Shown: positions 1 through 64,000 of the stretch, piece after piece
How positions within the stretch are numbered: the stretch's first letter is position 1
Layout of the letters: the number at the start of each line of letters is the position of its first letter
NCBI RefSeq assembly: GCF_040564635.1
Contig: NZ_CP159837.1
Span: 3,707,001-3,771,000 of the forward strand
Direction: 5' to 3'
Source: Planktothricoides raciborskii GIHE-MW2
GTDB taxonomy: Bacteria; Cyanobacteriota; Cyanobacteriia; Cyanobacteriales; Laspinemataceae
Length of the DNA: 64,000 bases
Program-made: the position numbers and the translations under genes
The notes under the pieces: model-generated
Told to the model about the DNA's origin: nothing
What the model saw: only the letters and a program-made list of their open reading frames with translations
The model's database searches: none

Positions 1-2
1 CC

Positions 3-953
3 CAGGAACTCTCGCAAGCCAATGAACAACTGCAACGGCAAGAACTGCATTTAAGAGAAAAAGCTGAATCTCTTGCCCAAACTTTACGGCAACTGAAACA
101 AACCCAAGCCCAACTAATTCAAAATGAAAAAATGACCAGTTTGGGGCAATTAGTCGCCGGAATTGCCCACGAAATTAACAACCCAGTCAGTTTTATTTAT
201 AGTAACCTCCAGCCCGCCCAAGAATATTTCCGCGATTTAATCGAACTGATATCTCTTTATCAAGAAAGATACCCAGAACCAGAGGCAGAAATTATTGAGT
301 TTGAAGAAGGAATTGATTTAGAATTTATCCAGACAGATTGCTTGAAACTTTTGGAATCAATGCAATTTGGTGCCGATCGCATCCAAAAAATTGTGTTAAG
401 TCTCCGCAATTTTTCCCGCTTAGACGAATCCGCACTTAAGTTAGTAGATATCCATGAAGGAATTGAAAGCACCCTGTTGATTCTGCAACATCGTCTTGAG
501 GGTTTTAACGCTGATAAAACCAGCGGCAGTAATCATCAGCCCATTGAGGTGATTAAATCTTACAGTGTTCTGCCCAAAGTTGAATGTTTTGCCGGGGAAA
601 TTAATCAGGTTTTGATGAATATTTTAACCAATGCGATCGATGCTATTGAAGAATGCAATCCACCAAAAGAAGGCCAGATCAAAATTAAAACTAGCTTGTT
701 AGAAGATGAGCGCGTGTTGGTAGCGATCGCGGACAAAGGTGGAGGGATTGATGTCGCTACGCAATCGCAAATCTTTGACCCATTTTTCACTACAAAACCC
801 GTCGGTCAAGGGACGGGATTGGGGCTTTATGTTTGCTATGAAACAATCGTCAACAAGCATCATGGGGATTTAATTTGTCGCTCAGAATTAGGGGTGGGAA
901 CTACTATAGAAATTATTCTGCCTATTCGCCACATTCCCGAAAAAAAGGGGTAG
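3..953 (+). CDS. Sensor histidine kinase, C-terminal part (5' end outside the window)
   Basis: The reading frame is open to the window edge, so this is the C-terminal part of a longer kinase. A glutamine-rich coiled coil leads into the H-box GIAHEINNP (His codon 168-170), followed by the N-box NILTNAIDAIEE and the G-boxes DKGGGID and GTGLGLYV of a GHKL ATPase. This is the Rpp/NtrB-like class common in cyanobacteria, which autophosphorylates on the His and passes phosphate to a response regulator. Sensor domains and partner are not visible. The catalytic core closely resembles that of the complete kinase at 34139-36925. An internal ATG at 132 is unlikely to be the start because the coiled coil continues upstream of it. 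Confidence 0.93.
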   Translation, partial: QELSQANEQLQRQELHLREKAESLAQTLRQLKQTQAQLIQNEKMTSLGQLVAGIAHEINNPVSFIYSNLQPAQEYFRDLIELISLYQERYPEPEAEIIEFEEGIDLEFIQTDCLKLLESMQFGADRIQKIVLSLRNFSRLDESALKLVDIHEGIESTLLILQHRLEGFNADKTSGSNHQPIEVIKSYSVLPKVECFAGEINQVLMNILTNAIDAIEECNPPKEGQIKIKTSLLEDERVLVAIADKGGGIDVATQSQIFDPFFTTKPVGQGTGLGLYVCYETIVNKHHGDLICRSELGVGTTIEIILPIRHIPEKKG

Positions 954-1007
954 GGTGGGTTAGACCCGCCGGTAATTTTAGCAACTAACAGATAACTTTC
1001 CCGTTGA

Positions 1008-2258
1008 TTACTGAATGGGAAAACCAGGAATGAGGCGATCAATTTCTGCCATTAACTGCATAGTTTCTTTCAGGGCGATCGCAATTTTTTGATAATGCAA
1101 AACCTCATCAAAAGATAAAATACGGCTGGCTTTCTTACGGTCTTTCAGCCATTTATCTAAAACCTGATAACCGCCAATCTTAAAATCCCACAATTCCGGG
1201 GTAATCCCAGCAAAATAGCGAGTTTTATTAATATAAACCCGCTGTTCTTTAGCTTGGTAAGTTACCTCCGTCACGGCATTATCCCCCTCACCACCAACTT
1301 TGGTAATTAATTTATTGAGTTTTTTGGATTTCATTAAATGTAAATTGACTAATTCCTCCCCTTTTGTCCCCAAGTCTCTAAATAATTGGTCATTGCTGGT
1401 TAAAGGAACGCGGGGAAAGTCGATTTTCAGAAATTCGGCATAGCGTTGGCGATAGGTAGGACTGTGGAAAATCCCGTAAATATAGTAAAAAATGGCTTCT
1501 GGGGTGGGGACGTAGCCCAGTTTTTCTCGAATAGCTTCCAAAAATCCTTTAGAAAGATTGGCGGATTTTTCAACGAAAAGATTCCCTTGTTGATTTTGCG
1601 TATCAGGATAGGTATAGAGGGGAAAAACAAAACCATTATTTGATGTTTTGGGTGACATACAGATTACTTCTACAATACTAGAAGCAACTTGTGCATGAGC
1701 AAACGTTTCCCCTTTGGTTAGTCGCGATGTTATCAGAGCAAGATTATTCCCAGCCAGCAGATGCCTCATCACTTCAGAACGCGGCATACAAATAAAACCT
1801 CTTGTTTGTCCTGTGTAGTAAGTAAACCTAACATCAAAAGGGCGATATAATACGGAAACAATTTTATCATTTTCTATTGGACTACGGTTTAAATCTTTTT
1901 GAGCCAGGTCAACTTTCCAGTCTCGTGCATCTTTCCCAAGATTATATTTATTTCGTGCTGTTTCAACCGGGAGAGAGGCAAAGTCTGTCACCGTATCCAT
2001 CACTTCCTGCGATGACCATTTGATTGTTAAACTATCCCTAGCGGTGACAATTCCCACAGAATTGACCGGCATGATTTCAGTAATTTTCCAGCCCTGATTA
2101 TATTCACCTAATAAATCAGTATCTTGGGGAATAAACAGATAAAATGGCGATTGGGGATTGAGTTCTGTCCAATCAACTGTGGTGACATCATGTTCTTCCA
2201 GATAGCGATACTTATTTTCTCGCGAACCGTAAACATGGGCGTGATAAATTTTAGTCAT
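1008..2258 (-). CDS. Type IIG/ISP restriction-modification specificity half, copy 1
   Basis: A 416-residue protein that looks like the C-terminal target-recognition part of a type IIG/ISP restriction-modification enzyme (type ISP C-terminal specificity domain). It begins MTKIYHAHVYGSREN, a segment that in full-length enzymes lies inside the polypeptide just after the methylase domain. Residues 1-50 and about 206-416 are nearly identical to the second copy at 6007-7248, whereas residues 50-205, the presumed DNA-recognition segment, are different. It lies 9 bp after hicA in a tight minus-strand operon whose first gene is the nuclease-methylase half (3552-5408). It has its own ATG, so it may act as a separate specificity subunit; alternatively it is a stranded fragment. 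DNA just downstream (about 951-1000) resembles that downstream of copy 2. Confidence 0.85.
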   Translation of the reverse strand: MTKIYHAHVYGSRENKYRYLEEHDVTTVDWTELNPQSPFYLFIPQDTDLLGEYNQGWKITEIMPVNSVGIVTARDSLTIKWSSQEVMDTVTDFASLPVETARNKYNLGKDARDWKVDLAQKDLNRSPIENDKIVSVLYRPFDVRFTYYTGQTRGFICMPRSEVMRHLLAGNNLALITSRLTKGETFAHAQVASSIVEVICMSPKTSNNGFVFPLYTYPDTQNQQGNLFVEKSANLSKGFLEAIREKLGYVPTPEAIFYYIYGIFHSPTYRQRYAEFLKIDFPRVPLTSNDQLFRDLGTKGEELVNLHLMKSKKLNKLITKVGGEGDNAVTEVTYQAKEQRVYINKTRYFAGITPELWDFKIGGYQVLDKWLKDRKKASRILSFDEVLHYQKIAIALKETMQLMAEIDRLIPGFPIQ

Positions 2259-2267
2259 AGTAATTTT

Positions 2268-2492
2268 CTACTCGGTTTTCCATTCTGTTTCTGGAATATT
2301 GGCACTGACCATAATGTTGCGTAAAGTACCAATGGGGAGGTTTCGTCCTTTATGATAAGGAACGATTACCTGAAGTTGATCTTCGATATTTCGCCACTTG
2401 CGATGACTGCCTTTTTGAGACACTAATTCAAACCCATATTGTGCTAAGATGCGCTCTACATCATCAGCATTCATTTGTCGAATGCGAGTCAT
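2268..2492 (-). CDS. hicA: HicA-family toxin (mRNA interferase)
   Basis: A 74-residue protein of the HicA/YcfA family, small double-stranded-RNA-binding-like mRNA interferases. The conserved core is visible: KGSHRKWRN with the catalytic-type His, a strand resembling VIVPYHKGRNLPIGTL, and a C-terminal helix. Its start overlaps the hicB stop by 4 bp, so translation is probably coupled. Order hicB-hicA is the reverse of the classical hicA-hicB but is common in cyanobacteria. The pair sits inside the restriction-modification operon, directly before the specificity half, so its loss would be linked to loss of the R-M genes. Family assignment is strong; toxicity is inferred. Confidence 0.9.
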   Translation of the reverse strand: MTRIRQMNADDVERILAQYGFELVSQKGSHRKWRNIEDQLQVIVPYHKGRNLPIGTLRNIMVSANIPETEWKTE

Positions 2493-2692
2493 CCCACCGA
2501 TACCTCTCTTAAAACCGCACCTGATTTAAGTTCAATCGTATCGGGTTCTAAATAAAGCGCGATCGCTTCCCGAATATTTTCTAAAGCTTCTGATTCAGTT
2601 TCTCCTGCTGACACACAACCGGGCAATTCTGGACACCAAACCGCCCAATCACCTGTTTCCGAGTCGAGTTCTAGAATGACACGCCATTTCAT
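2489..2692 (-). CDS. hicB: HicB-family antitoxin
   Basis: A 67-residue HicB-like antitoxin with the typical partial RNase-H-like fold: strands around VILELDSETGDW, then the signature WCPELPGCVSAGETESEAL followed by a helix. It lacks an obvious C-terminal DNA-binding extension, so autoregulation may need another factor. It precedes and overlaps hicA by 4 bp and neutralises that toxin by analogy with the family. It lies 51 bp after the PIN-domain gene in the same operon. Confidence 0.9.
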   Translation of the reverse strand: MKWRVILELDSETGDWAVWCPELPGCVSAGETESEALENIREAIALYLEPDTIELKSGAVLREVSVG

Positions 2693-2743
2693 ATTCTTTA
2701 CTCTGTTAAAAATTGGTTAATTTTGAACCATTATAGCAATATT

Positions 2744-3205
2744 TTAAGTTGATGTTGTGGGATTGTACCAACTTTCTATAGGTAAATCCCGCACGGTTTG
2801 AATCCGCTGAAAGTCGCTATCCGCAGACACCAAAATTAAATTGTGTTGCAGGGCGATCGCGGCAATCCATAGATCATTTTGACTGACTCCCAGATCGATT
2901 AGTCGAGTTCTTCGGCGTTTACTTTTCTCTTTTGGCCCAAAACGTCGCATCAACTCTGCCTGAACTGCGCCATAAATTTTAGCAGTGCTTGAGTCGATCG
3001 CATAGATGAATATATTCTGCAAAAATTTTTCGACTAGCTGAAGATTATTCTGCTGATTTTGAGAATTTTCGGCCATATAAATCAATTCAGCTTGTACAAT
3101 GACACAAGTTGAAACCTGCGCTTGACCGAGGGCTGATAACTGAGCGATAATATCAGGCTGATGCTGAATAGCTAAACTACAGTGATTGGTATCTAATAAA
3201 TACAT
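2744..3205 (-). CDS. PIN-domain toxin (VapC-like ribonuclease)
   Basis: A 153-residue PIN-domain protein. Acidic residues expected for the metal-binding site are visible: D5 in MYLLDTNHCSL, E40 in VIVQAELIYM, the Asp of SQNDLWIAAIAL near residue 111 and the Asp residues of LVSADSDF near the C-terminus. Such proteins cleave RNA as toxins of type II systems. The gene starts 14 bp after a small antitoxin-like gene, its probable partner. Both are embedded between the methylase half and hicBA. The RRRTRLIDLGVS loop before the third acidic residue is typical of the FitB/VapC branch. Confidence 0.88.
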   Translation of the reverse strand: MYLLDTNHCSLAIQHQPDIIAQLSALGQAQVSTCVIVQAELIYMAENSQNQQNNLQLVEKFLQNIFIYAIDSSTAKIYGAVQAELMRRFGPKEKSKRRRTRLIDLGVSQNDLWIAAIALQHNLILVSADSDFQRIQTVRDLPIESWYNPTTST

Positions 3206-3219
3206 AAAATTTCTTAGTC

Positions 3220-3537
3220 TTATTTCAATTCTTCCGTCTCATTGTCATCAGTAGCAATATAGAACTTGCTCCGAGATTGATGGACTAACTCTAAACATTC
3301 ATCAAAGTCATCCCCCTGCCATTGACCAATGTTTTCCAGGGTGTTTAAAATTGATGCGGCAGTAGAAGGCTTAGGTTTTACTATGGATGAATCAGAAGAC
3401 CGGGACTTGAGAAAAAGCAGAAATTCTAAGGCGATCGCCAATATTTCATCCGGTGTTTGTTCAATTTCTTGGCGCAATTGTTCTTTAACCGACACTGGGT
3501 TAGATTCAGGGTTGGTGATAATTTCTTGAGTTTCCAT
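3220..3537 (-). CDS. Antitoxin-like protein, partner of PIN toxin
   Basis: A small acidic protein with a helical N-terminal core (EQLRQEIEQTPDEILAIALE, then FLLFLK) like DUF2281-type antitoxins, and a disordered acidic C-terminus likely to bind the PIN toxin 14 bp downstream. A longer frame starts at 3552 in a TAATG overlap with the methylase stop, but the ATG at 3537 has a strong GGAGG ribosome site 8 nt upstream, so 3537 is the preferred start (105 residues). The family match is approximate; the role is inferred mainly from pairing with the toxin. Confidence 0.72.
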   Translation of the reverse strand: METQEIITNPESNPVSVKEQLRQEIEQTPDEILAIALEFLLFLKSRSSDSSIVKPKPSTAASILNTLENIGQWQGDDFDECLELVHQSRSKFYIATDDNETEELK

Positions 3538-3551
3538 AAATCTTTCCTCCA

Positions 3552-5408
3552 TTAGCTTGGCGATTTGGGATATTTTACCATTATAGCAACGGCCACCCCT
3601 TGCTGAATGTCAAACACATTCTTATCCTGTGAACCATCGGGGGCTACTTCTTTTTTCTTACTATTCCCATGCAAGTCTAGCAGATAGATTTTGTCAAAGG
3701 TTTTTGCTAAACTTTGACGCATTCCCCGAAAAGTAGGGTTATCTAAATAACCATGATTGGTAATAAAAGCGAGAATACCAGAACCAGTTTGATCAATCCG
3801 CCATTGCCCAAACCGGATAAATTTTACATAGTCATCTTGTAACCATTTGGGATTTTTTTCGTCTAAAGGTTTGCCATCCACAAAATAATAATCTTTGATT
3901 AATCCGGCAATCCATTCGCTTTTATTGGCAGAATGTCCAGCATAAGGGGGATTTCCTAACACTACCATTACCGGGGCATCCCGTTTAATTGAGGAGGCTT
4001 CGTTGGCTTCTTGGGCAACAAATTGACCGAATAAAATATCGGATTTTTTCATGGCTTCATCCAAGGTATTGGTTAAATAGATGCCTAACCGTTGTTTGTG
4101 GGTAAACTTGTAGCCTAATTCCTGAAGTTGTAGCCCTAATTTCAGATGCGCGATCGCATAAGGTGCCATCAACAACTCAAACCCAAATAATCGATTGAGT
4201 AAATTTTCCCGGACATAACTATCCCACTGAGAAGCCATGCCAATATCGGCTAAATTGCGGTAAATCTGCTTAATCACCGCATATAAAAACGTGCCGGTTC
4301 CCGTTGCCGGATCGAGAATTTGCACTCTGGGCTGTTGGGTTTTGCTATCTTTAGCCGTATCCGCTAAACCTAACGGTAAATCAAAATCTTCTTTGAGGAT
4401 AGCATCCACAGAACGGACAATAAAAGATACTACTGATTCAGGAGTATAATAAACCCCGCGACTTTTACGCAATTTGGCATTATATGCCGCCAAAAATGTC
4501 TCATAAAAATGCACTACGGGGTCTTCTTGTTGTTGGCCAAAATTTTCTAGAATGCTGCCCATATCTACTTGGGACAACAATTGCACCAAATCATCGATCG
4601 CCCAATCAATCTGACTCAGTGCATCGGTTTCCACAATGGTATTAAATAATCGCTTTAAAAATGGATTGGTTGCCGGAATATAAGTCCCTGCGGTGCGTCG
4701 AGTAAACTTGTCAGCCGTTGGATTTTGAGTATGACCAACTCTAGCCGCAAATAGCCCATAAGAAATTGTTTGAGCATACATATCGGCAAAGTCAGAATCA
4801 TTTAAATCGGGCAATAATACCTCGCTAAATCCCTGTTTTAATTGATGTAATTCACCAGATTTTTGTTGTTTTTCTGCTTCTAATTCCATCGCCGTTGTCA
4901 CCGCTAACCGAATCGCCTTGGTTAACCGAGCCATTTGTTCCGCTAATTGTTCAGGGCTACTAATAATTTCGCCCGAATAATTGAGAAACTGCTCCAGTAA
5001 TGCGGCTACTTGATCGGGGGATTTTAATGTCAGCTTTTGCTCATTTTTTTCGGCTAAAACCTCCTTGAGTCTTGGCTGACCGTTCACATACCAGCGAAAT
5101 TCTAAATAATTGGTTAAGATTAGATTGGGAAAAGCTTCTCGATAGCGTTGTAATTGCTCCGTTTTTTCTACTTGATCTAAATCTAAATCAATATCTTTGG
5201 CCTCAATATAACCGACCAGTAATTCTCGACGGTTAACCGTAAAATCGGGAACTCCTGCTTTATTCCCGGTTTCTTCAATGACCGCATCAATTCCTCGATC
5301 GCGATCGTCGATCAAGTTTTTTAATGCCGGATAATGGCTGCGTTCGCTACCTTTTTGTAGATTCTTTTGAATCGATTTGAGATAAGCATCAAAAGAGATA
5401 GTGGGCAT
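3552..5408 (-). CDS. Type IIG/ISP restriction-modification nuclease-methylase half
   Basis: A 618-residue protein with an N-terminal PD-(D/E)xK nuclease-like segment (PDFTV with D55, then YIEAKD with E69 and K71), a helical connector, and a gamma-class N6-adenine methylase. Methylase motif I is DPATGTGTF starting at D366 and motif IV is NPPY at 486-489. This is the order of type IIG/ISP enzymes, but the protein stops shortly after QGVAVAIMVKY, where full-length relatives continue into the specificity domain. That missing part is encoded separately at 1008-2258 and again at 6007-7248 (together about 1030 residues, a normal length). Four toxin-antitoxin genes follow directly. Whether the halves reassociate is inference. 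Confidence 0.88.
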   Translation of the reverse strand: MPTISFDAYLKSIQKNLQKGSERSHYPALKNLIDDRDRGIDAVIEETGNKAGVPDFTVNRRELLVGYIEAKDIDLDLDQVEKTEQLQRYREAFPNLILTNYLEFRWYVNGQPRLKEVLAEKNEQKLTLKSPDQVAALLEQFLNYSGEIISSPEQLAEQMARLTKAIRLAVTTAMELEAEKQQKSGELHQLKQGFSEVLLPDLNDSDFADMYAQTISYGLFAARVGHTQNPTADKFTRRTAGTYIPATNPFLKRLFNTIVETDALSQIDWAIDDLVQLLSQVDMGSILENFGQQQEDPVVHFYETFLAAYNAKLRKSRGVYYTPESVVSFIVRSVDAILKEDFDLPLGLADTAKDSKTQQPRVQILDPATGTGTFLYAVIKQIYRNLADIGMASQWDSYVRENLLNRLFGFELLMAPYAIAHLKLGLQLQELGYKFTHKQRLGIYLTNTLDEAMKKSDILFGQFVAQEANEASSIKRDAPVMVVLGNPPYAGHSANKSEWIAGLIKDYYFVDGKPLDEKNPKWLQDDYVKFIRFGQWRIDQTGSGILAFITNHGYLDNPTFRGMRQSLAKTFDKIYLLDLHGNSKKKEVAPDGSQDKNVFDIQQGVAVAIMVKYPKSPS

Positions 5409-5642
5409 TGAATTAATTTCCTATTTTGGTGATTGGCCGCAAACTGAAAAAAAGGCGATCGCGGGGGCAGGCTTTTACCGGCTTCTAATCTATCATATAT
5501 CTGGGGTCGTGCTTGCCCCGAATAAAATCATCTATCCTATAATCATCTATCATAAAGTCATAAACATATAGTAAAGCGAGTAAAGCGCGAATCATAAAGC
5601 GGAAAGTCAACGGGCTGAACGGTTAGCCGCCCAACTTCGATC

Positions 5643-5730
5643 TGCCGGACTATAACCGGAGGAATAGTTATTAGTTATTAGTTATTAGTTATTTGGAGTT
5701 TTTCACAAATAACTAATAACTGATAATCTG
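5643..5730. repeat. Left direct repeat flanking specificity cassette 2
   Basis: Contains GCCGGACTATAACCGGAGG followed by TTATTAGTTATTAG runs and an inverted AATAACTAATAAC. A similar stretch in the same orientation lies at 7498-7597, so the second specificity half is bracketed by direct repeats. Confidence 0.6.
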
Positions 5731-5734
5731 ATAA

Positions 5735-5805
5735 TTAGGACTTACGCAACGACTCTATATATAGGGTATTGGTGCGTTACTGCTCGGAACAACACCCTAC
5801 CGATA
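5735..5805. repeat. Dispersed repeat, inverted copy at 33999-34070
   Basis: The first 36 bases (beginning TTAGGACTTACGCAACGA) match the reverse complement of 34035-34070 at 35 of 36 positions, and the end ACACCCTACCGATA also matches. The middle differs. It resembles the remnant of a small insertion element. Confidence 0.7.
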
Positions 5806-6006
5806 TCTAATTATTGAAAAATGTCCGCTATATAGAGGTAGGGTGGGTTAGGTACGCCGGTAATTTTGACAACAAACAGATAACTTTTGATTCGTGCCTA
5901 TACCCAGCGACTGAGATGTATCGGATACATTAAACCAAGCCGCAACGGTGACGATAAAATATTCCCATTTGAGAGACTTAGCTACAAGTTTAGTCGTGTC
6001 AGTTCA

Positions 6007-7248
6007 TCAATGAATGGGAAAACCGGGAATGAGGCGATCGATTTCTGCCATTAACTGCATGGTTTCTTTCAGGGCAACCAAAATTTTTTGATAATGCAAC
6101 ACCTCATCAAAAGATAAAATCCGGTTGGCTTTCTTACGGTCTTTCAGCCATTTGTCTAAAACCTGATAACCGCCAATCTTAAAATCCCACAATTCCGGGG
6201 CGATGCCTTCAAAATAACGGGTTTTATTAATATAAACCCGCTGTTCTTTAGCTTGGTAAGTTACCTCCGTCACTGCATTATCCCCCTCACCGCCAACTTT
6301 GGTGATTAATTTATTGAGTTTCTTGGATTTCATTAAATGTAAATTGACTAATTCCTCCCCTTTTGTCCCCAAGTCTCTAAATAATTGGTCATTGCTGGTT
6401 AAAGGAATGCGGGGAAAGTCGATTTTCAGAAATTCGGCATAGCGTTGGCGATAGGTAGGACTGTGTAAAATCCCGTAAATATAGTAAAAAATCGCTTCTG
6501 GGGTGGGCAGATAACCCAGTTTTTCTCGAATCGCTGTCAAGAAATCTGAAGAAAGGTTAGGAGATTTTTCAGAAAATAAATTACCTTGTTCATTTTGAGT
6601 ATCGGGATAGGTGTATAGGGGAAAAACTTGATTTCCTTCTCGACTTGTAGTGGATAATACACAACTTTCTGCTGGAACATCTGAGCACCACACATGATGA
6701 AAACCAATAGTTGCTTGTTGTCTTGAGCAAAGCAATGATAAATTTTCTTTAACCATATTTTGTTGTAATACGGTTCTAGGGTAATCCATTGCCACTGTAC
6801 TGTAGTAACAAGGTCGCCAATCAAAAGGACGATAAAGGCAATTAATCAGACCTGTTTCCCAATTTTCATCTGCACGAATTTGCGTTCTAGCAGTCTCTAC
6901 TTGCCAATCTCTATTATCTTTGATGTTATATTTATGCTTGATTTCATCATTAGAGAATTTCCGATCTCTAAAATCTTGAAATCTTTGTCTAAGTATCTCG
7001 CGATCGAAATCAATGGCAAAATGATCTCTATGAGTTTGAAAGCCTAGAGTATTAACGGTAAAAATTTTAGGTATTTCCCAATAATTATCATATTCTAATC
7101 TTAAATCAGTATTTTGGGGAATAAACAGATAAAATGGCGATTGGGGATTGAGTTCTTGCCAATCAACTGTGGTGACATCATGTTCTTCCAGATAGCGATA
7201 CTTATCTTCTCGTGAACCGTAAAGATGGGCGTGATAAATTTTAGTCAT
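6007..7248 (-). CDS. Type IIG/ISP restriction-modification specificity half, copy 2
   Basis: A 413-residue homologue of the protein at 1008-2258. Its first 50 residues and last 210 residues are almost identical to copy 1, also at DNA level, while the central 150 residues are unrelated in sequence. This is the pattern expected of alternative target-recognition domains exchanged between conserved ends. The methylase half lies about 600 bp downstream on the same strand, and only a short remnant of a methylase tail remains upstream (7271-7447). The second cassette is flanked by direct repeats. It may be a silent specificity cassette, an alternative subunit, or the remnant of a second complete system. 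Confidence 0.83.
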   Translation of the reverse strand: MTKIYHAHLYGSREDKYRYLEEHDVTTVDWQELNPQSPFYLFIPQNTDLRLEYDNYWEIPKIFTVNTLGFQTHRDHFAIDFDREILRQRFQDFRDRKFSNDEIKHKYNIKDNRDWQVETARTQIRADENWETGLINCLYRPFDWRPCYYSTVAMDYPRTVLQQNMVKENLSLLCSRQQATIGFHHVWCSDVPAESCVLSTTSREGNQVFPLYTYPDTQNEQGNLFSEKSPNLSSDFLTAIREKLGYLPTPEAIFYYIYGILHSPTYRQRYAEFLKIDFPRIPLTSNDQLFRDLGTKGEELVNLHLMKSKKLNKLITKVGGEGDNAVTEVTYQAKEQRVYINKTRYFEGIAPELWDFKIGGYQVLDKWLKDRKKANRILSFDEVLHYQKILVALKETMQLMAEIDRLIPGFPIH

Positions 7249-7270
7249 AGTAATTTATTAAGAAAATACA

Positions 7271-7447
7271 TTAAGAAAATAGTTGGTTAATTAGCTCGTC
7301 ACGAGTAAGCTCAAAATGAGTTTCAATATCTCGTAAAATTGCGCTGAGAGTACCAATATCATCGAAACCAATATCTCTAAGTTTAGTTTTTCGTCTTTGG
7401 CTTTGCTCTTTTCATATCCCATATTTTACCATTATAGCCACCGCTAC
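7271..7447 (-). pseudogene. Remnant of a methylase-half C-terminus before specificity copy 2
   Basis: The minus strand encodes VAVAIMVKYGI and then a stop. The 18 bases coding AIMVKY are identical to the end of the methylase half at 3552-5408. The same frame continues after the stop for about 45 codons (including RDIGFDDIGTLSAIL) to a stop at 7271, 22 bp before specificity copy 2. The continuation is not recognised. The simplest reading is that a second nuclease-methylase gene once preceded copy 2 and was deleted. Confidence 0.6.
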
Positions 7448-7497
7448 TGATTTTGTGCTGCCTGACGACCCTGTGGATAGTATCAATCAACCAGCGA

Positions 7498-7597
7498 TCG
7501 CCGGACTAGAACCAGAAGCATATTTATGGGTTATTATTTATTATTTATTAGTTATTAGTTATTTGGAGGTTTTCAGAAATAACTAATAACCAATAAT
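7498..7597. repeat. Right direct repeat flanking specificity cassette 2
   Basis: Contains GCCGGACTAGAACCAGAAGC, then TTATTAGTTATTAG and an inverted AATAACTAATAAC, matching 5643-5730 in order and orientation. Confidence 0.6.
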
Positions 7598-7603
7598 TTG
7601 AAG

Positions 7604-8167
7604 TTACTGAAAAATATCCGCGATCGCGATCGCCAAACCAGGAAGTAATGGCGAAGCTAAAGTATCCCCATCTAACAAAGTATTAACTCGCTGAAGTTGG
7701 GCATCATGGCGACGATAGATATCGAGGGTTTTCAGTCGCCAATTCACAATCCAATATTCTTGCACTCCATAAATAGAATAGAGTTTTAACTTTACCTCTT
7801 TATCTCGTTGTTCATTGGTTTCTCCTTCCGAGAGAATTTCTACCACAATTTCCGGGGCAACAATCAAATGTCCCGCGTCGTCCACCCCCACCGCCAAACG
7901 CTCTTTGCTAATCCAAACTAAATCGGGAATTACTGCATCAGTGGGGCTAAAAATTAACCCTGGGGTTTGGATTGGTTTACCTAGTTTAGTTTGTCTAGAC
8001 CAGCGTTCTAGTTCAAACTGAATGTTACCAATGGCACTTTGATGCCGAATATGGGGGGCACGAGTCACGAATAGTTCTCCATCTATAATTTCATAACGTT
8101 TCCATCCGCCATCATCAGGCATGGCGTCAAGGTCTCTGGTTGTCCAGCGTAGTAAGTTAGCGACCAT
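7604..8167 (-). CDS. Uma2-family putative endonuclease
   Basis: A 187-residue Uma2 (DUF820) protein, the PD-(D/E)xK-like family massively expanded in cyanobacteria. The expected acidic site is visible: VIPDLVWISKERL, then PEIVVEILSEGE and a downstream RDKEVKLKLY with the conserved Lys. The family's biological role is unknown; nuclease activity is predicted from the fold only. A short copy of its 3' end (coding A-E-I-F-Q-stop on the minus strand) recurs at about 8299-8330, upstream of its start, suggesting that a tandem Uma2 gene was lost. Confidence 0.88.
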   Translation of the reverse strand: MVANLLRWTTRDLDAMPDDGGWKRYEIIDGELFVTRAPHIRHQSAIGNIQFELERWSRQTKLGKPIQTPGLIFSPTDAVIPDLVWISKERLAVGVDDAGHLIVAPEIVVEILSEGETNEQRDKEVKLKLYSIYGVQEYWIVNWRLKTLDIYRRHDAQLQRVNTLLDGDTLASPLLPGLAIAIADIFQ

Positions 8168-8423
8168 TGCAGTTTACCGTTGAGTCTATTTCTATTTTAA
8201 TCACTTATTTTACCGATCGCACTAGAGATCGCTCTTGGGTGACTAATAAATTGAAAAAAAGCGATCGCCATATTGAGAAATATCTGTGGTTTATTTCATT
8301 GAAGTTACTGGAAAATCTCCGCGATCGCTTAAGCCGCGATCACCTAAAATCAGTAATTGTTCTTACGATCGCCCCATCATAAAGTGGAAGAAAATCTAAA
8401 GATTATGGTATTTGACCCATGTT

Positions 8424-8439
8424 TTTGACTTAAGTCAAA
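8424..8439. promoter_or_regulatory. Perfect 16-bp palindrome, candidate CRP/FNR-family operator for hcp
   Basis: TTTGACTTAAGTCAAA is its own reverse complement. The half-site TTGAC-N4-GTCAA resembles FNR/DNR/NtcA-type boxes, which control hcp in other bacteria. Its centre lies about 41.5 bp before a start site predicted from the -10-like TAAAAT at 8461-8466, the usual position for class II activation. The regulator is not in the window. Confidence 0.55.
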
Positions 8440-8460
8440 CCATTGGCAATTTCCTGGCCT

Positions 8461-8466
8461 TAAAAT
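8461..8466 (+). promoter_or_regulatory. hcp: Possible -10 element of hcp
   Basis: TAAAAT lies 45 bp before the ATG, just after the palindrome, with a ribosome site (AGAGG) near 8500. There is no good -35 box, which fits a promoter that depends on an activator. Confidence 0.4.
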
Positions 8467-8510
8467 AGTAAACAAATAGTAAACAAAGATACTTTTCCAG
8501 AGGATTTACG

Positions 8511-10166
8511 ATGTTTTGCGAACAATGCGAACAAACAGCCAGCGGACAAGGATGCCACCAATGGGGCGCTTGTGGCAAAAGTCCAGAAGTCAATGCGGTT
8601 CAAGACTTATTAATCTATCTCTTGCGTGGGCTTGCTCCCGTGGCAATCCGAGCGAATCAATTGAGTATTTCCACTCAGGAAATCGATCGCTTTACCTGTG
8701 AAGCTATCTTTGCCACCATGACCAATGTTAACTTCGATCAACATCGGTTTACGGATTATATTCGACGGGCGATCGCATACCGGGAAAACCTCAAAACCCA
8801 AATTGAACAAGCCACGGGTGCCACAGAAAACTGGTCAACAATTTCCTGTTTTGAGCCTGATTTTGAGGACAGTTTATCCGCCCAAGGGGAAGATATCGCC
8901 CTGAAATTTATCAGCCAATCTGGTGCAAATGTCGATATTTTTTCCCTCAAATTAACGGTACTGTATGGCATTAAAGGCGTTGCTTCCTATGCCTTTCATG
9001 CTCAAGAAATGGGGCAGGAAGACGATCGCATTTATCAATTTTGCTATGAAGCCCTCGCCGCTTTAGAACGCCAAGACCTCACCCTCGATGATTGGCTGAA
9101 ACTGGCGCTAAAAGTTGGCGAAATTAATCTGCGGACGATGGAATTGCTTGATGCTGGACATACCGGCACTTTTGGTCATCCCGTCCCCACTCCCGTTCCC
9201 CTGAATGCCAAAGTAGGCAAAGCAATTCTCGTTTCCGGTCACGATATTCCCCAACTGGAAGCGGTGCTCAAACAAACCATGAACAAGGGAATTACTGTCT
9301 ACACTCATGGGGAATTATTGCCCGCCCACGGTTATCCCCACCTGAAACAAAACTACCCTCATTTTTATGGGCATTATGGCACCGCATGGCAGAATCAAAC
9401 TAAGGATTTTGCTAAGTTCCCAGGGGCGATTATTATTACCACCAATTGTTTAATGCCGCCCCACGAAAATTATCAGAATAAATTATTTAGCCTTGGGCCT
9501 GTTGGCTATCCCGGATTGAATTCTATTCCTAATGGGCCTGATGGACTGCCGGACTTTTCCCCCGCAATTAATAAAGCTTTAGAGTTACCAGGATTTACGG
9601 AAGCAACCGAACCTCGTCAGGTGACGACTGGTTTCGCCCGCAATGCGGTTTTGAGTGTGGCCGATCGCGTCATTGAAGCGGTGAAAGCGGGACAAATTCG
9701 CCACTTTTTCCTAGTTGGTGGCTGTGATGGGGCAAAACCCGATCGCAACTATTACACCGAACTGGTGGAAAAAGTCCCCAGTGATTGTGTGGTGCTCACC
9801 CTCGCTTGTGGCAAGTTCCGTTTCTTCGACCAAAATTTAGGCGATATTGGTGGCATTCCCCGCTTATTGGATGTGGGACAATGTAATGATGCATATTCAG
9901 CGATTCAAATTGCGATCGCCCTAGCCAATGCGTTTAATGTGGGGGTGAATGAATTGCCCTTATCCATGATTTTGTCCTGGTATGAACAGAAAGCGATCGC
10001 GGTCTTACTCACCTTACTTTATCTAGGAATTCAAGATATTCGCTTAGGCCCAACTTTGCCCGCATTTTTATCACCTAATGTGTTGAAATTGCTATCGGAT
10101 ACATATCATATTAAACCCATCAGTACACCGGATGAAGATTTAGCCGCTTGTTTGGCTAAGGTTTAA
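8511..10166 (+). CDS. hcp: Hybrid cluster protein (hydroxylamine reductase)
   Basis: A 551-residue Hcp. The N-terminal cysteines C3-x2-C6-x8-C15-x5-C21 match the class I pattern that binds a cubane [4Fe-4S] cluster. Hybrid-cluster ligands are visible near GGCDGAKPDR, LACGKFRF and GQCNDAYSA. The family reduces hydroxylamine and, in proteobacteria, NO, and takes part in protein S-nitrosylation; it acts in the cytoplasm under low oxygen or nitrosative stress. Length and motifs are complete. No NADH-dependent Hcr reductase gene is adjacent, so electrons probably come from ferredoxin. A CRP/FNR-like palindrome upstream suggests redox or nitrogen control. Confidence 0.97.
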   Translation: MFCEQCEQTASGQGCHQWGACGKSPEVNAVQDLLIYLLRGLAPVAIRANQLSISTQEIDRFTCEAIFATMTNVNFDQHRFTDYIRRAIAYRENLKTQIEQATGATENWSTISCFEPDFEDSLSAQGEDIALKFISQSGANVDIFSLKLTVLYGIKGVASYAFHAQEMGQEDDRIYQFCYEALAALERQDLTLDDWLKLALKVGEINLRTMELLDAGHTGTFGHPVPTPVPLNAKVGKAILVSGHDIPQLEAVLKQTMNKGITVYTHGELLPAHGYPHLKQNYPHFYGHYGTAWQNQTKDFAKFPGAIIITTNCLMPPHENYQNKLFSLGPVGYPGLNSIPNGPDGLPDFSPAINKALELPGFTEATEPRQVTTGFARNAVLSVADRVIEAVKAGQIRHFFLVGGCDGAKPDRNYYTELVEKVPSDCVVLTLACGKFRFFDQNLGDIGGIPRLLDVGQCNDAYSAIQIAIALANAFNVGVNELPLSMILSWYEQKAIAVLLTLLYLGIQDIRLGPTLPAFLSPNVLKLLSDTYHIKPISTPDEDLAACLAKV

Positions 10167-10175
10167 CAAATACCC

Positions 10176-10417
10176 GTAGGGGCAAAGCATTTCGGCAGAT
10201 AAATTATTGATAAAAACCATAACTTATATACCGAAATGCTTCGCCCTCCCAATAATACCGTAGGGGCGAAGCATTTCGGCTGATAAATTATTGATGAAAA
10301 CGAATAACCTATATACCGAAATGCTTCGCCCTCCCAATAATACCGTAGGGGCAAAGCATTTCGGCTGATAAATTATTGATGAAAACGAATAACCTATATA
10401 CCGAAATGCTTCGCCCT
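10176..10417. repeat. Three tandem hairpin repeats of about 84 bp
   Basis: Units begin near 10176, 10260 and 10345. Each has GTAGGGGC(A/G)AAGCATTTCGG at the left and its complement CCGAAATGCTTCGCCC at the right, so each folds into a long hairpin. The array follows hcp directly and could also end its transcript. Confidence 0.85.
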
Positions 10418-10460
10418 AGTCTAAGATAAAAACTACACCGTTTTTCAGATTACTGAACCG

Positions 10461-10982
10461 CGATCGGGCGAAGCATTCCGGTATTTAATTTAATATTGTA
10501 GGGGCGAATGGCCATTCGCCCCTACGAAATGCTTCGCCCCTACAAATCATTGTGGTTTATTTAATAGAAAACCGCTGTAATATCAAGCGCGATCGCATCT
10601 ATCCGCGATCGCCTCGGATATCAGAAACCGGGTTTCTTTGACTAAACCACGATCGGGCGAAGCATTCCGGTATTTAATTTAATATTTTCAGCAATAATTT
10701 GTCTGCCGGAATGCTTCGCCCCTACAAATGCTTTATGGTTTATTTAATAGAAAACCGCTGTAATATCAAGCGCGATCGCACCTATCCGCGATCGCCTCGG
10801 ATATCAGAAACCGGGTTTCTTTGACTAAACCACGATCGGGCGAAGCATTCCGGTATTTAATTTAATATTTTCAGCAATAATTTGTCTGCCGGAATGCTTC
10901 GCCCCTACAAATGCTTTATGGTTTATTTAATAGAAAACCGCTGTAATATCAAGCGCGATCGCACCTATCCGCGATCGCCTAT
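10461..10982. repeat. Three tandem 183-189-bp palindromic repeats
   Basis: Units begin with CGATCGGGCGAAGCATTCCGG at about 10461, 10650 and 10833. Each contains the hairpin arms GCGAAGCATTCCGG and CCGGAATGCTTCGC (altered in the first unit), HIP1 sites and the run AGAAACCGGGTTTCT. Units two and three are almost identical, so the expansion is recent. No gene is seen between 10167 and 11120. Confidence 0.85.
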
Positions 10983-11120
10983 TTTTTACGCTTAGGGGCA
11001 ATATCAGTAAAAAGCCGATCGCCCACTTCTGTCTCTGTGTCTTGTGTAACGCTGTGGTGAATTGACTATTTTAATCACCCACCAAGTTATCCCGTAATTG
11101 CTGTGTTCTCACCAACTTAA

Positions 11121-14100
11121 TTACACATCGTTTAACCAGTTTTGCAGCACATCCAATAAATTATCTTGTTCCGAGATAAACCCGCGCATGGGTGGATCGA
11201 TGTTTAGGGGATGATTTGCGATGCGATCGCTAATCCAAGCAATAGAAATTTTTCGAGATTTTGCCAACGATAAAGCTATTTCATATAAAGCAGATTGTTT
11301 AAAATTAGGGTTAATCTCTAACCCGCGTAAGTCAAAAATTAAGGCGATTTTTTCAACTTGTAAAGAAATCGTTAGGTTAGCAAGTTCTCGCTTTAAATCT
11401 GATTTACCTTTGATGGTGGGAATGGGTTCATTGTGGGCAATTTGCTCAAATATTTGATTAGCTAATTCTTGGGCAATTTCAGCGATATCGGTTTCTTTGA
11501 CGAGGATTTCCAGTTGTTCAAGGCAACAAAATATTTTGTTAGAGACTGGTTGCAGTTGAGAGCAAATATCTTGTTGTGCTTCTAGTTGTTCTGCGATTAA
11601 GTTGCGATCGTTGTGCCATGCCATGCAAAAATCTGGGTAGGGTAAATCTTGGGCAATATTCCAGAGAACTTTGTAGCAAGTTGTAAAGAGATTAAAGTCA
11701 TTTTCGTAAGTTTCATCGTTGAAGTAGGGCTGTAAGGCAGTGACTACATATTTTCGGTTTTCATTGGTGGTGATAATTTTCCCTAAACAATAGGCAGCCG
11801 CGATATGGGTATCTTCATCTTCAGGGGCTTCGAGAACTTTGACTAAAGCAGCGATCGCCGTTTGATTGCCTGGGTCGATTTCTCCTAAACTCCTGGCAGC
11901 CAGCCAACGGGTATCTTTATTTTTAGTAATTTCGAGAAGTCTAACCAAAGCAGTAATCGCCGTTTCATTGCCTTGTCCGATTTCCCCTAAACAATTGACA
12001 GCCTTCCTGCGGGTATGTTCATCTTCAGTCTTTTTGAGAACTTCGACCAAAGCAGCGATCGCTGTTTCATCGCCTTGTCCGATTTTCCCTAAACAATAAA
12101 TAGCCTGCCTATGGGTATCTTCATTATCAGTGTCTTCGATAACTTTGACCAAAACCGCGATCGCTGTTTTATTGCCTTGTCCGATTTTCCATAAATATTC
12201 GGCAGCCGCGATATGGGTATCTTCATCTTCAGTGGTTTCGATAACTTTGACCAAAGCAGTAATCGCTGTTTTATTGCCTTGTCCGATTTTCCCTAAACTA
12301 TCGACAACCTGCCAACGGGTACTTTCATTATCAGTAGTTTCAATAACTTTGACCAAAGCAGTAATCGCTGTTTTATTGCCTTGTCCGATTTCTCCTAAAC
12401 AATCGACAGCCTGCCAACGGGTATTTTCATCTTCAGTGGTTTCGATAACTTTGACCAAAGCAGCGATCGCTGTTTCATTGCCTGGGTCAATTTGCCCTAA
12501 ACTCTCGGCAGCCTCGATAAGGGTATCTTCATCTTCAGTGAGATCGAGAAATTTGACCAAAGCAGCGATCGCTGTTTTATTGCCTTGTCCGATTTTCCCT
12601 AAACTATCGACAACCTGCCAACGGGTACTTTCATTATCAGTAGTTTCGAGAATTCTGACCAAAGCAGCGATCGCCTTTTTATTGCCTGGGTCGATGTTCC
12701 CTAAACAATAGGCAGCCCACCAACGGGTATCGTCATTATCAGTATCTTTGATAACTTTGACTAAAGCCGCGATCGCCTTTTTATTGCCTGGGTCGATTTC
12801 TCCTAAACTATCGGCAGCTTCCCTACAGGTATCTTCATTGCATTGAGGATGTTCAAGAATTTGACAAAGTTCTTGAATAGTGCGTTTACGGTCAGTTTGG
12901 GGCAAAATTTCCCTGGCACCGAATTTGATTGGATCGAGAAAGGTGCGCCATTGTTGTTTTTCCTGGTGGTAATAGCCAAAACCCCACTGGACTATCTGCT
13001 TGACAATGGCGTCAGCTAGAGAACAGGTTTTAAACTCACTAATTCCTGCTGCTGCCATAAAATAGGCGCGATCCTCATAAAAACCTCCATCACACCCGTC
13101 ATCAAAATTCACTAACTTTTCTATAAACTCCTCTTTCTTCTTATTAAACTTCTTAAACTTCTCCTGATCTGTAACATCGCTACGACCCAACCAGAATAAA
13201 ATTACCTGTTTCCATTGCGGTTCAAAAATGCGGTATTCTTTCCCTGGCACTGGACAATTTACATGATTGCGAGGTAAAAAATCATCCCAATCATCCACCG
13301 CTAAGGCGGCAAAATATTCTTGAAACGTCAGATGTAAAAAAGCATAAATCGGTTCTGGCAAACGTTCTATCGGATTCAACCATCCCAAATTTTTAAAGCA
13401 TTGAAAAATTTGGCGACTTCCCATAATTGTCACTATCCAACTTTCTGACAACTGGAACCGGGAAACCTCATATTTTTGTTCTATTGCAGCCAATGCTAAC
13501 CGGGCTAAAGCTTGATCTATTTCTGAACGTTGATTTAAAATTTTCTCATCGGCTTTCCAGCGATAAACCCAATCAACAAACTGACAATATAACTCTGCTT
13601 GCGTATCCGGCAACCCGCCCCCCCCGGTCTGCCAAATTTGGCACAACATCCACAACCGCAAAGGATTCTGAATTAACCGATTGAAAGCCAAATTTTCTGA
13701 TTTGGCCAACTCTTTCTCTAAACTTTCTCCTGTGGTAGCATCTCCTATTTCCTTAAACCAATTGCCAATATACTGATTGACCTGTTCCCGGCTAAACTCC
13801 AAATTTTTAAATACATCAAACCCGGAAAAAGCATTTTTATCCGCTTCCCAAACATTCACGCGACAAGTCACTACCACTCGCGCATCTTGCAGCCATCCTC
13901 CTAATAGGGCAGAAACATGACGGCTTTCTATTTTCGAGGTCATTTCATCTAGACCATCCAACAATAACCAAATCCGATTTTTCTCTTGTTTCAGCGCGTC
14001 AATGGTCAGATTTTCACCTGCCAGCCATAAGTCCTCAATATATTTATAAACCGTTGCTTGGGTTAAATCTGCTAAAGATACCCAAATCGGCAATCCCAAA

Positions 14101-14768
14101 TTTTGGTCTAAAATCCAATCCGCAATTTTCTGTAACCGCGTCGTTTTCCCCGAACCCGGTTCGCCAATAATGGCAATTTTTCGCCCTTGACTAATTTCGC
14201 TTTTCCCTTGTCGCAATACTTCCTCAAAAAAGCGCTTTTCCTCAATCGGAATCAGTGTTTTTTTTTCCGTTTCTTCTGGCTGATTTTTTAATTTAGGTTT
14301 AGGCGGTTTGCGTTCAACAATGGCCAAAGGAACATAAACCTTTTCCAGTTTTGGCGCTATCCCATAGGCATTGGTAAAAGGGTTGGTGGTGAGTTCTTTT
14401 TGCTGCGCGAGGTTTCGTTCGCAAATTTCGCGCCAGTTGATCGGTTTTTCCGCAGGTGTCGCGGGTTGTGCTTGTAACCATTCCTGATATTTCTCTTCTA
14501 ACCATTCGAGTAAACGCTTGCCTTTTTGTGGACCTGAATCTTCTAATGTCTTGCAACCCTTGAGGTTTTGCTTACTGAATTCAAATTTATTAAAAATTGC
14601 TGTTTTAAATTTTTTGTAATTTTCGGTTTCCTTGGGAATCTTGTTTTGAACCTCTTTATCCGGTTTTTCCTTATTCTCTTCACTCCATCGGATCCGGAAA
14701 ATCTTGGTTTCCTCTGGTGATAATCCAAACTCATCAGCAATTTCTCTTAAAAAATTATCCCAAGTCAT
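11121..14768 (-). CDS. NACHT ATPase with HEAT-repeat array (bacterial NLR-like)
   Basis: A 1215-residue STAND ATPase. It has a short helical N-terminal domain (1-100), a linker typical of cyanobacterial NACHT proteins (TTNPFTNAYG, then VYVPLAIVERK), a Walker A GEPGSGKTT at 202-210 and a Walker B LLLDGLDEM at 268-276, then winged-helix and helical domains. From about 640 to 1010 there are ten full HEAT units of 34 residues plus one partial unit, each close to TAIAALVKVIETTEDENT...LGEIGQGN. The C-terminal 120 residues are separate. Related NACHT proteins sense invaders and act in antiphage defence; the trigger and effector here are unknown. The repeat DNA (102-bp period) is very similar between units. 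Neighbours give no partner. Confidence 0.9.
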   Translation of the reverse strand: MTWDNFLREIADEFGLSPEETKIFRIRWSEENKEKPDKEVQNKIPKETENYKKFKTAIFNKFEFSKQNLKGCKTLEDSGPQKGKRLLEWLEEKYQEWLQAQPATPAEKPINWREICERNLAQQKELTTNPFTNAYGIAPKLEKVYVPLAIVERKPPKPKLKNQPEETEKKTLIPIEEKRFFEEVLRQGKSEISQGRKIAIIGEPGSGKTTRLQKIADWILDQNLGLPIWVSLADLTQATVYKYIEDLWLAGENLTIDALKQEKNRIWLLLDGLDEMTSKIESRHVSALLGGWLQDARVVVTCRVNVWEADKNAFSGFDVFKNLEFSREQVNQYIGNWFKEIGDATTGESLEKELAKSENLAFNRLIQNPLRLWMLCQIWQTGGGGLPDTQAELYCQFVDWVYRWKADEKILNQRSEIDQALARLALAAIEQKYEVSRFQLSESWIVTIMGSRQIFQCFKNLGWLNPIERLPEPIYAFLHLTFQEYFAALAVDDWDDFLPRNHVNCPVPGKEYRIFEPQWKQVILFWLGRSDVTDQEKFKKFNKKKEEFIEKLVNFDDGCDGGFYEDRAYFMAAAGISEFKTCSLADAIVKQIVQWGFGYYHQEKQQWRTFLDPIKFGAREILPQTDRKRTIQELCQILEHPQCNEDTCREAADSLGEIDPGNKKAIAALVKVIKDTDNDDTRWWAAYCLGNIDPGNKKAIAALVRILETTDNESTRWQVVDSLGKIGQGNKTAIAALVKFLDLTEDEDTLIEAAESLGQIDPGNETAIAALVKVIETTEDENTRWQAVDCLGEIGQGNKTAITALVKVIETTDNESTRWQVVDSLGKIGQGNKTAITALVKVIETTEDEDTHIAAAEYLWKIGQGNKTAIAVLVKVIEDTDNEDTHRQAIYCLGKIGQGDETAIAALVEVLKKTEDEHTRRKAVNCLGEIGQGNETAITALVRLLEITKNKDTRWLAARSLGEIDPGNQTAIAALVKVLEAPEDEDTHIAAAYCLGKIITTNENRKYVVTALQPYFNDETYENDFNLFTTCYKVLWNIAQDLPYPDFCMAWHNDRNLIAEQLEAQQDICSQLQPVSNKIFCCLEQLEILVKETDIAEIAQELANQIFEQIAHNEPIPTIKGKSDLKRELANLTISLQVEKIALIFDLRGLEINPNFKQSALYEIALSLAKSRKISIAWISDRIANHPLNIDPPMRGFISEQDNLLDVLQNWLNDV

Positions 14769-14867
14769 CGCGATCGCACTCTCTAGCTATCACTATATAT
14801 ATGAATCATCCTCAATACCAAGGGCTTTAAATCCTTGGCTACTATGATTTTATCGCATTTTTCCCCT

Positions 14868-14889
14868 AAGTGGAATAAAGATTCCACTT
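14868..14889. repeat. Hairpin with a third direct copy
   Basis: AAGTGGAAT-AAAG-ATTCCACTT forms a 9-bp stem with a 4-nt loop, and the arm plus flank (CCTAAGTGGAATAAA) is repeated directly at about 14898-14912. It lies between divergent genes and could be an operator for the small gene at 14988. Confidence 0.55.
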
Positions 14890-14987
14890 AGATTTGCCCT
14901 AAGTGGAATAAAAAGGGGACTGACTTTCTCTGAGTAACTGCCTAAGATTGAGTTAATCGGACAAAACTAAGATTTGGAGTCAATAAA

Positions 14988-15236
14988 ATGAACGCTTACC
15001 AACTCAGCCTATTTGGAGAACCCACCCCAATCAACCACCAACAATCCCGCAAATCTGCACCACGGCAACAGACCCACATCATCCAATGCAGCACCGAACA
15101 AGCGGCAATTTTAATGGAGATTTCTAAATCAACTCTCTACTCTGCCCGCAAGCAAGGCAAGACATATCAAAACAACGGATGGACTGCCCAATCAAATGGT
15201 AAAAATTCCTGGATTCTGACTCACCATTGCAGCTAA
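14988..15236 (+). CDS. Small hypothetical protein
   Basis: An 82-residue protein beginning MNAYQLSLFGEP, with a possible short helix-turn-helix-like part (EQAAILMEISKSTLYSARKQ) that may bind nucleic acid. GGAG lies 11 nt before the ATG. I do not recognise the family. It may share an upstream region with the following nuclease-like gene, 112 bp downstream, but the intervening DNA holds a repeat hairpin. Confidence 0.5.
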   Translation: MNAYQLSLFGEPTPINHQQSRKSAPRQQTHIIQCSTEQAAILMEISKSTLYSARKQGKTYQNNGWTAQSNGKNSWILTHHCS

Positions 15237-15286
15237 TTCCAAGTAATATCATCCCAATTTATTCTTGGGATGAACCAGTTAAGATC

Positions 15287-15320
15287 CCCCCAACCCCCCT
15301 TTTTAAGGGGGGCTTTAGAA
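15287..15320. repeat. C-rich/G-rich hairpin repeat
   Basis: A CCCCCCTTTTTAAGGGGGG core, the same hairpin family as at 19917-19958 and 56735-56845, placed just upstream of the DUF2726-like gene. Confidence 0.6.
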
Positions 15321-15348
15321 ATAAAAAGAGAAATAAGGAGAAATTACA

Positions 15349-15894
15349 ATGTTTGCTTATTCCCAACCGCCCAATCAACCGCAACTCAACCCAAGTAATC
15401 CAACCACAAACCAGTCTCCGGTTTCTTTATGCTTTGAACGAGGCGAAATGGTCAATGCTTATGTGCTATCAGTTGCCGAATTACTGCGCGATATTTTAGG
15501 CGATGATTACTGGTATAGTTTTGATTTTCCGTTGCAAATGCTGTGTAATAAACGAGAACATATTTTCTTGCCTAAAGAACTCTGGCAATTTTGGGTCAAT
15601 TCGCGAGTTGATATTGCCATAATGAATAGTCAAGTCGGAAAAAATTGCCGTCAAGCCAGTTTACTGGTTGAATGTCAATCACCTTTTCATGATCGCCCCG
15701 AAGTGGAACTGAACGATCGCACCAAAGCCAAAGTAATTGCCGCTTCTCGGATTCCGTTAATTTATGTGCAATATGTGGACTATCCCAGAGTCTTGAAATT
15801 TTGGAACTTGGGCAAAGAGGAAATACTTTATAATCCATTTAACCAAAAAGGTCGTTCAGAATTAGTGGCATTTTTACAGGAGCAATTTTTCTAA
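15349..15894 (+). CDS. DUF2726-like predicted nuclease-fold protein
   Basis: A 181-residue protein resembling DUF2726, a restriction-endonuclease-like fold. The candidate site is VDIAIMN (Asp) followed by LLVECQSP (E-x-Q) and a downstream helix DRTKAKVIAASRIPLIYV, the usual order in this family. The first 35 residues are Pro/Asn/Gln-rich and probably disordered. The E-x-Q variant in place of E-x-K also occurs in active nucleases, so activity cannot be excluded. An AAGGAG site precedes the ATG. Function unknown. Confidence 0.72.
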   Translation: MFAYSQPPNQPQLNPSNPTTNQSPVSLCFERGEMVNAYVLSVAELLRDILGDDYWYSFDFPLQMLCNKREHIFLPKELWQFWVNSRVDIAIMNSQVGKNCRQASLLVECQSPFHDRPEVELNDRTKAKVIAASRIPLIYVQYVDYPRVLKFWNLGKEEILYNPFNQKGRSELVAFLQEQFF

Positions 15895-16264
15895 ACTTTG
15901 AAAATGTAGATTGTTGGCAAAAAGCCATTGTATTGTCAGGCTAATTTTATTCTTTCTTGGCTGTACAAAGGCTTTTTAATAGAGCAATTGGGAGAATATC
16001 AAACGGCCATAATTTGTTATAATAAATGGCGCTCAAACTCATAAAATATCAAATCGATCCCTGACTTTGGCGACTATTTCCAATCCGATTAAACTGCCCA
16101 AGGGTAAGTATTCGGAGTCAGAAAGAAAGCCCCTGGAAAGAGAGGAAGCGATCGCACTCAGTTTAAGTAAGCAAAAGCAATTTGCCGGGGAAATATGCCA
16201 GGAATAACGGCAGCCAGAATAAAAAAGAAAATCTACAACAGCGATCGCTATTATAATTAAATTA
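15895..16264 (+). pseudogene. Gene remnants, including a TPR fragment, before the group II intron
   Basis: No intact gene. From 15958 the plus strand reads LYKGFLIEQLGEYQTAIICYN, a recognisable TPR unit with no start codon. A second frame (about 16060-16206) encodes ISNPIKLPKGKYSESERKPL and continues to a stop, and it resembles the tail of an unknown protein. Both look like debris of deleted genes. Confidence 0.45.
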
Positions 16265-16980
16265 GTGCGATTCGTTCACGCGGAAAGCGGACGGGGAAAC
16301 CCGGAAGCGTGCGCGTGGTAATGGTTTCGTCAGACGCCGTGTACTAACAGGCTCCGCCTGCACTCGTGTCACGAACCATTATAACTGTGGATTTGTTGTC
16401 TTAAATGGAGGACAAATACCCGGATTTTCTGGCAAAAGAAGAATCTTAACAAAAGATTTAACAATTGCCAGGGGTAATTAGGCATCAGCCCCACCCGGAG
16501 ACTCACCATCAAAGGTGTGAAGCGGGCTGAAAAGGAGGTAACGCTTAACCAGTAAGGGAATCCCTTCGAGCCAATTAGTCAAGGTCAGCCGCGAGGCAAA
16601 TGTCCGACTTGAACCCTCTTAACTATAAAGTAGCGAAATCTGGTTGGAACGCTGCGACCAAAAGGTCATGGGGAAAGTGTGGGGGAATTAATTAGTCACC
16701 CACAAAAGATACGGAGCTCGACGTCCTACGTATTAGCGAAGTCCCAAAAGTACCCAGGGGGAAAGGGCAGCATCCTAAAACTAATAATCCCAAATCCACG
16801 GAACGAGGTAAAGCCCATGCCGGCTCTTAGGAGAGGTCGATACTCCTAAGTAGTGATAAGTGTAAGCGAAAGCCACATGGGTGAGAGATACAGCGCAGAA
16901 GCCAAAGACCAGCCTAACAACTGGTATATGCAGACAGCCTGTGCCTAAGTTGAAATGTAGAGTTTCAAGTAGAAGTATAT

Positions 16981-18525
16981 ATGTCCAAAACACGACAAAA
17001 GTTGATGGTGGAATGGAACGGAATCCCCTGGAAATTAGTACAGCGGAAAGTGTTCAAGCTCCAAAAGAGAATCTACAGAGCGGCTAGTGAGGGCGATGAT
17101 GTCTTAGCAAAAGGGCTTCAAAAGATTCTATTGAAGTCATATTACGCGAAGTTACTCGCTGTAAGGCAAGTAACCCAACTCAACAGAGGAAAGAAGACAG
17201 CCGGGGTAGACGGGATAAAATCATTAACACCCGTACAAAGGCTCAGTCTGGCCTCAAAACTGAGATTGTCTCACAAGGCAAAAGCAGTTCGGAGAGTATG
17301 GATACCAAAACCCGGACGGGACGAAAAACGCCCGTTAGGAATCCCTACAGTAGAGGACAGAGCGCGTCAGGCATTGGTAAAAATGGTACTAGAACCATAT
17401 TGGGAATCTAAATTTGAAGAAACCTCGTATGGGTTTAGGCCAGGTAGGTCAACACACGACGCCGTAGCCAGAATATATCTTGTTATAAACAAGAAACCTA
17501 ATTACGTTCTGGATGCGGATATATCCAAGTGTTTCGACAAAATCGACCACACATACCTACTGAAAAAGCTCCAATGTCCATCAAATATCCGGCGTCAAGT
17601 AAGAGCTTGGCTAAAAGCCGGAATCATGGACAAAGGAGCCTTTGATGTACCAGTAGCAGGCACACCCCAAGGAGGGGTAATCTCGCCACTACTTGCCAAT
17701 ATAGCACTAGATGGGATGATTCGCGAAGTGGAATCAAAGTTTCCTAAGAAGGGAAATTACCCACCAGCCAGAATCATTCGCTACGCTGACGATTTTGTGG
17801 TCCTACACCCAGAATTGAAAGTCATCCAAGGAGCTAAAGCCGCAATCGAAACTTGGTTACAACCCGTTGGATTGGAATTGAAGCCGGAAAAAACCAGGAT
17901 ATGTCACACTCTCAATCAGATGGTTGCAGAAAATGAATTGACGGTACACCCCGGATTCGATTTCTTGGGATTCAACATCCGACAACATCCAGTTGGAAAA
18001 CACAAGTCAGGAAAAACAGGGGGCCCCAAATCGGAGCTACTCGGATATAAAACCTTGATTAAGCCAAGCAAGAAAGCAATCAAAGCCCACCATGTAGCCC
18101 TAAAAGCAGTAATTAAGACCCATAAGACAGCCCCACAAGCGGGACTCATCAGGCACTTAAACCCGATGATTAGAGGGTGGGCAAATTACTACTCAGGGGT
18201 AGCAGCCAAGGAAACGTTTTCATCAGAAGACAATATCCTTTGGCAAATGCTCAGAGCATGGTCAGTAAGAAGACGTGGAAGAAAACAAAAAGCCCAAGCA
18301 ATACGTAAGTATTATCGAGAAGGCCGACATGGTACATGGACGTTTGCCACAGCAGACGGACTAACGCTATGGAAACACGCGGACGTCGAAATTAAACGAC
18401 ATACCTTAGTCAAACCTGACAAATCTCCGTATGACGGCGACTGGGTTTACTGGAGTACCAGGCGAGGACAAGACATCGAAGCCCCCACAAGAGTGGCAAA
18501 ACTGCTGAAAAAGCATGCATGGTAA
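16981..18525 (+). CDS. ltrA: Group II intron reverse transcriptase/maturase
   Basis: A 514-residue intron-encoded protein that helps splicing and reverse-transcribes the intron during homing. RT blocks are present: an N-terminal RT0/RT1 region, YGFRPGRSTHDAV, SKCFDKIDH, GTPQGGVISPLLANI and the active site YADD at 268-271. The group II maturase/X domain follows (LNPMIRGWANYYSG). The frame ends in LLKKHAW and a stop, where relatives read into an HNH endonuclease. A 1-base insertion near 18511-18516 explains the break. RT and maturase functions could remain; DNA cleavage by the HNH part would be lost unless frameshifting occurs. Confidence 0.95.
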   Translation: MSKTRQKLMVEWNGIPWKLVQRKVFKLQKRIYRAASEGDDVLAKGLQKILLKSYYAKLLAVRQVTQLNRGKKTAGVDGIKSLTPVQRLSLASKLRLSHKAKAVRRVWIPKPGRDEKRPLGIPTVEDRARQALVKMVLEPYWESKFEETSYGFRPGRSTHDAVARIYLVINKKPNYVLDADISKCFDKIDHTYLLKKLQCPSNIRRQVRAWLKAGIMDKGAFDVPVAGTPQGGVISPLLANIALDGMIREVESKFPKKGNYPPARIIRYADDFVVLHPELKVIQGAKAAIETWLQPVGLELKPEKTRICHTLNQMVAENELTVHPGFDFLGFNIRQHPVGKHKSGKTGGPKSELLGYKTLIKPSKKAIKAHHVALKAVIKTHKTAPQAGLIRHLNPMIRGWANYYSGVAAKETFSSEDNILWQMLRAWSVRRRGRKQKAQAIRKYYREGRHGTWTFATADGLTLWKHADVEIKRHTLVKPDKSPYDGDWVYWSTRRGQDIEAPTRVAKLLKKHAW

Positions 18526-18715
18526 ATGTCCATATTGCGGGCAATACTTCACAAGCAGCGACCTGCTCGAAGTAGACCACATCATTCCTAGAAGCCAAGG
18601 CGGAAAGGATGAATACAAAAACCTGCAATTGCTTCACGCTCATTGTCACGATTTAAAGTCAAGATATGACGGAAACGCCCAAGGGCATCAGGAAGAAGAA
18701 CTGCCACTCTGGTAG
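18515..18715 (+). pseudogene. HNH endonuclease domain of the intron protein, frameshifted off
   Basis: A 66-codon frame overlapping the RT gene end, with CPYCGQYF, the HNH signature LEVDHIIPRSQGGKDE and HAHCHD. It is the C-terminal HNH domain normally fused to the RT and cuts the target strand during homing. It starts at an ATG produced by the shift and has no clear ribosome site, so it is probably not made as an independent protein. Confidence 0.75.
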
Positions 18716-18746
18716 TCGTACCTATGTAAGGGGTCAACGTAGGTAG

Positions 18747-18780
18747 GAGCCTAGTGCCGTGAAAGTGGCACGCTGGGTTC
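18747..18780 (+). ncRNA. Group II intron domain V
   Basis: A 34-nt hairpin, GAGCCTAGTGCCGTGAAAG at its 5' side, with the GAAA tetraloop and 3' strand ending GGGTTC, matches the domain V consensus. It is the catalytic core of the ribozyme. Confidence 0.85.
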
Positions 18781-18994
18781 TGAATGGGAGGTGGGGGAAG
18801 TGATTCCCCCATCGACCCCTAATAGATACTTACAGCGGTTTTGCCCCGACTGAACCACCGTAGGGTCTGTACAATATTGTAGGGGCGTTCTCGCATTCGC
18901 CCCTACGGAATGCTTCGCCCCTACAGATATTTGTGGTTTACTTAATAGAAAATTGCTGTAAATAAAGCTTCTGTCCTTTTACCAGCGGATAGAC

Positions 18995-19879
18995 ATGACT
19001 CAAAGCCTAGACCGGACAATAGTACCGCCCGCTTTTCCCGATCACACTCAATTACCTGAATCCGACGGCACTTTTGTGAAGAACTTTCAAGAACATCCCC
19101 AGAGTATTTTATTGACCGATTCTCTGGAAAGTACATTGCAAACTCTCCACCCCGACGGACAATATGCGATCGGGCAAGATTGTGGCATTTATTGGCGGGA
19201 AACTGACCCGCCGGAACGGGGTGCCGAAGCCCCGGATTGGTTCTATGTTCCCAATGTTCCACCGCGATTAGATGGTCAATATCGCCGTTCTTATGTGTTG
19301 TGGCGCGAGTATATTGTGCCTTTTATTGCGATCGAATTTGCCAGTGGTGATGGTTCTGAAGAACGAGATAAAACTCCCCTATCTCGTTTGCCAGAAGGAG
19401 GCAATCAAAAACCCGGAAAATTTTGGGTTTATGAGCAGATTATTCGCATTCCTTATTATGCGATATACATCATTCAAACCAACGAATTAGAAGTTTATAA
19501 CTGGCTGAATGGTCGCTATCACCTTTTGCAACCAAACGATCGCGGACATTACGCGATCGCCACTATGGGAGTTGAGTTAGGGGTCTGGGAAGGTAGCTAC
19601 CAAAATCAGACCCAGCAATGGTTACGTTGGTGGGACAACCAGGGTAATTTATTGCTCACTGGTAGCGAACTAGCTAAACTCGAACGCCTGCACACTGAAC
19701 AGGAACGCCAACGGGCGGAAGCGGAACGCCAACGGGCGGAAGCGGAACGCCAACGGGCCGATCGCGCCGAACAGACCCAACAGGAAGCCATTCCTAAACT
19801 ACTGGCAATGGGCTTAAGTATAGAGCAAGTGGCTCAGGCTTTGTCCCTGTCGGTAGAAGATGTGGAAAGACTTCGTTAG
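18995..19879 (+). CDS. Uma2-family protein with coiled-coil tail
   Basis: A 294-residue Uma2-family protein. The predicted nuclease core shows APDWFYVPNVPP and VPFIAIEFASGDGSEERD (Asp and Glu of the site), then KPGKFWVYEQII. After the core a charged coiled coil carries three direct repeats of AERQRAE-type heptads (about 230-255), followed by a helix-turn-helix-like tail (LLAMGLSIEQVAQALSLSVE). This architecture is common in cyanobacteria and may aid oligomerisation. Function unknown. Confidence 0.88.
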   Translation: MTQSLDRTIVPPAFPDHTQLPESDGTFVKNFQEHPQSILLTDSLESTLQTLHPDGQYAIGQDCGIYWRETDPPERGAEAPDWFYVPNVPPRLDGQYRRSYVLWREYIVPFIAIEFASGDGSEERDKTPLSRLPEGGNQKPGKFWVYEQIIRIPYYAIYIIQTNELEVYNWLNGRYHLLQPNDRGHYAIATMGVELGVWEGSYQNQTQQWLRWWDNQGNLLLTGSELAKLERLHTEQERQRAEAERQRAEAERQRADRAEQTQQEAIPKLLAMGLSIEQVAQALSLSVEDVERLR

Positions 19880-20326
19880 AGATTAATAGACAAGAATGCT
19901 TTCCCAAGCTAAAAAGCCCCCACCCCCCCTAGCTTTGAAAAGGGGGTTGGGGGGATCGAGACAAGTATTTTGCCACAATCGTCTATTGTACCAAGCATCA
20001 AAAATTTTCGCTACAATTACGAGGTCAATTTGGGCGCAACTAGGGGTAATTTACTTCTGGATATCCGCGACCATACTGTTGCATTTTTGAAAATTAAAAA
20101 AAGTATAACAATTTAATTAACAACTATTTTTTTACCAGTTAACTAGCTAATTAATTAAAGACAAAGATTAAATAGTCAAATTTAAATAGTTTTTGTTCTA
20201 GAAAATATCAAAAATTAATTATTTTATTTTTTTTTAGAAAAAAATACGGAATAACTGACTTTGTAATTGTTTTGATTATAAAGGTAGGGGTAATTTTGCC
20301 ATTGGAAAAGAATAAAGAATAAGGGG
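19880..20326. other. Intergenic, hairpin repeat and AT-rich stretch
   Basis: A C-rich/G-rich hairpin repeat occupies about 19917-19958. From 20090 to 20245 the DNA is very AT-rich with poly-T runs. No gene is supported. Confidence 0.6.
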
Positions 20327-20332
20327 ATGTAT

Positions 20333-21151
20333 ATGGCTGACAATGCAATAAATTATGGGAAAAAGTGGAGCGATCGCAGCGATTTAGAGCGGTTAATGAC
20401 GACAAAACAATGTCAAGGTGGCTACCTGAGTCAAGCACAGCTTGCTGGTGTTAATCTCATGGGTGCTGACCTGACCGGGGCGCAGTTATTATTTGCCAAT
20501 CTCAGTCGGACAAATTTACATCATGCTTTGTTGATTGGTTGCCACCTGAGCTTTGCGAATTTGGTGAAAGCTGACCTGACTGAAGCGGTGCTTCACGGTG
20601 TGGAAGCGAAAGGCAGTAACTTTTTACAAGCAACACTCAATCACGCTAATTTAGCTGGGGCAAATTTGACTTTTTCTTGTTTGGTGAATAGCGATATGTT
20701 GGCAGCGGATTTAAAAGGGGCTAATTTGCTGGGAGCGAATTTAGTTCGGGTGAATTTACAACGCTCAAATAGCGTTGGCGCTAATTTTCAAGGGGCTAAT
20801 CTTCAGGATGCTAAAATGACTGGGGCAAATCTCTCTTATGCAGATTTGCGTGATGTAAATTTAGTGGGATCAGATTTGCGTGATGCTGATTTAACCGGGG
20901 CTAATTTGAAGAATGCTAATTTGTTGAATGCAAATCTGGCGGGTGCTATTCTGCGAGAAGCTGATTTTACTGGAGCTAATTTTATTGGGGTGAAGTTGGA
21001 TGGGGCGATCGGTTTGTCCCCAGAAACAGCTATCAGGGAAAGTCAAAAACCTTTATCCCCAAAGGAGGAAAAAGAGGCGATCGCTAACCAGAGGTTGCCC
21101 GATTCATCTAAATTTAATCGTCGGATGGATAGATTTTCTCAGGTTAGCTAA
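20333..21151 (+). CDS. Pentapeptide-repeat protein
   Basis: A 272-residue protein built mostly of A(D/N)Lxx pentapeptides from about residue 30 to 225, which fold into a right-handed quadrilateral beta helix. Phrases such as GANLLGANLVRVNL and GADLTGAQL show the periodicity. Some family members mimic DNA and protect gyrase; most cyanobacterial ones have no known role. The tail (PETAIRESQKPLSPKEEKEA) is helical. The start at 20333 is preferred over an ATG two codons earlier because AAGGGG lies 7 nt before it. No signal peptide is seen, so it is probably cytoplasmic. Confidence 0.9.
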   Translation: MADNAINYGKKWSDRSDLERLMTTKQCQGGYLSQAQLAGVNLMGADLTGAQLLFANLSRTNLHHALLIGCHLSFANLVKADLTEAVLHGVEAKGSNFLQATLNHANLAGANLTFSCLVNSDMLAADLKGANLLGANLVRVNLQRSNSVGANFQGANLQDAKMTGANLSYADLRDVNLVGSDLRDADLTGANLKNANLLNANLAGAILREADFTGANFIGVKLDGAIGLSPETAIRESQKPLSPKEEKEAIANQRLPDSSKFNRRMDRFSQVS

Positions 21152-21332
21152 TCCTTGGCAACGGATAGGTAACGGACTGGGAACAAAAGAAATCAATTTC
21201 TCAATACACTCTAAAGCCTAAACTCGACAGCCGACACCCGATAACCAACAGCTTACACCCCAAAAAACGGATAGATAAATTATCATGGGAATGGCGATCA
21301 CCTAATTGATAGAGGGCTAATTCAGAGAGGTT

Positions 21333-22151
21333 GTGACTGTGACGTTGCAGATATTTTGGTATCAGGGGAAATTACAAGATTCTGGAACTTTAGAGTTGAG
21401 AATTGACGATCCGGGTTTGATTTATGGGGCGACGGTGTTTACAACTTTACGAGTTTATGGGGGGTCTTTGGATCATCCGAGGACGAATTGGATTGCACAT
21501 TGCGATCGCCTCAAACATAGTTTAAATATCTTTGGCTGGGCCGAACCAGACTGGCAACAAATCCGTGAGGGGGCGGAAGCAATGATCCCTCATTGGTCAG
21601 TGTTGCGGGTGACGATTTTTCCCGATGGTCGAGAATTGATTATGGGGCGATCGCTGCCTGCGGATTTAGCAGAAAAACAGCAGCAAGGGATTTCCGTGGT
21701 GGTGTGGGATGCGCCGCAGTTTCGGCGATCGCTGCCCGACCATAAAACCGGCAATTATTTAGCTTGTTGGTTGGCGTTACAAGGGGCAAAACAGCAAGGG
21801 GCTGACGATGCGATTTTGGTGGATGACCGGGGTCGATGGCTGGAAACCAGTATTGGCAACCTCTGGGGGTGGCGAGACGGTCACTGGTGGACACCCCCGT
21901 TACCGGCGGGAATTTTGCCCGGTTTGATGCGATCGCAACTGATTGACTGGTTGACGAGTCAGGGGGAATTAGTCCAGGAACAACCCTGGACAGCGGATCT
22001 AATCCGGGGATTTGAAGCAATGGCGATGAGTAATAGTGTGATGGAATTAGTTCCCATTCGCGAAGTTCGCGCTGGGTCAGAAATTCTTCGTTATCCCGAT
22101 CATGGTGCGGTTTGGTCGAGGTTTCGGCGATTTTTGCCAACCACCATTTGA
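21333..22151 (+). CDS. Class IV PLP enzyme, aminodeoxychorismate lyase-like
   Basis: A 272-residue fold-type IV PLP enzyme with the probable PLP lysine K138 in LPDHKTGNYLACWLAL and the signature ADDAILVDDRGRWLETSIGN. The family includes 4-amino-4-deoxychorismate lyase (PabC), branched-chain and D-amino acid aminotransferases; the short, cyanobacterial-type sequence fits best with PabC, which makes p-aminobenzoate for folate. The GTG start has AGAGAGG 4 nt upstream. No pabA or pabB is adjacent, so the substrate assignment is tentative. Confidence 0.82.
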   Translation: MTVTLQIFWYQGKLQDSGTLELRIDDPGLIYGATVFTTLRVYGGSLDHPRTNWIAHCDRLKHSLNIFGWAEPDWQQIREGAEAMIPHWSVLRVTIFPDGRELIMGRSLPADLAEKQQQGISVVVWDAPQFRRSLPDHKTGNYLACWLALQGAKQQGADDAILVDDRGRWLETSIGNLWGWRDGHWWTPPLPAGILPGLMRSQLIDWLTSQGELVQEQPWTADLIRGFEAMAMSNSVMELVPIREVRAGSEILRYPDHGAVWSRFRRFLPTTI

Positions 22152-22262
22152 CCAATAAATAGCCCAGTAAATCACCCAATAAATCACCAAGTCACCCAGT
22201 AACTCACCCAGTAAATCACAAGTAATAATTAACTTTAATAAATTTAAACCGGAGATGATTTA

Positions 22263-22382
22263 ATGGGCAATCTGGGCAAAGTAAAAAAGAATGTGCTGCC
22301 TTATTGGGCGATCGCACCTCCTGCCATAACTGCTCAAAAATACATCATTTTAGAAAGCCAGTCACCAGAAGGAATCAGTTGA
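22263..22382 (+). CDS. Possible 39-residue small ORF
   Basis: It starts MGNLGKVKKNVLPYWAIAPP after a GGAG at an acceptable distance, and ends overlapping the stop of the converging NACHT gene. It contains a HIP1 octamer and has no known homologue to me. It could be chance. Confidence 0.2.
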   Translation: MGNLGKVKKNVLPYWAIAPPAITAQKYIILESQSPEGIS

Positions 22383-24921
22383 CGGTTTCTTTAACAATTC
22401 TAATTCCCTCAAAAGCAGGCAATTGGTGAAAATAACGCTGATGAATCAGGCTAAAAAAAGCATACAGATTTAGCGCTTCACTTTTCTTTCGATCGTAATC
22501 TTGATTTTGCGGCAAATTATCTTTGGATACCTGATGAGAATAAGAAAAATAAATTGCTGAATTTTCATTTATTGTTACTTGATAATTATCTAAAGAATTG
22601 AAGCAAATATAAATCAGCAAAAAATCCTGGCGAATGCTATCAATTTCTCCTGGATTGCTTCGGATGACTTTTCGCAACGCAAACAGTTGACGCATTTTAG
22701 AAACTTGCAGGGCAAAGTCACGAATTTTATCGAAGGTATCGACACTACCTAATGTAAAAACTAATTCGTGAATATGGTTTAAATTTTTCACCATATCGTG
22801 GGATTTTCCTCGCTGTAATCGGTGATAAATCTGCTCAACCAGTTGTTTTTTTTGGGCTGCCGCTAATTTCAAGGCAATCTCGCGAGTTAAGGTGCGGTTT
22901 AGGTCTAGTTTTAACGCTTTTTGTTTACGGCGCAACTGTTCTAGGTCACGATCCAGAGCGTTCGCAATCTGTTCTTGCCATTGTTGCCAGAATTGGGCAG
23001 AAAATCCGGCGATCGCCTTATCTTTTTCGGCATAACACCACGCCCCTAGATGTTCTTCTACCGCTGGATGGCTGTGTAATTCTGCCGCCGTTGGTAAGCG
23101 AAATCTAATCCCATACCCAGCATATTGTTGAGTTAACCATTCACAAAACTCCTCCGCATCACTGCCACGGACTCCAGCGATCGCTTCGTGAGATTTTCCA
23201 GGAGAAAATTGTTGACTTGGCCAATGATCCGGCTGGCGATATTGACCCAATTTCCGCTTATCATCAATAAATAATTGATACTCAGCATTGGTAATATAAT
23301 CGTCAGAAATCACCACAGACTTTTGAATTTCCAAAAGCTTTTGGCAGCGCTGTTTTAAGCGCAATTTTGCCGCTGAATAAAAAATCATCGGTGTGGCAGA
23401 TTCTAAGGCGCTATTTAATTTCATGTTAAAGATTTTTTGCAGGGGCAACGGCACATTATAATTATCCTGCAAGCAATCATAAGCTAAATTTAAGGTACTC
23501 GGTTCTGAGAGAGCCGCTTCCAGCAGATTCGTTAGATCATTTTCACTCATAGCGGTATAAAACTTGATGGTTTCATGCCACCAGAGATTTTGGATATTTT
23601 TCACCAGCAATTCTGCTTGCTGAGATTCCTTGATTTCTGCGGCTGCCAAGTATTCTTGAAAACTTTTATGGGCAAATTTATAAACCCCAGATTGAATTTC
23701 GACTAACAACCCACCAAAATTTTTTATATTTTTTAAAAATTCTAAGTTTTCTCCTAACCAGCTTGGGAAAGAATCACTGGTAAATTGACTTGTTTTTTGC
23801 TGCATTAAGCCCAGAGCCAGCTTTTGTAACAGAAATTTCTTGGTCTGAATAGTCTCGTCGGATGGAGAATTTGTTGTCAGTAAGACATCACAAAGGGCTT
23901 GATAAAGTTCTACCCGGCGAGGGGGAATTTTACCCAGATTACCCAGATATTTACCCATATCATAGACCAAGGCGATCGCACTAAGCAATAATGGGTTGGT
24001 GGCCATATTCGCCACCGATCGCATCGATTTAATCTCACCGAGCAACCGCTTACTTTGGTTTCCAGTGTTCATTTCTGGGGCAAGCGGCGATGAGGAATAG
24101 CGATCGCTGACCTGATGCCAACTGTGTAAAAATTCCTGAATTTGCTGATCGTTAAACGGCTGCAACTCCAGAACCTGCCCCACATCTGCCAAGGGTCTGA
24201 GGTGATAAGCATGGGAAGTGGCGGTAATAATAAATGGAGTATGCCAATAAGTTTGCATCTGTTGCTCGATCCAATAGCTAACCTGCGCCCGCGCACTGGT
24301 GCGATTCCGCAAAGCGGATCGCTCTTCGAGCGAATCGCCAGGATCGTTACTGCCATCAACTTCATCCAACCCATCGAACATCACCAAAAATTCTCCCCGA
24401 TCCAGATAACCTTGGAACCATTGTTGTTTTTCCAGGCTTTCTCCCGGTGCAATGAGTTCCAATAAACTCAAAGGAGGATCTTGGGTAATCATCGGTTGAA
24501 TATCCGGTAAACAAAATCTCAAAGGAATCAGGTGAGGAACTCCTGAATGGATCTGTTTATGCCGATTTTCCGCATAGCTGCGTTGTAGATGCTCCAATAA
24601 AGTCGTTTTGCCGCTTCCAGGACTGCCAATTAATACCACCCTGCGGGCGGATGGATCCGCAGGCATCGCCGCCAAAACATCCCAGATATCTAAACTGCCC
24701 GTCGATTCTTTCGCTTGAATCATCGACTGGGACAGTAAATTAGTGCTATCGGGAGTAAGTCGTTGGGGAATAAAGAAATCAGCAGACTGGTGATGCCAAA
24801 ATCCCCGATCATTTTGTGGGACAAGAGTGGCATAAGAACCATTAGGCAAGAAGCTTTGGTGAGACTTGCCCGGAAACAAGCTAATGAGAGTGCGAACAAT
24901 CTGTGGGAGCATTTTATTCAA
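22375..24921 (-). CDS. NACHT ATPase with FGE-sulfatase-like domain
   Basis: An 848-residue STAND ATPase. Walker A is GSPGSGKTT at 99-107 and Walker B FLVMFDGLDEV at 178-188. Helical regions follow, with the KFAHKSFQEYLAAAEI motif common at the end of NACHT modules. Residues about 535-650 resemble a formylglycine-generating-enzyme fold (ITNAEYQLFIDD, then IRFRLPTAAELHSHP), found in many signalling ATPases as a ligand-binding module. The C-terminal 200 residues are helical. Residues about 190-212, just after Walker B, come from a palindromic repeat inserted in frame. It is probably a sensor in defence or programmed response; there is no obvious effector domain. Confidence 0.88.
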   Translation of the reverse strand: MNKMLPQIVRTLISLFPGKSHQSFLPNGSYATLVPQNDRGFWHHQSADFFIPQRLTPDSTNLLSQSMIQAKESTGSLDIWDVLAAMPADPSARRVVLIGSPGSGKTTLLEHLQRSYAENRHKQIHSGVPHLIPLRFCLPDIQPMITQDPPLSLLELIAPGESLEKQQWFQGYLDRGEFLVMFDGLDEVDGSNDPGDSLEERSALRNRTSARAQVSYWIEQQMQTYWHTPFIITATSHAYHLRPLADVGQVLELQPFNDQQIQEFLHSWHQVSDRYSSSPLAPEMNTGNQSKRLLGEIKSMRSVANMATNPLLLSAIALVYDMGKYLGNLGKIPPRRVELYQALCDVLLTTNSPSDETIQTKKFLLQKLALGLMQQKTSQFTSDSFPSWLGENLEFLKNIKNFGGLLVEIQSGVYKFAHKSFQEYLAAAEIKESQQAELLVKNIQNLWWHETIKFYTAMSENDLTNLLEAALSEPSTLNLAYDCLQDNYNVPLPLQKIFNMKLNSALESATPMIFYSAAKLRLKQRCQKLLEIQKSVVISDDYITNAEYQLFIDDKRKLGQYRQPDHWPSQQFSPGKSHEAIAGVRGSDAEEFCEWLTQQYAGYGIRFRLPTAAELHSHPAVEEHLGAWCYAEKDKAIAGFSAQFWQQWQEQIANALDRDLEQLRRKQKALKLDLNRTLTREIALKLAAAQKKQLVEQIYHRLQRGKSHDMVKNLNHIHELVFTLGSVDTFDKIRDFALQVSKMRQLFALRKVIRSNPGEIDSIRQDFLLIYICFNSLDNYQVTINENSAIYFSYSHQVSKDNLPQNQDYDRKKSEALNLYAFFSLIHQRYFHQLPAFEGIRIVKETVN
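24296..24342. repeat. Palindromic repeat inserted in frame in the NACHT gene
   Basis: The arms GCGATTC (24301-24307) and GAATCGC (24332-24338) enclose two small hairpins (CCGC-AAA-GCGG and GCTC-TT-CGAGC), a three-way-junction shape. The minus-strand translation is SLEERSALRNRT, in a loop after Walker B. Related copies are at 36571-36616, 37013-37067 and 59309-59346. Confidence 0.75.
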
Positions 24922-25332
24922 TATTGGTTCAGGGATTTCAGTTGATAGCAGTTAAATAGCAATTAATTATTCACGGCCATCAATGCTAATTCAGTTCTAG
25001 ATTAATTTAATCTGAAATCAGCAAGCCACTGCGGTTCCCCGCCTAAGCGCGCTTCGCGCAGGCTCCGCCAACGCGGGGACAGGCTTGGGGGTTACCCAAG
25101 TAGAGCAAGTGGCGTAGGATCTTGGGAATTCAAAATGACATTAAGACAGTTCGGATACTGATCCGCAGTTCAGACCCAGAACAATTAAATCGAGGAATTC
25201 AAACAAGGTCAGCAATCACCCTCTGAGAATTCCTATAGATAAATTTTAATCAAAACTGAAGATCAATCGCTTTTGTCATAAAATACTTAGATTGTACGCA
25301 GTTGTCCCGAACTATCTTCGCCATGCCTCTGG
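24922..25332. other. Intergenic region with a short inverted repeat
   Basis: It holds a GC-rich palindromic repeat (GCGCGCTTCGCGC near 25047) inside an otherwise AT-rich spacer between divergent expression units. No gene seen. Confidence 0.5.
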
Positions 25333-26016
25333 CTAAGGTTGAGCCGAGTTTAGTTTTTCCGGACTGACATTGGCCTGAATTTCTGGAATGGCTGGTGGTT
25401 CTAGCTGAGTTTGTGTGGCATTTTCTTGTTGCTTTAACCAGACACTAGAAATCAGCAACAAGGCAAAATAGCCCAGATATAAATGCATCCGACTTAAGAC
25501 AATTTTAGCCTCCCCAGACTTGGGCGATAAACACCGGGAACCCAGGACGGTTTTGAATAGATGCATTTCCGGCATGGAATCTGCCAGCCGATCGCCATCT
25601 AATCCAAGGGCTGTACCAATTTTGCGGATAAATCCTCGCACATAGACTGCGGTGGGTAGGGCTTCAATGCGTCCGGTTTCCAGGGCTTGAATATGGGCGA
25701 TCGGTACGAGGGTTTGATAATGGAGTTGATACTGGGACATTCCCAGAGCAGTCCGCGCATCCCGGAATTGCTGACCAATTTGATGTAAGTATTCCCGGTA
25801 ATTTTCCTGGGAATCATTCGCCTTGGTGACAGGCGGATCGATCGCATTTTCCTTGGCTGAAGCATCACCGACCAGTGAATGATTGTGTGGCTGGGGATGG
25901 GGATGGCGCTGATTTAGCCCTGGCAAAGGTTTGGGGGATTTGCTAGGGATCTGTGGTTTTTGAAAGGCGTCCAAAAAATCTGGGGCAAAACCAAACATTG
26001 AATTCGCTCTTAACAT
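25333..26016 (-). CDS. RodZ-like helix-turn-helix membrane protein
   Basis: A 227-residue protein with a disordered N-terminus, an Xre/RodZ-type helix-turn-helix (IGQQFRDARTALGMSQYQLH, then LETGRIEALPTAVYVRGFIRK) and one membrane helix (LYLGYFALLLISSVWL). RodZ links MreB to the envelope in cell-shape control; cyanobacterial homologues also bind RNA or DNA. The helix-turn-helix lies before the membrane span, so it is cytoplasmic. The start at 26016 is chosen because AAGGAG lies about 10 nt upstream; a frame 10 codons longer starts at 26046 without such a site. The tail after the span is short. Confidence 0.8.
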   Translation of the reverse strand: MLRANSMFGFAPDFLDAFQKPQIPSKSPKPLPGLNQRHPHPQPHNHSLVGDASAKENAIDPPVTKANDSQENYREYLHQIGQQFRDARTALGMSQYQLHYQTLVPIAHIQALETGRIEALPTAVYVRGFIRKIGTALGLDGDRLADSMPEMHLFKTVLGSRCLSPKSGEAKIVLSRMHLYLGYFALLLISSVWLKQQENATQTQLEPPAIPEIQANVSPEKLNSAQP

Positions 26017-26133
26017 CGCGGATGTCTCCTTGACTGAGTACAACAAAATTTTTTTGGTAGTCCCACCCTAAAAAAAAGGGGGTTTGACCCCTCATGTGTT
26101 TGTTACCTCATCATTAACACTTTAGACATCCAT

Positions 26134-26335
26134 TTGTCCACTAAATTTGGTCACTAAACTTGTCTACTAAATTTGTCCACTAAACTTGGTCACTAAATTT
26201 GTCCACTAAACTTGTCCACTAAACTTGTCTACTAAACTTGTCTACTAAACTTGTCCACTAAATTTGTCCACTAAACTTGTCTACTAAACTTGTCTACTAA
26301 ACTTGTCCACTAAATTTGTCCACTAAATTTGTCCA
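26134..26335. repeat. Tandem 13-bp repeat, about 15.5 units
   Basis: Units are variants of TTGTCCACTAAAC (C or T at three positions, GT/GG at one). The array fills the spacer between the RodZ-like gene and truB. Unit length is not a multiple of 3 and no frame is conserved, so it is non-coding. Nothing else of note is seen from 26047 to 26422. Confidence 0.95.
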
Positions 26336-26422
26336 AAGGAATTGATGACTGATGGCTGGCCACGCGGTCAAAATACCCAAAAATCTCCATGCATATTTCT
26401 TTGATGATTTCTCTGGTGGTGA

Positions 26423-27376
26423 ATGACGTATCGGGGTTACAATGTCAACCACTACTCATGTTTTAATGCCGTGTCCGGATTTCTCTCTCTCAATAAACCT
26501 GCCCTGATGACTTCCCACGATTGTGTGGCCCGCATCCGACGACTGTTGCGGATTAAGCGTGTGGGTCACGCTGGTACTTTAGACCCTGCGGCGACGGGGG
26601 TTTTACCCGTGGCTGTGGGTAAGGCCACTCGACTGTTGCAGTATTTGCCCCAAACTAAGGCGTACCGCGCCACGATTCGCTTAGGTGTGACGACGACGAC
26701 CGATGATTTAGAAGGGGAAATTTTAACTCGTGAGCCGGTGTCCGTGGAGCGGTTGCCGGAAGCGGCGATCGCGGCTTTGAGGGAATTTGTGGGTAAGATT
26801 TCCCAAGTCCCACCGGCTTACAGTGCGATTCAAGTCCAAGGTCAACGATTATATGATTTAGCCCGTCGCGGGGAAGCGGTGGAGGTGCCTGTCCGGGAGG
26901 TGGAGGTTTACGAGATTAAATTCCTAGACTGGCGTGATGGGGACTTTCCCGAATTGGATCTGGCGATCGCCTGTGGGCCGGGGACTTATATTCGGGCGAT
27001 CGCTCGTGACCTGGGGCAGCGACTCGGTACGGGTGGCACCCTTGCCCATTTGACTCGCACCGAAAGTAGTGGCTTTACCCTTGACCAAAGTATCACCTTT
27101 GAAGAGTTAGAAACTCAGTTACAATCGGGCAGTTTTAATTTGATTTCGCCCGTAACTGGGTTAATCCATTTACCGCAAATTACTCTGGAAAATGCGATCG
27201 CTCATCGTTGGTGCCAAGGACAGAAAATTACCGAGTTTTTATCTAACCTGTCACCGACAGAAAATTCTCCCTTTCGAGTCCATTCTGAAGATGGAGAATT
27301 TTTAGGCATTGCCGTAATTTCTGATAGCGAAACACCACAATTAATCCCCAAAATGGTATTCGCGGAAATGGCCTAA
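26423..27376 (+). CDS. truB: tRNA pseudouridine(55) synthase
   Basis: A TruB enzyme that isomerises U55 in the T-arm of tRNAs. The N-terminal motif [20 protein letters not shown] and the catalytic loop [16 protein letters not shown] (Asp 54) are intact, followed by the TruB insert and a C-terminal PUA-like region. The listed ATG adds 16 residues ahead of the usual start; a GTG at 26471 gives [10 protein letters not shown], the more usual beginning, but neither has a strong ribosome site. Length 300-317 residues is normal. It is convergent with trmFO, another U-modifying enzyme for position 54. Confidence 0.96.
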
Positions 27377-27387
27377 CATCATATATG

Positions 27388-27412
27388 GTAGGGTGGGCAA
27401 TGCCCACCCTAC
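27388..27412. terminator. Palindromic hairpin between convergent truB and trmFO
   Basis: Arms GTAGGGTGGGCA and TGCCCACCCTAC pair perfectly around one base. A near copy is at 28836-28857, so this is a dispersed repeat that may serve as a bidirectional terminator; there is no T-run. Confidence 0.5.
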
Positions 27413-27421
27413 GATCGTAAA

Positions 27422-28759
27422 TTAAACCGCTACTAATGGCTGGAAAATATTACGGCGCCAATGAGCTAAATCCCCTAAAGCGCGATCGCGATATTTCCCA
27501 TAACGTTCCGGCTTACTTCTCACCTTTTGGGGTAAATCGGGAATAATGCCAAAATTCGGCGGCATCGGTTGATAATGTTTCGGCGAAGCTGAACTAATAA
27601 ACGCAAATAATGCGCCCATCATCGTCGTTTCCGGTAACGCCACCGGAGGCAAACCTAAAGCAATTCTGGCCGCATTTGTTCCCGCTAACCAACCCCCAGC
27701 CGCTGCTGCGGTATAGCCCTCAGTACCGATGAGTTGACCTGCCGCTAATAAGGTGGGTTTTTTTCTAAATTGTAACGTAGGATCGAGCAATTCTGGAGAA
27801 TTAATAAACGTATTCCGGTGCATGACCCCCATGCGGACAAACTCCGCATTTTCTAAGCCGGGAATTAATTGAAAAACCCGCTTTTGTTCCCCCCATTTTA
27901 AATTAGTTTGAAAGCCAACCATATTCCATAAATTCCCGGCCTTATCTTCTTGGCGCAATTGCACCACTGCATAATAACGTTCTCCCGTGCGGGGGTCATT
28001 CAGTCCCACGGGCTTTAGCGGCCCATAACGCATAGTATCTTCTCCCCGTTTGGCCATTTCTTCAATGGGTAAACAGGCTTCAAAAAATTTAGCGGTTTCT
28101 CGTTCAAAGTCTTTTAATTCGGCTTGTTCTGCGGCACATAATTCTTGCCAAAAATTAAGATACTGTTCTCGGTTCATGGGACAATTAATATAGTCCGCAT
28201 CTCCTTTATCATAACGAGAGGCACGAAAAGCAATGTCAAAGTTAATTGATTCCCCCAGGACAATGGGACTGGCGGCATCAAAAAAACTCATATACTCCAT
28301 GCCAGTAAACTGTTGCAAATCCGCCGCTAATGCCGCACTGGTTAACGGCCCGCTGGTGAGTACGGTAATCGCATCTAAGGGAATATTTTGCACTTCACCC
28401 CGGCGCAGTTCAATTAATGGGTGATTGGCCAAAGTTTCGGTGAGTTCTCGACTAAATACTCCGCGATCAACCGCCAGCGCCCCGCCTGCGGGGACTGAAT
28501 GTTCGTCTGCTTTACCAATAATAATTGACCCTAGTTGTCGCAATTCTTCATGGAGTAATCCGGCAGCGCGATCGCTCGCTTTTGCCCCAAAAGAATTACT
28601 ACAAACTAACTCGGCTAACTCCTCACTATGGTGGGCAGGGGTCATTTGCACTGGGCGCATTTCATGGAGAACCACGGCCACTCCAGCTTGGGCTACTTGC
28701 CACGCGGCTTCAGTCCCTGCAAGTCCACCACCAATCACTTGTACGGGTTGTTGATTCAT
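27422..28759 (-). CDS. trmFO: Methylenetetrahydrofolate-tRNA (uracil-5-)-methyltransferase
   Basis: A 445-residue flavoprotein that makes m5U54 in tRNA using methylenetetrahydrofolate. The FAD-binding motif [19 protein letters not shown] opens the protein. Family signatures [31 protein letters not shown] and [20 protein letters not shown] are present. It is full length. It converges on truB, which modifies the next position, U55. No regulatory feature is evident upstream except repeats. Confidence 0.97.
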
Positions 28760-28835
28760 CGTTTTTGCTTTAGCTTTGCTTTAATTTGTTCAGTAAAGGA
28801 AAAATTAATTGTAGCAATGCCCACCATCATATATT

Positions 28836-28857
28836 GTAGGGTGAGCAATGCCCACCC
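28836..28857. repeat. Copy of the GTAGGGTG hairpin repeat
   Basis: Imperfect copy of the palindrome at 27388-27412 (GTAGGGTGAGCAATGCCCA and onward), upstream of trmFO. Confidence 0.6.
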
Positions 28858-28915
28858 TAAGAATTTTATTTTTTTTTCTTAGTTCTTAGTTATTCGTTAT
28901 GCGGATTAAACCACC

Positions 28916-28999
28916 AACCAAAGAATCCCTACCCACCAACCAAAGAATCCCTACCCAACCACTAACCAAAGAATCCCTACCCAACCACCAACCATCAAC
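28916..28999. repeat. Short tandem repeat upstream of the esterase pseudogene
   Basis: AACCAAAGAATCCCTACCCA occurs three times (28916, 28938, 28964) with shorter AACCA-type repeats after it, up to 18 bp before the ATG at 29018. Confidence 0.85.
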
Positions 29000-29017
29000 C
29001 ACTAACAAAAATCAATT

Positions 29018-29904
29018 ATGAGCGAATTTTATAAAGGCAACCAAAGAGGCTGGTTCTATGATCGCGGACATGAAGCGGGATTTTTTCACACTTATGATAA
29101 TTTTCAGGTGGGGGGAAAAACCGACCAACCTCGGAAAGTTCATGTATTTTTACCGCGAGAATATGAAGCGGTGGGCGATCGCTATCCAGTGCTCTATATG
29201 AATGATGGAGATACGGCATTTTTTCCCGGTGGAATGGTGGGAAAATCTTGGTGGACAGCGGAAACTCTCTGCGACCTTTACCAAAGAAGTGCTATCCGCA
29301 AATTAATTATCTTAGCGGTTTGTCCGTTAAACCGTGACTGGGAATACACCCATGAACCTGTCCCAGGACGAGGTGGGGGTGGACTCGAAGAATATAGCCA
29401 CTATTTAGCAGACTCAGTAAAGCCATTTATCGACCAACACTATCGTACCTTATCTCACCCTAAAGAAACCACAATTTTAGGCAGTTCTCACGGCGGACTT
29501 GCGGCTTTTTATACCGCTTGTCGTCGTCCCGAATGTTTTGGCAATGCGGCGGCTATTTCCCCATCATTTTGGGTGGGTCTTGATACAGGATCGGGAATGT
29601 TAATTAGTTTATCCCATTCTCGGTTATTAAAACTCTGTACTCCTACCCTCAAAAATGCCAGTATTCGCCCTCGAATTTGGTTAGATTGGGGACTATTGCG
29701 CGATCGAGGATTTCATAACTGGTTTATTGAAGCATATGCCACTAAAAGGGGAAGATAAATGGCCGATTTACTTTGTGATAAATTTGGCTATATTCAAAAT
29801 CAAAGTTTGTATATTTATCAAGACACAGACGGCCATCATACCGAAGCATTATGGCAAGTTTACCGTTAGTTTTGCAGGCATTTTATGAAATCAAATACTC
29901 ATAG
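29018..29904 (+). pseudogene. Esterase-family protein, disrupted before the catalytic His
   Basis: An alpha/beta-hydrolase of the enterochelin-esterase-like family. The nucleophile elbow GSSHGG is in the first 246 codons (29018-29758). The frame then meets TAA at 29756-29758, but the same frame continues with MADLLCDKFGYIQNQSLYIY and DGHHTEALW, which holds the expected catalytic His. A further frameshift near 29865 is needed to read LPLVLQAFYE to a stop at 29902. One nonsense change and one frameshift therefore separate the Ser and the His. The truncated 246-residue product would lack the triad, unless readthrough occurs. Confidence 0.8.
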
Positions 29905-30245
29905 GTATAAATAAACCCGGCATATCTCTCTCCTAATTACTATATTAAATAAGCTTAATCAAGCATCAATTATTTTGTTTATCTTGCCCCCTCAAAAGCG
30001 GGTGTTGGTTTAGCGACAGCGTAACCGAACACCTCCAAGCAACCCGTGTCAATCGTTGCTTTTTGAAGTTTTGTTTTTGAAAAAAATTTATAGCAAAGAT
30101 TTAGGTGTTTTATATTATATACATATTAAACAATTCTGGCAAAATATTGAGATCGATCACCCCAACTACCCGATCCACCGTCATCGGCTTTTTATAATTG
30201 TACATTTTTGTCTATTAAATAACAGAGTAGAACCAGAGAGCAAAA
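29905..30245. other. Intergenic, AT-rich
   Basis: It contains a short repeat near 29990-30050 (an AAAAGCGGGTGTTGG hairpin-like block) and otherwise AT-rich sequence. No gene is supported. Confidence 0.5.
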
Positions 30246-33200
30246 ATGACTGAATATTTTTATCAAGTGGGGGGCAGTCTAGCCAGTGATGCCCCGACTT
30301 ATGTGGAACGTCTGGCAGACAAGCAACTTTATCAAGCCTTAATTAAAGGCGAGTTTTGCTATGTGTTTAATTCCCGACAAATGGGCAAATCTTCCCTAAT
30401 GGTACATACGAGAAAGCGCTTAGAACAAGAGGGATATGGTTGTACTACCATTGACCTAACTCGAATTTGCAGTGAAAATATTACCCCTTTACAATGGTAC
30501 AAAGGAATTGTCACCGAATTATGGCGGGGATTTAATTTAATTGACAAGTTTCCGCTAAAATCTTGGTTGCAAGAAGTGGAAGAAGTTTCTTTATTGCCAA
30601 AATTAAGTAATTTTATCGAATAAGTTATTTTAACAAATATAAATGCATAAAAATTTTTGATTTTTTGGATAAAATTGATAGTATTTTTCGGTTATATTTT
30701 GCGGTAGATGACTTTTTTGCTCTGATTCGGTTTTGCTACAACCAAAGAGCCACTAATCCCGCATACCATCGTCTTAGCTTTGCCTTATTTGGGGTAGCTA
30801 CTCCCAGTGATTTAATCCAAGATAAAAGCCGCACTCCCTTTAATATTGGCACCGCGATCGATTTAGGGGGATTTACTCTGGAACAAGCGCAGCCGCTTTT
30901 AAAAGGATTAGAAGCTCATGTGAGTCATCCAGAAAACGTCTTGCAAGAAATCTTGCTTTGGACAAATGGCCAACCTTTTCTGACTCAAAAACTCTGTAAT
31001 TTAGTTACAATAGCAGCCAAGTCAATGGCATATGGCTTAAGTATTCCCCCAAGTACGGAAGCATTTTGGGTGCAAAATTTGGTCAAAAGCCAAGTGATTA
31101 AGCATTGGGAGTCTCAGGATGAACCATAACATTTAATAACCATTCGCGATCGCATTTTGCATAACCAACACAAAGCTGGGAGATTACAGAACTAATTTTA
31201 TCAGGTTTGGTGGTCAAACATCAGAAATATTTACAAGTAAAAAATAAAATTTATCAGGAATTTTTTAATCAAAAGTCGGTAGAAAAACAACTTTCAGCCT
31301 TACGGCCTTATTCTCAAACTTTTGATGCTTGGGTTGCTTCGGGGCAAACCGATGAATCACGATTATTAAGAGGCCGAGCTTTAAAAGAGGCGCAAATATG
31401 GGCGCAAGGCAAAAGTTTAAGCGATTTAGATTATCAGTTTTTAGCCGCTTCGGTGGACTGTGACAAACAAGAAGTCCAACGGGCTTTATAAGCCGAAGGA
31501 TCTAAAGCTATTGAATCTGAAGCAAAAGCGATCGCTGCCCAATTAGCTGAGGAAAAAAGAAGGTTATGGCAAGAACAAAAAACTGCCAAATTACACAGAT
31601 TATTTTTAGGAGCAATCAGTCTAGCTTTTCTGGTATCTTCTGGCTTAGGAGTCTTGGCTTTTCAACAATATCGAGAAGCCAGAATTAGCGAAATAAAAGC
31701 TTTAACTGCATCCTCAGAAAGTTTGCTGCTTGCCAATCGACAATTAGATGCAATAATTGCCGCAATTCAAGCTAACCGCAAGTTAGAAAATTTTTCCAAA
31801 GGCGATCGCGCCACCATAGAAAATGTGGAAACTGCCTTAAATCAAGCAGTCTATGGAAGTTATAAATTTAACCATTTAAGCGGACATAAAGGCAGTGTTA
31901 CGGCGGTGAATATTAGTCCCAACCTTCAGTTAATTGCCACGGGTGCTGAAGATCAAACCGTGAGAATTTGGCAACCGGATGGGAAACTTTTGCATATCTT
32001 AAAACATAGCGGATCCGTTGGGCGGGTGATGTTTAGTCCTGACAGTCATTTACTCGTAGCAGCGAGTTTAGATGGCACTGTGAAAATTTGGAGGGTTGAT
32101 GGTACATTAATCAAAAGTTTTAAAGCCCATGAAATGCCGGTTTGGGGAGTGGCGTTTAGCCCCAATGGTCAACTAATCGCTTCAGCAAGTGGCGATCGCA
32201 CTGTAAAATTGTGGAACCTTGATGGCCAACTCTTAAAAACATTTATCCGTCATCAAAACATCGTGCTAAGTGTGACTTTTAGTCCCGATAGCCTTATGAT
32301 TGATTCTGCTGGAGCGGATAATACGATTAAACTATGCAGCGTTGATGGTAGCTTGCTGAACACCCTAAAAGGACATCAGAAAACTGTCTCGGATGTAAAG
32401 TTTTGCCCAGGGACAGATTTACTGGTATCTGTTAGTCACGATCTCACGGCAAAACTGTGGAAAATAGACGGCACTTTAGTCAAAACAATTCCCACCAATC
32501 GGGAATTTTTTGCTATTTATTTTCAATAAAAAAATACTACAATTGACGAATAAAACACAATTAAATATTGGAATTTTAACGGCAACTTGATTGCCGAGTT
32601 AAATATGTTTCGCAGCCAAGTTGGATTCGTGGCCATGAGTGCCAATGGTTTAATGGAAATCTCGGCGAATAATCAGGGGGAAATTAAACTCTGGAAGCTG
32701 AATCACGATCTATTAAAACCCCTCAAGGCACATGAGCATAAGATTTGGGATGTGGCGACGAGCCCGGATGGTAAATTAATCGCTTCAACCAGTGTGGATC
32801 AAACCCTAAAATTATGGCGGTCTGATGGCACACTTTTGCAAACCCTGAAAGATAACAAATCTACAGTTTTTCGGACGGCGGTTTTTAGTCAAGATAGTCG
32901 AATGTTAGTGACGGGTAGTGTGGATCAGCAAGTGCAAATTTGGGATATTAGTAATCCAGAAACTTCAGAGATAAAACTGCTCAAAACTTTCGCAGGACAT
33001 CAAGCGCCGGTTAATGCTCTGGCGATCGCCCCTGATGGAAAAACCATCGCTTCTGGAGATAATAAAACGATTAGACTTTGGAATTTTGAAGGAAAATTAC
33101 TGCATAGTTTTCCCGCGCATAATCAAATTATTTGGAGATTAGGGTTTAGTCTTGATGGTCAATTCATTGCCTCGGCCAGCGCTGATGGCACCGCTAAAAT

Positions 33201-33702
33201 TTGGCGGGTTGCCGATGGTTTATTAGCGGCCACTCTGAACCACGATGGCCCAGTTTGGGGAGTTGCTTTTAGTCCTCAAGGAAATTTGGTTGTCACTTCT
33301 AGTCGCGATGGTAACTTGAAATTGTGGGAATTAGATGGAACATTACTCAAGACGATACCTAATTTAAGTGGGTTAAACCGATTGGCCATCAGTCCTGACG
33401 GTAAAATTATTGCGACAGCGGGAGTAGATACGAATGTAAAATTATGGAGTAATACCGGAGAATTACTCGCCATTTTACCCGGTCATCAATCGATGGTTTT
33501 TAGCGTGGCTTTTACCGCTGATGGCAACTTCCTGGTTTCTGGGGGAGAAGAAGGCACTATGATTATCTGGAATTTAAAGAATATTCTCGCTCTGAAACCG
33601 CTCAATTATGCTTGCAATTGGGTGCAGGATTATTTGCAGACAAATGTTGAGGTGGAAGAGGGCGATCGGGATTTATGTAAAGGAGTAGAACTAGGAAAGT
33701 AA
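30246..33702 (+). pseudogene. AAA-like ATPase/WD40-repeat protein, multiply disrupted
   Basis: One ancestral gene of about 1150 codons broken into five open segments (30246-30623, 30665-31129, 31207-31491, 31654-32529, 32587-33702). The N-terminal AAA_35-like part has Walker [12 protein letters not shown]; the Walker B region at 30655 reads FDFLDKIDS, where relatives have DE, so the catalytic Glu is Lys. An in-frame TAA at 31489-31491 is followed by the same frame through a membrane helix (LGAISLAFLVSSGLGVLAF). About a dozen WD40 blades follow (for example VRIWQPDGKLL, VAFSPNGQLIASASGD). Frameshifts lie near 30620, 31130-31200 and 32530-32586. The last segment (371 codons of WD40) might still be expressed. 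Confidence 0.85.
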
Positions 33703-33751
33703 GCATGACTAATAAACATTACTAAATAGTTGGATTGAGTGGGGGGATCTA

Positions 33752-33857
33752 GGCAGTGATATTCCCACTCTGGAGTATGCTTGTGATTGGTTGCGGGATT
33801 AGTTGCGGGATTATCTGCGGACTAATGTTGAGGTGGAACAGGGTGATAGCGGGATAG
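33752..33857 (+). pseudogene. Second WD40-gene tail remnant
   Basis: Encodes DIPTLEYACDWLRD, a stop, then LRDYLRTNVEVEQGDSGI. This duplicates the end of the preceding gene (LNYACNWVQDYLQTNVEVEE) and is the tail of another WD40 gene whose body is gone. Confidence 0.65.
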
Positions 33858-33998
33858 CTTTTCCCGGCACTTATGTGGGTGGAAAAGCAGGGGATAGATG
33901 CTCCCATGAGATTTAAGATTCCCGGATTCTTGGCAAAAGTCGGGGATCTGTGGCCAAATTTGGCCAATTTTAAATATTCAGGAATTACCCATGAACGC

Positions 33999-34070
33999 TA
34001 TCGGTAGGGTGTTTTTCCCAGACTGTTACCGACTAATACCCCATATATAGAGTCGTTGCGTAAGTCCTAA
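33999..34070. repeat. Dispersed repeat, inverted copy of 5735-5805
   Basis: Ends in ACGCAAC-type sequence read on the minus strand; 35 of 36 bases match the other copy. It lies 70 bp upstream of the kinase gene. Confidence 0.7.
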
Positions 34071-34138
34071 TATTCAGGGAGCGATCGCAATATAGACTCA
34101 GATTTACAACCTATTTATATTTACAGGCGGAATCAACC

Positions 34139-36925
34139 ATGATTCAAAAAACCATCCGGTTTGTGACTACCTTCTTGCTTCTTATCACACCCATAGCTGT
34201 TGTTACTGGGATTATTTATGCTCAACAAGCAAAGCAGGCGAAAACTGTTCTGGAAATCCAAGCCAGTAATAGTGTCAAAGGCCAAACTGACCAAATTACC
34301 AGGGAATTTCAGTTAATCGTATCTGATTTAATATTTTTAACAAAACTTAATGAATTGCAATTATATATTAAGCTAGAAAATCCCCAATATCGGGATGAAT
34401 TAGCCCGTGAATTTTTAAATTTTTCCGCCTCAAAAAAAATGTACGACCAGATTCGGTTTTTAGACCAAACCGGGATGGAAATTGTTCGGGTGAATTTTAA
34501 TGGCGATCGCGCATCGATTGTGCCGGATGAAAAACTGCAAAATCAAGGAAATCGCTATTACTTTAAAGATACATTTCAGATCGATCCAGGAAAAATATTT
34601 GTTTCTCCCTTTGATTTAAATGTGGAAGGAAACCAAATTGAACAACCATTAAAACCAATGATTCGATTTGGGGTTCCGGTGTTTGATGACCAGAATCAAA
34701 AACGAGGAATTGTTTTACTTAACTACCTGGGAAATCAGTTGTTAAACCAACTGAAAAATAATGCGGCTTATGCTCCGGGGAATGTGATGCTGCTAAACGC
34801 CCAGGGTTTTTGGCTGACGGGAGTGGAAGATGCCCGGTTGTGGGGGTTTATGTATGGCGATCGCAACCATCAAACCTTTGGGCAATATTTTCCAGAGGAA
34901 TGGCAAAAAATGAGCAAAAAAAAATCCGGTCAATTTTATAGTAAAAATGGCTTATTTACCTTTGTCACTATCTATCCTTTAAGGGGAACACAAAAATCCA
35001 GTATTGCGATCGCCCAAGAAGCCTTTGCTCCCAGCCAAGCGGAAATCGGTGCCTCAGAATATTATTGGCAAGTGGTTTCCTATATATCCACTGCGGATCT
35101 CCAGGAGGCACTCAACCCCATTCGGCAAGAAACGACCCTGCTTTTCTTCGGATTAGGGGCGATCGGTCTGGTGATTGCTCTCTGGTTAACTAATATTCAA
35201 AATAAACGGGCTGAAGCGGAAAAACAAATTGAACAACAAAATAAATTTTTAAATAATATCATCAATTCTCTAGCGGATCCTTTCTATGTGGTTAACGTCA
35301 AAGATTACAAGATTATTACGGCGAATACTGCGGCCAAAAAGCTGGGGAAATTAGATCGAGGAATTAGCCTGGGTTTAACCCATCAAAGCAATACCTCCTG
35401 TACAAATGCCCGACATTCTTGCCCCTTGCAAATCGTTCAGCAGACCAAACAGCCGGTGGTGCTTGAACATACCCACTTTCGGGCTAATGGCGAACCGATG
35501 ATGGTAGAAGTTCACGGCTATCCGATCTTAGATGAGGAGGGAAATGTGGTGCAGATAATTGAATACAGCCTGGATATCACTGCCCGCAAACAAGTCGAAG
35601 AAGAATTACGCAAGCTTTCCCAAGCTGTAGAACAAAGCGCCAATGGGATTATTATTACTAATTTGCACGGCAAAATTGAGTATGTAAATCGCCAGTTTGC
35701 TCAAATGACTGGCTACACCTTTGAAGAAGTTAAGGACAAGACTCCTCGGATTTTGAATTCCGGTAAACAAAGCAAAGCTTATTATCAGGAGTTGTGGCAA
35801 ACGATTAAATCGGGACGAGAATGGCGTGGGGAATTTCATAACCGCCGCAAAGATGGCTCGCTTTATTGGGCACAAGCGACGCTTTCGCCGATTTTTAATG
35901 CTGAGGGAAATATGACACATTTTCTCGGAATTCAAGAAAATATTACCGCCAGAAAAGAAGCGGAATCAGCCCTACGGAATTCCGAAGCAAAATTGAGACG
36001 ACAAACTCAGGAATTAGCTAAAGCTTTAGAAGAGTTACGCCATGCTCAAAGTCAATTAATTCAAACAGAAAAAATGTCTAGTTTGGGTCAACTGGTGGCA
36101 GGAATTGCCCATGAAATTAATAATCCCGTGAATTTTATTTATGGTAATCTGGCTCATATTCAGACCTATGTGCAAGATTTAATTCAACTAATTCAGCTTT
36201 ATCAAACCTATCTCCCTGAACCCGCCGCAGAAATTACGGATCGAATCGAAGATATCGATCTAGAATTTATGATCGAAGATATTCCTAATTTGATCGGATC
36301 CATGAAACAAGGGGCGAATCGAATTAAGGCGATTGTTTCTTCTTTACGCACTTTTTCCCACATGGATCAAGTTGGGATTAAAGCGGTGGATATTCATCAA
36401 GGAATTGATAGTACCTTAATTTTGTTGCAGCCTCGCTTGAATGCCACGGCAAATCGTCCCGAAATTCAAATAGAAAAACACTATGGTAAGTTACCTTTAG
36501 TTAAATGTTATGCCGATCAAATGAATCAGGTGTTTATGAATATTATTAATAATGCTATTGATGCGATAGACCAGCGCGATTCGCGGCAGCGATCCGCTTT
36601 GCGCGATCGCACCCGGTCTTGGGCTGATTTTGAACAAAACCCCAGTCGAATTCAGATTATTACTGAGCTTATTACTGAAATGGGCGGGAATCGCCAATCG
36701 GTGAAAATCCGCATCATTGATAATGGATCAGGGATTCCTGCCTCGGTCAAAGACCGCGTATTTGACCCTTTTTTCACCACCAAAGATGTCGGTCAAGGAA
36801 CCGGCTTAGGACTCTCGATCTGTTATAAAATTATTACCGAACAACATAAAGGAAAAATAGAATGTTTTTCCACCGTTGGTCAAGGTACAGAATTTGCCAT
36901 CACTCTACCCATTTCGGGAATTTAA
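34139..36925 (+). CDS. Membrane-bound PAS-containing sensor histidine kinase
   Basis: A 928-residue kinase. It has an N-terminal membrane helix (about 7-27), a periplasmic Cache-like domain (30-325), a second helix (LLFFGLGAIGLVIALWL), a PAS domain with Cys and His residues (TSCTNARHSCPL), a second PAS/PAC pair and a coiled coil leading to the H-box GIAHEINNP with His 658. The N-box NIINNAIDAIDQ and G-boxes DNGSGIP and GTGLGLSI complete the ATPase. It autophosphorylates and signals to a response regulator not seen here. Residues about 815-835 come from a palindromic repeat inserted between the N-box and next strand. The core closely matches the partial kinase at 3-953. Confidence 0.94.
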   Translation: MIQKTIRFVTTFLLLITPIAVVTGIIYAQQAKQAKTVLEIQASNSVKGQTDQITREFQLIVSDLIFLTKLNELQLYIKLENPQYRDELAREFLNFSASKKMYDQIRFLDQTGMEIVRVNFNGDRASIVPDEKLQNQGNRYYFKDTFQIDPGKIFVSPFDLNVEGNQIEQPLKPMIRFGVPVFDDQNQKRGIVLLNYLGNQLLNQLKNNAAYAPGNVMLLNAQGFWLTGVEDARLWGFMYGDRNHQTFGQYFPEEWQKMSKKKSGQFYSKNGLFTFVTIYPLRGTQKSSIAIAQEAFAPSQAEIGASEYYWQVVSYISTADLQEALNPIRQETTLLFFGLGAIGLVIALWLTNIQNKRAEAEKQIEQQNKFLNNIINSLADPFYVVNVKDYKIITANTAAKKLGKLDRGISLGLTHQSNTSCTNARHSCPLQIVQQTKQPVVLEHTHFRANGEPMMVEVHGYPILDEEGNVVQIIEYSLDITARKQVEEELRKLSQAVEQSANGIIITNLHGKIEYVNRQFAQMTGYTFEEVKDKTPRILNSGKQSKAYYQELWQTIKSGREWRGEFHNRRKDGSLYWAQATLSPIFNAEGNMTHFLGIQENITARKEAESALRNSEAKLRRQTQELAKALEELRHAQSQLIQTEKMSSLGQLVAGIAHEINNPVNFIYGNLAHIQTYVQDLIQLIQLYQTYLPEPAAEITDRIEDIDLEFMIEDIPNLIGSMKQGANRIKAIVSSLRTFSHMDQVGIKAVDIHQGIDSTLILLQPRLNATANRPEIQIEKHYGKLPLVKCYADQMNQVFMNIINNAIDAIDQRDSRQRSALRDRTRSWADFEQNPSRIQIITELITEMGGNRQSVKIRIIDNGSGIPASVKDRVFDPFFTTKDVGQGTGLGLSICYKIITEQHKGKIECFSTVGQGTEFAITLPISGI
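36571..36616. repeat. Palindromic repeat inserted in frame in the kinase gene
   Basis: Contains ATCCGCTTTGCG, the exact complement of part of the NACHT-gene copy at 24296-24342, and is translated as RQRSALRDRT. It falls in the loop after the N-box. Confidence 0.72.
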
Positions 36926-36949
36926 ATATGATTTCATTCAGAATTGTCT

Positions 36950-36982
36950 ATGGAGAATAATCCTGTGGTGGTTATTCTCCAT
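36950..36982 (+). terminator. Rho-independent-like terminator of the kinase gene
   Basis: Arms ATGGAGAATAA and TTATTCTCCAT pair over 11 bp around an 11-nt loop and are followed by TTTT. Confidence 0.65.
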
Positions 36983-37012
36983 TTTTATCAATTGTTGAGA
37001 GCCTGTTGAGCG

Positions 37013-37067
37013 CCTCTGGTGCGATTCCGCTTTCGCGGATCCCGAAGCGCGAATCGCGTCCCAGAGG
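37013..37067. repeat. Intergenic copy of the palindromic repeat
   Basis: Nested arms CCTCTGG/CCAGAGG and GCGATTC/GAATCGC with an inner CCGC-TTTC-GCGG hairpin. Its GGTGCGATTCCGC is identical to the copy in the NACHT gene. Confidence 0.8.
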
Positions 37068-37088
37068 GACTTAAAGCATTCAGCCAGC

Positions 37089-37406
37089 TTAGGAATTTTC
37101 CAAAATCCATTCAGAAGCCCTTTCGCCCAAATCAATGGGAATACTGACCGCTTTACCCAACCGAGGACGTTCCTGAGTATTTTCAATAAAACGTTGCACT
37201 TGCTCAAACCCGCCCCAAGCGTGCAGATAATTCGCCACTGCGTTCAAATGCTCTTGATATTCCGCTTCGGTCATGGGAAAAGAGGCTTGCTCTAAGTATT
37301 TCCACATCACCTGGACAAACATCTTACCTTGAGTCCGGCGCAGTTGAATGTCGTAGGAATATCCCCATTTCTGGATCAACAATGCTCGTAATGTATTTCC
37401 GTCCAT
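37089..37406 (-). CDS. DUF3067 family protein
   Basis: A 105-residue protein of DUF3067, a small soluble family found in cyanobacteria and chloroplast-bearing eukaryotes. It has no membrane segment; conserved-looking parts are LIQKWGYSYDIQLRR, the FVQVMWKYLEQ helix and RPRLGKAVSIPIDLG. In cyanobacteria it is often next to petC, as here, where it is divergent from petC-petA. Homologues have been linked to cytochrome b6f assembly, which I recall but cannot verify here. Confidence 0.85.
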   Translation of the reverse strand: MDGNTLRALLIQKWGYSYDIQLRRTQGKMFVQVMWKYLEQASFPMTEAEYQEHLNAVANYLHAWGGFEQVQRFIENTQERPRLGKAVSIPIDLGERASEWILENS

Positions 37407-37842
37407 ATCATTAAAAGAACAATTTTACAATCACAATTTACAAAAATCCCGTTTTCAGAAATTACGATTATGGCGTAAAAGAATGTAATAATTCTCTAAG
37501 GAATGCTCTAATTGGGCATCTCAAGCTGTTGAGGGTTGACAGTTGACCGTTGATAGTTAACAGTTAACAGTTGACCGTTGACCCCCGTCTGCACGGAGGC
37601 TGACCGTTCATCGTTCACCCCTGTCCTTAGTCCTTAGTCCTTAGTCCTTAGTTGTTAAGTCTAATGACAAGTGACAAGTAACCCTTGACAGTGAACAGTG
37701 AACAGTTAACAGTTAACAGTTAACAGTTAACCAGGAACGGTGAACCAGCAACGGTGAACCAGGAACGGTGAACCGTCAAACTCCCGATTGGGATTGCTCT
37801 ATTAAAAAATAAAACTGTACCATACACCTAGCTGTTTAGCTC
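37407..37842. other. Divergent spacer with short tandem repeats upstream of petC
   Basis: It contains runs of GTTAACA/GTTGACC-type heptamers (37540-37600, 37680-37725), five TTAGTCC units (about 37625-37650) and three GGTGAACCAG(G/C)AAC units (37730-37770). The petC promoter must lie here, probably near TAAAAAATAAAACT at 37803. No gene. Confidence 0.7.
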
Positions 37843-38382
37843 ATGGCTCAAGCTTCTGGATCTCCCGATGTCCCCAGCATGGGGCGTCGTCAATTTATGA
37901 ATTTTCTGACCTTTGGTGCCGTTACGGGAACCGCGTTAGGCGCACTTTATCCGGTCGTTCAATATTTTATTCCTCCCTCTAGTGGGGGTGGTGGATCGGG
38001 TGTCACTGCTAAAGATGCCCTGGGTAATGATGTGAAAGCCACCCAGTTCTTGGCTAGTCATAATTCAGGCGATCGCACCTTAGTCCAAGGTCTTAAAGGC
38101 GACCCCACCTACTTAGTAGTAACTGAAGACAAAAGTCTAGCAGATTACGGAATCAACGCCGTTTGTACTCACCTGGGTTGCGTGGTGCCTTGGAACGCTG
38201 GTGAAAATAAATTTATGTGCCCGTGTCATGGTTCTCAGTACAATGCCGAAGGCAAAGTTGTGCGTGGCCCTGCACCGTTGTCTCTAGCCCTGACTCACGT
38301 CAACGTGCAAGACGACACCGTGTTTATCAGTCAATGGACTGAAACCGACTTCCGCACCGGGGAAGAACCCTACTGGGCGTAA
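37843..38382 (+). CDS. petC: Cytochrome b6f complex Rieske iron-sulfur protein
   Basis: A 179-residue Rieske protein of the thylakoid cytochrome b6f complex, which passes electrons from plastoquinol to cytochrome f. An N-terminal twin-Arg-like MGRRQFMNF precedes the membrane anchor ([21 protein letters not shown]), then a Gly-rich hinge (SSGGGGSG). The [2Fe-2S] ligands are C108 and H110 in CTHLGC and C126/C128/H129 in CPCHGS. Length is normal. petA follows 80 bp downstream in the usual petCA operon. Confidence 0.98.
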
Positions 38383-38495
38383 AAATTTTAAATTTTAGCC
38401 TTTAGATTTTCAATGTAATTGCCCATTGAAGTAATCTAAATTTCCCCCGTTATTTCCCACGTTTGACCTTTGGAGCAGAGAACCTCTCATCGAAG

Positions 38496-39485
38496 ATGAA
38501 AACATATTCCTTATCGGAGATACTACGGCTTAGTCAAAAGGCGATCGCCAAAGGACTGGTTTTAGCCGTCACCACCCTTAGCTTATTCATTGCCAGCGAC
38601 CTGGTAATTCCCCAGTCAGCCGCTGCCTATCCTTTCTGGGCGCAGCAAACCGCTCCCGAAACTCCTCGGGAAGCCACCGGACGCATTGTTTGCGCCAACT
38701 GCCACCTCGGTGCCAAACCCACTGAAGTGGAAGTGCCTCAGTCTGTGTTACCGGACACGGTGTTTGAAGCCGTCGTGAAAATTCCTTACGACACTCAAGC
38801 CCAACAAGTCTTAGGTGATGGCAGCAAAGGTGGCTTAAACGTTGGTGCCGTCTTAATGTTGCCCGAAGGCTTTAAGATTGCTCCAGAAGACAGAATTCCT
38901 GAAGAAATGAAGGAAAAAGTCGAAGGACTTTACTTCCAGCCTTACAGTGCTGACCAAGAAAACGTTGTGATCATCGGCCCATTACCCGGTGAACAATATC
39001 AAGAGATTGTATTTCCGGTCTTATCTCCCAATCCCGAAACCGATAAATCGATTAAATACGGTAAATATTCGATTCACGCTGGGGGCAACCGGGGTCGGGG
39101 ACAAGTTTATCCAACCGGGGATAAAACCAACAATACTATCTATAATGCCAGCGCTGCCGGAACCATTAGCCAAATTGCTCAGGCTGCCTCTGGTGGTTAT
39201 GAAGTGACCATTCAATCCACTGACGGCGCGTCCGTTGTTGATGTGATTCCTGCCGGCCCAGAATTGATCGTTGCCGAAGGCGATCAAGTCACCGCTGGTC
39301 AAGCTTTGACCAACAATCCCAATGTGGGTGGTTTTGGTCAGCGCGATACAGAAATCGTGTTGCAAAGTGCGGCGCGGATTCAAGGATTATTAGCTTTCTT
39401 TGGCATCGTCATCTTGTCTCAAATTCTTCTGGTTCTGAAGAAGAAACAAGTCGAAAAAGTTCAAGCAGCCGAAATGAACTTTTAA
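38496..39485 (+). CDS. petA: Apocytochrome f
   Basis: Cytochrome f of the b6f complex, which receives electrons from the Rieske protein and reduces plastocyanin or cytochrome c6. The preprotein has a signal peptide ending AAA, so the mature protein begins [11 protein letters not shown], the Tyr amine being an axial haem ligand. The CANCH haem motif is at 66-70 (numbered from ATG 38496). A C-terminal membrane helix ([14 protein letters not shown]) precedes [16 protein letters not shown] longer frame from TTG at 38463 exists, but ATG 38496 gives a normal signal peptide. Confidence 0.98.
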
Positions 39486-39513
39486 GCCTAAAGTAGCTTT
39501 AATCAGTTAACTC

Positions 39514-39543
39514 AAAAAAGGGGGCAATTTGCTCCCTTTTTTT
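39514..39543 (+). terminator. Rho-independent terminator of petCA
   Basis: AAAAAAGGGGGC and GCTCCCTTTTTTT pair around AATTT, giving a strong stem with a T-run, 29 bp after petA. Confidence 0.88.
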
Positions 39544-39574
39544 ATACAAATTTCAAAAATTACTGCTATATTTA

Positions 39575-39637
39575 TTTCAATTATGCTTGATCCAATGCTG
39601 AGATGGGGCGCAAGCATTGGATCAAGCACAATTGAAA
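39575..39637. repeat. Long inverted repeat
   Basis: The arm TTGATCCAATGCT is repeated in inverse as AGCATTGGATCAA, and outer arms TTTCAATT/AATTGAAA extend it with a single mismatch. It could form a stem of about 24 bp, like a remnant of a transposable element. Confidence 0.75.
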
Positions 39638-39661
39638 CAACTATATAAAGTACAAAAAAAC

Positions 39662-39692
39662 CTGTCATTCCCGCGAATGCGGGAATCCAGAA
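39662..39692. repeat. Short dispersed-type repeat
   Basis: Contains TCATTCCCGCGAATGCGGGA, a palindromic repeat type widespread in many bacteria; single copy in this window. Confidence 0.5.
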
Positions 39693-39791
39693 AACCTCTG
39701 TACTTCATCCAAATAATAAGCGCTATATTGCATTTTTACTTGGAAACGGAGTAAGCTTAATGATTGACAATCTGAAAATAAAAATAACATC

Positions 39792-40637
39792 GTGAAAGTT
39801 GAAGAAAAAGTAGTTGAAGTGGGTTCCCTGAAGTGGTTTTATCGGGAAATTAATCCCCAAAACCCCAGCGATCGCCCCCCGGTATTGTTGTTACATGGAC
39901 TAGCTGCCCAAAGTTATAGTTGGACAGTGATTATGCGGAATTTGGCAGAAAAAGGATTTCGGGCGATCGCTCCTGATTGGATTGGCTTTGGTCAATCAGC
40001 TAAACCGGAAAAACAGGACTTTCCCTACACTCCTGAAGCCTTTATCAGCGCCCTGGATAGCTTTATCAACACCCTAGAAATCGCTAATTTTTCTTTAGGC
40101 ATCCAAGGCTTTTTAGGCAGCGTTGGCCTCCAATATGCCCTAAGAAATACCGAAAAAATTGAGCGATTAATCATTCTCAATGCTCCCGTTTCTTCAGAAT
40201 CAAAATTACCTTGGAAAATCAAACAATTTGGTTTACCATTCATCGGTGACATGATTACCCAAGACCCTCTTTCCATCGATCGCACCTTGGAAGCGGGCTG
40301 CGGATATCCTATTTCTGACGAAGACTTAAAAATCTATCGGGCACCATTACTCCAAAGTTCCGCCGCAGGCAGATCACTGTTAAATACTGTGCGGAAACTT
40401 GACCTCAAAAATGCCATGACTGAAATTGAATCTGGGGCAAAAGCATGGCAAAAACCTACCTTAATTATTTGGGGGACAGAAGACCCTTGGTTGCCCGTAC
40501 TCGATGGGGAAAAACTGGTTAAATCTCTACCCAATGGTCAGTTAGTCAAACTGGAAAAAGCGGGACATTATCCTCAAGAACATTGGTCATCAGAAATCAG
40601 CGATATTATATTGCCCTTTTTGCGTCGTCAAGAATAG
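39792..40637 (+). CDS. Alpha/beta-fold hydrolase
   Basis: A 281-residue alpha/beta-hydrolase. The oxyanion segment LLHGLAAQSYSW, the acid in IWGTEDPWLP and the His in KAGHYPQEHW are present. The expected nucleophile elbow is IQGFLGSVGL, where Phe takes the place of Ser in G-x-S-x-G, so ordinary serine hydrolysis is doubtful unless the later Ser serves. I recall cyanobacterial relatives with the same QGFLGS elbow, so this seems a family trait. The GTG start is the first in frame after the repeats. No gene context clue. Confidence 0.85.
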   Translation: MKVEEKVVEVGSLKWFYREINPQNPSDRPPVLLLHGLAAQSYSWTVIMRNLAEKGFRAIAPDWIGFGQSAKPEKQDFPYTPEAFISALDSFINTLEIANFSLGIQGFLGSVGLQYALRNTEKIERLIILNAPVSSESKLPWKIKQFGLPFIGDMITQDPLSIDRTLEAGCGYPISDEDLKIYRAPLLQSSAAGRSLLNTVRKLDLKNAMTEIESGAKAWQKPTLIIWGTEDPWLPVLDGEKLVKSLPNGQLVKLEKAGHYPQEHWSSEISDIILPFLRRQE

Positions 40638-40711
40638 GCTTCTTGCAAAACAATTAAGAAACAAAGAAACCGGGTAACTCTCAAAGAAACCCGGTTTCTG
40701 GACTGCTATTC

Positions 40712-42616
40712 TTAAGAACGAGAACGACTCAAAGCAGCGCGAATATCACCCGCTTGCAACTCCTGTAATGGTACTTGGCGCGGATCGACTCGATGGTGAA
40801 CATTACCACATACGGGACATTCCTCGCGACTCTTTGCTGTTAACCAAACGCTCTGATAAGCGTATTGTCCCGGTGTTTCGCCAAATATAGCTGGATAAAA
40901 CCAGTAATTTGGCATCATTGAAAGGGTGAGATAATTAAACCCTGCTTCAATTGCTGGATTTAAGAATCCTTTTAGCTTAACTTGTGTATTTTCCGGCAAC
41001 AATAACGACAGCGCCATTTTTACCGCAACACTGGTGACATGGTGGATATCTGCTGACAGGGCCACTTCACCCATTACCCGACCATTGCTACCATAATCCC
41101 CATCTGCACTTACCCGTCCTAAATCCATTTCAGCTTGATGACGATTAGCCGTAGCGCAAAGATAACAGGGTGTTTTTTCCGGTAAAGTAAAAATTACTTC
41201 TCCACCTTCTGCACCGTTATATAACCCAACAAACAAAGTAGGTTTGCCGTGAAAATAGGCAAAACGGTTGAGAATCCGCTGTGCTGCTGGGTCATCCGTT
41301 GTTGCTATTACCAAGTCGGCTTGTTGCACCAAAGCATCAAAATCTGCCACTTGATAATCTAATAAACTCTTGGATTGTAGCGTCAATTCCACCAAGGGGT
41401 TAATATGCAATAGTCGCCGTCCTAAAGCTTCTACCTTGGGATGTCCCACATCGGTGAGATCGTAAGTCGTGCGGCAAAGATTTACCGTTTCTACTATTTC
41501 CGGGTCAATTAAAGTTACTGCACCTACACCACTGCGAATCAGTTGTTCCGCTAAGTAGGAACCCACAGAACCCGTCCCAGCAATTAACACCCGTTTCGTG
41601 CTAATCTGTTGACTCAAAATTCCCGTACTGCGAGCAAATAATCCTTGTTGCACCTCAGTCGCGGCGGTTTTTGGGTTTTCTCCCGAATAACAGCCAGTCC
41701 ATCCAGCTAAACGAGCAATTTCGCTGTCTGCGGTGAGGGCGGACTTTCCCAAAGGGCGGTAAACTTTTCGGTAAGAACCAGAACTTTGAATAATGCTTTT
41801 GACTGCGGTTAATAAACGTTCTTCTGCGGGTGTTTCTAGGGACCAGGGGAGTTGAATTTGCTCGGTGTTTCCCTCTGCTGGTGTTGCTAACAACAATGGT
41901 GGTGTGATGGGATAATTATTGCTGAATAAAAACAGCAGTTCCAAACGGTTCAGGGTGACGCAACCAGCCGGAATAGTGCGTCCTTCCATCTCGGTGGTAA
42001 AGATTTCTGGCGGTTTAGTGCTGCCAAAGGTGCGACTAATTAATTCTAAATCACGTTGCATGGGTATAGATGGGGGTTGAGAAGATTGTGTAGTTAGATT
42101 CTGGTTAGGTTTAATTCGCCCTAACTCTCGTTGGGAAATTTTCTCCACTGGCAGAGTTTCCACCCTTACCCCACCGCGATCGCGGTAAGCTGCGTAGCAG
42201 GAAATTTTGCCTGGACTGAGGGAAAGTTCGTGGTTGCGTAATTGACCCCAAGGCCGCTGTGTGGTGACAATGGGAGCAACAAAGTAGGGAATATGAGGGT
42301 TGATACTAAGTCCTTCCAGCATTGCTTCTTCATCAGGTCCTGAAGGGCGATCGTAACCGCCGGGGTGAGAGTGGATAACGCCTTTAAACTCGATTCCCAG
42401 TTCTATTTCTAGTCGCTGTACTCGTTCGGTGAGTTGGCGAGAAGGGAGATAACTGGCGCCACTGGTTTGCGCTTGTTGGTCTAAGATAAAGTGGGTGATG
42501 ATGGGTTGACCGATGGGCCCTAACAATGCACCACCGCGTTCGGGGGAATAAGCTGCGATCTCGCGCTCAATTTGACGCAAAACATCCTCAGAGATTTGCA
42601 ACGAAATTTGCGACAT
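40712..42616 (-). CDS. JAB (JAMM) protease-E1 ubiquitin-activating-like fusion
   Basis: A 634-residue fusion. The N-terminal JAB domain has a perfect JAMM motif: E26 in SPERGGALLG, H82-x-H84, then S92 and D95 (IHSHPGGYDRPSGPD). A middle region (about 210-300) with NNYPITPPLLL resembles an E2/RWD fold without an obvious Cys. The C-terminal half is an E1/ThiF/MoeB adenylating domain: GTGSVGSYLAEQLIRSGVG, TLIDPEIVETVNLCR, and zinc Cys pairs CYLC and CPVCG. Together these could activate, and JAB could process, a ubiquitin-like modifier. An E2-like gene lies 122 bp upstream. The start at 42616 has AAGAGG 7 nt before it; a longer frame runs into repeat DNA. Confidence 0.88.
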   Translation of the reverse strand: MSQISLQISEDVLRQIEREIAAYSPERGGALLGPIGQPIITHFILDQQAQTSGASYLPSRQLTERVQRLEIELGIEFKGVIHSHPGGYDRPSGPDEEAMLEGLSINPHIPYFVAPIVTTQRPWGQLRNHELSLSPGKISCYAAYRDRGGVRVETLPVEKISQRELGRIKPNQNLTTQSSQPPSIPMQRDLELISRTFGSTKPPEIFTTEMEGRTIPAGCVTLNRLELLFLFSNNYPITPPLLLATPAEGNTEQIQLPWSLETPAEERLLTAVKSIIQSSGSYRKVYRPLGKSALTADSEIARLAGWTGCYSGENPKTAATEVQQGLFARSTGILSQQISTKRVLIAGTGSVGSYLAEQLIRSGVGAVTLIDPEIVETVNLCRTTYDLTDVGHPKVEALGRRLLHINPLVELTLQSKSLLDYQVADFDALVQQADLVIATTDDPAAQRILNRFAYFHGKPTLFVGLYNGAEGGEVIFTLPEKTPCYLCATANRHQAEMDLGRVSADGDYGSNGRVMGEVALSADIHHVTSVAVKMALSLLLPENTQVKLKGFLNPAIEAGFNYLTLSMMPNYWFYPAIFGETPGQYAYQSVWLTAKSREECPVCGNVHHRVDPRQVPLQELQAGDIRAALSRSRS

Positions 42617-42738
42617 AGTTGACCTCTTGCTATTAGTTATATTGGGGTATATTGGGGGAAATATTGGTGTAATAAGTTTGGGAAGAAACCGGGTTTTTCC
42701 AGAACAAAACCCGGATTTTTCAGCCAAGAATGTAGAAA

Positions 42739-43266
42739 CTAGAAAGGAAATTGTCCGGTGCGGACATAGAAGCTAAAACCTGTTGCCCAGAGTACGGATT
42801 TAGCGTAAGCTTTCTCTAGGGTAGGGTAGCCATGTTCTTCGTTGAGACAGATGCAACCGTTGGAAAATAGATGTCCTTCGCTGGGACTGTAACGCCCTGC
42901 AACTTCTGGGAAGAGGACCATTACTTGATAGAGGCTACCGTCGTTGAAGATGAACATGGTGTAGGTGTCGCCTACTTCGCTGGTAATTTCGTAAACCCAG
43001 CCGGTGACACCGCTGATCTGCATTTCTTGGGCGTTGGCGGGGAGTTTGTGTGCCACAACTTGCCGATCTTGCATTAAAGTGGCGGCGAAGAGTTTTTGCG
43101 GCACTCGGGAGAGGTTGCGTTGTTGACCGGGTTGGGGTTGAGTGAGGATGTTGCCGCCGTTGTCTACGAAAACGGCGCGGTTTGGTGAGCTAGGATCGTC
43201 GATACCGCTTTGACGGTTAGTCATAACGCGGTTGCGGACTTCGTTAAGATCGACTTGTTGTGCCAT
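42739..43266 (-). CDS. Ubiquitin-conjugating (E2)-like protein
   Basis: A 175-residue protein of the prokaryotic E2-like class. The segment GHLFSNGCICLNEEHGYPTL corresponds to the eukaryotic G-x-I-C-L active site, with Cys 140 the likely thioester cysteine (Cys 138 also available) and H132 in the HPN-like position. Preceding strands (YTMFIFNDGSLYQVMVLFPE) fit the E2 fold. The N-terminal 50 residues look extended. It precedes the JAB-E1 fusion on the same strand, forming an E2-E1-JAB set as in bacterial ubiquitin-like systems (Bil, type II CBASS Cap2/Cap3 and others), but no CD-NTase or ubiquitin-like gene is adjacent. Confidence 0.78.
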   Translation of the reverse strand: MAQQVDLNEVRNRVMTNRQSGIDDPSSPNRAVFVDNGGNILTQPQPGQQRNLSRVPQKLFAATLMQDRQVVAHKLPANAQEMQISGVTGWVYEITSEVGDTYTMFIFNDGSLYQVMVLFPEVAGRYSPSEGHLFSNGCICLNEEHGYPTLEKAYAKSVLWATGFSFYVRTGQFPF

Positions 43267-43536
43267 ATTTACCTCTATTAGCTTTTGAGTGCTTCTACTA
43301 TTCAGTCGTTAGACGGTTTGAGTTTTATGCAGAAGTCGCGGGGGAATCTTGGGTGGTGTTCCCTTGCTTGTGTCTGCTTATTGGTTTATCGGTGGGGAGG
43401 AGGATATTTATGCAAGTGGGGGAAATTTTCGACAAAAAAGGGGCGCAAGCATTGCGCCCCTAAAGTTTGTGACTGATATTTGCGTCCTTCCTGGCTCCAG
43501 CCTGGGAACGAGACCTCGTAACTGTAGCAATAATTT

Positions 43537-43869
43537 TTACATTTGGGCTTTTCTGGTAGCTCTGAATTGCCTAAGTTTTTCGGATACAGGTGGAGGGTTT
43601 AGGCGCTGTTGTTCTCTCATTCTGTGACCATGTTCTATCCAATTTTTTAGGTAATTGCTGATAGTTTCTTTGTTATGTAGGTAATAAAGAATCGTGGCAT
43701 AAACTTGTTCTAAGGTTAGGGAGGGGTAGGTTTGGGCAATTTCTTCTGGAGTTAGAGCGCGATCGATGTATTCATAAAGGATAGTTTCGATGCCGATTCG
43801 TGTTCCTTTCAGTCGAATATCATCGGGGGTGATAAAGTTAAAATAATCTGTTAGTTGTGCTGTTGACAT
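43537..43869 (-). CDS. DUF433 family protein
   Basis: A 110-residue DUF433 protein (LKGTRIGIETILYEYIDRAL, TPEEIAQTYPSLTLEQVYA), a winged-helix-like family often acting as antitoxin to DUF5615 PIN-like toxins. No DUF5615 gene follows here; a DUF433-like gene with a DUF5615 partner is at 58387-59254. It follows the CHAT gene by only 3 bp on the same strand. Confidence 0.85.
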   Translation of the reverse strand: MSTAQLTDYFNFITPDDIRLKGTRIGIETILYEYIDRALTPEEIAQTYPSLTLEQVYATILYYLHNKETISNYLKNWIEHGHRMREQQRLNPPPVSEKLRQFRATRKAQM

Positions 43870-43872
43870 GGG

Positions 43873-45024
43873 TTATATTCTCATTCTTATTAGGGTTCCT
43901 AACAAAGTAGACAAGATAACTTCCAGAGCATACCTTAAATTACTCTCCTGTAACTTTGGCCAAATTAGTGGTAATTCCGCTAAATTTTGACAAATTACTG
44001 GCAACCAACTGGCACAGGGAAACAGGCTTTCCCAACCTTGCAATCTTTCCCGCGCTTCCTTAACCGCTAAATAAAATGACTGACCCTCCGAAAAAGAACA
44101 CAGAAAATATTTTAAAAATTCCTGTGCTACTTTGTCAGGAACAGGTTCTCGCATGACAATCATTTGAGGTAGATTCAAATCAGCTAAATCCTGAGCTAAA
44201 CCCAAACCATCACAGGAGTTAAAAATCGCTAATTGTAAACCTTTTTCAATGGCTTTTTTTAACGCATACCTTAAGTCAGGAATAGTTAAACTCTCAGTCT
44301 TATTAATATAAATAACTCCTGTCTCTCCTTCCGTGCGGCTATGTCCGGCAAAAAAGAGAATATCCCAAGACTGTTCCCATAGTCTCTCGTTAAGTGCTTG
44401 TCGGTTTGGTTTAACTAAAAACTCAACTTTAGCACCGGGAAGAGAATTTAATATTTTTCGATCTTCTTCAACATTAATCCCCTCATCATCGCCCAAAATC
44501 GCCAAAATATTCACTTTATTTTTAGCAACTTTGGCTGAGGTCACTTGTTTAAACTTGGGCGCAATGACACTAATTTCGGCTTTAGGGTAACTTTCTAATA
44601 GATCCCAAAGATGCCAGGGAAGTTGGCGTAGCTGAATATTTGAAGTTTGGATAATTAACCGCACTTCATCATCATATTTTAAATATCCTCGTAACTCTTC
44701 CCTAATATGACTAAATTGCTGCGATTTTAGCCAAAGATTAAAATTATGCTTGAAATCATCAGATTTTTCCTTAACATCAAGGATAGAAAAGTTAGTCGTT
44801 TGTGCTGCTTTTTTTGCCTCTAATTTTCTAATTTTTACCCCAATAAAGCCATAATAAGTCACTTTCCAATTGATGTGAGACTCAACCACTTTTGAATTTG
44901 GCGGCAAAGATCCGGTTTCCTGAATAGTCGCAGGTTTCCCTTCATCCCCCATCTGTAATGTCACCGGAAAACCTGTTTTGTCCAAGTCTCCCTCGGCAAA
45001 AGTCAGCAGCACTAACTTCTCCAT
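43873..45024 (-). CDS. CHAT-domain protein, probably truncated
   Basis: A 383-residue caspase-like CHAT protein. His 228 (FFAGHSRTEG) and Cys 271 (IFNSCDGLGLA) form the expected dyad. An N-terminal domain (1-160) ends in LRQLPWHLWDLLE. The C-terminus begins a membrane helix (LEVILSTLLGTLI) and stops after MRI. In the cyanobacterial CHAT-CHASE2 proteins I know, this helix leads into a periplasmic CHASE2 sensor, so the C-terminal half may have been lost. DUF1822 and sigma-like genes, frequent companions of CHAT-CHASE2, lie upstream on the same strand. Confidence 0.85.
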   Translation of the reverse strand: MEKLVLLTFAEGDLDKTGFPVTLQMGDEGKPATIQETGSLPPNSKVVESHINWKVTYYGFIGVKIRKLEAKKAAQTTNFSILDVKEKSDDFKHNFNLWLKSQQFSHIREELRGYLKYDDEVRLIIQTSNIQLRQLPWHLWDLLESYPKAEISVIAPKFKQVTSAKVAKNKVNILAILGDDEGINVEEDRKILNSLPGAKVEFLVKPNRQALNERLWEQSWDILFFAGHSRTEGETGVIYINKTESLTIPDLRYALKKAIEKGLQLAIFNSCDGLGLAQDLADLNLPQMIVMREPVPDKVAQEFLKYFLCSFSEGQSFYLAVKEARERLQGWESLFPCASWLPVICQNLAELPLIWPKLQESNLRYALEVILSTLLGTLIRMRI

Positions 45025-45137
45025 CGCTTTCTCCTGGTTAGATTAGATGACGAAATTTTCCACAATACTAGCATCGGTGACTATTATATCCCCAATTTTT
45101 CCGTGAATCAGCACCGCCAAAGTGAGATAACGGGGAA

Positions 45138-45500
45138 TTATTCATCGCGATCGCACTCGGCTAAGATACTTAAAATATCATTAGCATTAATATCTTCTCT
45201 GTCTGATTTAGAGTAAATTGTCAGCAGAAGTATGCTAGTTTCTGATTCAACTTGATAGATAAGTCGATAACCGGCGCTTTTCCCTTTTTGGATATCGCTA
45301 TTTTTAACTCTCACCTTGAGGATGACATAATTTTCACCCATCCCGGCAAGGCGATCGCCTATAAAATTCCCACCTTGTAATTGCTCAATAATGGACTGAG
45401 TATCTAACCGAATCTTGCGATATTTTTTGGATAATTCCCGTAAATTACGTTTATACTCAGGTGTTAAATCAATCTGGACAAAAGGCGTGTTATTCGACAT
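45138..45500 (-). CDS. RelE/ParE-like toxin
   Basis: A 120-residue RelE-superfamily protein: EYKRNLRELSKKYRKIRLDT, then AGYRLIYQVESETSILLLTIYSKSDRED, the typical fold end. Members cleave mRNA on ribosomes or inhibit gyrase. It overlaps the 3' end of the antitoxin gene by 11 bp. Confidence 0.87.
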   Translation of the reverse strand: MSNNTPFVQIDLTPEYKRNLRELSKKYRKIRLDTQSIIEQLQGGNFIGDRLAGMGENYVILKVRVKNSDIQKGKSAGYRLIYQVESETSILLLTIYSKSDREDINANDILSILAECDRDE

Positions 45501-45744
45501 CTATTCCCTCCCACATTTCGGAAAGGGGGATGCGTTGTCCAGATTTAGCTTGTTTTAATGCTCGTCGGAGACTGGCTTTTACTTCTGCAATGGGAGTATC
45601 ATCAGGATCGGTTTCAACTTCCTCATTTACTTCGGGATAAAGCACAATAACTCGCACTCGACTAGGGGGTAAATTTTTAATGGGGTAGTCGAGGGATAAT
45701 TGACCTTTTGCATCCAGGGTTCCTGTCACTTCAATGGCTTTCAT
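45490..45744 (-). CDS. Antitoxin of RelE-like toxin
   Basis: An 84-residue protein: a short AbrB-like or beta-rich N-terminus (MKAIEVTGTLDAKGQLSLDY) followed by an acidic linker and a helix (EVKASLRRALKQAKSG) that should wrap the toxin. The start at 45744 has GAGG about 8 nt upstream, better than the first ATG in frame (45777). The family is common in cyanobacteria with this toxin type. Confidence 0.82.
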   Translation of the reverse strand: MKAIEVTGTLDAKGQLSLDYPIKNLPPSRVRVIVLYPEVNEEVETDPDDTPIAEVKASLRRALKQAKSGQRIPLSEMWEGIDVE

Positions 45745-45781
45745 TTGGTTATCCTCAAGTTTGCATCTATGAGACATTTTA

Positions 45782-46053
45782 CAAAATTCTTAAAAGCCCC
45801 CCTTTTTAAGCTAATCTTGTAGGGGTTTTTGGTGGGAAAAATCCTTATTTTATGTAGGGGCGCAATGCTTGCGCCCTACCCCCCTTCGGCTGCTAGGGCG
45901 CAAGCATTGCGCCCCTACAAAACCCCTCTTCGGCTGCTAGGGCGCAAGCATTGCGCCCCTACACGAAATAACGATTTGAAGAACGATTTTTGAAGACAGC
46001 ATTTCACAACCCCTACAAGATTAGCTTTTTAAGGGGGACTTTTAAGAATTTTG
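45782..46053. mobile_element. MITE-like element with 46-bp terminal inverted repeats
   Basis: The left arm (45782-45826, beginning CAAAATTCTTAAAAG) is nearly perfectly inverted at 46008-46053 (ending CTTTTAAGAATTTTG). The 272-bp element carries no gene; inside are three copies of a GGGCGCAAGCATTGCGCCC-type palindrome. It lies between the antitoxin and DUF1822 genes. Confidence 0.82.
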
Positions 46054-46092
46054 CCAGATATCTATTATATTAGATTAGCCTAAGAATTGAAA

Positions 46093-47427
46093 TTATATCA
46101 CAAAATTTTCCACAATATTAGCATCCCCTAAAGCTACTTTAACACTGAACTGCTCTCCTGGAACACCGCGAAAATCCAGTTGGATCCAATTGTCAGCATT
46201 TCGAGATTCGGCTTCTAAAAAGACTTCTCCATTTTCATCCAGGATAATTAATTGTGTAGCCGGTGGTAAATAATTTTGTGCTTCATTACGGGGATATAAT
46301 CTTACCAGGATGTCCCGTTTATCATCACTTTTTTGCTGACAGTTGACAATCAATGCAACCGGATAATCTCCTAATGTGATTTTACTGACTTTACTTACAC
46401 TTAAAGTGGGATTTTCGGCATCAGTCCTGCTGGAACGGGGTGTAGTGGCAAATCGAAAAATTAGATTTCCCTGTAGTTCACTTAAAAACGATTCCAATGT
46501 TTGCCAATTTGATTCAAAAGCACTTTCAAAAGCACTTTCAATATTTTGCAACCATTGACTTAGATTTATAACACCTATAACAGTGGCTAAATCTTGGGAT
46601 AAAGGAGCAACTATAGGCTCTATATTAACCGTTTCTTCTGATTCATCACCCCCCCAAAGTTCTGCTAACTTCTCTAGCAATTCTTCTGCTAAATCTTGCA
46701 GTTCATTTTGTTGTGATTCATCAAAATATTCTTTCGCTGCAACTGTACCACCTCTAAAAGCAAGACCTCCTACGGTTAAATAACTTGCTAAAAACTCACC
46801 ACCGGCATACCGTCGCTCGTATTTTTTATAGGTGCGATATATTCGCTCTAGTTGAGTGACAATTTCTGAAAAAGATTCGTCATTTAATCGCTGTTTAACT
46901 TTAGCTGCTACGGGGTCATTACTCTGAAAAAAATCCAGGGCTGACTCTAGGCGATCGAGATAATCAATCAATGTTTCTATCGGTTGAAGACTGGTAATTT
47001 CTATTGTTTCTAGCGGAGTTTGTGGGTCTGTGGTCGGATAAAATCCTAACAATTGCACCTCGTTTAACTGTTCTTGGAATTGCACCCCAATATAGGCAAT
47101 TCTGTTCTCTGTCACCTCTGAAGGTAGAGAAATAACTGTTTCTCCAGGTAAAACCGGACGACATTCGATTTTGCCTAAATTGGGAATTACTAAATCAGCG
47201 ACATCATTAAAACAACGGACAACAGGATGCCAACTGTCGCCTGCGTTTAAATCAGTTTCGATTCCTAGCCAGTCTAAAAAACTGCGAACCCCTAAAACAG
47301 CAAGAGTGTTTAAGTAAACTTGCTTACCTTTTTCAACTGTATCTTGTTGTCCAGAGAATTTTCGAGCAATTTCATGGTTTTCTTTGCTTAAAGCCATCGT
47401 CAAAAAGTTAGTTTTTGTGGTATCCAT
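46093..47427 (-). CDS. DUF1822 family protein
   Basis: A 444-residue cyanobacterial DUF1822 protein. It has the typical opening (LSKENHEIARKFSGQQ, then YLNTLAVLGVRSFLDWLGIE) and a C-terminal beta-rich part (LYPRNEAQNYLPPATQLIIL). The function is unknown. Genes of this family are regularly found beside sigma-factor-like genes and CHASE2/CHAT genes, as here: a sigma-like gene lies 12 bp upstream. It contains a locally duplicated FESAFES in the linker. Confidence 0.87.
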   Translation of the reverse strand: MDTTKTNFLTMALSKENHEIARKFSGQQDTVEKGKQVYLNTLAVLGVRSFLDWLGIETDLNAGDSWHPVVRCFNDVADLVIPNLGKIECRPVLPGETVISLPSEVTENRIAYIGVQFQEQLNEVQLLGFYPTTDPQTPLETIEITSLQPIETLIDYLDRLESALDFFQSNDPVAAKVKQRLNDESFSEIVTQLERIYRTYKKYERRYAGGEFLASYLTVGGLAFRGGTVAAKEYFDESQQNELQDLAEELLEKLAELWGGDESEETVNIEPIVAPLSQDLATVIGVINLSQWLQNIESAFESAFESNWQTLESFLSELQGNLIFRFATTPRSSRTDAENPTLSVSKVSKITLGDYPVALIVNCQQKSDDKRDILVRLYPRNEAQNYLPPATQLIILDENGEVFLEAESRNADNWIQLDFRGVPGEQFSVKVALGDANIVENFVI

Positions 47428-47439
47428 AAGATTCTCCTT

Positions 47440-48156
47440 TTAGTTCTCGTATCCTAATTCTCTAGCAATTCTTCTAAGTAAAGGAAGACAGTAATTTCGC
47501 CAGCGATCGTACACTGTTTGTTCGGGAATTGTTTTTTCGGGAGTAGTTAACTCCTTAGCAACTTGCCTGGGGTTAAGAGGCGGTTCTTCAAACAGTAGTT
47601 TTCGACTCAAAAGTTGGCAGTCAAGATTGGCATTGTTACGCGGGTGACAATTTCTCAGTTTCATTTCCGGATCTTCTTCAATATAGCGTCTTATTTTCCC
47701 AGCAAGAGAATGACGTTCTTTTTGCAGCAGGCGACTAATGCCAGTGAGAGTTAGATCATCTGCTATGGTATCTTCAATAGTCAAATCTTCATTCCCTCCA
47801 ATAGTCTCGCTCGTACTAACAGTTTTAGATTTTCGTCCGCGCTTGACATCTTTACAATCAGTCTTCAGAATCATCATTACCCAGTTAATAAAGCATTCGC
47901 GAACCTTAGCAGCCTCAGAAGGGTTTTGACAGTTAACGGTTTCCAAGTTCAAAGAATATCTTTGAGGAAACCTATTAATATTTCGCTTAACGTCCCTTTC
48001 TGTTATTGGCAAAGCTTCATCATAATAGGGTAGCCAACCTTGATTAAGACGTCTCTTAACTTCCGGCAAATAGTCGATCGCGAGTCCTAGTGCCTCAGCC
48101 TTTTCAGGAGAGTGCAAGGCTTCTCGAATCAATTGACATAATGACGCATTATCCAT
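47440..48156 (-). CDS. Sigma-70-like protein
   Basis: A 238-residue protein with a sigma-70-family-like core (region 2-like helices around DVKRNINRFPQRYSL, then EDTIADD) and a C-terminal helix-turn-helix-like part (LNPRQVAKELTTPEK, then VYDRWRNYCLPLLRRIARE). It resembles the sigma-like proteins encoded next to DUF1822 genes in cyanobacteria, whose role in transcription has not been shown to my knowledge. The start at 48156 (MDNASLCQLIREAL) is preferred over 48219 because the upstream 21 codons lack such similarity; no strong ribosome site is seen. Confidence 0.72.
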   Translation of the reverse strand: MDNASLCQLIREALHSPEKAEALGLAIDYLPEVKRRLNQGWLPYYDEALPITERDVKRNINRFPQRYSLNLETVNCQNPSEAAKVRECFINWVMMILKTDCKDVKRGRKSKTVSTSETIGGNEDLTIEDTIADDLTLTGISRLLQKERHSLAGKIRRYIEEDPEMKLRNCHPRNNANLDCQLLSRKLLFEEPPLNPRQVAKELTTPEKTIPEQTVYDRWRNYCLPLLRRIARELGYEN

Positions 48157-48294
48157 AAAAGCGCGAATCAAAGCAAAAATAGGGATGCCTGGATTATAGC
48201 CCAAAGCACCCCCCACCAAGACAGAAACCAGGTTTTTCTGAAAAATAGGCGGCTGGAAACCAGATTTCTAGGCAGAAACCCGGTTTCTTTAGCC

Positions 48295-48778
48295 TCAAGC
48301 TATGTCGTCTAAGTCGCCCCCAAATTCCTGATGGTCTTCCTTCCAGTTGCGGTAAGCGTCGTCATACCGTTGCTGCGCGGCAATAACGTCTTGTTCACAT
48401 TGTTGAATTTGGGTGGCGTAACGGTGCGCGATCATCTCTTTATCTTCCGCTAAAACCTCCTCTAATTCAGCGCGTTTTTGCTCTACCCATTCCCGACGCA
48501 TTCGTTCAATTTTTTGCTGTCTTTCTTTGATTTCATGGGGGGCACCTGTTATGTCGATTTCTGGCGCGGGAAATTTATTCGGCAATTCGGTTAAGTTACT
48601 ACGGTGTTTAAATAGGCGTTCTTCCAAAGTCCGATCGCCCTCTAATTCTAACTCCCTCTAATTCTAACTCTTCGAGGGCGATCGCGCCCCATGTTGATAT
48701 CATAATCCGCAACCAAGGTTCGTTATGCTGGTTCGGGGTCGGTGGGCTGTAGGTTTCGGGTTGATAATATCGGTTCAT
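48295..48778 (-). pseudogene. Coiled-coil gene split by a 16-bp tandem duplication
   Basis: Two overlapping frames, 48608-48778 (MNRYYQPETYSPPTPNQHNE, then EELELEG) and 48295-48627 (EERLFKHRSNLTELPNK, then a charged coiled coil), are parts of one gene of about 155 codons. CCCTCTAATTCTAACT is repeated twice head to tail at 48638-48669. Removing one copy joins EELELEG directly to DRTLEERLFKHR. The 16-bp unit shifts the frame. The product's function is unknown. This could be a mutation or a reversible switch. Confidence 0.8.
48638..48669. repeat. Perfect 16-bp tandem duplication causing a frameshift
   Basis: Two adjacent identical 16-mers (48638-48653 and 48654-48669) in a coding region, not a multiple of 3. 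Confidence 0.95.
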
Positions 48779-48862
48779 GGTGATTTCTTTGCTAACGGTG
48801 TTATGGATATATCGAAGGTTGTCACCGTTGTTATGCAAAGCTGCGGAAAATAACGAATTTAC

Positions 48863-48965
48863 TCGTAGGGGCGAAGCATAAAGCCTACGGCATGGCTTCG
48901 CTTACCGGGCGAAAAATCTTGGGAAAAAACAAATAACTCATATCCCCGAATGCTTCGCCCCTACA
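48863..48965. repeat. GTAGGGGCGAAGC-type hairpin repeat
   Basis: Same repeat family as at 10176-10417: a TAGGGGCGAAGC arm and a GCTTCGCCCCTA arm around an insert, just downstream of the TPR-CHAT gene. Confidence 0.75.
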
Positions 48966-51900
48966 TTAACGCAAACCAGAACAGATAAAACCAGCCCAAT
49001 AAAATGGATCGGCAAAAGGATATTCTTTACCACAGAGAATTGGCAGGTTTTGTTGTACTCGGAAAATGCGGTTTCCTATGGCATCCCACTGTTTATATTC
49101 TTCATCCCATCGCTGGTAGTCGGGCGTTCCTGCAACTAGACGCTGGCGATTTTTCTTGGCTTTTTGGCGCTTTTGGTCGGCTAGTTGTAATTGCCGATCG
49201 TAATACTTTTGTAGTTCAGCTTTGTAATTACTTGCTAGGGTTTGACCGGATAAATTTCTGAGGTCAATTTGCGCTTTTTTCAGGGCTTCAGGACGGTTTA
49301 ACCGCTGACGATTTTGATAATAAAAGATGGAAAATAAGGCAGTGGCTAAATCATCAACAGACCACAAGGTACTCACCACATTTCGCGCCCCGGCACATAA
49401 AAAGCCGGTGGATAATGATAAAATATCATCACTAATTCCCGCCACACCCAGGTTAGTTTCGCAACAGGAAAGAAACACATCAGAGAGGTTAGGCAGGCGA
49501 AAACCGGGGGTCATTATTTGCCCTAATGTAATTTGACCATCGGCTAATATGAGAATCGATTCTAAAGGATTGTCCAGACGAGATTGGGCGTGATGGCTAG
49601 AGTGTAATACTTGCACTTGTTTGGCAAGTTGGCGATAATTTTTTACGGTAGCTTGTTCACGACCTTTTAAGCGTTGATGGGCAGGAATTTGGTGTAAATT
49701 CGCGATGGTTTCGCATTCAAATTCTACACTGGGTAGGCTACCATCGGGGTTTTCTACTGTTCCGTAATTAATTTTATCAAGTTGGGGACGTTGTTGGCAA
49801 TATTGCAAGATTTGGCTACTGGGAACGTAGCGAATCGGGAATTTATCGCCTAAGTATTGAGTTTCATCGGTTAAAAAAGGTAAGGCAGCAAAGGGGATTT
49901 GATGCCAAAATAGATGGGGGATGATAATCAGTTCCTTAATATCCTGGAGATAGGTTTCTACTAAGTTTTTGAGTTGCAATTTATCGGCTAATTGCTGCAA
50001 AAAATCCGATATTTTGGCATACCAAAGGCCATCTTGTTTCTTGTTAAAATAGGGATTTAACCACTCGTTAACTACTAAATCCTGTAAGGTTTGATAGCCA
50101 AAGCCGGTACAGGTATGTAGTTCGGGGTTTTTGTCTTTGTAGATGATGAAAATGTGGGTGTCGTTGTTGGTGGTAAAGAAATTGAGAATCGCAGTCTGGG
50201 GGTTTTCGATGAGTTGCTGAATGGTGGCAAAATCTAGGGGGTTAACTTCCTTTTCTCCGGCTAAAACGGGGTCTAAACGGCGCATTTGTTCCCAAACTTG
50301 TTGTTTTTCTGCTTCCAAAGCGGCGATTTTTTCCGTAGCAGCTTGGAAAGCAGCGCGAGTCGAGGTGACAGTGCCTTTATTTGTTGGTTTATCTGTTCCT
50401 TGATTGGTTGAGTTTTCTGTCTGTTGTTGGCTAGAGTCAGAGTTATTTTGCAGGCGGTTTCGTTCTGCATCAATTTCCGCTTGGAGTTGGTCGTATTGTT
50501 GCAAATATGCCTGAACTTGGGGCGGAATTTCTCCATCTGCATAGAGGTCATTACTGGCCATTAAGTCTACCAGACGTTTAGCGCGAGAGCGATCGACATA
50601 AGCAATGGCTTTGTCCAAATTGCCGCTATTGATGTAGGCTTGAATGATGTTGGCGTAAACATCTATAGAATCAGCGATAATCTGTTGACGGCTGGCATCA
50701 GTTTTTGACCAACTGCGGCTTTTTTCCACCGCTTTAATGGCGGATTCGTAGCCTTCTATAGCTATCTCCCATTTACCTTCTTTAAAGCCAAGATTACCGA
50801 GATTTCTGCCCGATTGTAAACAATCTTTAGGAAAGGCTTCTGGTGTTCTAATTTCTAATGCCCGTTGATAACACCGAATGGCCTCATCAATATTCTCAGC
50901 CCGGTTGCCGGTGATTTTGTTTTTGTAGGCATTTCCGAGATTATTTTGAGTCATTGCCCAATATTCGGGAAAATCCTCACGGCTATAAACTTCTAAAGCC
51001 CGTTGATAACAGGCGATCGCCTCATCTATATTCTGGGCCCGGTTGCCGGTGATTTTGTCTGAGTAGGCATTTCCTAGACCATTTTGAGTCCCTGCCCAAT
51101 ATTCGGGAAAATCCTCACGGGTATAAACTTCTAAAGCCCGTTGATAACAGGCGATCGCGCTATCAATATTTTCAGCCCGGTTGCCGGTGATTTTGTTAGA
51201 GTAGGTAATTCCCAGATTATTTTGAGTCATTGCCCAATATTCGGGAAAATCCTCACGGGTATAAACTTCTAAAGCGAGTTGATAACAACGAATCGCCTCA
51301 TCAATATTCTCAGCCCGGTTGCCGGTGATTTTGTTAGAGTAGGCACTTCCCAGACCAATTTGAGTCCCTGCCCAATCTTGGGGAAAATCTTCACGGGTTC
51401 TTACTTTTAAAGCCCGTTGAAAACAACGAATGGCCTCATCTATATTCTCAGCCCGGTTGCCCGTGATTTTAGACCAGTGGGCATTTCCCAGATTGTTTTG
51501 AGTCATTGCCCAATTTTTGGGAAAATCCTCACGGGTTCTTACTTCTAATGCCCGCTGAAAACAAGCGATCGCCGCATCAATATTCTCAGCCCGGTTGCCC
51601 GTGATTTTGTTTCTGTAGGCTTCTCCCAGATTATTTTGAGTCATTGCCCAATCTTCGGGAAAATCCTCACGGGTTCTAACTTCTAAAGCCCGCTGAAAAC
51701 AAGCGATCGCCGCATCAATATTCTCAGCCCGGTTGCCCGTGATTTTGTTAGAGTAGGCACCTCCGAGATTATTTTGAGTCATAGCCCAATCTTCGGGAAA
51801 ATCCTCACGGGTATAAACTTCTAAAGCCCGTAGATAACAGGCGATCGCCGCATCAATATTCTCAGCCCGGTTGCCCGTGATTTTGTTCTTGTAGGCAATT

Positions 51901-53186
51901 CCCAGACCATTTTGAGTCCCTGCCCAATCTTCGGGAAAATCCTCACGGGTTCTTACTTCTAAAGCCCGTTGATAACAGGCGATCGCCGCATCAATATTCT
52001 CAGCCCGGTTGCCCGTGATTTTGTTAGAGTAGGCACCTCCGAGATTATTTTGAGTCATTGCCCAATCTTCGGGAAAATCCTCACGGGTTCTAACTTCTAA
52101 AGCCCGTTGATAACAGGCGATCGCCGCATCAATATTCTCAGCCCGGTTGCCGGTGATTTTGTTCTTGTAGGCAATTGCGAGATTATTTTGAGTCCCTGCC
52201 CAATCTTCGGGAAAATCCTCACGGGTTCTAACTTCTAATGCCCGTTGATAACAACGAATTGCCTCATCTATATTCTGGGCCCGGTTGCCGGTGATTTTGT
52301 TAGAGTAGGCATTACCCAGACCATTTTGAGTCCCTGCCCAATCTTGGGGAAAATCCTCACGGGTTCTGACTTCTAAAGCCTGTTGATAACAACAAATCGC
52401 CTCATCTATATTATCAGCCCGGTTGCCCGTGATTTTTGTTCTGTAGGCTTCTCCCAGATTATTTTGAGTCCCTGCCCAATCTTGGGGAAAATCCTCACGG
52501 GTGTAGACTTTTAATGCCCGTTGATAACAACAAATCGCCTCATCTATATTCTCAGCCCGGTTGCCGGTGATTTTGTCAGAGTAGGCATTTCCCAGATTAT
52601 TTTGAGTCATTGCCCAATTTTCGGGAAAATTCTCACGGGTGAAGATGTTTAAAATTAATTCATAACCAGTAATGGCAATGTCTAGGTTACTCGCCCTGTT
52701 GCCTAAAGGAAACTGCTGAATTAAATTGCTGAAATAGACAAAAGCTGCTGCATAGCTTGGGGCTTGTTCCGGTGTGGCCTGGGAGAGAATATGGTTAGCC
52801 CAATTTGGGTACAAGGCAACTAATCTATGATTGAGTTTATCTTGGTTAGCCTTCAGGATGGGATAGACAACTTGTGGGTTGCCCTTACTGTCAGCAGTAG
52901 CTACTAATACTTCAACCAAAAAATTGATATATTCTTGTCGAGATTCTGGTGATAAGTGGTTGTGCAGATAAGCGGCTATTTCCTGCGCTAAATCAGTTAA
53001 AAATCTAGCGTTGTTTTCATTCCCCTGTTGCGCCATCATTGCTGCTTTTTGTTGCATTACCTCTACTAAATCTGGATCGATTAGGTGGGGATGGGCGTTG
53101 AGGGTATTAATAATTTCTTCTCCATTGGGGCATTCAAGTAAGGCTTGAATTAAGTTAAGGTATTCTTGTAGGCGTTGTTCGTTCAT
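48966..53186 (-). CDS. TPR-CHAT protein with 14 near-identical TPR units
   Basis: A 1406-residue protein. After an N-terminal helical domain (1-170), fourteen 46-residue TPR units follow (about 170-815), consensus NRAENIDEAIACYQRALEV plus TREDFPEDWAMTQNNLGNAY plus SNKITG, the last one degenerate. Two more TPR-like helices and a charged linker lead to a C-terminal CHAT protease: candidate His in VLHSSHHAQS (about 1198) and Cys in FLSCCETNLGVAG (about 1242). CHAT proteases are caspase relatives used in bacterial cell-death and defence pathways, activated through their TPR sensors. The unit is 138 bp and the DNA copies are very similar, so copy number may vary. It is cytoplasmic by sequence. Substrate unknown. 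Confidence 0.93.
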   Translation of the reverse strand: MNEQRLQEYLNLIQALLECPNGEEIINTLNAHPHLIDPDLVEVMQQKAAMMAQQGNENNARFLTDLAQEIAAYLHNHLSPESRQEYINFLVEVLVATADSKGNPQVVYPILKANQDKLNHRLVALYPNWANHILSQATPEQAPSYAAAFVYFSNLIQQFPLGNRASNLDIAITGYELILNIFTRENFPENWAMTQNNLGNAYSDKITGNRAENIDEAICCYQRALKVYTREDFPQDWAGTQNNLGEAYRTKITGNRADNIDEAICCYQQALEVRTREDFPQDWAGTQNGLGNAYSNKITGNRAQNIDEAIRCYQRALEVRTREDFPEDWAGTQNNLAIAYKNKITGNRAENIDAAIACYQRALEVRTREDFPEDWAMTQNNLGGAYSNKITGNRAENIDAAIACYQRALEVRTREDFPEDWAGTQNGLGIAYKNKITGNRAENIDAAIACYLRALEVYTREDFPEDWAMTQNNLGGAYSNKITGNRAENIDAAIACFQRALEVRTREDFPEDWAMTQNNLGEAYRNKITGNRAENIDAAIACFQRALEVRTREDFPKNWAMTQNNLGNAHWSKITGNRAENIDEAIRCFQRALKVRTREDFPQDWAGTQIGLGSAYSNKITGNRAENIDEAIRCYQLALEVYTREDFPEYWAMTQNNLGITYSNKITGNRAENIDSAIACYQRALEVYTREDFPEYWAGTQNGLGNAYSDKITGNRAQNIDEAIACYQRALEVYSREDFPEYWAMTQNNLGNAYKNKITGNRAENIDEAIRCYQRALEIRTPEAFPKDCLQSGRNLGNLGFKEGKWEIAIEGYESAIKAVEKSRSWSKTDASRQQIIADSIDVYANIIQAYINSGNLDKAIAYVDRSRAKRLVDLMASNDLYADGEIPPQVQAYLQQYDQLQAEIDAERNRLQNNSDSSQQQTENSTNQGTDKPTNKGTVTSTRAAFQAATEKIAALEAEKQQVWEQMRRLDPVLAGEKEVNPLDFATIQQLIENPQTAILNFFTTNNDTHIFIIYKDKNPELHTCTGFGYQTLQDLVVNEWLNPYFNKKQDGLWYAKISDFLQQLADKLQLKNLVETYLQDIKELIIIPHLFWHQIPFAALPFLTDETQYLGDKFPIRYVPSSQILQYCQQRPQLDKINYGTVENPDGSLPSVEFECETIANLHQIPAHQRLKGREQATVKNYRQLAKQVQVLHSSHHAQSRLDNPLESILILADGQITLGQIMTPGFRLPNLSDVFLSCCETNLGVAGISDDILSLSTGFLCAGARNVVSTLWSVDDLATALFSIFYYQNRQRLNRPEALKKAQIDLRNLSGQTLASNYKAELQKYYDRQLQLADQKRQKAKKNRQRLVAGTPDYQRWDEEYKQWDAIGNRIFRVQQNLPILCGKEYPFADPFYWAGFICSGLR

Positions 53187-53235
53187 GGTTGTTTTCCTGT
53201 GGGTAAAGGGGTAAGCGGCGATCTAGGGTTTAGTG

Positions 53236-53545
53236 GGCATTGCACGAAACCGGGTTTCTTTGATTAATCTCTGCGGAAAACGAGAAAGTCTCATAGAAAC
53301 CCGGTTTCTGAGATTTGGAGTCCCATAAAAACCCGGTTTCTGAGATTATTATCGTAGGAAGTGTTGGAGTTTATGCAGTCGCGGGGAAAAAACCGGGAAA
53401 CCGGGAAAGAAACCGGGTTTCTTTGATCAATCTCTGCTGAAAACGAAAGAATCTCATAGAAACCCGTTTGGGGAAAGAAACCGGGTTTCTTTGATCAATC
53501 CCTGCTGAAAACGAAAAAATCTCATAGAAACCCGGTTTCTGAGAT
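53236..53545. repeat. Cluster of GAAACCGGGTTTC palindromes
   Basis: Several copies of AGAAACCGGGTTTCT and its half-sites, separated by CTGCTGAAAACGAAA(A/G)AATCTCAT-type sequence. The same palindrome is found at about 10625, 40662-40700, 42683-42720 and 48228-48292. Confidence 0.85.
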
Positions 53546-53552
53546 TTGAGGC

Positions 53553-54296
53553 TAACCACATTAACCGCCAGGGAATTAATTCCCTGGCTAATAGCCTAAG
53601 TCGGTTAAAACCGACTAAAATTCTTTACGGGTCAAGGGTTGTTGTACGGGTCAACGGTTGTTGTACGGGTCAAGGGTCGTTGTAGGGGTCAACGGCCGTT
53701 GACCCCTACAGGCGGGGATTTTAATCCCCGACGGGTGTGGTTTACTGAAAACGAAAAAGTCTTATAAATAAACTACATTAACCGCCCGGATAATTAATTC
53801 CCTGATAAACTACATTAACCGCCCGAATAATTAATTCCCTGGCTAATAGCCTAAGTCGGTTAAAACCGACTAAAATTCTTTACGGGTCAAGGGTTGTTGT
53901 ACGGGTCAACGGTTGTTGTACGGGTCAAGGGTCGTTGTAGGGGTCAACGGCCGTTGACCCCTACAGGCGGGGATTTTAATCCCCGACGGGTGTGGTTTAC
54001 TGAAAACGAAAAAGTCTCATAGATAAACCACATTAACCGCCCGGATAATTAATTCCCTGATAAACTACATTAACCGCCCGAATAATTAATTCCCTGGCTA
54101 ATAGCCTAAGTCGGTTAAAACCGACTAAAATTCTTTACGGGTCAAGGGTTGTTGTACGGGTCAACGATCGTTGTACGGGTCAACGGCCGTTGACCCCTAC
54201 CAAGCATAATTAGTCGGTTTTAACGGACTGTAGGGGTCAACGGCCGTTGACCCCTACAGGCGGGGATTTTAATCCCCGACGGGTGTGGTTTACTCA
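53553..54296. repeat. Three tandem repeats of about 255 bp
   Basis: The marker CCCTGGCTAATAGCCTAAG lies at 53581, 53837 and 54092. Each unit carries GACCGGTT-like hairpins (GTCGGTTAAAACCGAC), several TACGGGTCAA(C/G)GG units and GGCGGGGATTTTAATCCCCG. The 5' spacer of the glycosyltransferase gene is made of this array. No gene is seen from 53187 to 54356. Confidence 0.9.
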
Positions 54297-54356
54297 GTGG
54301 AAAACCGCTGTAAATCAAAAATCAACTCCAAAACTGAAAAAAAACTAAAAAAACTT

Positions 54357-55322
54357 ATGACTGCGCCTTTAATTTCCGTGATTATTCCCACCTATAATCG
54401 TGAAGATGCCCTACGAGACAGTATTGCGGATGTACTCAAGCAAGACTATCCCAATTTTGAGGCGATAGTCGTTGACCAAACCGCTACTCATAAACCAGAA
54501 ATTCAACAGTATTTAGAAGAAATGTCTAATCAGGGAAAAATTCGCTGGTTTAGAGTGAACTGGGCCAGTTTACCTGGGGCGCGAAATTATGCAGTTCGTC
54601 GGGCAAAAGGCGAGATTATTCTATTTATTGATGATGATGTCCAATTGCCAGATAATTTTTTAGCAAACCATGCCAAAAACTATCAAGACAACCCCGAAAT
54701 AGGCGCGATCGCTGGTCGAGTTTTTGACCGAATGAAACTAACCGATTCTCAGGGAAATTTAATCATCGAACAACTGCCCCCGGAAGCAATGGATCCGGGA
54801 ATTGCTTGGTATTATATTGATTTAGTCCATACGGTAAAACCCCAGCAAGTCCTCTCTGCCAGAGGCTGCAATATGTCGTTTCGCCGGGAAATATTTACGC
54901 AGCATGGACTCAAATTTGATGAGCGATTTAGAGGGTCTGCGGTGCGCGAAGAGTCTGATTTTTGTCTGCGGTTACGGTCAACAGGATATAAAATATGGTA
55001 TGACCCAGAAGCCCATTTAGTTCACCTGGGAGAAGAGACGGGCGGATGTCACGATATTAGCACAAAATCTTGGCAATATCAGATTACTTTTTATCACAAT
55101 CATTTCTTTTTAGGCTTAAAAAATCTCACCTTTTCTCAATGTGTCCGCTTTTTTGCCCGGTTATTTGATTGTCATGTCCTGGGTCATCCCCCTTGTAATA
55201 AAAGTGGTTCACCGCTAAAAATGTTGGTGCGGGGATTTTTTTATACCCTGGGTTTTTTCAATGCAGTTGGCACTCAAATCAAATCTCTCTGGAATGATGG
55301 GCAAATTTATACTAAGGAATAA
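54357..55322 (+). CDS. Family 2 glycosyltransferase
   Basis: A 321-residue GT2 enzyme with a GT-A fold. It has an inverting nucleotide-sugar site: SVIIPTYNREDAL at the start, FIDDDVQLPDNF (the D-x-D-like metal site) and acceptor-side motifs (EESDFCLRLRSTGY). It probably adds a sugar to an exopolysaccharide or glycolipid together with the two GT4 genes downstream. ATG 54357 is chosen because the frame upstream to GTG 54285 is repeat DNA. Confidence 0.93.
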   Translation: MTAPLISVIIPTYNREDALRDSIADVLKQDYPNFEAIVVDQTATHKPEIQQYLEEMSNQGKIRWFRVNWASLPGARNYAVRRAKGEIILFIDDDVQLPDNFLANHAKNYQDNPEIGAIAGRVFDRMKLTDSQGNLIIEQLPPEAMDPGIAWYYIDLVHTVKPQQVLSARGCNMSFRREIFTQHGLKFDERFRGSAVREESDFCLRLRSTGYKIWYDPEAHLVHLGEETGGCHDISTKSWQYQITFYHNHFFLGLKNLTFSQCVRFFARLFDCHVLGHPPCNKSGSPLKMLVRGFFYTLGFFNAVGTQIKSLWNDGQIYTKE

Positions 55323-55486
55323 TTGATAATTAATAATTGATAATTGATAATTATTTTTTAATAGTTATTAATTATTTTCCCCAACCAACAACCCCCCCAA
55401 CCCCCCCGTCAACCGCCATCGGGCAAGCAACAACCAACAACCAACAACCAACAACCAACAACCAACAACCAACCAATAATAAAATT
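55323..55486. repeat. Short tandem repeats between glycosyltransferase genes
   Basis: TAATTGATAAT units (55324-55360) and then CAACAAC/CAACCAA units (about 55430-55470). Non-coding spacer. Confidence 0.8.
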
Positions 55487-56668
55487 ATGAAAATTTTAGT
55501 CGTTAGCCATACTTATATTGTTGACCTAAACCGAGAAAAGTTTAGGGCTTTAGCCAAGTTAGAACCAGGAATTGAGGTGACGGTGGTGGTGCCCCGACGG
55601 TGGCAACCCGGTGGGGTGCAAAATAAAATTATTGAAACCCAACCCATTCAAGAAGGTTCTTTTCAAGTAGTGCCGGTTTCTAATTTTAGTGAAAATAATC
55701 AGGGTTTATTGGTATTTGGGGCAGATTTGATTAAGGTATTGCAGAATTTTCGCCCGGATATTATCCAAGTTGAACAAGGAGCAAAAGCGCTGGCTTATGC
55801 TCAGTTAATTACTCTGAATCGTTGGTTAAAAATTGGGGCAAAAAATGTTTTCTTTACTTGGTGGAATTTGCCTTATACTTTAAAGTGGCCGATTTCTTGG
55901 TTAGAAGCCTATAATTTAAAAGCTACTGATGGGGTAGTGGTGGGTAATCAAGATGGGGCAGATATTTTGCGCGATCGCGGATATACTGGCCCGATGGTAG
56001 TGATGCCTCAATTGGGGGTTGATGAAACTTTGTTTCGTCCCCAAAGCCAACCGGAATTAGCGGCTAAACTGGGAATTAAAGATACGGATTTTATTGTGGG
56101 ATTTGTAGGCCGATTTGTGGAAGAAAAAGGCTTAATTACCCTAGCAAAAGCTTTGGAAAAAATCCCCGAAAAACCTTGGAAGTGGTTATTATTAGGACGC
56201 GGCGATTTAGAGTCACAGTTACTCGCTTGGGCGGCAGAAAATGGCTTTACTGATAGAGTAATTATAGTGGAAAGTGTTCCCCATGACCAAGTATATCAAT
56301 ATATTAATTTAATGAATGTTTTGGTTTTACCTTCGGAAACTACCTATAAGTTTAAAACTTTAACTTCTGTGGGCTGGAAAGAACAGTTTGGTCATGTTTT
56401 AATTGAGGCGATCGCTTGTAAAGTGCCGGTAATTGGGTCGGACTCTGGAGAAATTCCTTATGTGATCGATGATGCTGGGTTAGTGTTTCCTGAAAAAGAT
56501 GTGGCAGCGTTGCAAAATTGCTTGATGCAACTGATGGAAAATCCCCAGTTAGCTGCGGAATTGGGGGAAAAAGGTTATCAAAGAGCGATCGCGCACTATA
56601 CCAACCAAGCCCTAGCCCAAGAATTGTTAAAATTTTACCAACAATTGCTCGTTGCTGATATTTCTTGA
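55487..56668 (+). CDS. Family 4 glycosyltransferase (1)
   Basis: A 393-residue GT-B fold enzyme of the GT4 family (retaining). The N-terminal half opens MKILVVSHTYIVDLNREKFR; the donor site shows VGFVGRFVEEKGLITLAKAL, and the characteristic E-x7-E region is EQFGHVLIEAIACKVPVIG. It transfers a sugar from an NDP donor, most likely in surface polysaccharide synthesis. ATG 55487 is the start; the longer frame from 55337 only encodes repeat peptides. Confidence 0.93.
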   Translation: MKILVVSHTYIVDLNREKFRALAKLEPGIEVTVVVPRRWQPGGVQNKIIETQPIQEGSFQVVPVSNFSENNQGLLVFGADLIKVLQNFRPDIIQVEQGAKALAYAQLITLNRWLKIGAKNVFFTWWNLPYTLKWPISWLEAYNLKATDGVVVGNQDGADILRDRGYTGPMVVMPQLGVDETLFRPQSQPELAAKLGIKDTDFIVGFVGRFVEEKGLITLAKALEKIPEKPWKWLLLGRGDLESQLLAWAAENGFTDRVIIVESVPHDQVYQYINLMNVLVLPSETTYKFKTLTSVGWKEQFGHVLIEAIACKVPVIGSDSGEIPYVIDDAGLVFPEKDVAALQNCLMQLMENPQLAAELGEKGYQRAIAHYTNQALAQELLKFYQQLLVADIS

Positions 56669-56734
56669 ACCAAATATAAACCGCAATCATACAGCACTTT
56701 GCGATTTTTTGAGGTACGGTTCCCCTCGTCGATC

Positions 56735-56845
56735 CCCCCAACCCCCCTTAAAAAGGGGGGCTTTCGAGGCAATCAACAAAAATCCCCCTTTTTAAGGGGG
56801 ATTTAGGGGGATCGAAAAGTCCCCCTTTTTAAGGGGGATTTAGGG
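56735..56845. repeat. C-rich/G-rich hairpin repeats
   Basis: Three copies of a CCCCCTTTTTAAGGGGG palindrome with GATTTAGGGGGATCGAAA linkers, the family also present at 15287 and 19917. Confidence 0.85.
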
Positions 56846-56913
56846 GGATCGAAATGTATAGCAGAGAAAATGTAATCCCAATCATATTCCCAATCATATT
56901 CCCAATAATAATT

Positions 56914-58086
56914 ATGCGAATTCTGCAAATCATTCCGGCAATATCCCTCGTTTATGGCGGCCCCAGTCAAATGGTTTTAGGGCTTTCTGCTGCCCTAGCT
57001 AATGAAGGGGTTGATGTGACAATTTTAACCACTAATTCTAATGGAGATACGGGACAAGCGCCATTAGATGTTCCTTTAAATCAGCCTATTGCCCAAGATG
57101 GTTATCAGGTGATTTATTTTCGCTGTAGTCCATTTCGGCGATATAAATTTTCTGTGGATTTATTGAGTTGGCTGGCAACCCATGCCCATGAGTTTGATTT
57201 AGCCCATTTACACGCTTTATTTTCCCCAGTAATTTCCGCCGCAGCGACGGTGGCAAGAGTGAAAAAGTTACCTTATATTTTACGGCCTTTAGGCACTCTA
57301 GACCCGGCGGATTTACAGAAGAAAAAACAGCTAAAAAAAATCTATACAACTCTGTGGGAAAGAGGCAATATTGCCGGGGCGTCAGCGCTGCATTTTACCA
57401 GTCATCAAGAGGCGATTATTTCTGAACGGTTTGGGGTGAAAACCCAGGATTTAATCATTCCCTTGGGGGTAAAATTTCAGTCGGTTAATCCAGAAGTTTG
57501 TGACGTGAGAAGTCAGTTAAATATTCCCCGCGATCGCCCCTTATTATTATTTCTTTCGCGCATAGAACCGAAAAAAGGACTAAATCTGCTTTTGCCTGCT
57601 TTGGAAACCCTAATCGCCGAAGGGTTTAAATTTCACTTTGTCCTCGCTGGAAGTAATCCCCAAGACCCGGATTATGAAGCGATGATTAAGGCCAAAATAA
57701 AAGCCTCCCCCCTGGAAAAATGCACAACTATCACCGGATTTGTCACCGGAAATTTTAAGGCAGCTTTATTACAACAAGCGGATTTATTTGTCTTACCTTC
57801 TTATTATGAAAATTTTGGCATTGCGGTGGCAGAAGCAATGGCAGCAGGGACAGCGGTTTGTATTTCGCGGGGGGTCTATATTTGGGAAGATGTGCAAGGG
57901 GCAGATGCCGGTTGGGTTTGTGATTGTAATCTGGAAGATTTAGTGAGTCAATTAAGGATGGCATTACAACATCCAGAAGATTTATCCCGTCGGGGAAACA
58001 ATGGACAAGTTTATGCGAATCATGCTTATCGTTGGTCGGCGATCGCCCAGGAAACTATCAAAGCTTATCAAGGGATTATTTTTTAG
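56914..58086 (+). CDS. Family 4 glycosyltransferase (2)
   Basis: A 390-residue GT4 enzyme: MRILQIIPAISLVYGGPSQM with the GGP loop, LFLSRIEPKKGLNLLLPAL as donor site and E-x7-E in ENFGIAVAEAMAAGTAVC. It is paralogous to the enzyme at 55487-56668, and the two probably extend the same glycan. ATG 56914 is preferred over 56854, whose extension repeats IIFPIIFP from a tandem DNA repeat. Confidence 0.93.
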   Translation: MRILQIIPAISLVYGGPSQMVLGLSAALANEGVDVTILTTNSNGDTGQAPLDVPLNQPIAQDGYQVIYFRCSPFRRYKFSVDLLSWLATHAHEFDLAHLHALFSPVISAAATVARVKKLPYILRPLGTLDPADLQKKKQLKKIYTTLWERGNIAGASALHFTSHQEAIISERFGVKTQDLIIPLGVKFQSVNPEVCDVRSQLNIPRDRPLLLFLSRIEPKKGLNLLLPALETLIAEGFKFHFVLAGSNPQDPDYEAMIKAKIKASPLEKCTTITGFVTGNFKAALLQQADLFVLPSYYENFGIAVAEAMAAGTAVCISRGVYIWEDVQGADAGWVCDCNLEDLVSQLRMALQHPEDLSRRGNNGQVYANHAYRWSAIAQETIKAYQGIIF

Positions 58087-58087
58087 G

Positions 58088-58225
58088 GCGATCGCCTCTT
58101 AATTTACTGAAAATATGATTCACCACAGAGACACAGAGGACACAAAGAATACAGAGGCGATCGCTTTTCTTTGTGTCCTCTGTGTCTTTGTGGTAAATAA
58201 TCCATTTTTTTAATAGGCGATCGCT
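58088..58225. repeat. 138-bp dispersed palindromic element, copy A
   Basis: Begins GCGATCGCCTCTTAATTTACT and ends TTAATAGGCGATCGCT. Inside, ACCACAGAGACACAGAGGAC is inverted as GTCCTCTGTGTCTTTGTGGT. A full second copy is at 63363-63500 and a half copy at 59341-59419. Confidence 0.9.
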
Positions 58226-58386
58226 CCGGGACGATGCGCGATTCAGCTTTAGCCATTAGGAACTTCAAAATAAACTGCTCGTGGCTGTTGAAATCGCGAA
58301 AATCGTTATCATTGGTTTAATGTCCCAGAAATTGCCTAGGATAAAATTGAAGCATCTCTAGAAAACTGAGATCCACGGTATCAAAA

Positions 58387-58917
58387 ATGACTCCAGCATC
58401 CAACCCAGAATCGGCAAACACTCAATTGCCGAATTTAACCCTAAGTTCAGAACAAGTTGCTCAACTCGACTGGTTGCGTATGGCGATCGGCGCCGAAAAT
58501 ACCAAAGAAGCGATTCTGCGGTCAATTTCTGTGATGGTGACTCTGAAACAAAATCTCAAATCCGGTAGCCAGCTTTTTATCCATAATTCCGATGGACAAA
58601 TTCGCCTGCTGATTCCAGAATTGGAACCTTCACCAATTGAAAATTGGCAATATTTAGTCGAACGTCCTCACCCTTGGCGACGGCAACTTTATATTAAAGG
58701 TCGTAAACTTTTGGCTTCAACAGTTTGGCGAGATGCGATCGCCAATGAAATGTCCCCCGAAGAAGCTGCCGAAAATTGGGATTTACCTATCGCTGCCATT
58801 CAAGAAGTCATGCACTACTGCGAAATGCATCAAGAACTATTGCAACTAGAAGCAGAAGAAGAACGTTATCGTTTAGAAGCCAAAGGAGTCTCCCTTGAGT
58901 CTAAGACTACTGCTTGA
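58387..58917 (+). CDS. DUF433-like antitoxin of a DUF5615 system
   Basis: A 176-residue protein with a DUF433-like C-terminal helical part (ASTVWRDAIANEMSPEEAAE, then WDLPIAAIQEVMHYCE) and an N-terminal region not recognised. In TA pairs of this type a DUF433 protein neutralises a DUF5615 PIN-like protein, and the gene overlaps the DUF5615 gene downstream by 23 bp. Confidence 0.78.
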   Translation: MTPASNPESANTQLPNLTLSSEQVAQLDWLRMAIGAENTKEAILRSISVMVTLKQNLKSGSQLFIHNSDGQIRLLIPELEPSPIENWQYLVERPHPWRRQLYIKGRKLLASTVWRDAIANEMSPEEAAENWDLPIAAIQEVMHYCEMHQELLQLEAEEERYRLEAKGVSLESKTTA

Positions 58918-59254
58918 TGAAGACTCCCAAGCCAAGAAATTGGTTACTTTACTCCAAGAAGCCGGTTACGATATTGTCACCGTGAATCAAGCTGGATTAA
59001 TGGGAAAAGCTGATGCAATTGTGCTTGATTTTGCCAGAGAAGAAGGGCGGATATTATTGACTCGAAATTGCCATGATTTTTTCAACCTTCATGCGGCAAA
59101 TTCATCTCATCCAGGGATATTGGCGATTTATGAATATCCGAATCCGGCTAAAAATTTGAGTTATGCTATGATTGTCAAAGCTATTGCTAATATAGAGGCC
59201 GCAGGTATCGAGTTAAACCAGCAATTTATTCCTATAAATCAATGGAATTATTGA
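58895..59254 (+). CDS. DUF5615 PIN-like toxin
   Basis: A 119-residue DUF5615 protein with the PIN-like signature LLLDEDSQAKKLVTLLQEAG near the start, then IVLDFAREEGRILLTRNCHDF. The acidic residues D8/E9 and the later Asp fit a ribonuclease centre. Translation starts at TTG 58895, with AGGAG 6 nt upstream, inside the antitoxin gene. The toxin role is inferred from the family. Confidence 0.82.
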   Translation: MSLRLLLDEDSQAKKLVTLLQEAGYDIVTVNQAGLMGKADAIVLDFAREEGRILLTRNCHDFFNLHAANSSHPGILAIYEYPNPAKNLSYAMIVKAIANIEAAGIELNQQFIPINQWNY

Positions 59255-59308
59255 TTTTTTAACTCAGTTAGCTAACCCTGGGTGAGTGAATTATAGTGAA
59301 TTATGTAT

Positions 59309-59346
59309 GGCGATTCGCATTCGCGATCATCTGATGCGGAATCGCC
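59309..59346. repeat. Fourth copy of the palindromic repeat
   Basis: Arms GGCGATTC and GAATCGCC around GCATTCGCGATCATCTGATGC; related to 24296-24342 and 37013-37067. It is fused to the half copy of the 138-bp element. Confidence 0.6.
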
Positions 59347-59419
59347 TCCTAATTTACTAAAAATCTTATTCACCACAGAGACACAGAGGACAAAAAGAAT
59401 ACAGAGGCGATCGCTTTTA
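59341..59419. repeat. 138-bp dispersed element, truncated copy B
   Basis: Matches the first half of 58088-58225 (ATCGCCTCCTAATTTACTAA and onward through CACAGAGACACAGAGGAC). The right half is missing. Confidence 0.8.
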
Positions 59420-59505
59420 TGTTTCAAGGCGGCGACTGCTAGAATATTAATCAGTCTGAATGAAAAAGCAGAGATAGTATTTTTTTAAGATAAGGAGAAA
59501 TTGCT

Positions 59506-59892
59506 GTGGCTGAACTGACGATTCAAGTATCTGATGAACTGGCAAAACGCCTTCAACCCTTACAAAACCGCTTACCGGAACTATTAACGTGGCTAGTGGA
59601 TTCTATCCCTTCTAGCACAAAAATAGAAAGCCTGCCAACGGTTGAGCGTTTAACGACTCCTCCACCCGCTTATACAGAAGTGATTGATTTTTTAATTTCT
59701 CGTCCCACTCCCAGAGAAATTATTGCTTTTAAAGTATCGGCAGAAGCACAAAACCGTCTGAGAGAAGTGTTAGAAAAAAATCGCCAAGGTACGTTACATG
59801 AGACGGAAGTGGCAGAACTCGATTTATATGAGCAATGCGATCGCCTAATGACTTTATTGAAAGCCAAAGCTTATTCTGAATTACAAAAATGA
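59506..59892 (+). CDS. Small helical protein, paired with HNH gene
   Basis: A 128-residue protein starting at GTG after AAGGAG. The N-terminus TIQVSDELAKRLQPLQNRLP looks like a ribbon-helix-helix antitoxin; the rest is helical and charged (EVAELDLYEQCDRLMTLLKA). It ends overlapping the HNH gene by 4 bp, so the two are co-translated. The antitoxin idea rests on the context and the N-terminal shape. Confidence 0.7.
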   Translation: MAELTIQVSDELAKRLQPLQNRLPELLTWLVDSIPSSTKIESLPTVERLTTPPPAYTEVIDFLISRPTPREIIAFKVSAEAQNRLREVLEKNRQGTLHETEVAELDLYEQCDRLMTLLKAKAYSELQK

Positions 59893-60302
59893 GTTCTGCT
59901 TCAATACCAAATCTTTTACGTCAGCTTACCAGCGATCGGGCAAAAGGTCAGTGCGAATACTGCCTAATTCACCAAAACTTTTCAATTTACAGCCATGAAG
60001 TTGACCATATTATTGCGGTCAAACATGGCGGTCAAACGATTGCAGAAAATCTGGCTTTATCTTGTTTACCCTGTAATCGTTACAAAGGTTCTGATTTGGC
60101 AACTTTTGATCCACTTACCGGAGAAATTGTCCCGTTATTTAACCCACGCACCCAGATATGGTCAGAGCATTTTCGATTGGATAATGGTCAAATTATTGGG
60201 ATTACTCCAACAGGTCGCGCAACGGTATTTTTGCTGAAATTAAATGAGCCAAAACGCTTACAAATTCGCCAAATTTTGATTGCCCAAAGACTGTATCCAT
60301 GA
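59889..60302 (+). CDS. HNH endonuclease
   Basis: A 137-residue HNH nuclease: CEYCLIHQ (zinc Cys pair), HEVDHIIAVKHGGQTIAENL and LPCNRYKG (second Cys pair) form the beta-beta-alpha metal finger. It cleaves DNA by family precedent; targets are unknown. The paired upstream gene overlaps by 4 bp. Confidence 0.87.
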   Translation: MSSASIPNLLRQLTSDRAKGQCEYCLIHQNFSIYSHEVDHIIAVKHGGQTIAENLALSCLPCNRYKGSDLATFDPLTGEIVPLFNPRTQIWSEHFRLDNGQIIGITPTGRATVFLLKLNEPKRLQIRQILIAQRLYP

Positions 60303-60484
60303 TGGAATTAGTCAAAGGCGATAGCGCTTGTCTATACTCTGGGAGAGTGTTGGGATTCGGGTCTCGCATCTGGTGTAGAATAATCGCCGTTGGCTTAGAT
60401 TGAATATTTTTATTCTATCCCAAGCTAATGACCGGATCTGCACTGGTGACGACAAAAGTCGCTATTATCTCTACGTTTTTATAA

Positions 60485-61399
60485 TTAGTGCTGTTTAGTA
60501 AGAAGGTTAGCTAATTCATTAGTAATTGGAAAACCAGTGGTTCGTTCAAAATACAAAAACAAAGGATTAGAGTTTGCCTCTAAAAAAAAATATTCTTGGT
60601 CTGGGGTTAACCGCCAGTCAATCGCTGTCCACACCAATCCTAATTCTTTGGCAATATCTAAAGATTGCTGACAAATATTGTCGGGTAAATCAAAGGGAAT
60701 CAGTTGACATTTTTTATCTTTTCTAAAATCTACTGCTTCACTTTTAACTTCAGCGGAATAAACTGAACGATCTATAACGTAAGTGCGAATGTTAGTACCC
60801 GGAATATATTCCTGAAAAGTCACAGGAGATATTTTTAAGGCTATATTTAAACGTTTAGGTTCTAAATGATAAGATGTTAATGTTTGTGTCCACGCTCCAC
60901 CACATACTGGTTTAAAAATAACTTTTTCTTTTGATTCGGCAAAGTTACTAATTTGTTCTGGATCGTTAGTGGTTAGGGTTGCAGGAATATTAATACCCAG
61001 TTTTTTTGCACTGGCAAGCTGCAATGGTTTCTCTTCGTGAATGCGGTATGAAATTTCCCAATTATTTACCCAAAAAGCGGGGGATGACTTCAGTATTACT
61101 CTCAAAGTAGTCATAGAATCGTCAAATGCAATTCTTTCCTGTTTTGAGTTCCCTAGAGATGGAACACAAGGATCTGAAATTCTTCGCAAAAAAATGCTAT
61201 GAATATTTTCTACTTGTAACTTGTAGCCATCGGTTAGAGTAAAATAGCAGTTTTGTATTTGGGAGTCCCAAGCTGCTTTCAATTGTACTGGTAGTAGACG
61301 GCTATTTAAATGAAATACAATTGAATCTCGTTCTGTAAGAGCTTGAGTAAGATGACTTACATGAACGTCTTTTGGATTTCCTAAAATTAGATGAATCAT
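60485..61399 (-). CDS. ATP-grasp peptide ligase-like protein (MvdD/graspetide type)
   Basis: A 304-residue ATP-grasp enzyme with a pre-ATP-grasp N-terminal domain ending in IFLRRISDP (an F-x-RR motif like the W-Y-RR of MvdD/MvdC), the nucleotide lobe (VIFKPVCGGAW) and the metal-binding segment LEANSNPLFLYFERTTGFPI. Related graspetide ligases form ester or amide crosslinks between side chains of a ribosomal peptide; other relatives are RimK-type ligases. A short acidic peptide gene and a small zinc-finger gene lie upstream on the same strand, separated from this gene by a 144-bp MITE. Substrate is inferred. Confidence 0.8.
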   Translation of the reverse strand: MIHLILGNPKDVHVSHLTQALTERDSIVFHLNSRLLPVQLKAAWDSQIQNCYFTLTDGYKLQVENIHSIFLRRISDPCVPSLGNSKQERIAFDDSMTTLRVILKSSPAFWVNNWEISYRIHEEKPLQLASAKKLGINIPATLTTNDPEQISNFAESKEKVIFKPVCGGAWTQTLTSYHLEPKRLNIALKISPVTFQEYIPGTNIRTYVIDRSVYSAEVKSEAVDFRKDKKCQLIPFDLPDNICQQSLDIAKELGLVWTAIDWRLTPDQEYFFLEANSNPLFLYFERTTGFPITNELANLLTKQH

Positions 61400-61597
61400 A
61401 GATGAAAGTATTTTTAGTTTAGAACGAAAACATTTAAATTAGGCAACACCATAGTAAAGTATTAGATTCGGTTAAAAAGTTATCCCTAACCTAATAAGCC
61501 CGTTCGACCTCGGTGTTTAAAATTGAATCGAGATATTTTTACTTCAAGGACGATATAGTTTTTAAATTTGAATCACAAGCATTCATATGTAGCTATA

Positions 61598-61741
61598 ATA
61601 TAGCAGTCCTATATCAGTTGTGGAATTGTAGGGGTAACAGGTTTGGCAAGCGTGAGCTTACCCTTAAACGCTCCGGGGCAACCACCGCCTTAAGGAATTG
61701 CCCCCTACAAAAATATTACGATTTCTATAGGACTGCTATAT
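61598..61741. mobile_element. MITE with perfect 16-bp terminal inverted repeats
   Basis: ATATAGCAGTCCTATA at 61598-61613 is exactly inverted at 61726-61741. It is a 144-bp element with a GTAGGGG/CCCCTAC inner palindrome and no gene. It separates the peptide gene and the ATP-grasp gene. Confidence 0.88.
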
Positions 61742-61789
61742 ATATCGTTATTGTTAAATATGAATGCTTGCTCGCTCCAAATTATGGGT

Positions 61790-61930
61790 TTAGCTTTCAA
61801 CTCGCCAGTCTGAAATCATGCTAACGGCAGCGTCATTTCCTAGGTACTCCTCTTCTGCTTCAATTACAGCATATTCTAGATCGATTGATTCTAGCTGGGA
61901 TAGTTGTAAATCAAAAGGATGGTTCATCAT
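61790..61930 (-). CDS. Candidate precursor peptide (46 residues)
   Basis: A short gene starting MMNHPFDLQLSQLESIDLEY, then a glutamate-rich part (VIEAEEEYLG) and NDAAVSMISDWRVES. A good ribosome site (AGGAG, 6 nt before the first ATG) precedes it, and it lies upstream of the ATP-grasp gene on the same strand. The N-terminal part resembles leaders of cyanobacterial RiPP precursors (FDLxLSQLE-type, from memory). It is acidic and contains Ser, Glu and Asp in the tail but no repeated T/K-x-E core of microviridins. No other role is known. Confidence 0.6.
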   Translation of the reverse strand: MMNHPFDLQLSQLESIDLEYAVIEAEEEYLGNDAAVSMISDWRVES

Positions 61931-61984
61931 TATCTCCTGTATAAATATTAAATTTCACTCTTGTTGCCTTTGACAAGCAAAAGT

Positions 61985-62149
61985 TTAGGAAGGTTTAAGA
62001 ATCTGACCGCTACCTTTACAGGTCGGACATTGCGCTGCTCTAACGGCTCCATCTGGTTTCACCTGCCCGCTTCCTTGACACTTAGGACAAGTCTGATATT
62101 CCTCCTTTTGCTCACGTCCTCGGTCGATTGGGGGTTTTTCTCGAGACAT
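61985..62149 (-). CDS. Small DnaJ-type zinc-finger protein (54 residues)
   Basis: A tiny protein with two CxxCxGSGQ motifs, CPKCQGSGQV and CPTCKGSGQI, the pattern of the DnaJ central zinc finger (one zinc). Such fingers bind unfolded peptides or act as chaperone parts. It lies 54 bp upstream of the precursor-like peptide gene on the same strand. No strong ribosome site is seen. Confidence 0.72.
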   Translation of the reverse strand: MSREKPPIDRGREQKEEYQTCPKCQGSGQVKPDGAVRAAQCPTCKGSGQILKPS

Positions 62150-62503
62150 AGTTAGTCTCGATGAAAAATTGATATTGAATAGCGCTAGTAAAAATTATAA
62201 GAGCTACCTTCAGCTAGGGTGGTCAGAAAAGGTAAGAAAAAAGTAAGAAAAAAGTAAGAAAAAAGTAGTAGAAAGGTATCAGTTATGGTAAAATATAATC
62301 TGGGATGGCAATTTCAGTTTCTAGAAATGCTGCTATGCCTTATGCTACTGGGAAGGATCCACTGCGTTGAGTTCTAAGGATACCCTTTTTCGGGGGTGGG
62401 TGGCGGCGGATAACTGATCGCAGCATCGGCATTTGCAGCATGAGGTGCCCCTGGATTTCCTCCCTGTTGTTCAATCGCTATCATTTTTAAGGAACCTTGA
62501 GTC
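62150..62503. other. Upstream region with AAGAAAAAAGT repeat
   Basis: Four GTAAGAAAAAA units at about 62234-62268, then a stretch with a possible small minus-strand ORF (62374-62484 or 62505). Promoters for the divergent ATP-grasp locus and VMAP gene should be here. Confidence 0.5.
62374..62484 (-). CDS. Possible 36-residue Pro-rich peptide ORF
   Basis: Encodes MIAIEQQGGNPGAPHAANAD followed by a tail with PPPPTPEKGYP; an upstream in-frame ATG at 62505 extends it by 7 residues. It lies on the same strand as, and upstream of, the zinc-finger/ATP-grasp locus. Ribosome site is weak (AAGG). It may be a peptide gene, a fragment, or chance. Confidence 0.3.
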   Translation of the reverse strand: MIAIEQQGGNPGAPHAANADAAISYPPPPTPEKGYP

Positions 62504-63343
62504 ATGACGGTTGATGAAGCACTCGCGATCGTGGAAACTGCACTGGATTACGATCGCCTCAACCACGTTCAAGAAATATTATTTCGTCAGTCATGGGCAG
62601 GTCTATCTTATCGGGAAATTGCCAAAAATAGCGGATACGATCCCGATTATCTCAAAGATGCTGGATCTAAACTCTGGAAGGAATTGTCAAAAGTCTTCGG
62701 GGAAAAGGTAAAAAAAGATAATCTCCAATCGGTTCTGAGGCGATATTTAAAGCGAAATCAAATAACTTTACAACGAAATCGCCAGATCGCAGTCAATCTT
62801 ACTGGGAGAAATATTAGTGGCACAAAAGTTGTTGGAAATTTACATGAATCAAACTTTTGTCAAGCCGATTTATACCAGGATAAAATAGGGGATAATAAAA
62901 CTGGATTAGACGAACCGAATATCAAAGCTGAAAGGAATTCAAATTTGATCGCTCATTCGCCTGTTGAAACTATCACTTATTCCTGGAAAGGTTGGCAGTT
63001 TCGGTCAGCAGCAGAGGCGAATATTGCCCAGGCACTCGATCGCTCCGGGGTGCTATTTTTTCCTAAAGCAACGGCGCGGTTGACAACCACCGAGGGCAGA
63101 GAAAACCAAGACCTTTATTTTCTGATTTGTTATGAAGGAAAATTAGGGATTCTGGGGGTGAATGCAGAGGAGGAGGATGAAGCAGATCGGAGAAGCGATC
63201 GCATTCTTCAATCTCAAGGTATTCGGATGATTCAATATTACAACGTTAACGAATGTACGGAAGAACCGGATAGAGTGGTGTTGGAATTTTTACAAAATTT
63301 AAGTTTTGCGTCCAAGGAAAAAAGCGAATTTGACCATGATTAG
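62504..63343 (+). CDS. VMAP-type HTH protein with degenerate nuclease-like domain
   Basis: A 279-residue protein. Residues 1-85 are the vWA-MoxR-associated N-terminal HTH domain (VDEALAIVETALDYDRLNHV, then WAGLSYREIAKNSGYDPDYL), found at the front of many cyanobacterial STAND and conflict proteins. A linker includes pentapeptide-like GRNISGTKVVGNLHESNF. The C-terminal domain resembles a restriction-endonuclease fold (FRSAAEANIAQAL, then KLGILGVNAEEEDEA, then IRMIQYYNVNEC). In relatives that I recall the middle motif is ILEVD; here the Glu is Gly, so the nuclease is probably inactive. No ribosome site is clear. Confidence 0.8.
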   Translation: MTVDEALAIVETALDYDRLNHVQEILFRQSWAGLSYREIAKNSGYDPDYLKDAGSKLWKELSKVFGEKVKKDNLQSVLRRYLKRNQITLQRNRQIAVNLTGRNISGTKVVGNLHESNFCQADLYQDKIGDNKTGLDEPNIKAERNSNLIAHSPVETITYSWKGWQFRSAAEANIAQALDRSGVLFFPKATARLTTTEGRENQDLYFLICYEGKLGILGVNAEEEDEADRRSDRILQSQGIRMIQYYNVNECTEEPDRVVLEFLQNLSFASKEKSEFDHD

Positions 63344-63362
63344 TTTGGTTAAGCTGATGACA

Positions 63363-63500
63363 GCGATCGCCTCCTAATTTACTAAAGATATTATTCACCA
63401 CAAAGGCACAAAGAACACAAAGAATACAGAGGCGATCGCTTTAGAATGTGTCCTTCGTGTCTTTGTGGTAAATAATCCATTTTTTTAATAGGCGATCGCT
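63363..63500. repeat. 138-bp dispersed palindromic element, copy C
   Basis: Full-length match to 58088-58225 (GCGATCGCC to GCGATCGCT ends, inner arms CACCACAAAGGCACAAAGAA and the inverse). Located between the VMAP gene and the antitoxin gene. Confidence 0.88.
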
Positions 63501-63528
63501 CAGATTAATTACCAGAAAAATCATTTAA

Positions 63529-63759
63529 TTATGCCAAATATTCTAATTTTACTTCAACTAAATTATTCTGATCATTAATATTGTCAACCGCACTGAGAAG
63601 TCGATTTTTGTTAGGTTCAGACTTGAAAAGATACTCGGTTTCATCTTGATTCAATTCTGAGACAACGATTTCAATCTCTTTATTGCCAAACTTGGCTTTA
63701 ATTTTTTCTAACAAATCATTATTAATTTCACTGGCTTTTAAGCGATAAACTGTTGACAT
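63529..63759 (-). CDS. Orphan antitoxin-like protein
   Basis: A 76-residue protein of the type STVYRLKASEINNDLLEKIK, then KEIEIVVSELNQDETEYLFK, similar to small cyanobacterial antitoxins that accompany RelE/YoeB-type toxins. No toxin gene follows: the DNA downstream on its strand is the 138-bp repeat and then the convergent VMAP gene. A toxin may have been lost through insertion of the repeat. Confidence 0.6.
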   Translation of the reverse strand: MSTVYRLKASEINNDLLEKIKAKFGNKEIEIVVSELNQDETEYLFKSEPNKNRLLSAVDNINDQNNLVEVKLEYLA

Positions 63760-64000
63760 AATTGCTACCTATTGCTACCTATTGTCGATGGTGATAATCA
63801 TAACGGTTTGAGTTTAATCACATCATAATTATGCCATAACCATAGCCCAATCCTCAACCCGATCTGCGCGGCGATAAGCCTGACGGCATAGCTCCGCTTA
63901 CCGCGCCTATATTTCCTGAGAGGCAACTGGGAGGCGATCGCCTCCTACAGATGGGCGAAGCATGGCCGTAAAAAATTCACGTTTCTAACCCATCGAACTT
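63760..64000. other. Window end, short repeats
   Basis: Includes CTACCTATTG repeated at 63769-63783 and a GC-rich hairpin around 63880-63910 (CGGCATAGCTCCGCTTACCG). No gene is supported. Confidence 0.5.

Follow-up and report, generated by a model that had tools for sequence, protein, structure and literature searches.

A probable split Type IIG restriction–modification enzyme with two specificity genes and embedded toxin–antitoxin genes in Planktothricoides raciborskii

Near one end of a 64,000-nt stretch of the P. raciborskii GIHE-MW2 genome (hereafter the window), a nuclease–methylase gene stops where a specificity domain should continue, and two separate genes encode that domain. This raises the question of whether the locus works as a two-subunit enzyme with exchangeable recognition modules, as an earlier note had proposed, or is the debris of a one-chain enzyme. 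We consider it likely, with a probability of roughly 0.72 judged from sequence comparison, that it encodes a split Type IIG enzyme in which a catalytic subunit (RM) and an exchangeable single-TRD specificity subunit (S) would act in trans, with an embedded toxin–antitoxin (TA) array. Coordinates and strands given previously were correct on rechecking, and the locus comprises the following parts:

1008..2258, minus strand: S1, separate specificity subunit (416 aa; PF18135, 5.3e-97)
2268..2492, minus strand: HicA toxin (PF07927, 7.2e-17)
2489..2692, minus strand: HicB-like antitoxin (PF15919, 8.3e-10)
2728..2739, minus strand: probable fossil of an RM 3' end, just ahead of hicB, TTGCTATAATGG
2744..3205, minus strand: PIN-domain (VapC-like) toxin (PF01850, 4.4e-13)
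3220..3552, minus strand: putative VapB-like antitoxin (DUF2281, 18.5 bits, cut-off 26.5)
3552..5408, minus strand: RM subunit, nuclease motif and gamma N6-adenine methyltransferase (618 aa)
3578..3589, minus strand: TTGCTATAATGG within the RM 3' end, exact copy of 2728..2739
6007..7248, minus strand: S2, second specificity subunit with another recognition region (413 aa; PF18135, 4.8e-96)
7271..7357, minus strand: remnant of a second type of HicA, final 28 residues and stop (by comparison with the HicA of strain SR001)
7421..7447, minus strand: remnant of an RM gene's 3' end (VAVAIMVKY; 27 nt, 89% identical to 3570-3596)

The split catalytic chain and its counterparts in relatives

In a Pfam search, the 618-aa RM chain matched N6_Mtase, MmeI_Mtase and Eco57I but no nuclease family; the nuclease was assigned by motif pattern (PDFTV...EAK, PD-(D/E)xK-like, near the N-terminus), and the same pattern search found DPATGTGTF and NPPY. 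Sequence comparison places the end of the chain at the point where fused relatives continue. The missing part is found in the S genes, with PF18135 (Type_ISP_C) covering residues 61-404 of S1 and 61-401 of S2. Likewise, RM matches the one-chain Type IIG model of PADLOC (PDLC03610, 1096 positions) in two stretches, the best being 4-495, and both S1 and S2 match positions 658 to 1075. Together, the PF18135 and PDLC03610 matches confirm the previous claim that the chain at 3552-5408 ends early and that two genes supply the rest. S1 would comprise the final segment of the methyltransferase domain, a single recognition region and a conserved C-terminal part. The reported similarity of S1 and S2 at their ends around an unrelated middle was also recovered, with 83% identity for residues 1-60, 28% for 61-212 and 93% for 213-416; on the DNA level, the first 120 nt are 95-97% and most of the last 480 nt 88-98% identical. 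Among near-invariant columns of the S family, S1 departs at 1/83 and S2 at 2/83, compared to 0-5 in other S proteins. The dN/dS of the shared C-part is 0.15; counting against the split-enzyme model, it is 1.2 in the first 60 codons between S1 and S2, on about 20 changes.

In the proposed split enzyme, RM would be missing the DNA-reading domain as well as the closing segment of the methyltransferase domain, S would supply both in trans, and function would presumably need RM–S assembly. S1 and S2 would dock via their common conserved ends, which, if both are used, may give two alternative targets. AlphaFold2 predictions from shallow alignments (mean pLDDT 51.2 and 38.6) did not resolve the RM–S interface, and a placement of the RM/S break in a beta-hairpin is not relied on, its basis being a poor model with pLDDT of about 54-73 near residues 600-640. 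Read-through fusion of RM and S1 was ruled out, as 1.3 kb of other genes intervene, and a promoter scan was uninformative (18 sites vs 20.8 expected). Between GIHE-MW2 and SR001, RM differences are mostly synonymous (dN 0.0056, dS 0.066); since they lie within one imported-looking tract, they also record selection in the donor line.

We tabulated 32 split loci with the same RM/S layout, and the split was found in other genera and families. As RM chains are 71-85% identical in nearer and 50-62% in farther split relatives, the split of S1, S2 and RM is not a matter of chance. The count leaves out L148 and L149, which duplicate L089 and L088, L140, where S was not found, L144, whose S is a fragment, the second S genes in counted loci, S genes on stretches that lack RM (e.g., L104, L121 and L049), the decayed G001 (L054), S genes after a fused enzyme (L051, the second of L053, and L113), and partial or fused frames. 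It includes loci with RM in broken or two frames (G272, G027 and G554a), RM cut by the contig start (G501) and S in two frames (G482). In many split loci, the RM stop overlaps or almost meets the next start, and in one locus (L105 in G244), two S genes come after a single RM gene. Because the RM gene is broken in G027 and G001 retains only RM stubs, some S genes may be unused.

Sequence comparison shows that recognition regions have been exchanged. In G043, G084 and G116, which share one genus handle, RM chains are 95-98% identical and S ends 75-86%, and recognition regions only 24-35%. Regions of both the S1 and the S2 type follow RM chains 83-84% identical to the one described here (G084 and L088), and S pairs in G000, G244, G027 and G018 C100 combine C-parts of 91-96% identity with recognition regions of 27-32%. 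Against this, recognition regions are alike within the pairs of G365 and G018 C132a/b (74 and 79%), and the C-parts of G244 are 91% identical to each other and 92 and 94% to those of other genomes. Overall, the 32 split loci and the nearly identical RM chains with unrelated recognition regions support well the idea of two subunits with exchangeable recognition modules. As to whether relatives carry the halves fused, both forms occur and alternate on the RM tree, with a minimum of six changes, four of which are forced by well-supported branches. No phage source was found for the RM chain in one scan of viral contigs, which covered close relatives only, and S2 matched just two Listeria phage records (26% identity) in the phage collection.

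Toxin–antitoxin genes at the RM/S junction

According to Pfam matches, the 1.3 kb separating RM from S1 hold a VapBC-like and a HicBA pair, TA genes that the earlier note had not mentioned. The HicB and HicA genes adjoin, as in HicBA toxin–antitoxin systems. The PIN toxin is matched by VapC models with every score below its cut-off, and it is preceded by a small gene whose DUF2281 match is weak (18.5 bits vs a cut-off of 26.5); the open reading frame of this gene (3220..3552) probably starts at 3537, like its counterpart in SR001. The pair of PIN and small-antitoxin genes is kept in L088, L142 and L147.

TA-like genes lie between RM and S in 27/32 split loci and upstream in 2/32, a contrast to be read with the query set in mind, which was largely drawn from inner regions and favors the inner site. 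Pfam tallies of small open reading frames (76 inner, 38 upstream and 79 downstream, in 2 kb flanks) point the same way, with inner, upstream and downstream matches of 12, 1 and 4 for HicA, 10, 3 and 4 for HicB-like, 9, 2 and 5 for PIN, and 5, 0 and 4 for DUF433. Without the loci that have only DUF433, DUF5615 or DUF2281 (G583, G554a, G531 and G554b), families which we take to be parts of TA modules, the inner count is 23/32. In G244a and G238, the sole inner TA gene is HicB-like, with UPF0150 and DUF7387 matches below cut-offs; it was read as HicB on the grounds that HicA follows it in L050 and L110. The counted loci are related (e.g., G583 and G554a carry the same TA genes), and Fisher p-values are therefore left aside.

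The TA modules, whose families vary from locus to locus at the junction, would most likely serve as embedded addiction or back-up defense units with exchangeable families. In a rival view, to which we give somewhat less than even odds, they are neutral passengers and the junction is a tolerant insertion site: TA-like genes also occur downstream of S (13/32), including other kinds (HigB and ParE-like), a toxin gene lies inside in only 22/32 loci, and some inner sites have an antitoxin alone or a truncated one (G259; hicB in SR001). Furthermore, the interval from RM to S is free of TA genes in 5/32 loci, which shows that they are not required. Mere insertion fits less well with the inner bias (subject to the biased query set), the unrelated TA families at one place and the tight gene overlaps in many loci. 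It is rather improbable that the modules are functional partners of the split enzyme that, through their position between RM and S, tie survival to a balanced supply of the two. In such a guard arrangement, loss or swapping of RM or S, or their inhibition by a phage, would free the toxin, the toxin would be replaceable, and S could be swapped. A natural in-frame HicB–S fusion in G272 would fit a guard role.

Origin and use of the second specificity gene

The region upstream of S2 holds the 27-nt RM 3' stub and the HicA tail, neither of which had been mentioned before. The HicA remnant is, counted by eye, identical in 24/28 residues to the HicA before S1 in SR001. Because these two fossils precede it, we see S2 as the probable remainder of a second tandem operon copy that would have lost its RM gene, leaving stub and tail. 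The motif TTGCTATAATGG has just two exact copies in the genome, 850 nt apart, and the one before hicB is probably a fossil of an RM 3' end. With an expectation of 0.01 in shuffles of the window and likewise two genome matches for a reversed control pattern, which makes the copy number unremarkable, it is the placement that stands out; the motif also immediately precedes hicB in G043, G084 and G116. The common 3' flank of S1 and S2 (937-999 and 5825-5887) is weakened as proof of a tandem duplication, as this element has seven genome matches.

As an alternative to the use of both S genes, S2 may be a silent donor, with only S1 used and recognition regions passed on by gene conversion via the common ends. 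S2 is isolated and has lost any RM gene directly upstream, its common ends enclose an unrelated core, and methylation in the 2+2 form of the pneumococcal tvr locus is driven only by the hsdS upstream of tvrATR (PMC6265443). We nevertheless regard this as less likely than not, as the S2 frame is intact, its conserved residues are normal and it is retained in SR001 (3 nt differences), and as this one other strain showed no alternative allele of S1. All three S2 differences are non-synonymous, which counts against the split-enzyme model. Inversion switching was ruled out, as S1 and S2 are direct repeats, and no recombinase was recognized among the open reading frames listed for 1-12000, part of which were profile-scanned. 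A broken one-chain enzyme with a pseudogene copy, to which the stubs and remnants near S2 and the decayed loci G001 and G027 could point, is very improbable given intact frames, mostly synonymous change and conservation of the split form in other genera and families.

Classification and relation to known systems

The earlier label of Type IIG/ISP holds in its first half, as nuclease and methyltransferase share one chain. Type ISP, in which a helicase-like ATPase separates nuclease and methyltransferase within one chain, was ruled out: no ATPase or translocase was found, with no helicase/ATPase family among the Pfam matches of the 618-aa RM chain, although the C-terminal specificity domain PF18135, a Type ISP trait, is present. 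One-chain relatives in Nostoc plasmid records are annotated as 'type ISP restriction/modification enzyme'. The definition of Type IIG in PMC4081073 allows the S module as the C-terminus or as a separate subunit, and the latter is found here. Cutting at a fixed distance with stimulation by AdoMet is a further trait of the type. One-chain Type IIG enzymes (PDLC03610) share the order nuclease, gamma-methyltransferase and PF18135, and the two halves described here align to them from end to end, but they are single chains with open frames of about 1030-1160 aa, whereas in this locus RM and S are separate genes, TA genes lie in between, and S is present twice. The best solved-structure match of the family profile is 7lo5/7lvv (E 3.2e-66, profile 298-917, spanning the RM/S junction), which we take to be DrdV; it is one chain of 1029 aa with the PDB name 'Site-specific DNA-methyltransferase'.

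Unlike RM, the catalytic subunit of 'Type 1 1/2' methyltransferases is not known to carry a nuclease domain. In these enzymes, too, the single-TRD S is a protein apart from the catalytic subunit (PMC3874165). The Type IIB enzymes BcgI and BsaXI also pair RM with a separate S, and BsaXI was reconstituted by mixing subunits; their S has two TRDs, as described in PMC3874165 and PMC9159934, whereas one PF18135 unit spans each of S1 and S2, ruling out a BcgI-like S. In addition, the RM/S break apparently falls inside the methyltransferase domain, unlike in BcgI and BsaXI. The Type ISP enzymes LlaGI and LlaBIII have a related methyltransferase–TRD part and, by name, the same C-terminal Pfam family, but are single chains with a helicase-like ATPase (PMC4872093); the family profile match to LlaBIII (1578 aa) is limited to residues 840-1457. 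The SpnIV tvr locus likewise contains several cassettes for S, together with homologues of TA genes (tvrAT), and differs in being Type I with a tyrosine recombinase and half-S cassettes; for this locus, the authors report no evidence of addiction and a restraint of recombinase transcription by TvrT (PMC6265443). In the RRDM island, DarTG2 lies between hsdS and hsdR as a second defense layer inside the operon (PMC12255303); this system is Type I, and the loci described here instead use small modules of the VapBC, HicBA or HepT type, with the family varying from locus to locus.

The layout common to related cyanobacteria suggests a modular, easily re-aimed defense; since nuclease and methylase use one S subunit, a new S would re-aim both together. 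Such loci could test how hosts safely change restriction specificity, in which direction split and fused enzymes have given rise to each other, and whether TA genes embedded in restriction–modification systems act as their guards. In Table 4 of PMC3874165, separate S subunits appear only with two TRDs, and within the portions of the literature compared, the organization seen here is apparently undescribed: it joins a catalytic subunit of Type IIG to a single-TRD S encoded on its own, offers more than one S gene per RM gene, and places TA genes of varying family in between.

Gene order and domain composition of the locus

Every feature of the locus lies on the minus strand, with the following order from 5' to 3':

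7447-7421, minus strand: remnant of the 3' end of RM, the gene of the nuclease/gamma-methyltransferase subunit; first in order
7357-7271, minus strand: remnant of a HicA gene, before S2
7248-6007, minus strand: S2, specificity subunit (413 aa) with one PF18135 unit, followed by a spacer and RM
5408-3552, minus strand: RM subunit (618 aa), methyltransferase families only in Pfam, plus motifs
3552-2744, minus strand: VapB-like and PIN genes, directly after RM
2739-2728, minus strand: probable RM 3' stub, between PIN and HicB
2692-2268, minus strand: HicB-HicA, before S1
2258-1008, minus strand: S1, specificity subunit (416 aa) with one PF18135 unit; last in order

The motifs of the RM chain comprise a PD-(D/E)xK-like motif, DPATGTGTF, and NPPY. 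The PADLOC profile PDLC03610 models a Type IIG enzyme as one chain and is 1096 positions long; RM matches it best over 4-495 and S1 or S2 matches it over 658-1075, confirming the earlier note's claim that the catalytic half stops where the specificity part should continue. Its second claim, two specificity genes alike at both ends and unrelated in the middle, likewise holds: the identity between S1 and S2 is 83% at residues 1-60, falls to 28% in the recognition region (residues 61-212, target recognition domain, TRD), and reaches 93% in the C-part (residues 213-416). We read the locus as a Type IIG enzyme in two subunits: whichever S subunit binds would set the target. Binding would occur in trans, and two specificities would result.

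By alignment, the chain of fused relatives continues from NVFDIQQGV... via a short linker to where S begins. The start of S corresponds to about residue 1156 of LlaBIII (counted along the profile alignment) and precedes the TRD core, published as beginning at residue 1205 (PMC4872093); the first ~50 residues of S therefore appear to be part of the methyltransferase domain, and RM alone would hold an incomplete one.

Several other features were observed in the window. Another possible defence protein is the 1215-aa NACHT protein of 11121-14768, which contains HEAT repeats as well as NACHT C-terminal domains. The stretch 10166-10990 contains tandem repeats, 85 nt and 183 nt long, that are built around a GAAATGCTTCGCCC-like core and present in both orientations, and 937-999 is a dispersed repeat element (stretch 930-1007: seven genome matches, itself included). 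On the plus strand, 5560-5690 and 7500-7549 resemble, by eye, Uma2 C-terminal tails, near an intact Uma2 gene (7604-8167).

Exchange of recognition regions and history of the locus

Comparison of S sequences demonstrated that recognition regions have been exchanged among S subunits. In three genomes of one genus (g36; G043, G084, and G116), RM is 95-98% and the S ends are 75-86% identical, with recognition regions at 24-35%. Two fused loci (L096 and L122) share 98% in RM and 97% in the C-part, and 32% in the recognition region. Conversely, the recognition region of a Hormoscilla genome (G171, L092) is 87% identical to that of S1, and thus closer than the surrounding sequence (RM 81%, C-part 78%). 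Same-genome pairs (S1/S2 of the window's genome, Sa/Sb of G244, S1/S2 of G027) have C-parts of 91-96% and recognition regions of 27-32% identity; a standalone S at C100 of G018 falls within the same ranges against its fused neighbour, and those at C132 reach 91-92% and 34-35% against the fused one there. The C-parts in the window's genome and G027 are 93 and 96% identical within the genome vs 80-83% to any of the other genomes compared (SR001 excluded), whereas those of G244 are not closer within the genome (91% vs 92 and 94% to other genomes). The G365 pair and C132a/b of G018 are alike along their whole length (recognition regions 74 and 79%).

The nearest named record is Planktothricoides sp. 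SR001 (L087; 99%). S1 differs from its SR001 counterpart at 4 nt and S2 at 3 nt, all three in S2 being non-synonymous. RM (dN 0.0056, dS 0.066) has 34 nt differences, all inside 3993-4995 together with a 12-nt indel, the remainder of the gene being free of substitutions; because every RM substitution falls in this tract, it is likely a recombination import. Between S1 and S2, dN and dS are 0.045 and 0.297 in the C-part, and 0.125 and 0.104 in the first 60 codons (~20 changes). At 83 columns that are (near-)invariant across 32 other S sequences, there is one deviation in S1 and there are two in S2, compared with 0-5 for the other sequences under leave-one-out. By this measure S2 has no signs of decay, its three non-synonymous differences from SR001 notwithstanding.

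In SR001, a truncated HicB and a different HicB-HicA pair stand in place of the HicB-HicA part (2268 to ~2540). The HicA remnant preceding S2 is of the type of this second pair, with 24 of its final 28 residues identical. TTGCTATAATGG has two exact genome copies, one inside the 3' end of RM and the other ahead of hicB; 0.01 pairs this close are expected in window shuffles, and as the reversed pattern also has two genome matches, the closeness of the copies counts, not their number. In G043, G084, and G116, hicB directly follows the RM 3' end, and in a genome of the same genus as the window (G001), VapB-PIN follows each of two RM 3' stubs. We infer that VapB-PIN may have inserted between RM and HicB, duplicating the RM end, and that S2 could be the leftover of a second full operon copy, whose RM gene would have been deleted.

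Split and fused relatives and their toxin–antitoxin genes

An S search of the genome returned S1, S2, a fused relative with a 1093-aa frame, and a distant one with a 1034-aa frame; the RM search returned the same places and one additional weak methylase match. With S2 as query, 117 of 388 genomes of the order had matches at E<=1e-25, and with RM, 61 of 388 genomes of the class at E<=1e-60. Many frames measured ~1030-1160 aa (fused), others ~400-440 aa for S and ~610-680 aa for RM (split); the stretches read were picked for split frames, plus some fused, and hence give no measure of the split:fused proportion. The search for fused versions proposed in the earlier note found them, and split forms recur as well. 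In an RM tree built from 19 split and 25 fused rows, 44 in total, with a bootstrap that had not settled, the label changes at least six times, with four changes forced by well-supported branches, so splits and/or fusions would have arisen repeatedly. We regard the locus as real, as recurring, and as probably functional.

A second group of split RM chains (L053, L117, L138, L139, L141-L143, L145, L146; intact ones ~650-680 aa) has first 165-200 residues without match to the window RM and without the PDFTV...EAK motif; its N-terminal domain is a different one. In L051 (8449-9729), L053 (17705-19015), and L113 (6317-7558), a standalone S gene follows a fused RM-S enzyme directly or lies near it, possibly as a spare head for a one-chain enzyme. 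Ca. Paraprochloron terpiosi (CP073341.1; L050/L049, equated with L091/L099) retains two intact S genes, although the RM gene next to one of them is in pieces; a third S beside it is likewise broken.

At least one toxin–antitoxin (TA)-like gene lies between RM and S in 27 of 32 tabulated split loci, vs 2 within 1.5 kb upstream of RM and 13 within 1.5 kb downstream of S, in a query set biased toward the inner site and among loci related to one another. A toxin gene is present there in 22 of the 32, and the inner count is 23 without loci resting on DUF433/DUF5615 or DUF2281 alone. Fused loci (n = 18) have TA-like genes upstream in one and downstream in four cases. The Pfam families are HicA, HicB-like, PIN, DUF2281, DUF433, DUF5615, HepT + nucleotidyltransferase, PemK-like, and Phd/YefM; tallies of small ORFs at the three sites agree in direction, with TA genes downstream of S too. 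Split loci without an inner TA gene are G272, G018 C113, G171, G191, and G131; in G272, the frame of a HicB-like antitoxin continues into S. In L112 (6980-8425), an S subunit is in frame with a HicB-like antitoxin, and the preceding RM gene is in two frames. The TA genes may have a role in the system.

Comparison with known systems

By title and start of abstract, with preprints and most subscription journals outside the scope, no description of a split single-TRD Type IIG layout or of TA genes at the inner site was found. The available text of PMC8262939 and PMC12707154 does not mention such a layout, nor does that of a HicA context survey (PMC10865869) refer to HicA lying between the subunit genes of an R-M operon. 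There are known examples of TA modules within Type I R-M operons: DarTG2 lies between hsdS and hsdR (PMC12255303), and SpnIV contains tvrAT, whose TvrT keeps recombinase transcription in check and for which no addiction was observed (PMC6265443). Campylobacter jejuni characteristically has other genes interspersed among its hsd genes (PMC5183652), and a Vibrio Type I cluster harbours tgvAB (PMC11411939). S is possible as a separate subunit in Type IIG enzymes (PMC4081073). The separate S subunits in a table of R-M organisations have two TRDs (PMC3874165), whereas S1 and S2 have one PF18135 unit each. BsaXI, whose RM and S subunits reconstitute on mixing (PMC9159934), and EcoKI, in which a 1-nt overlap of the M and S genes goes with translational coupling (PMC3510504), are precedents for separate subunits that assemble or are coupled.
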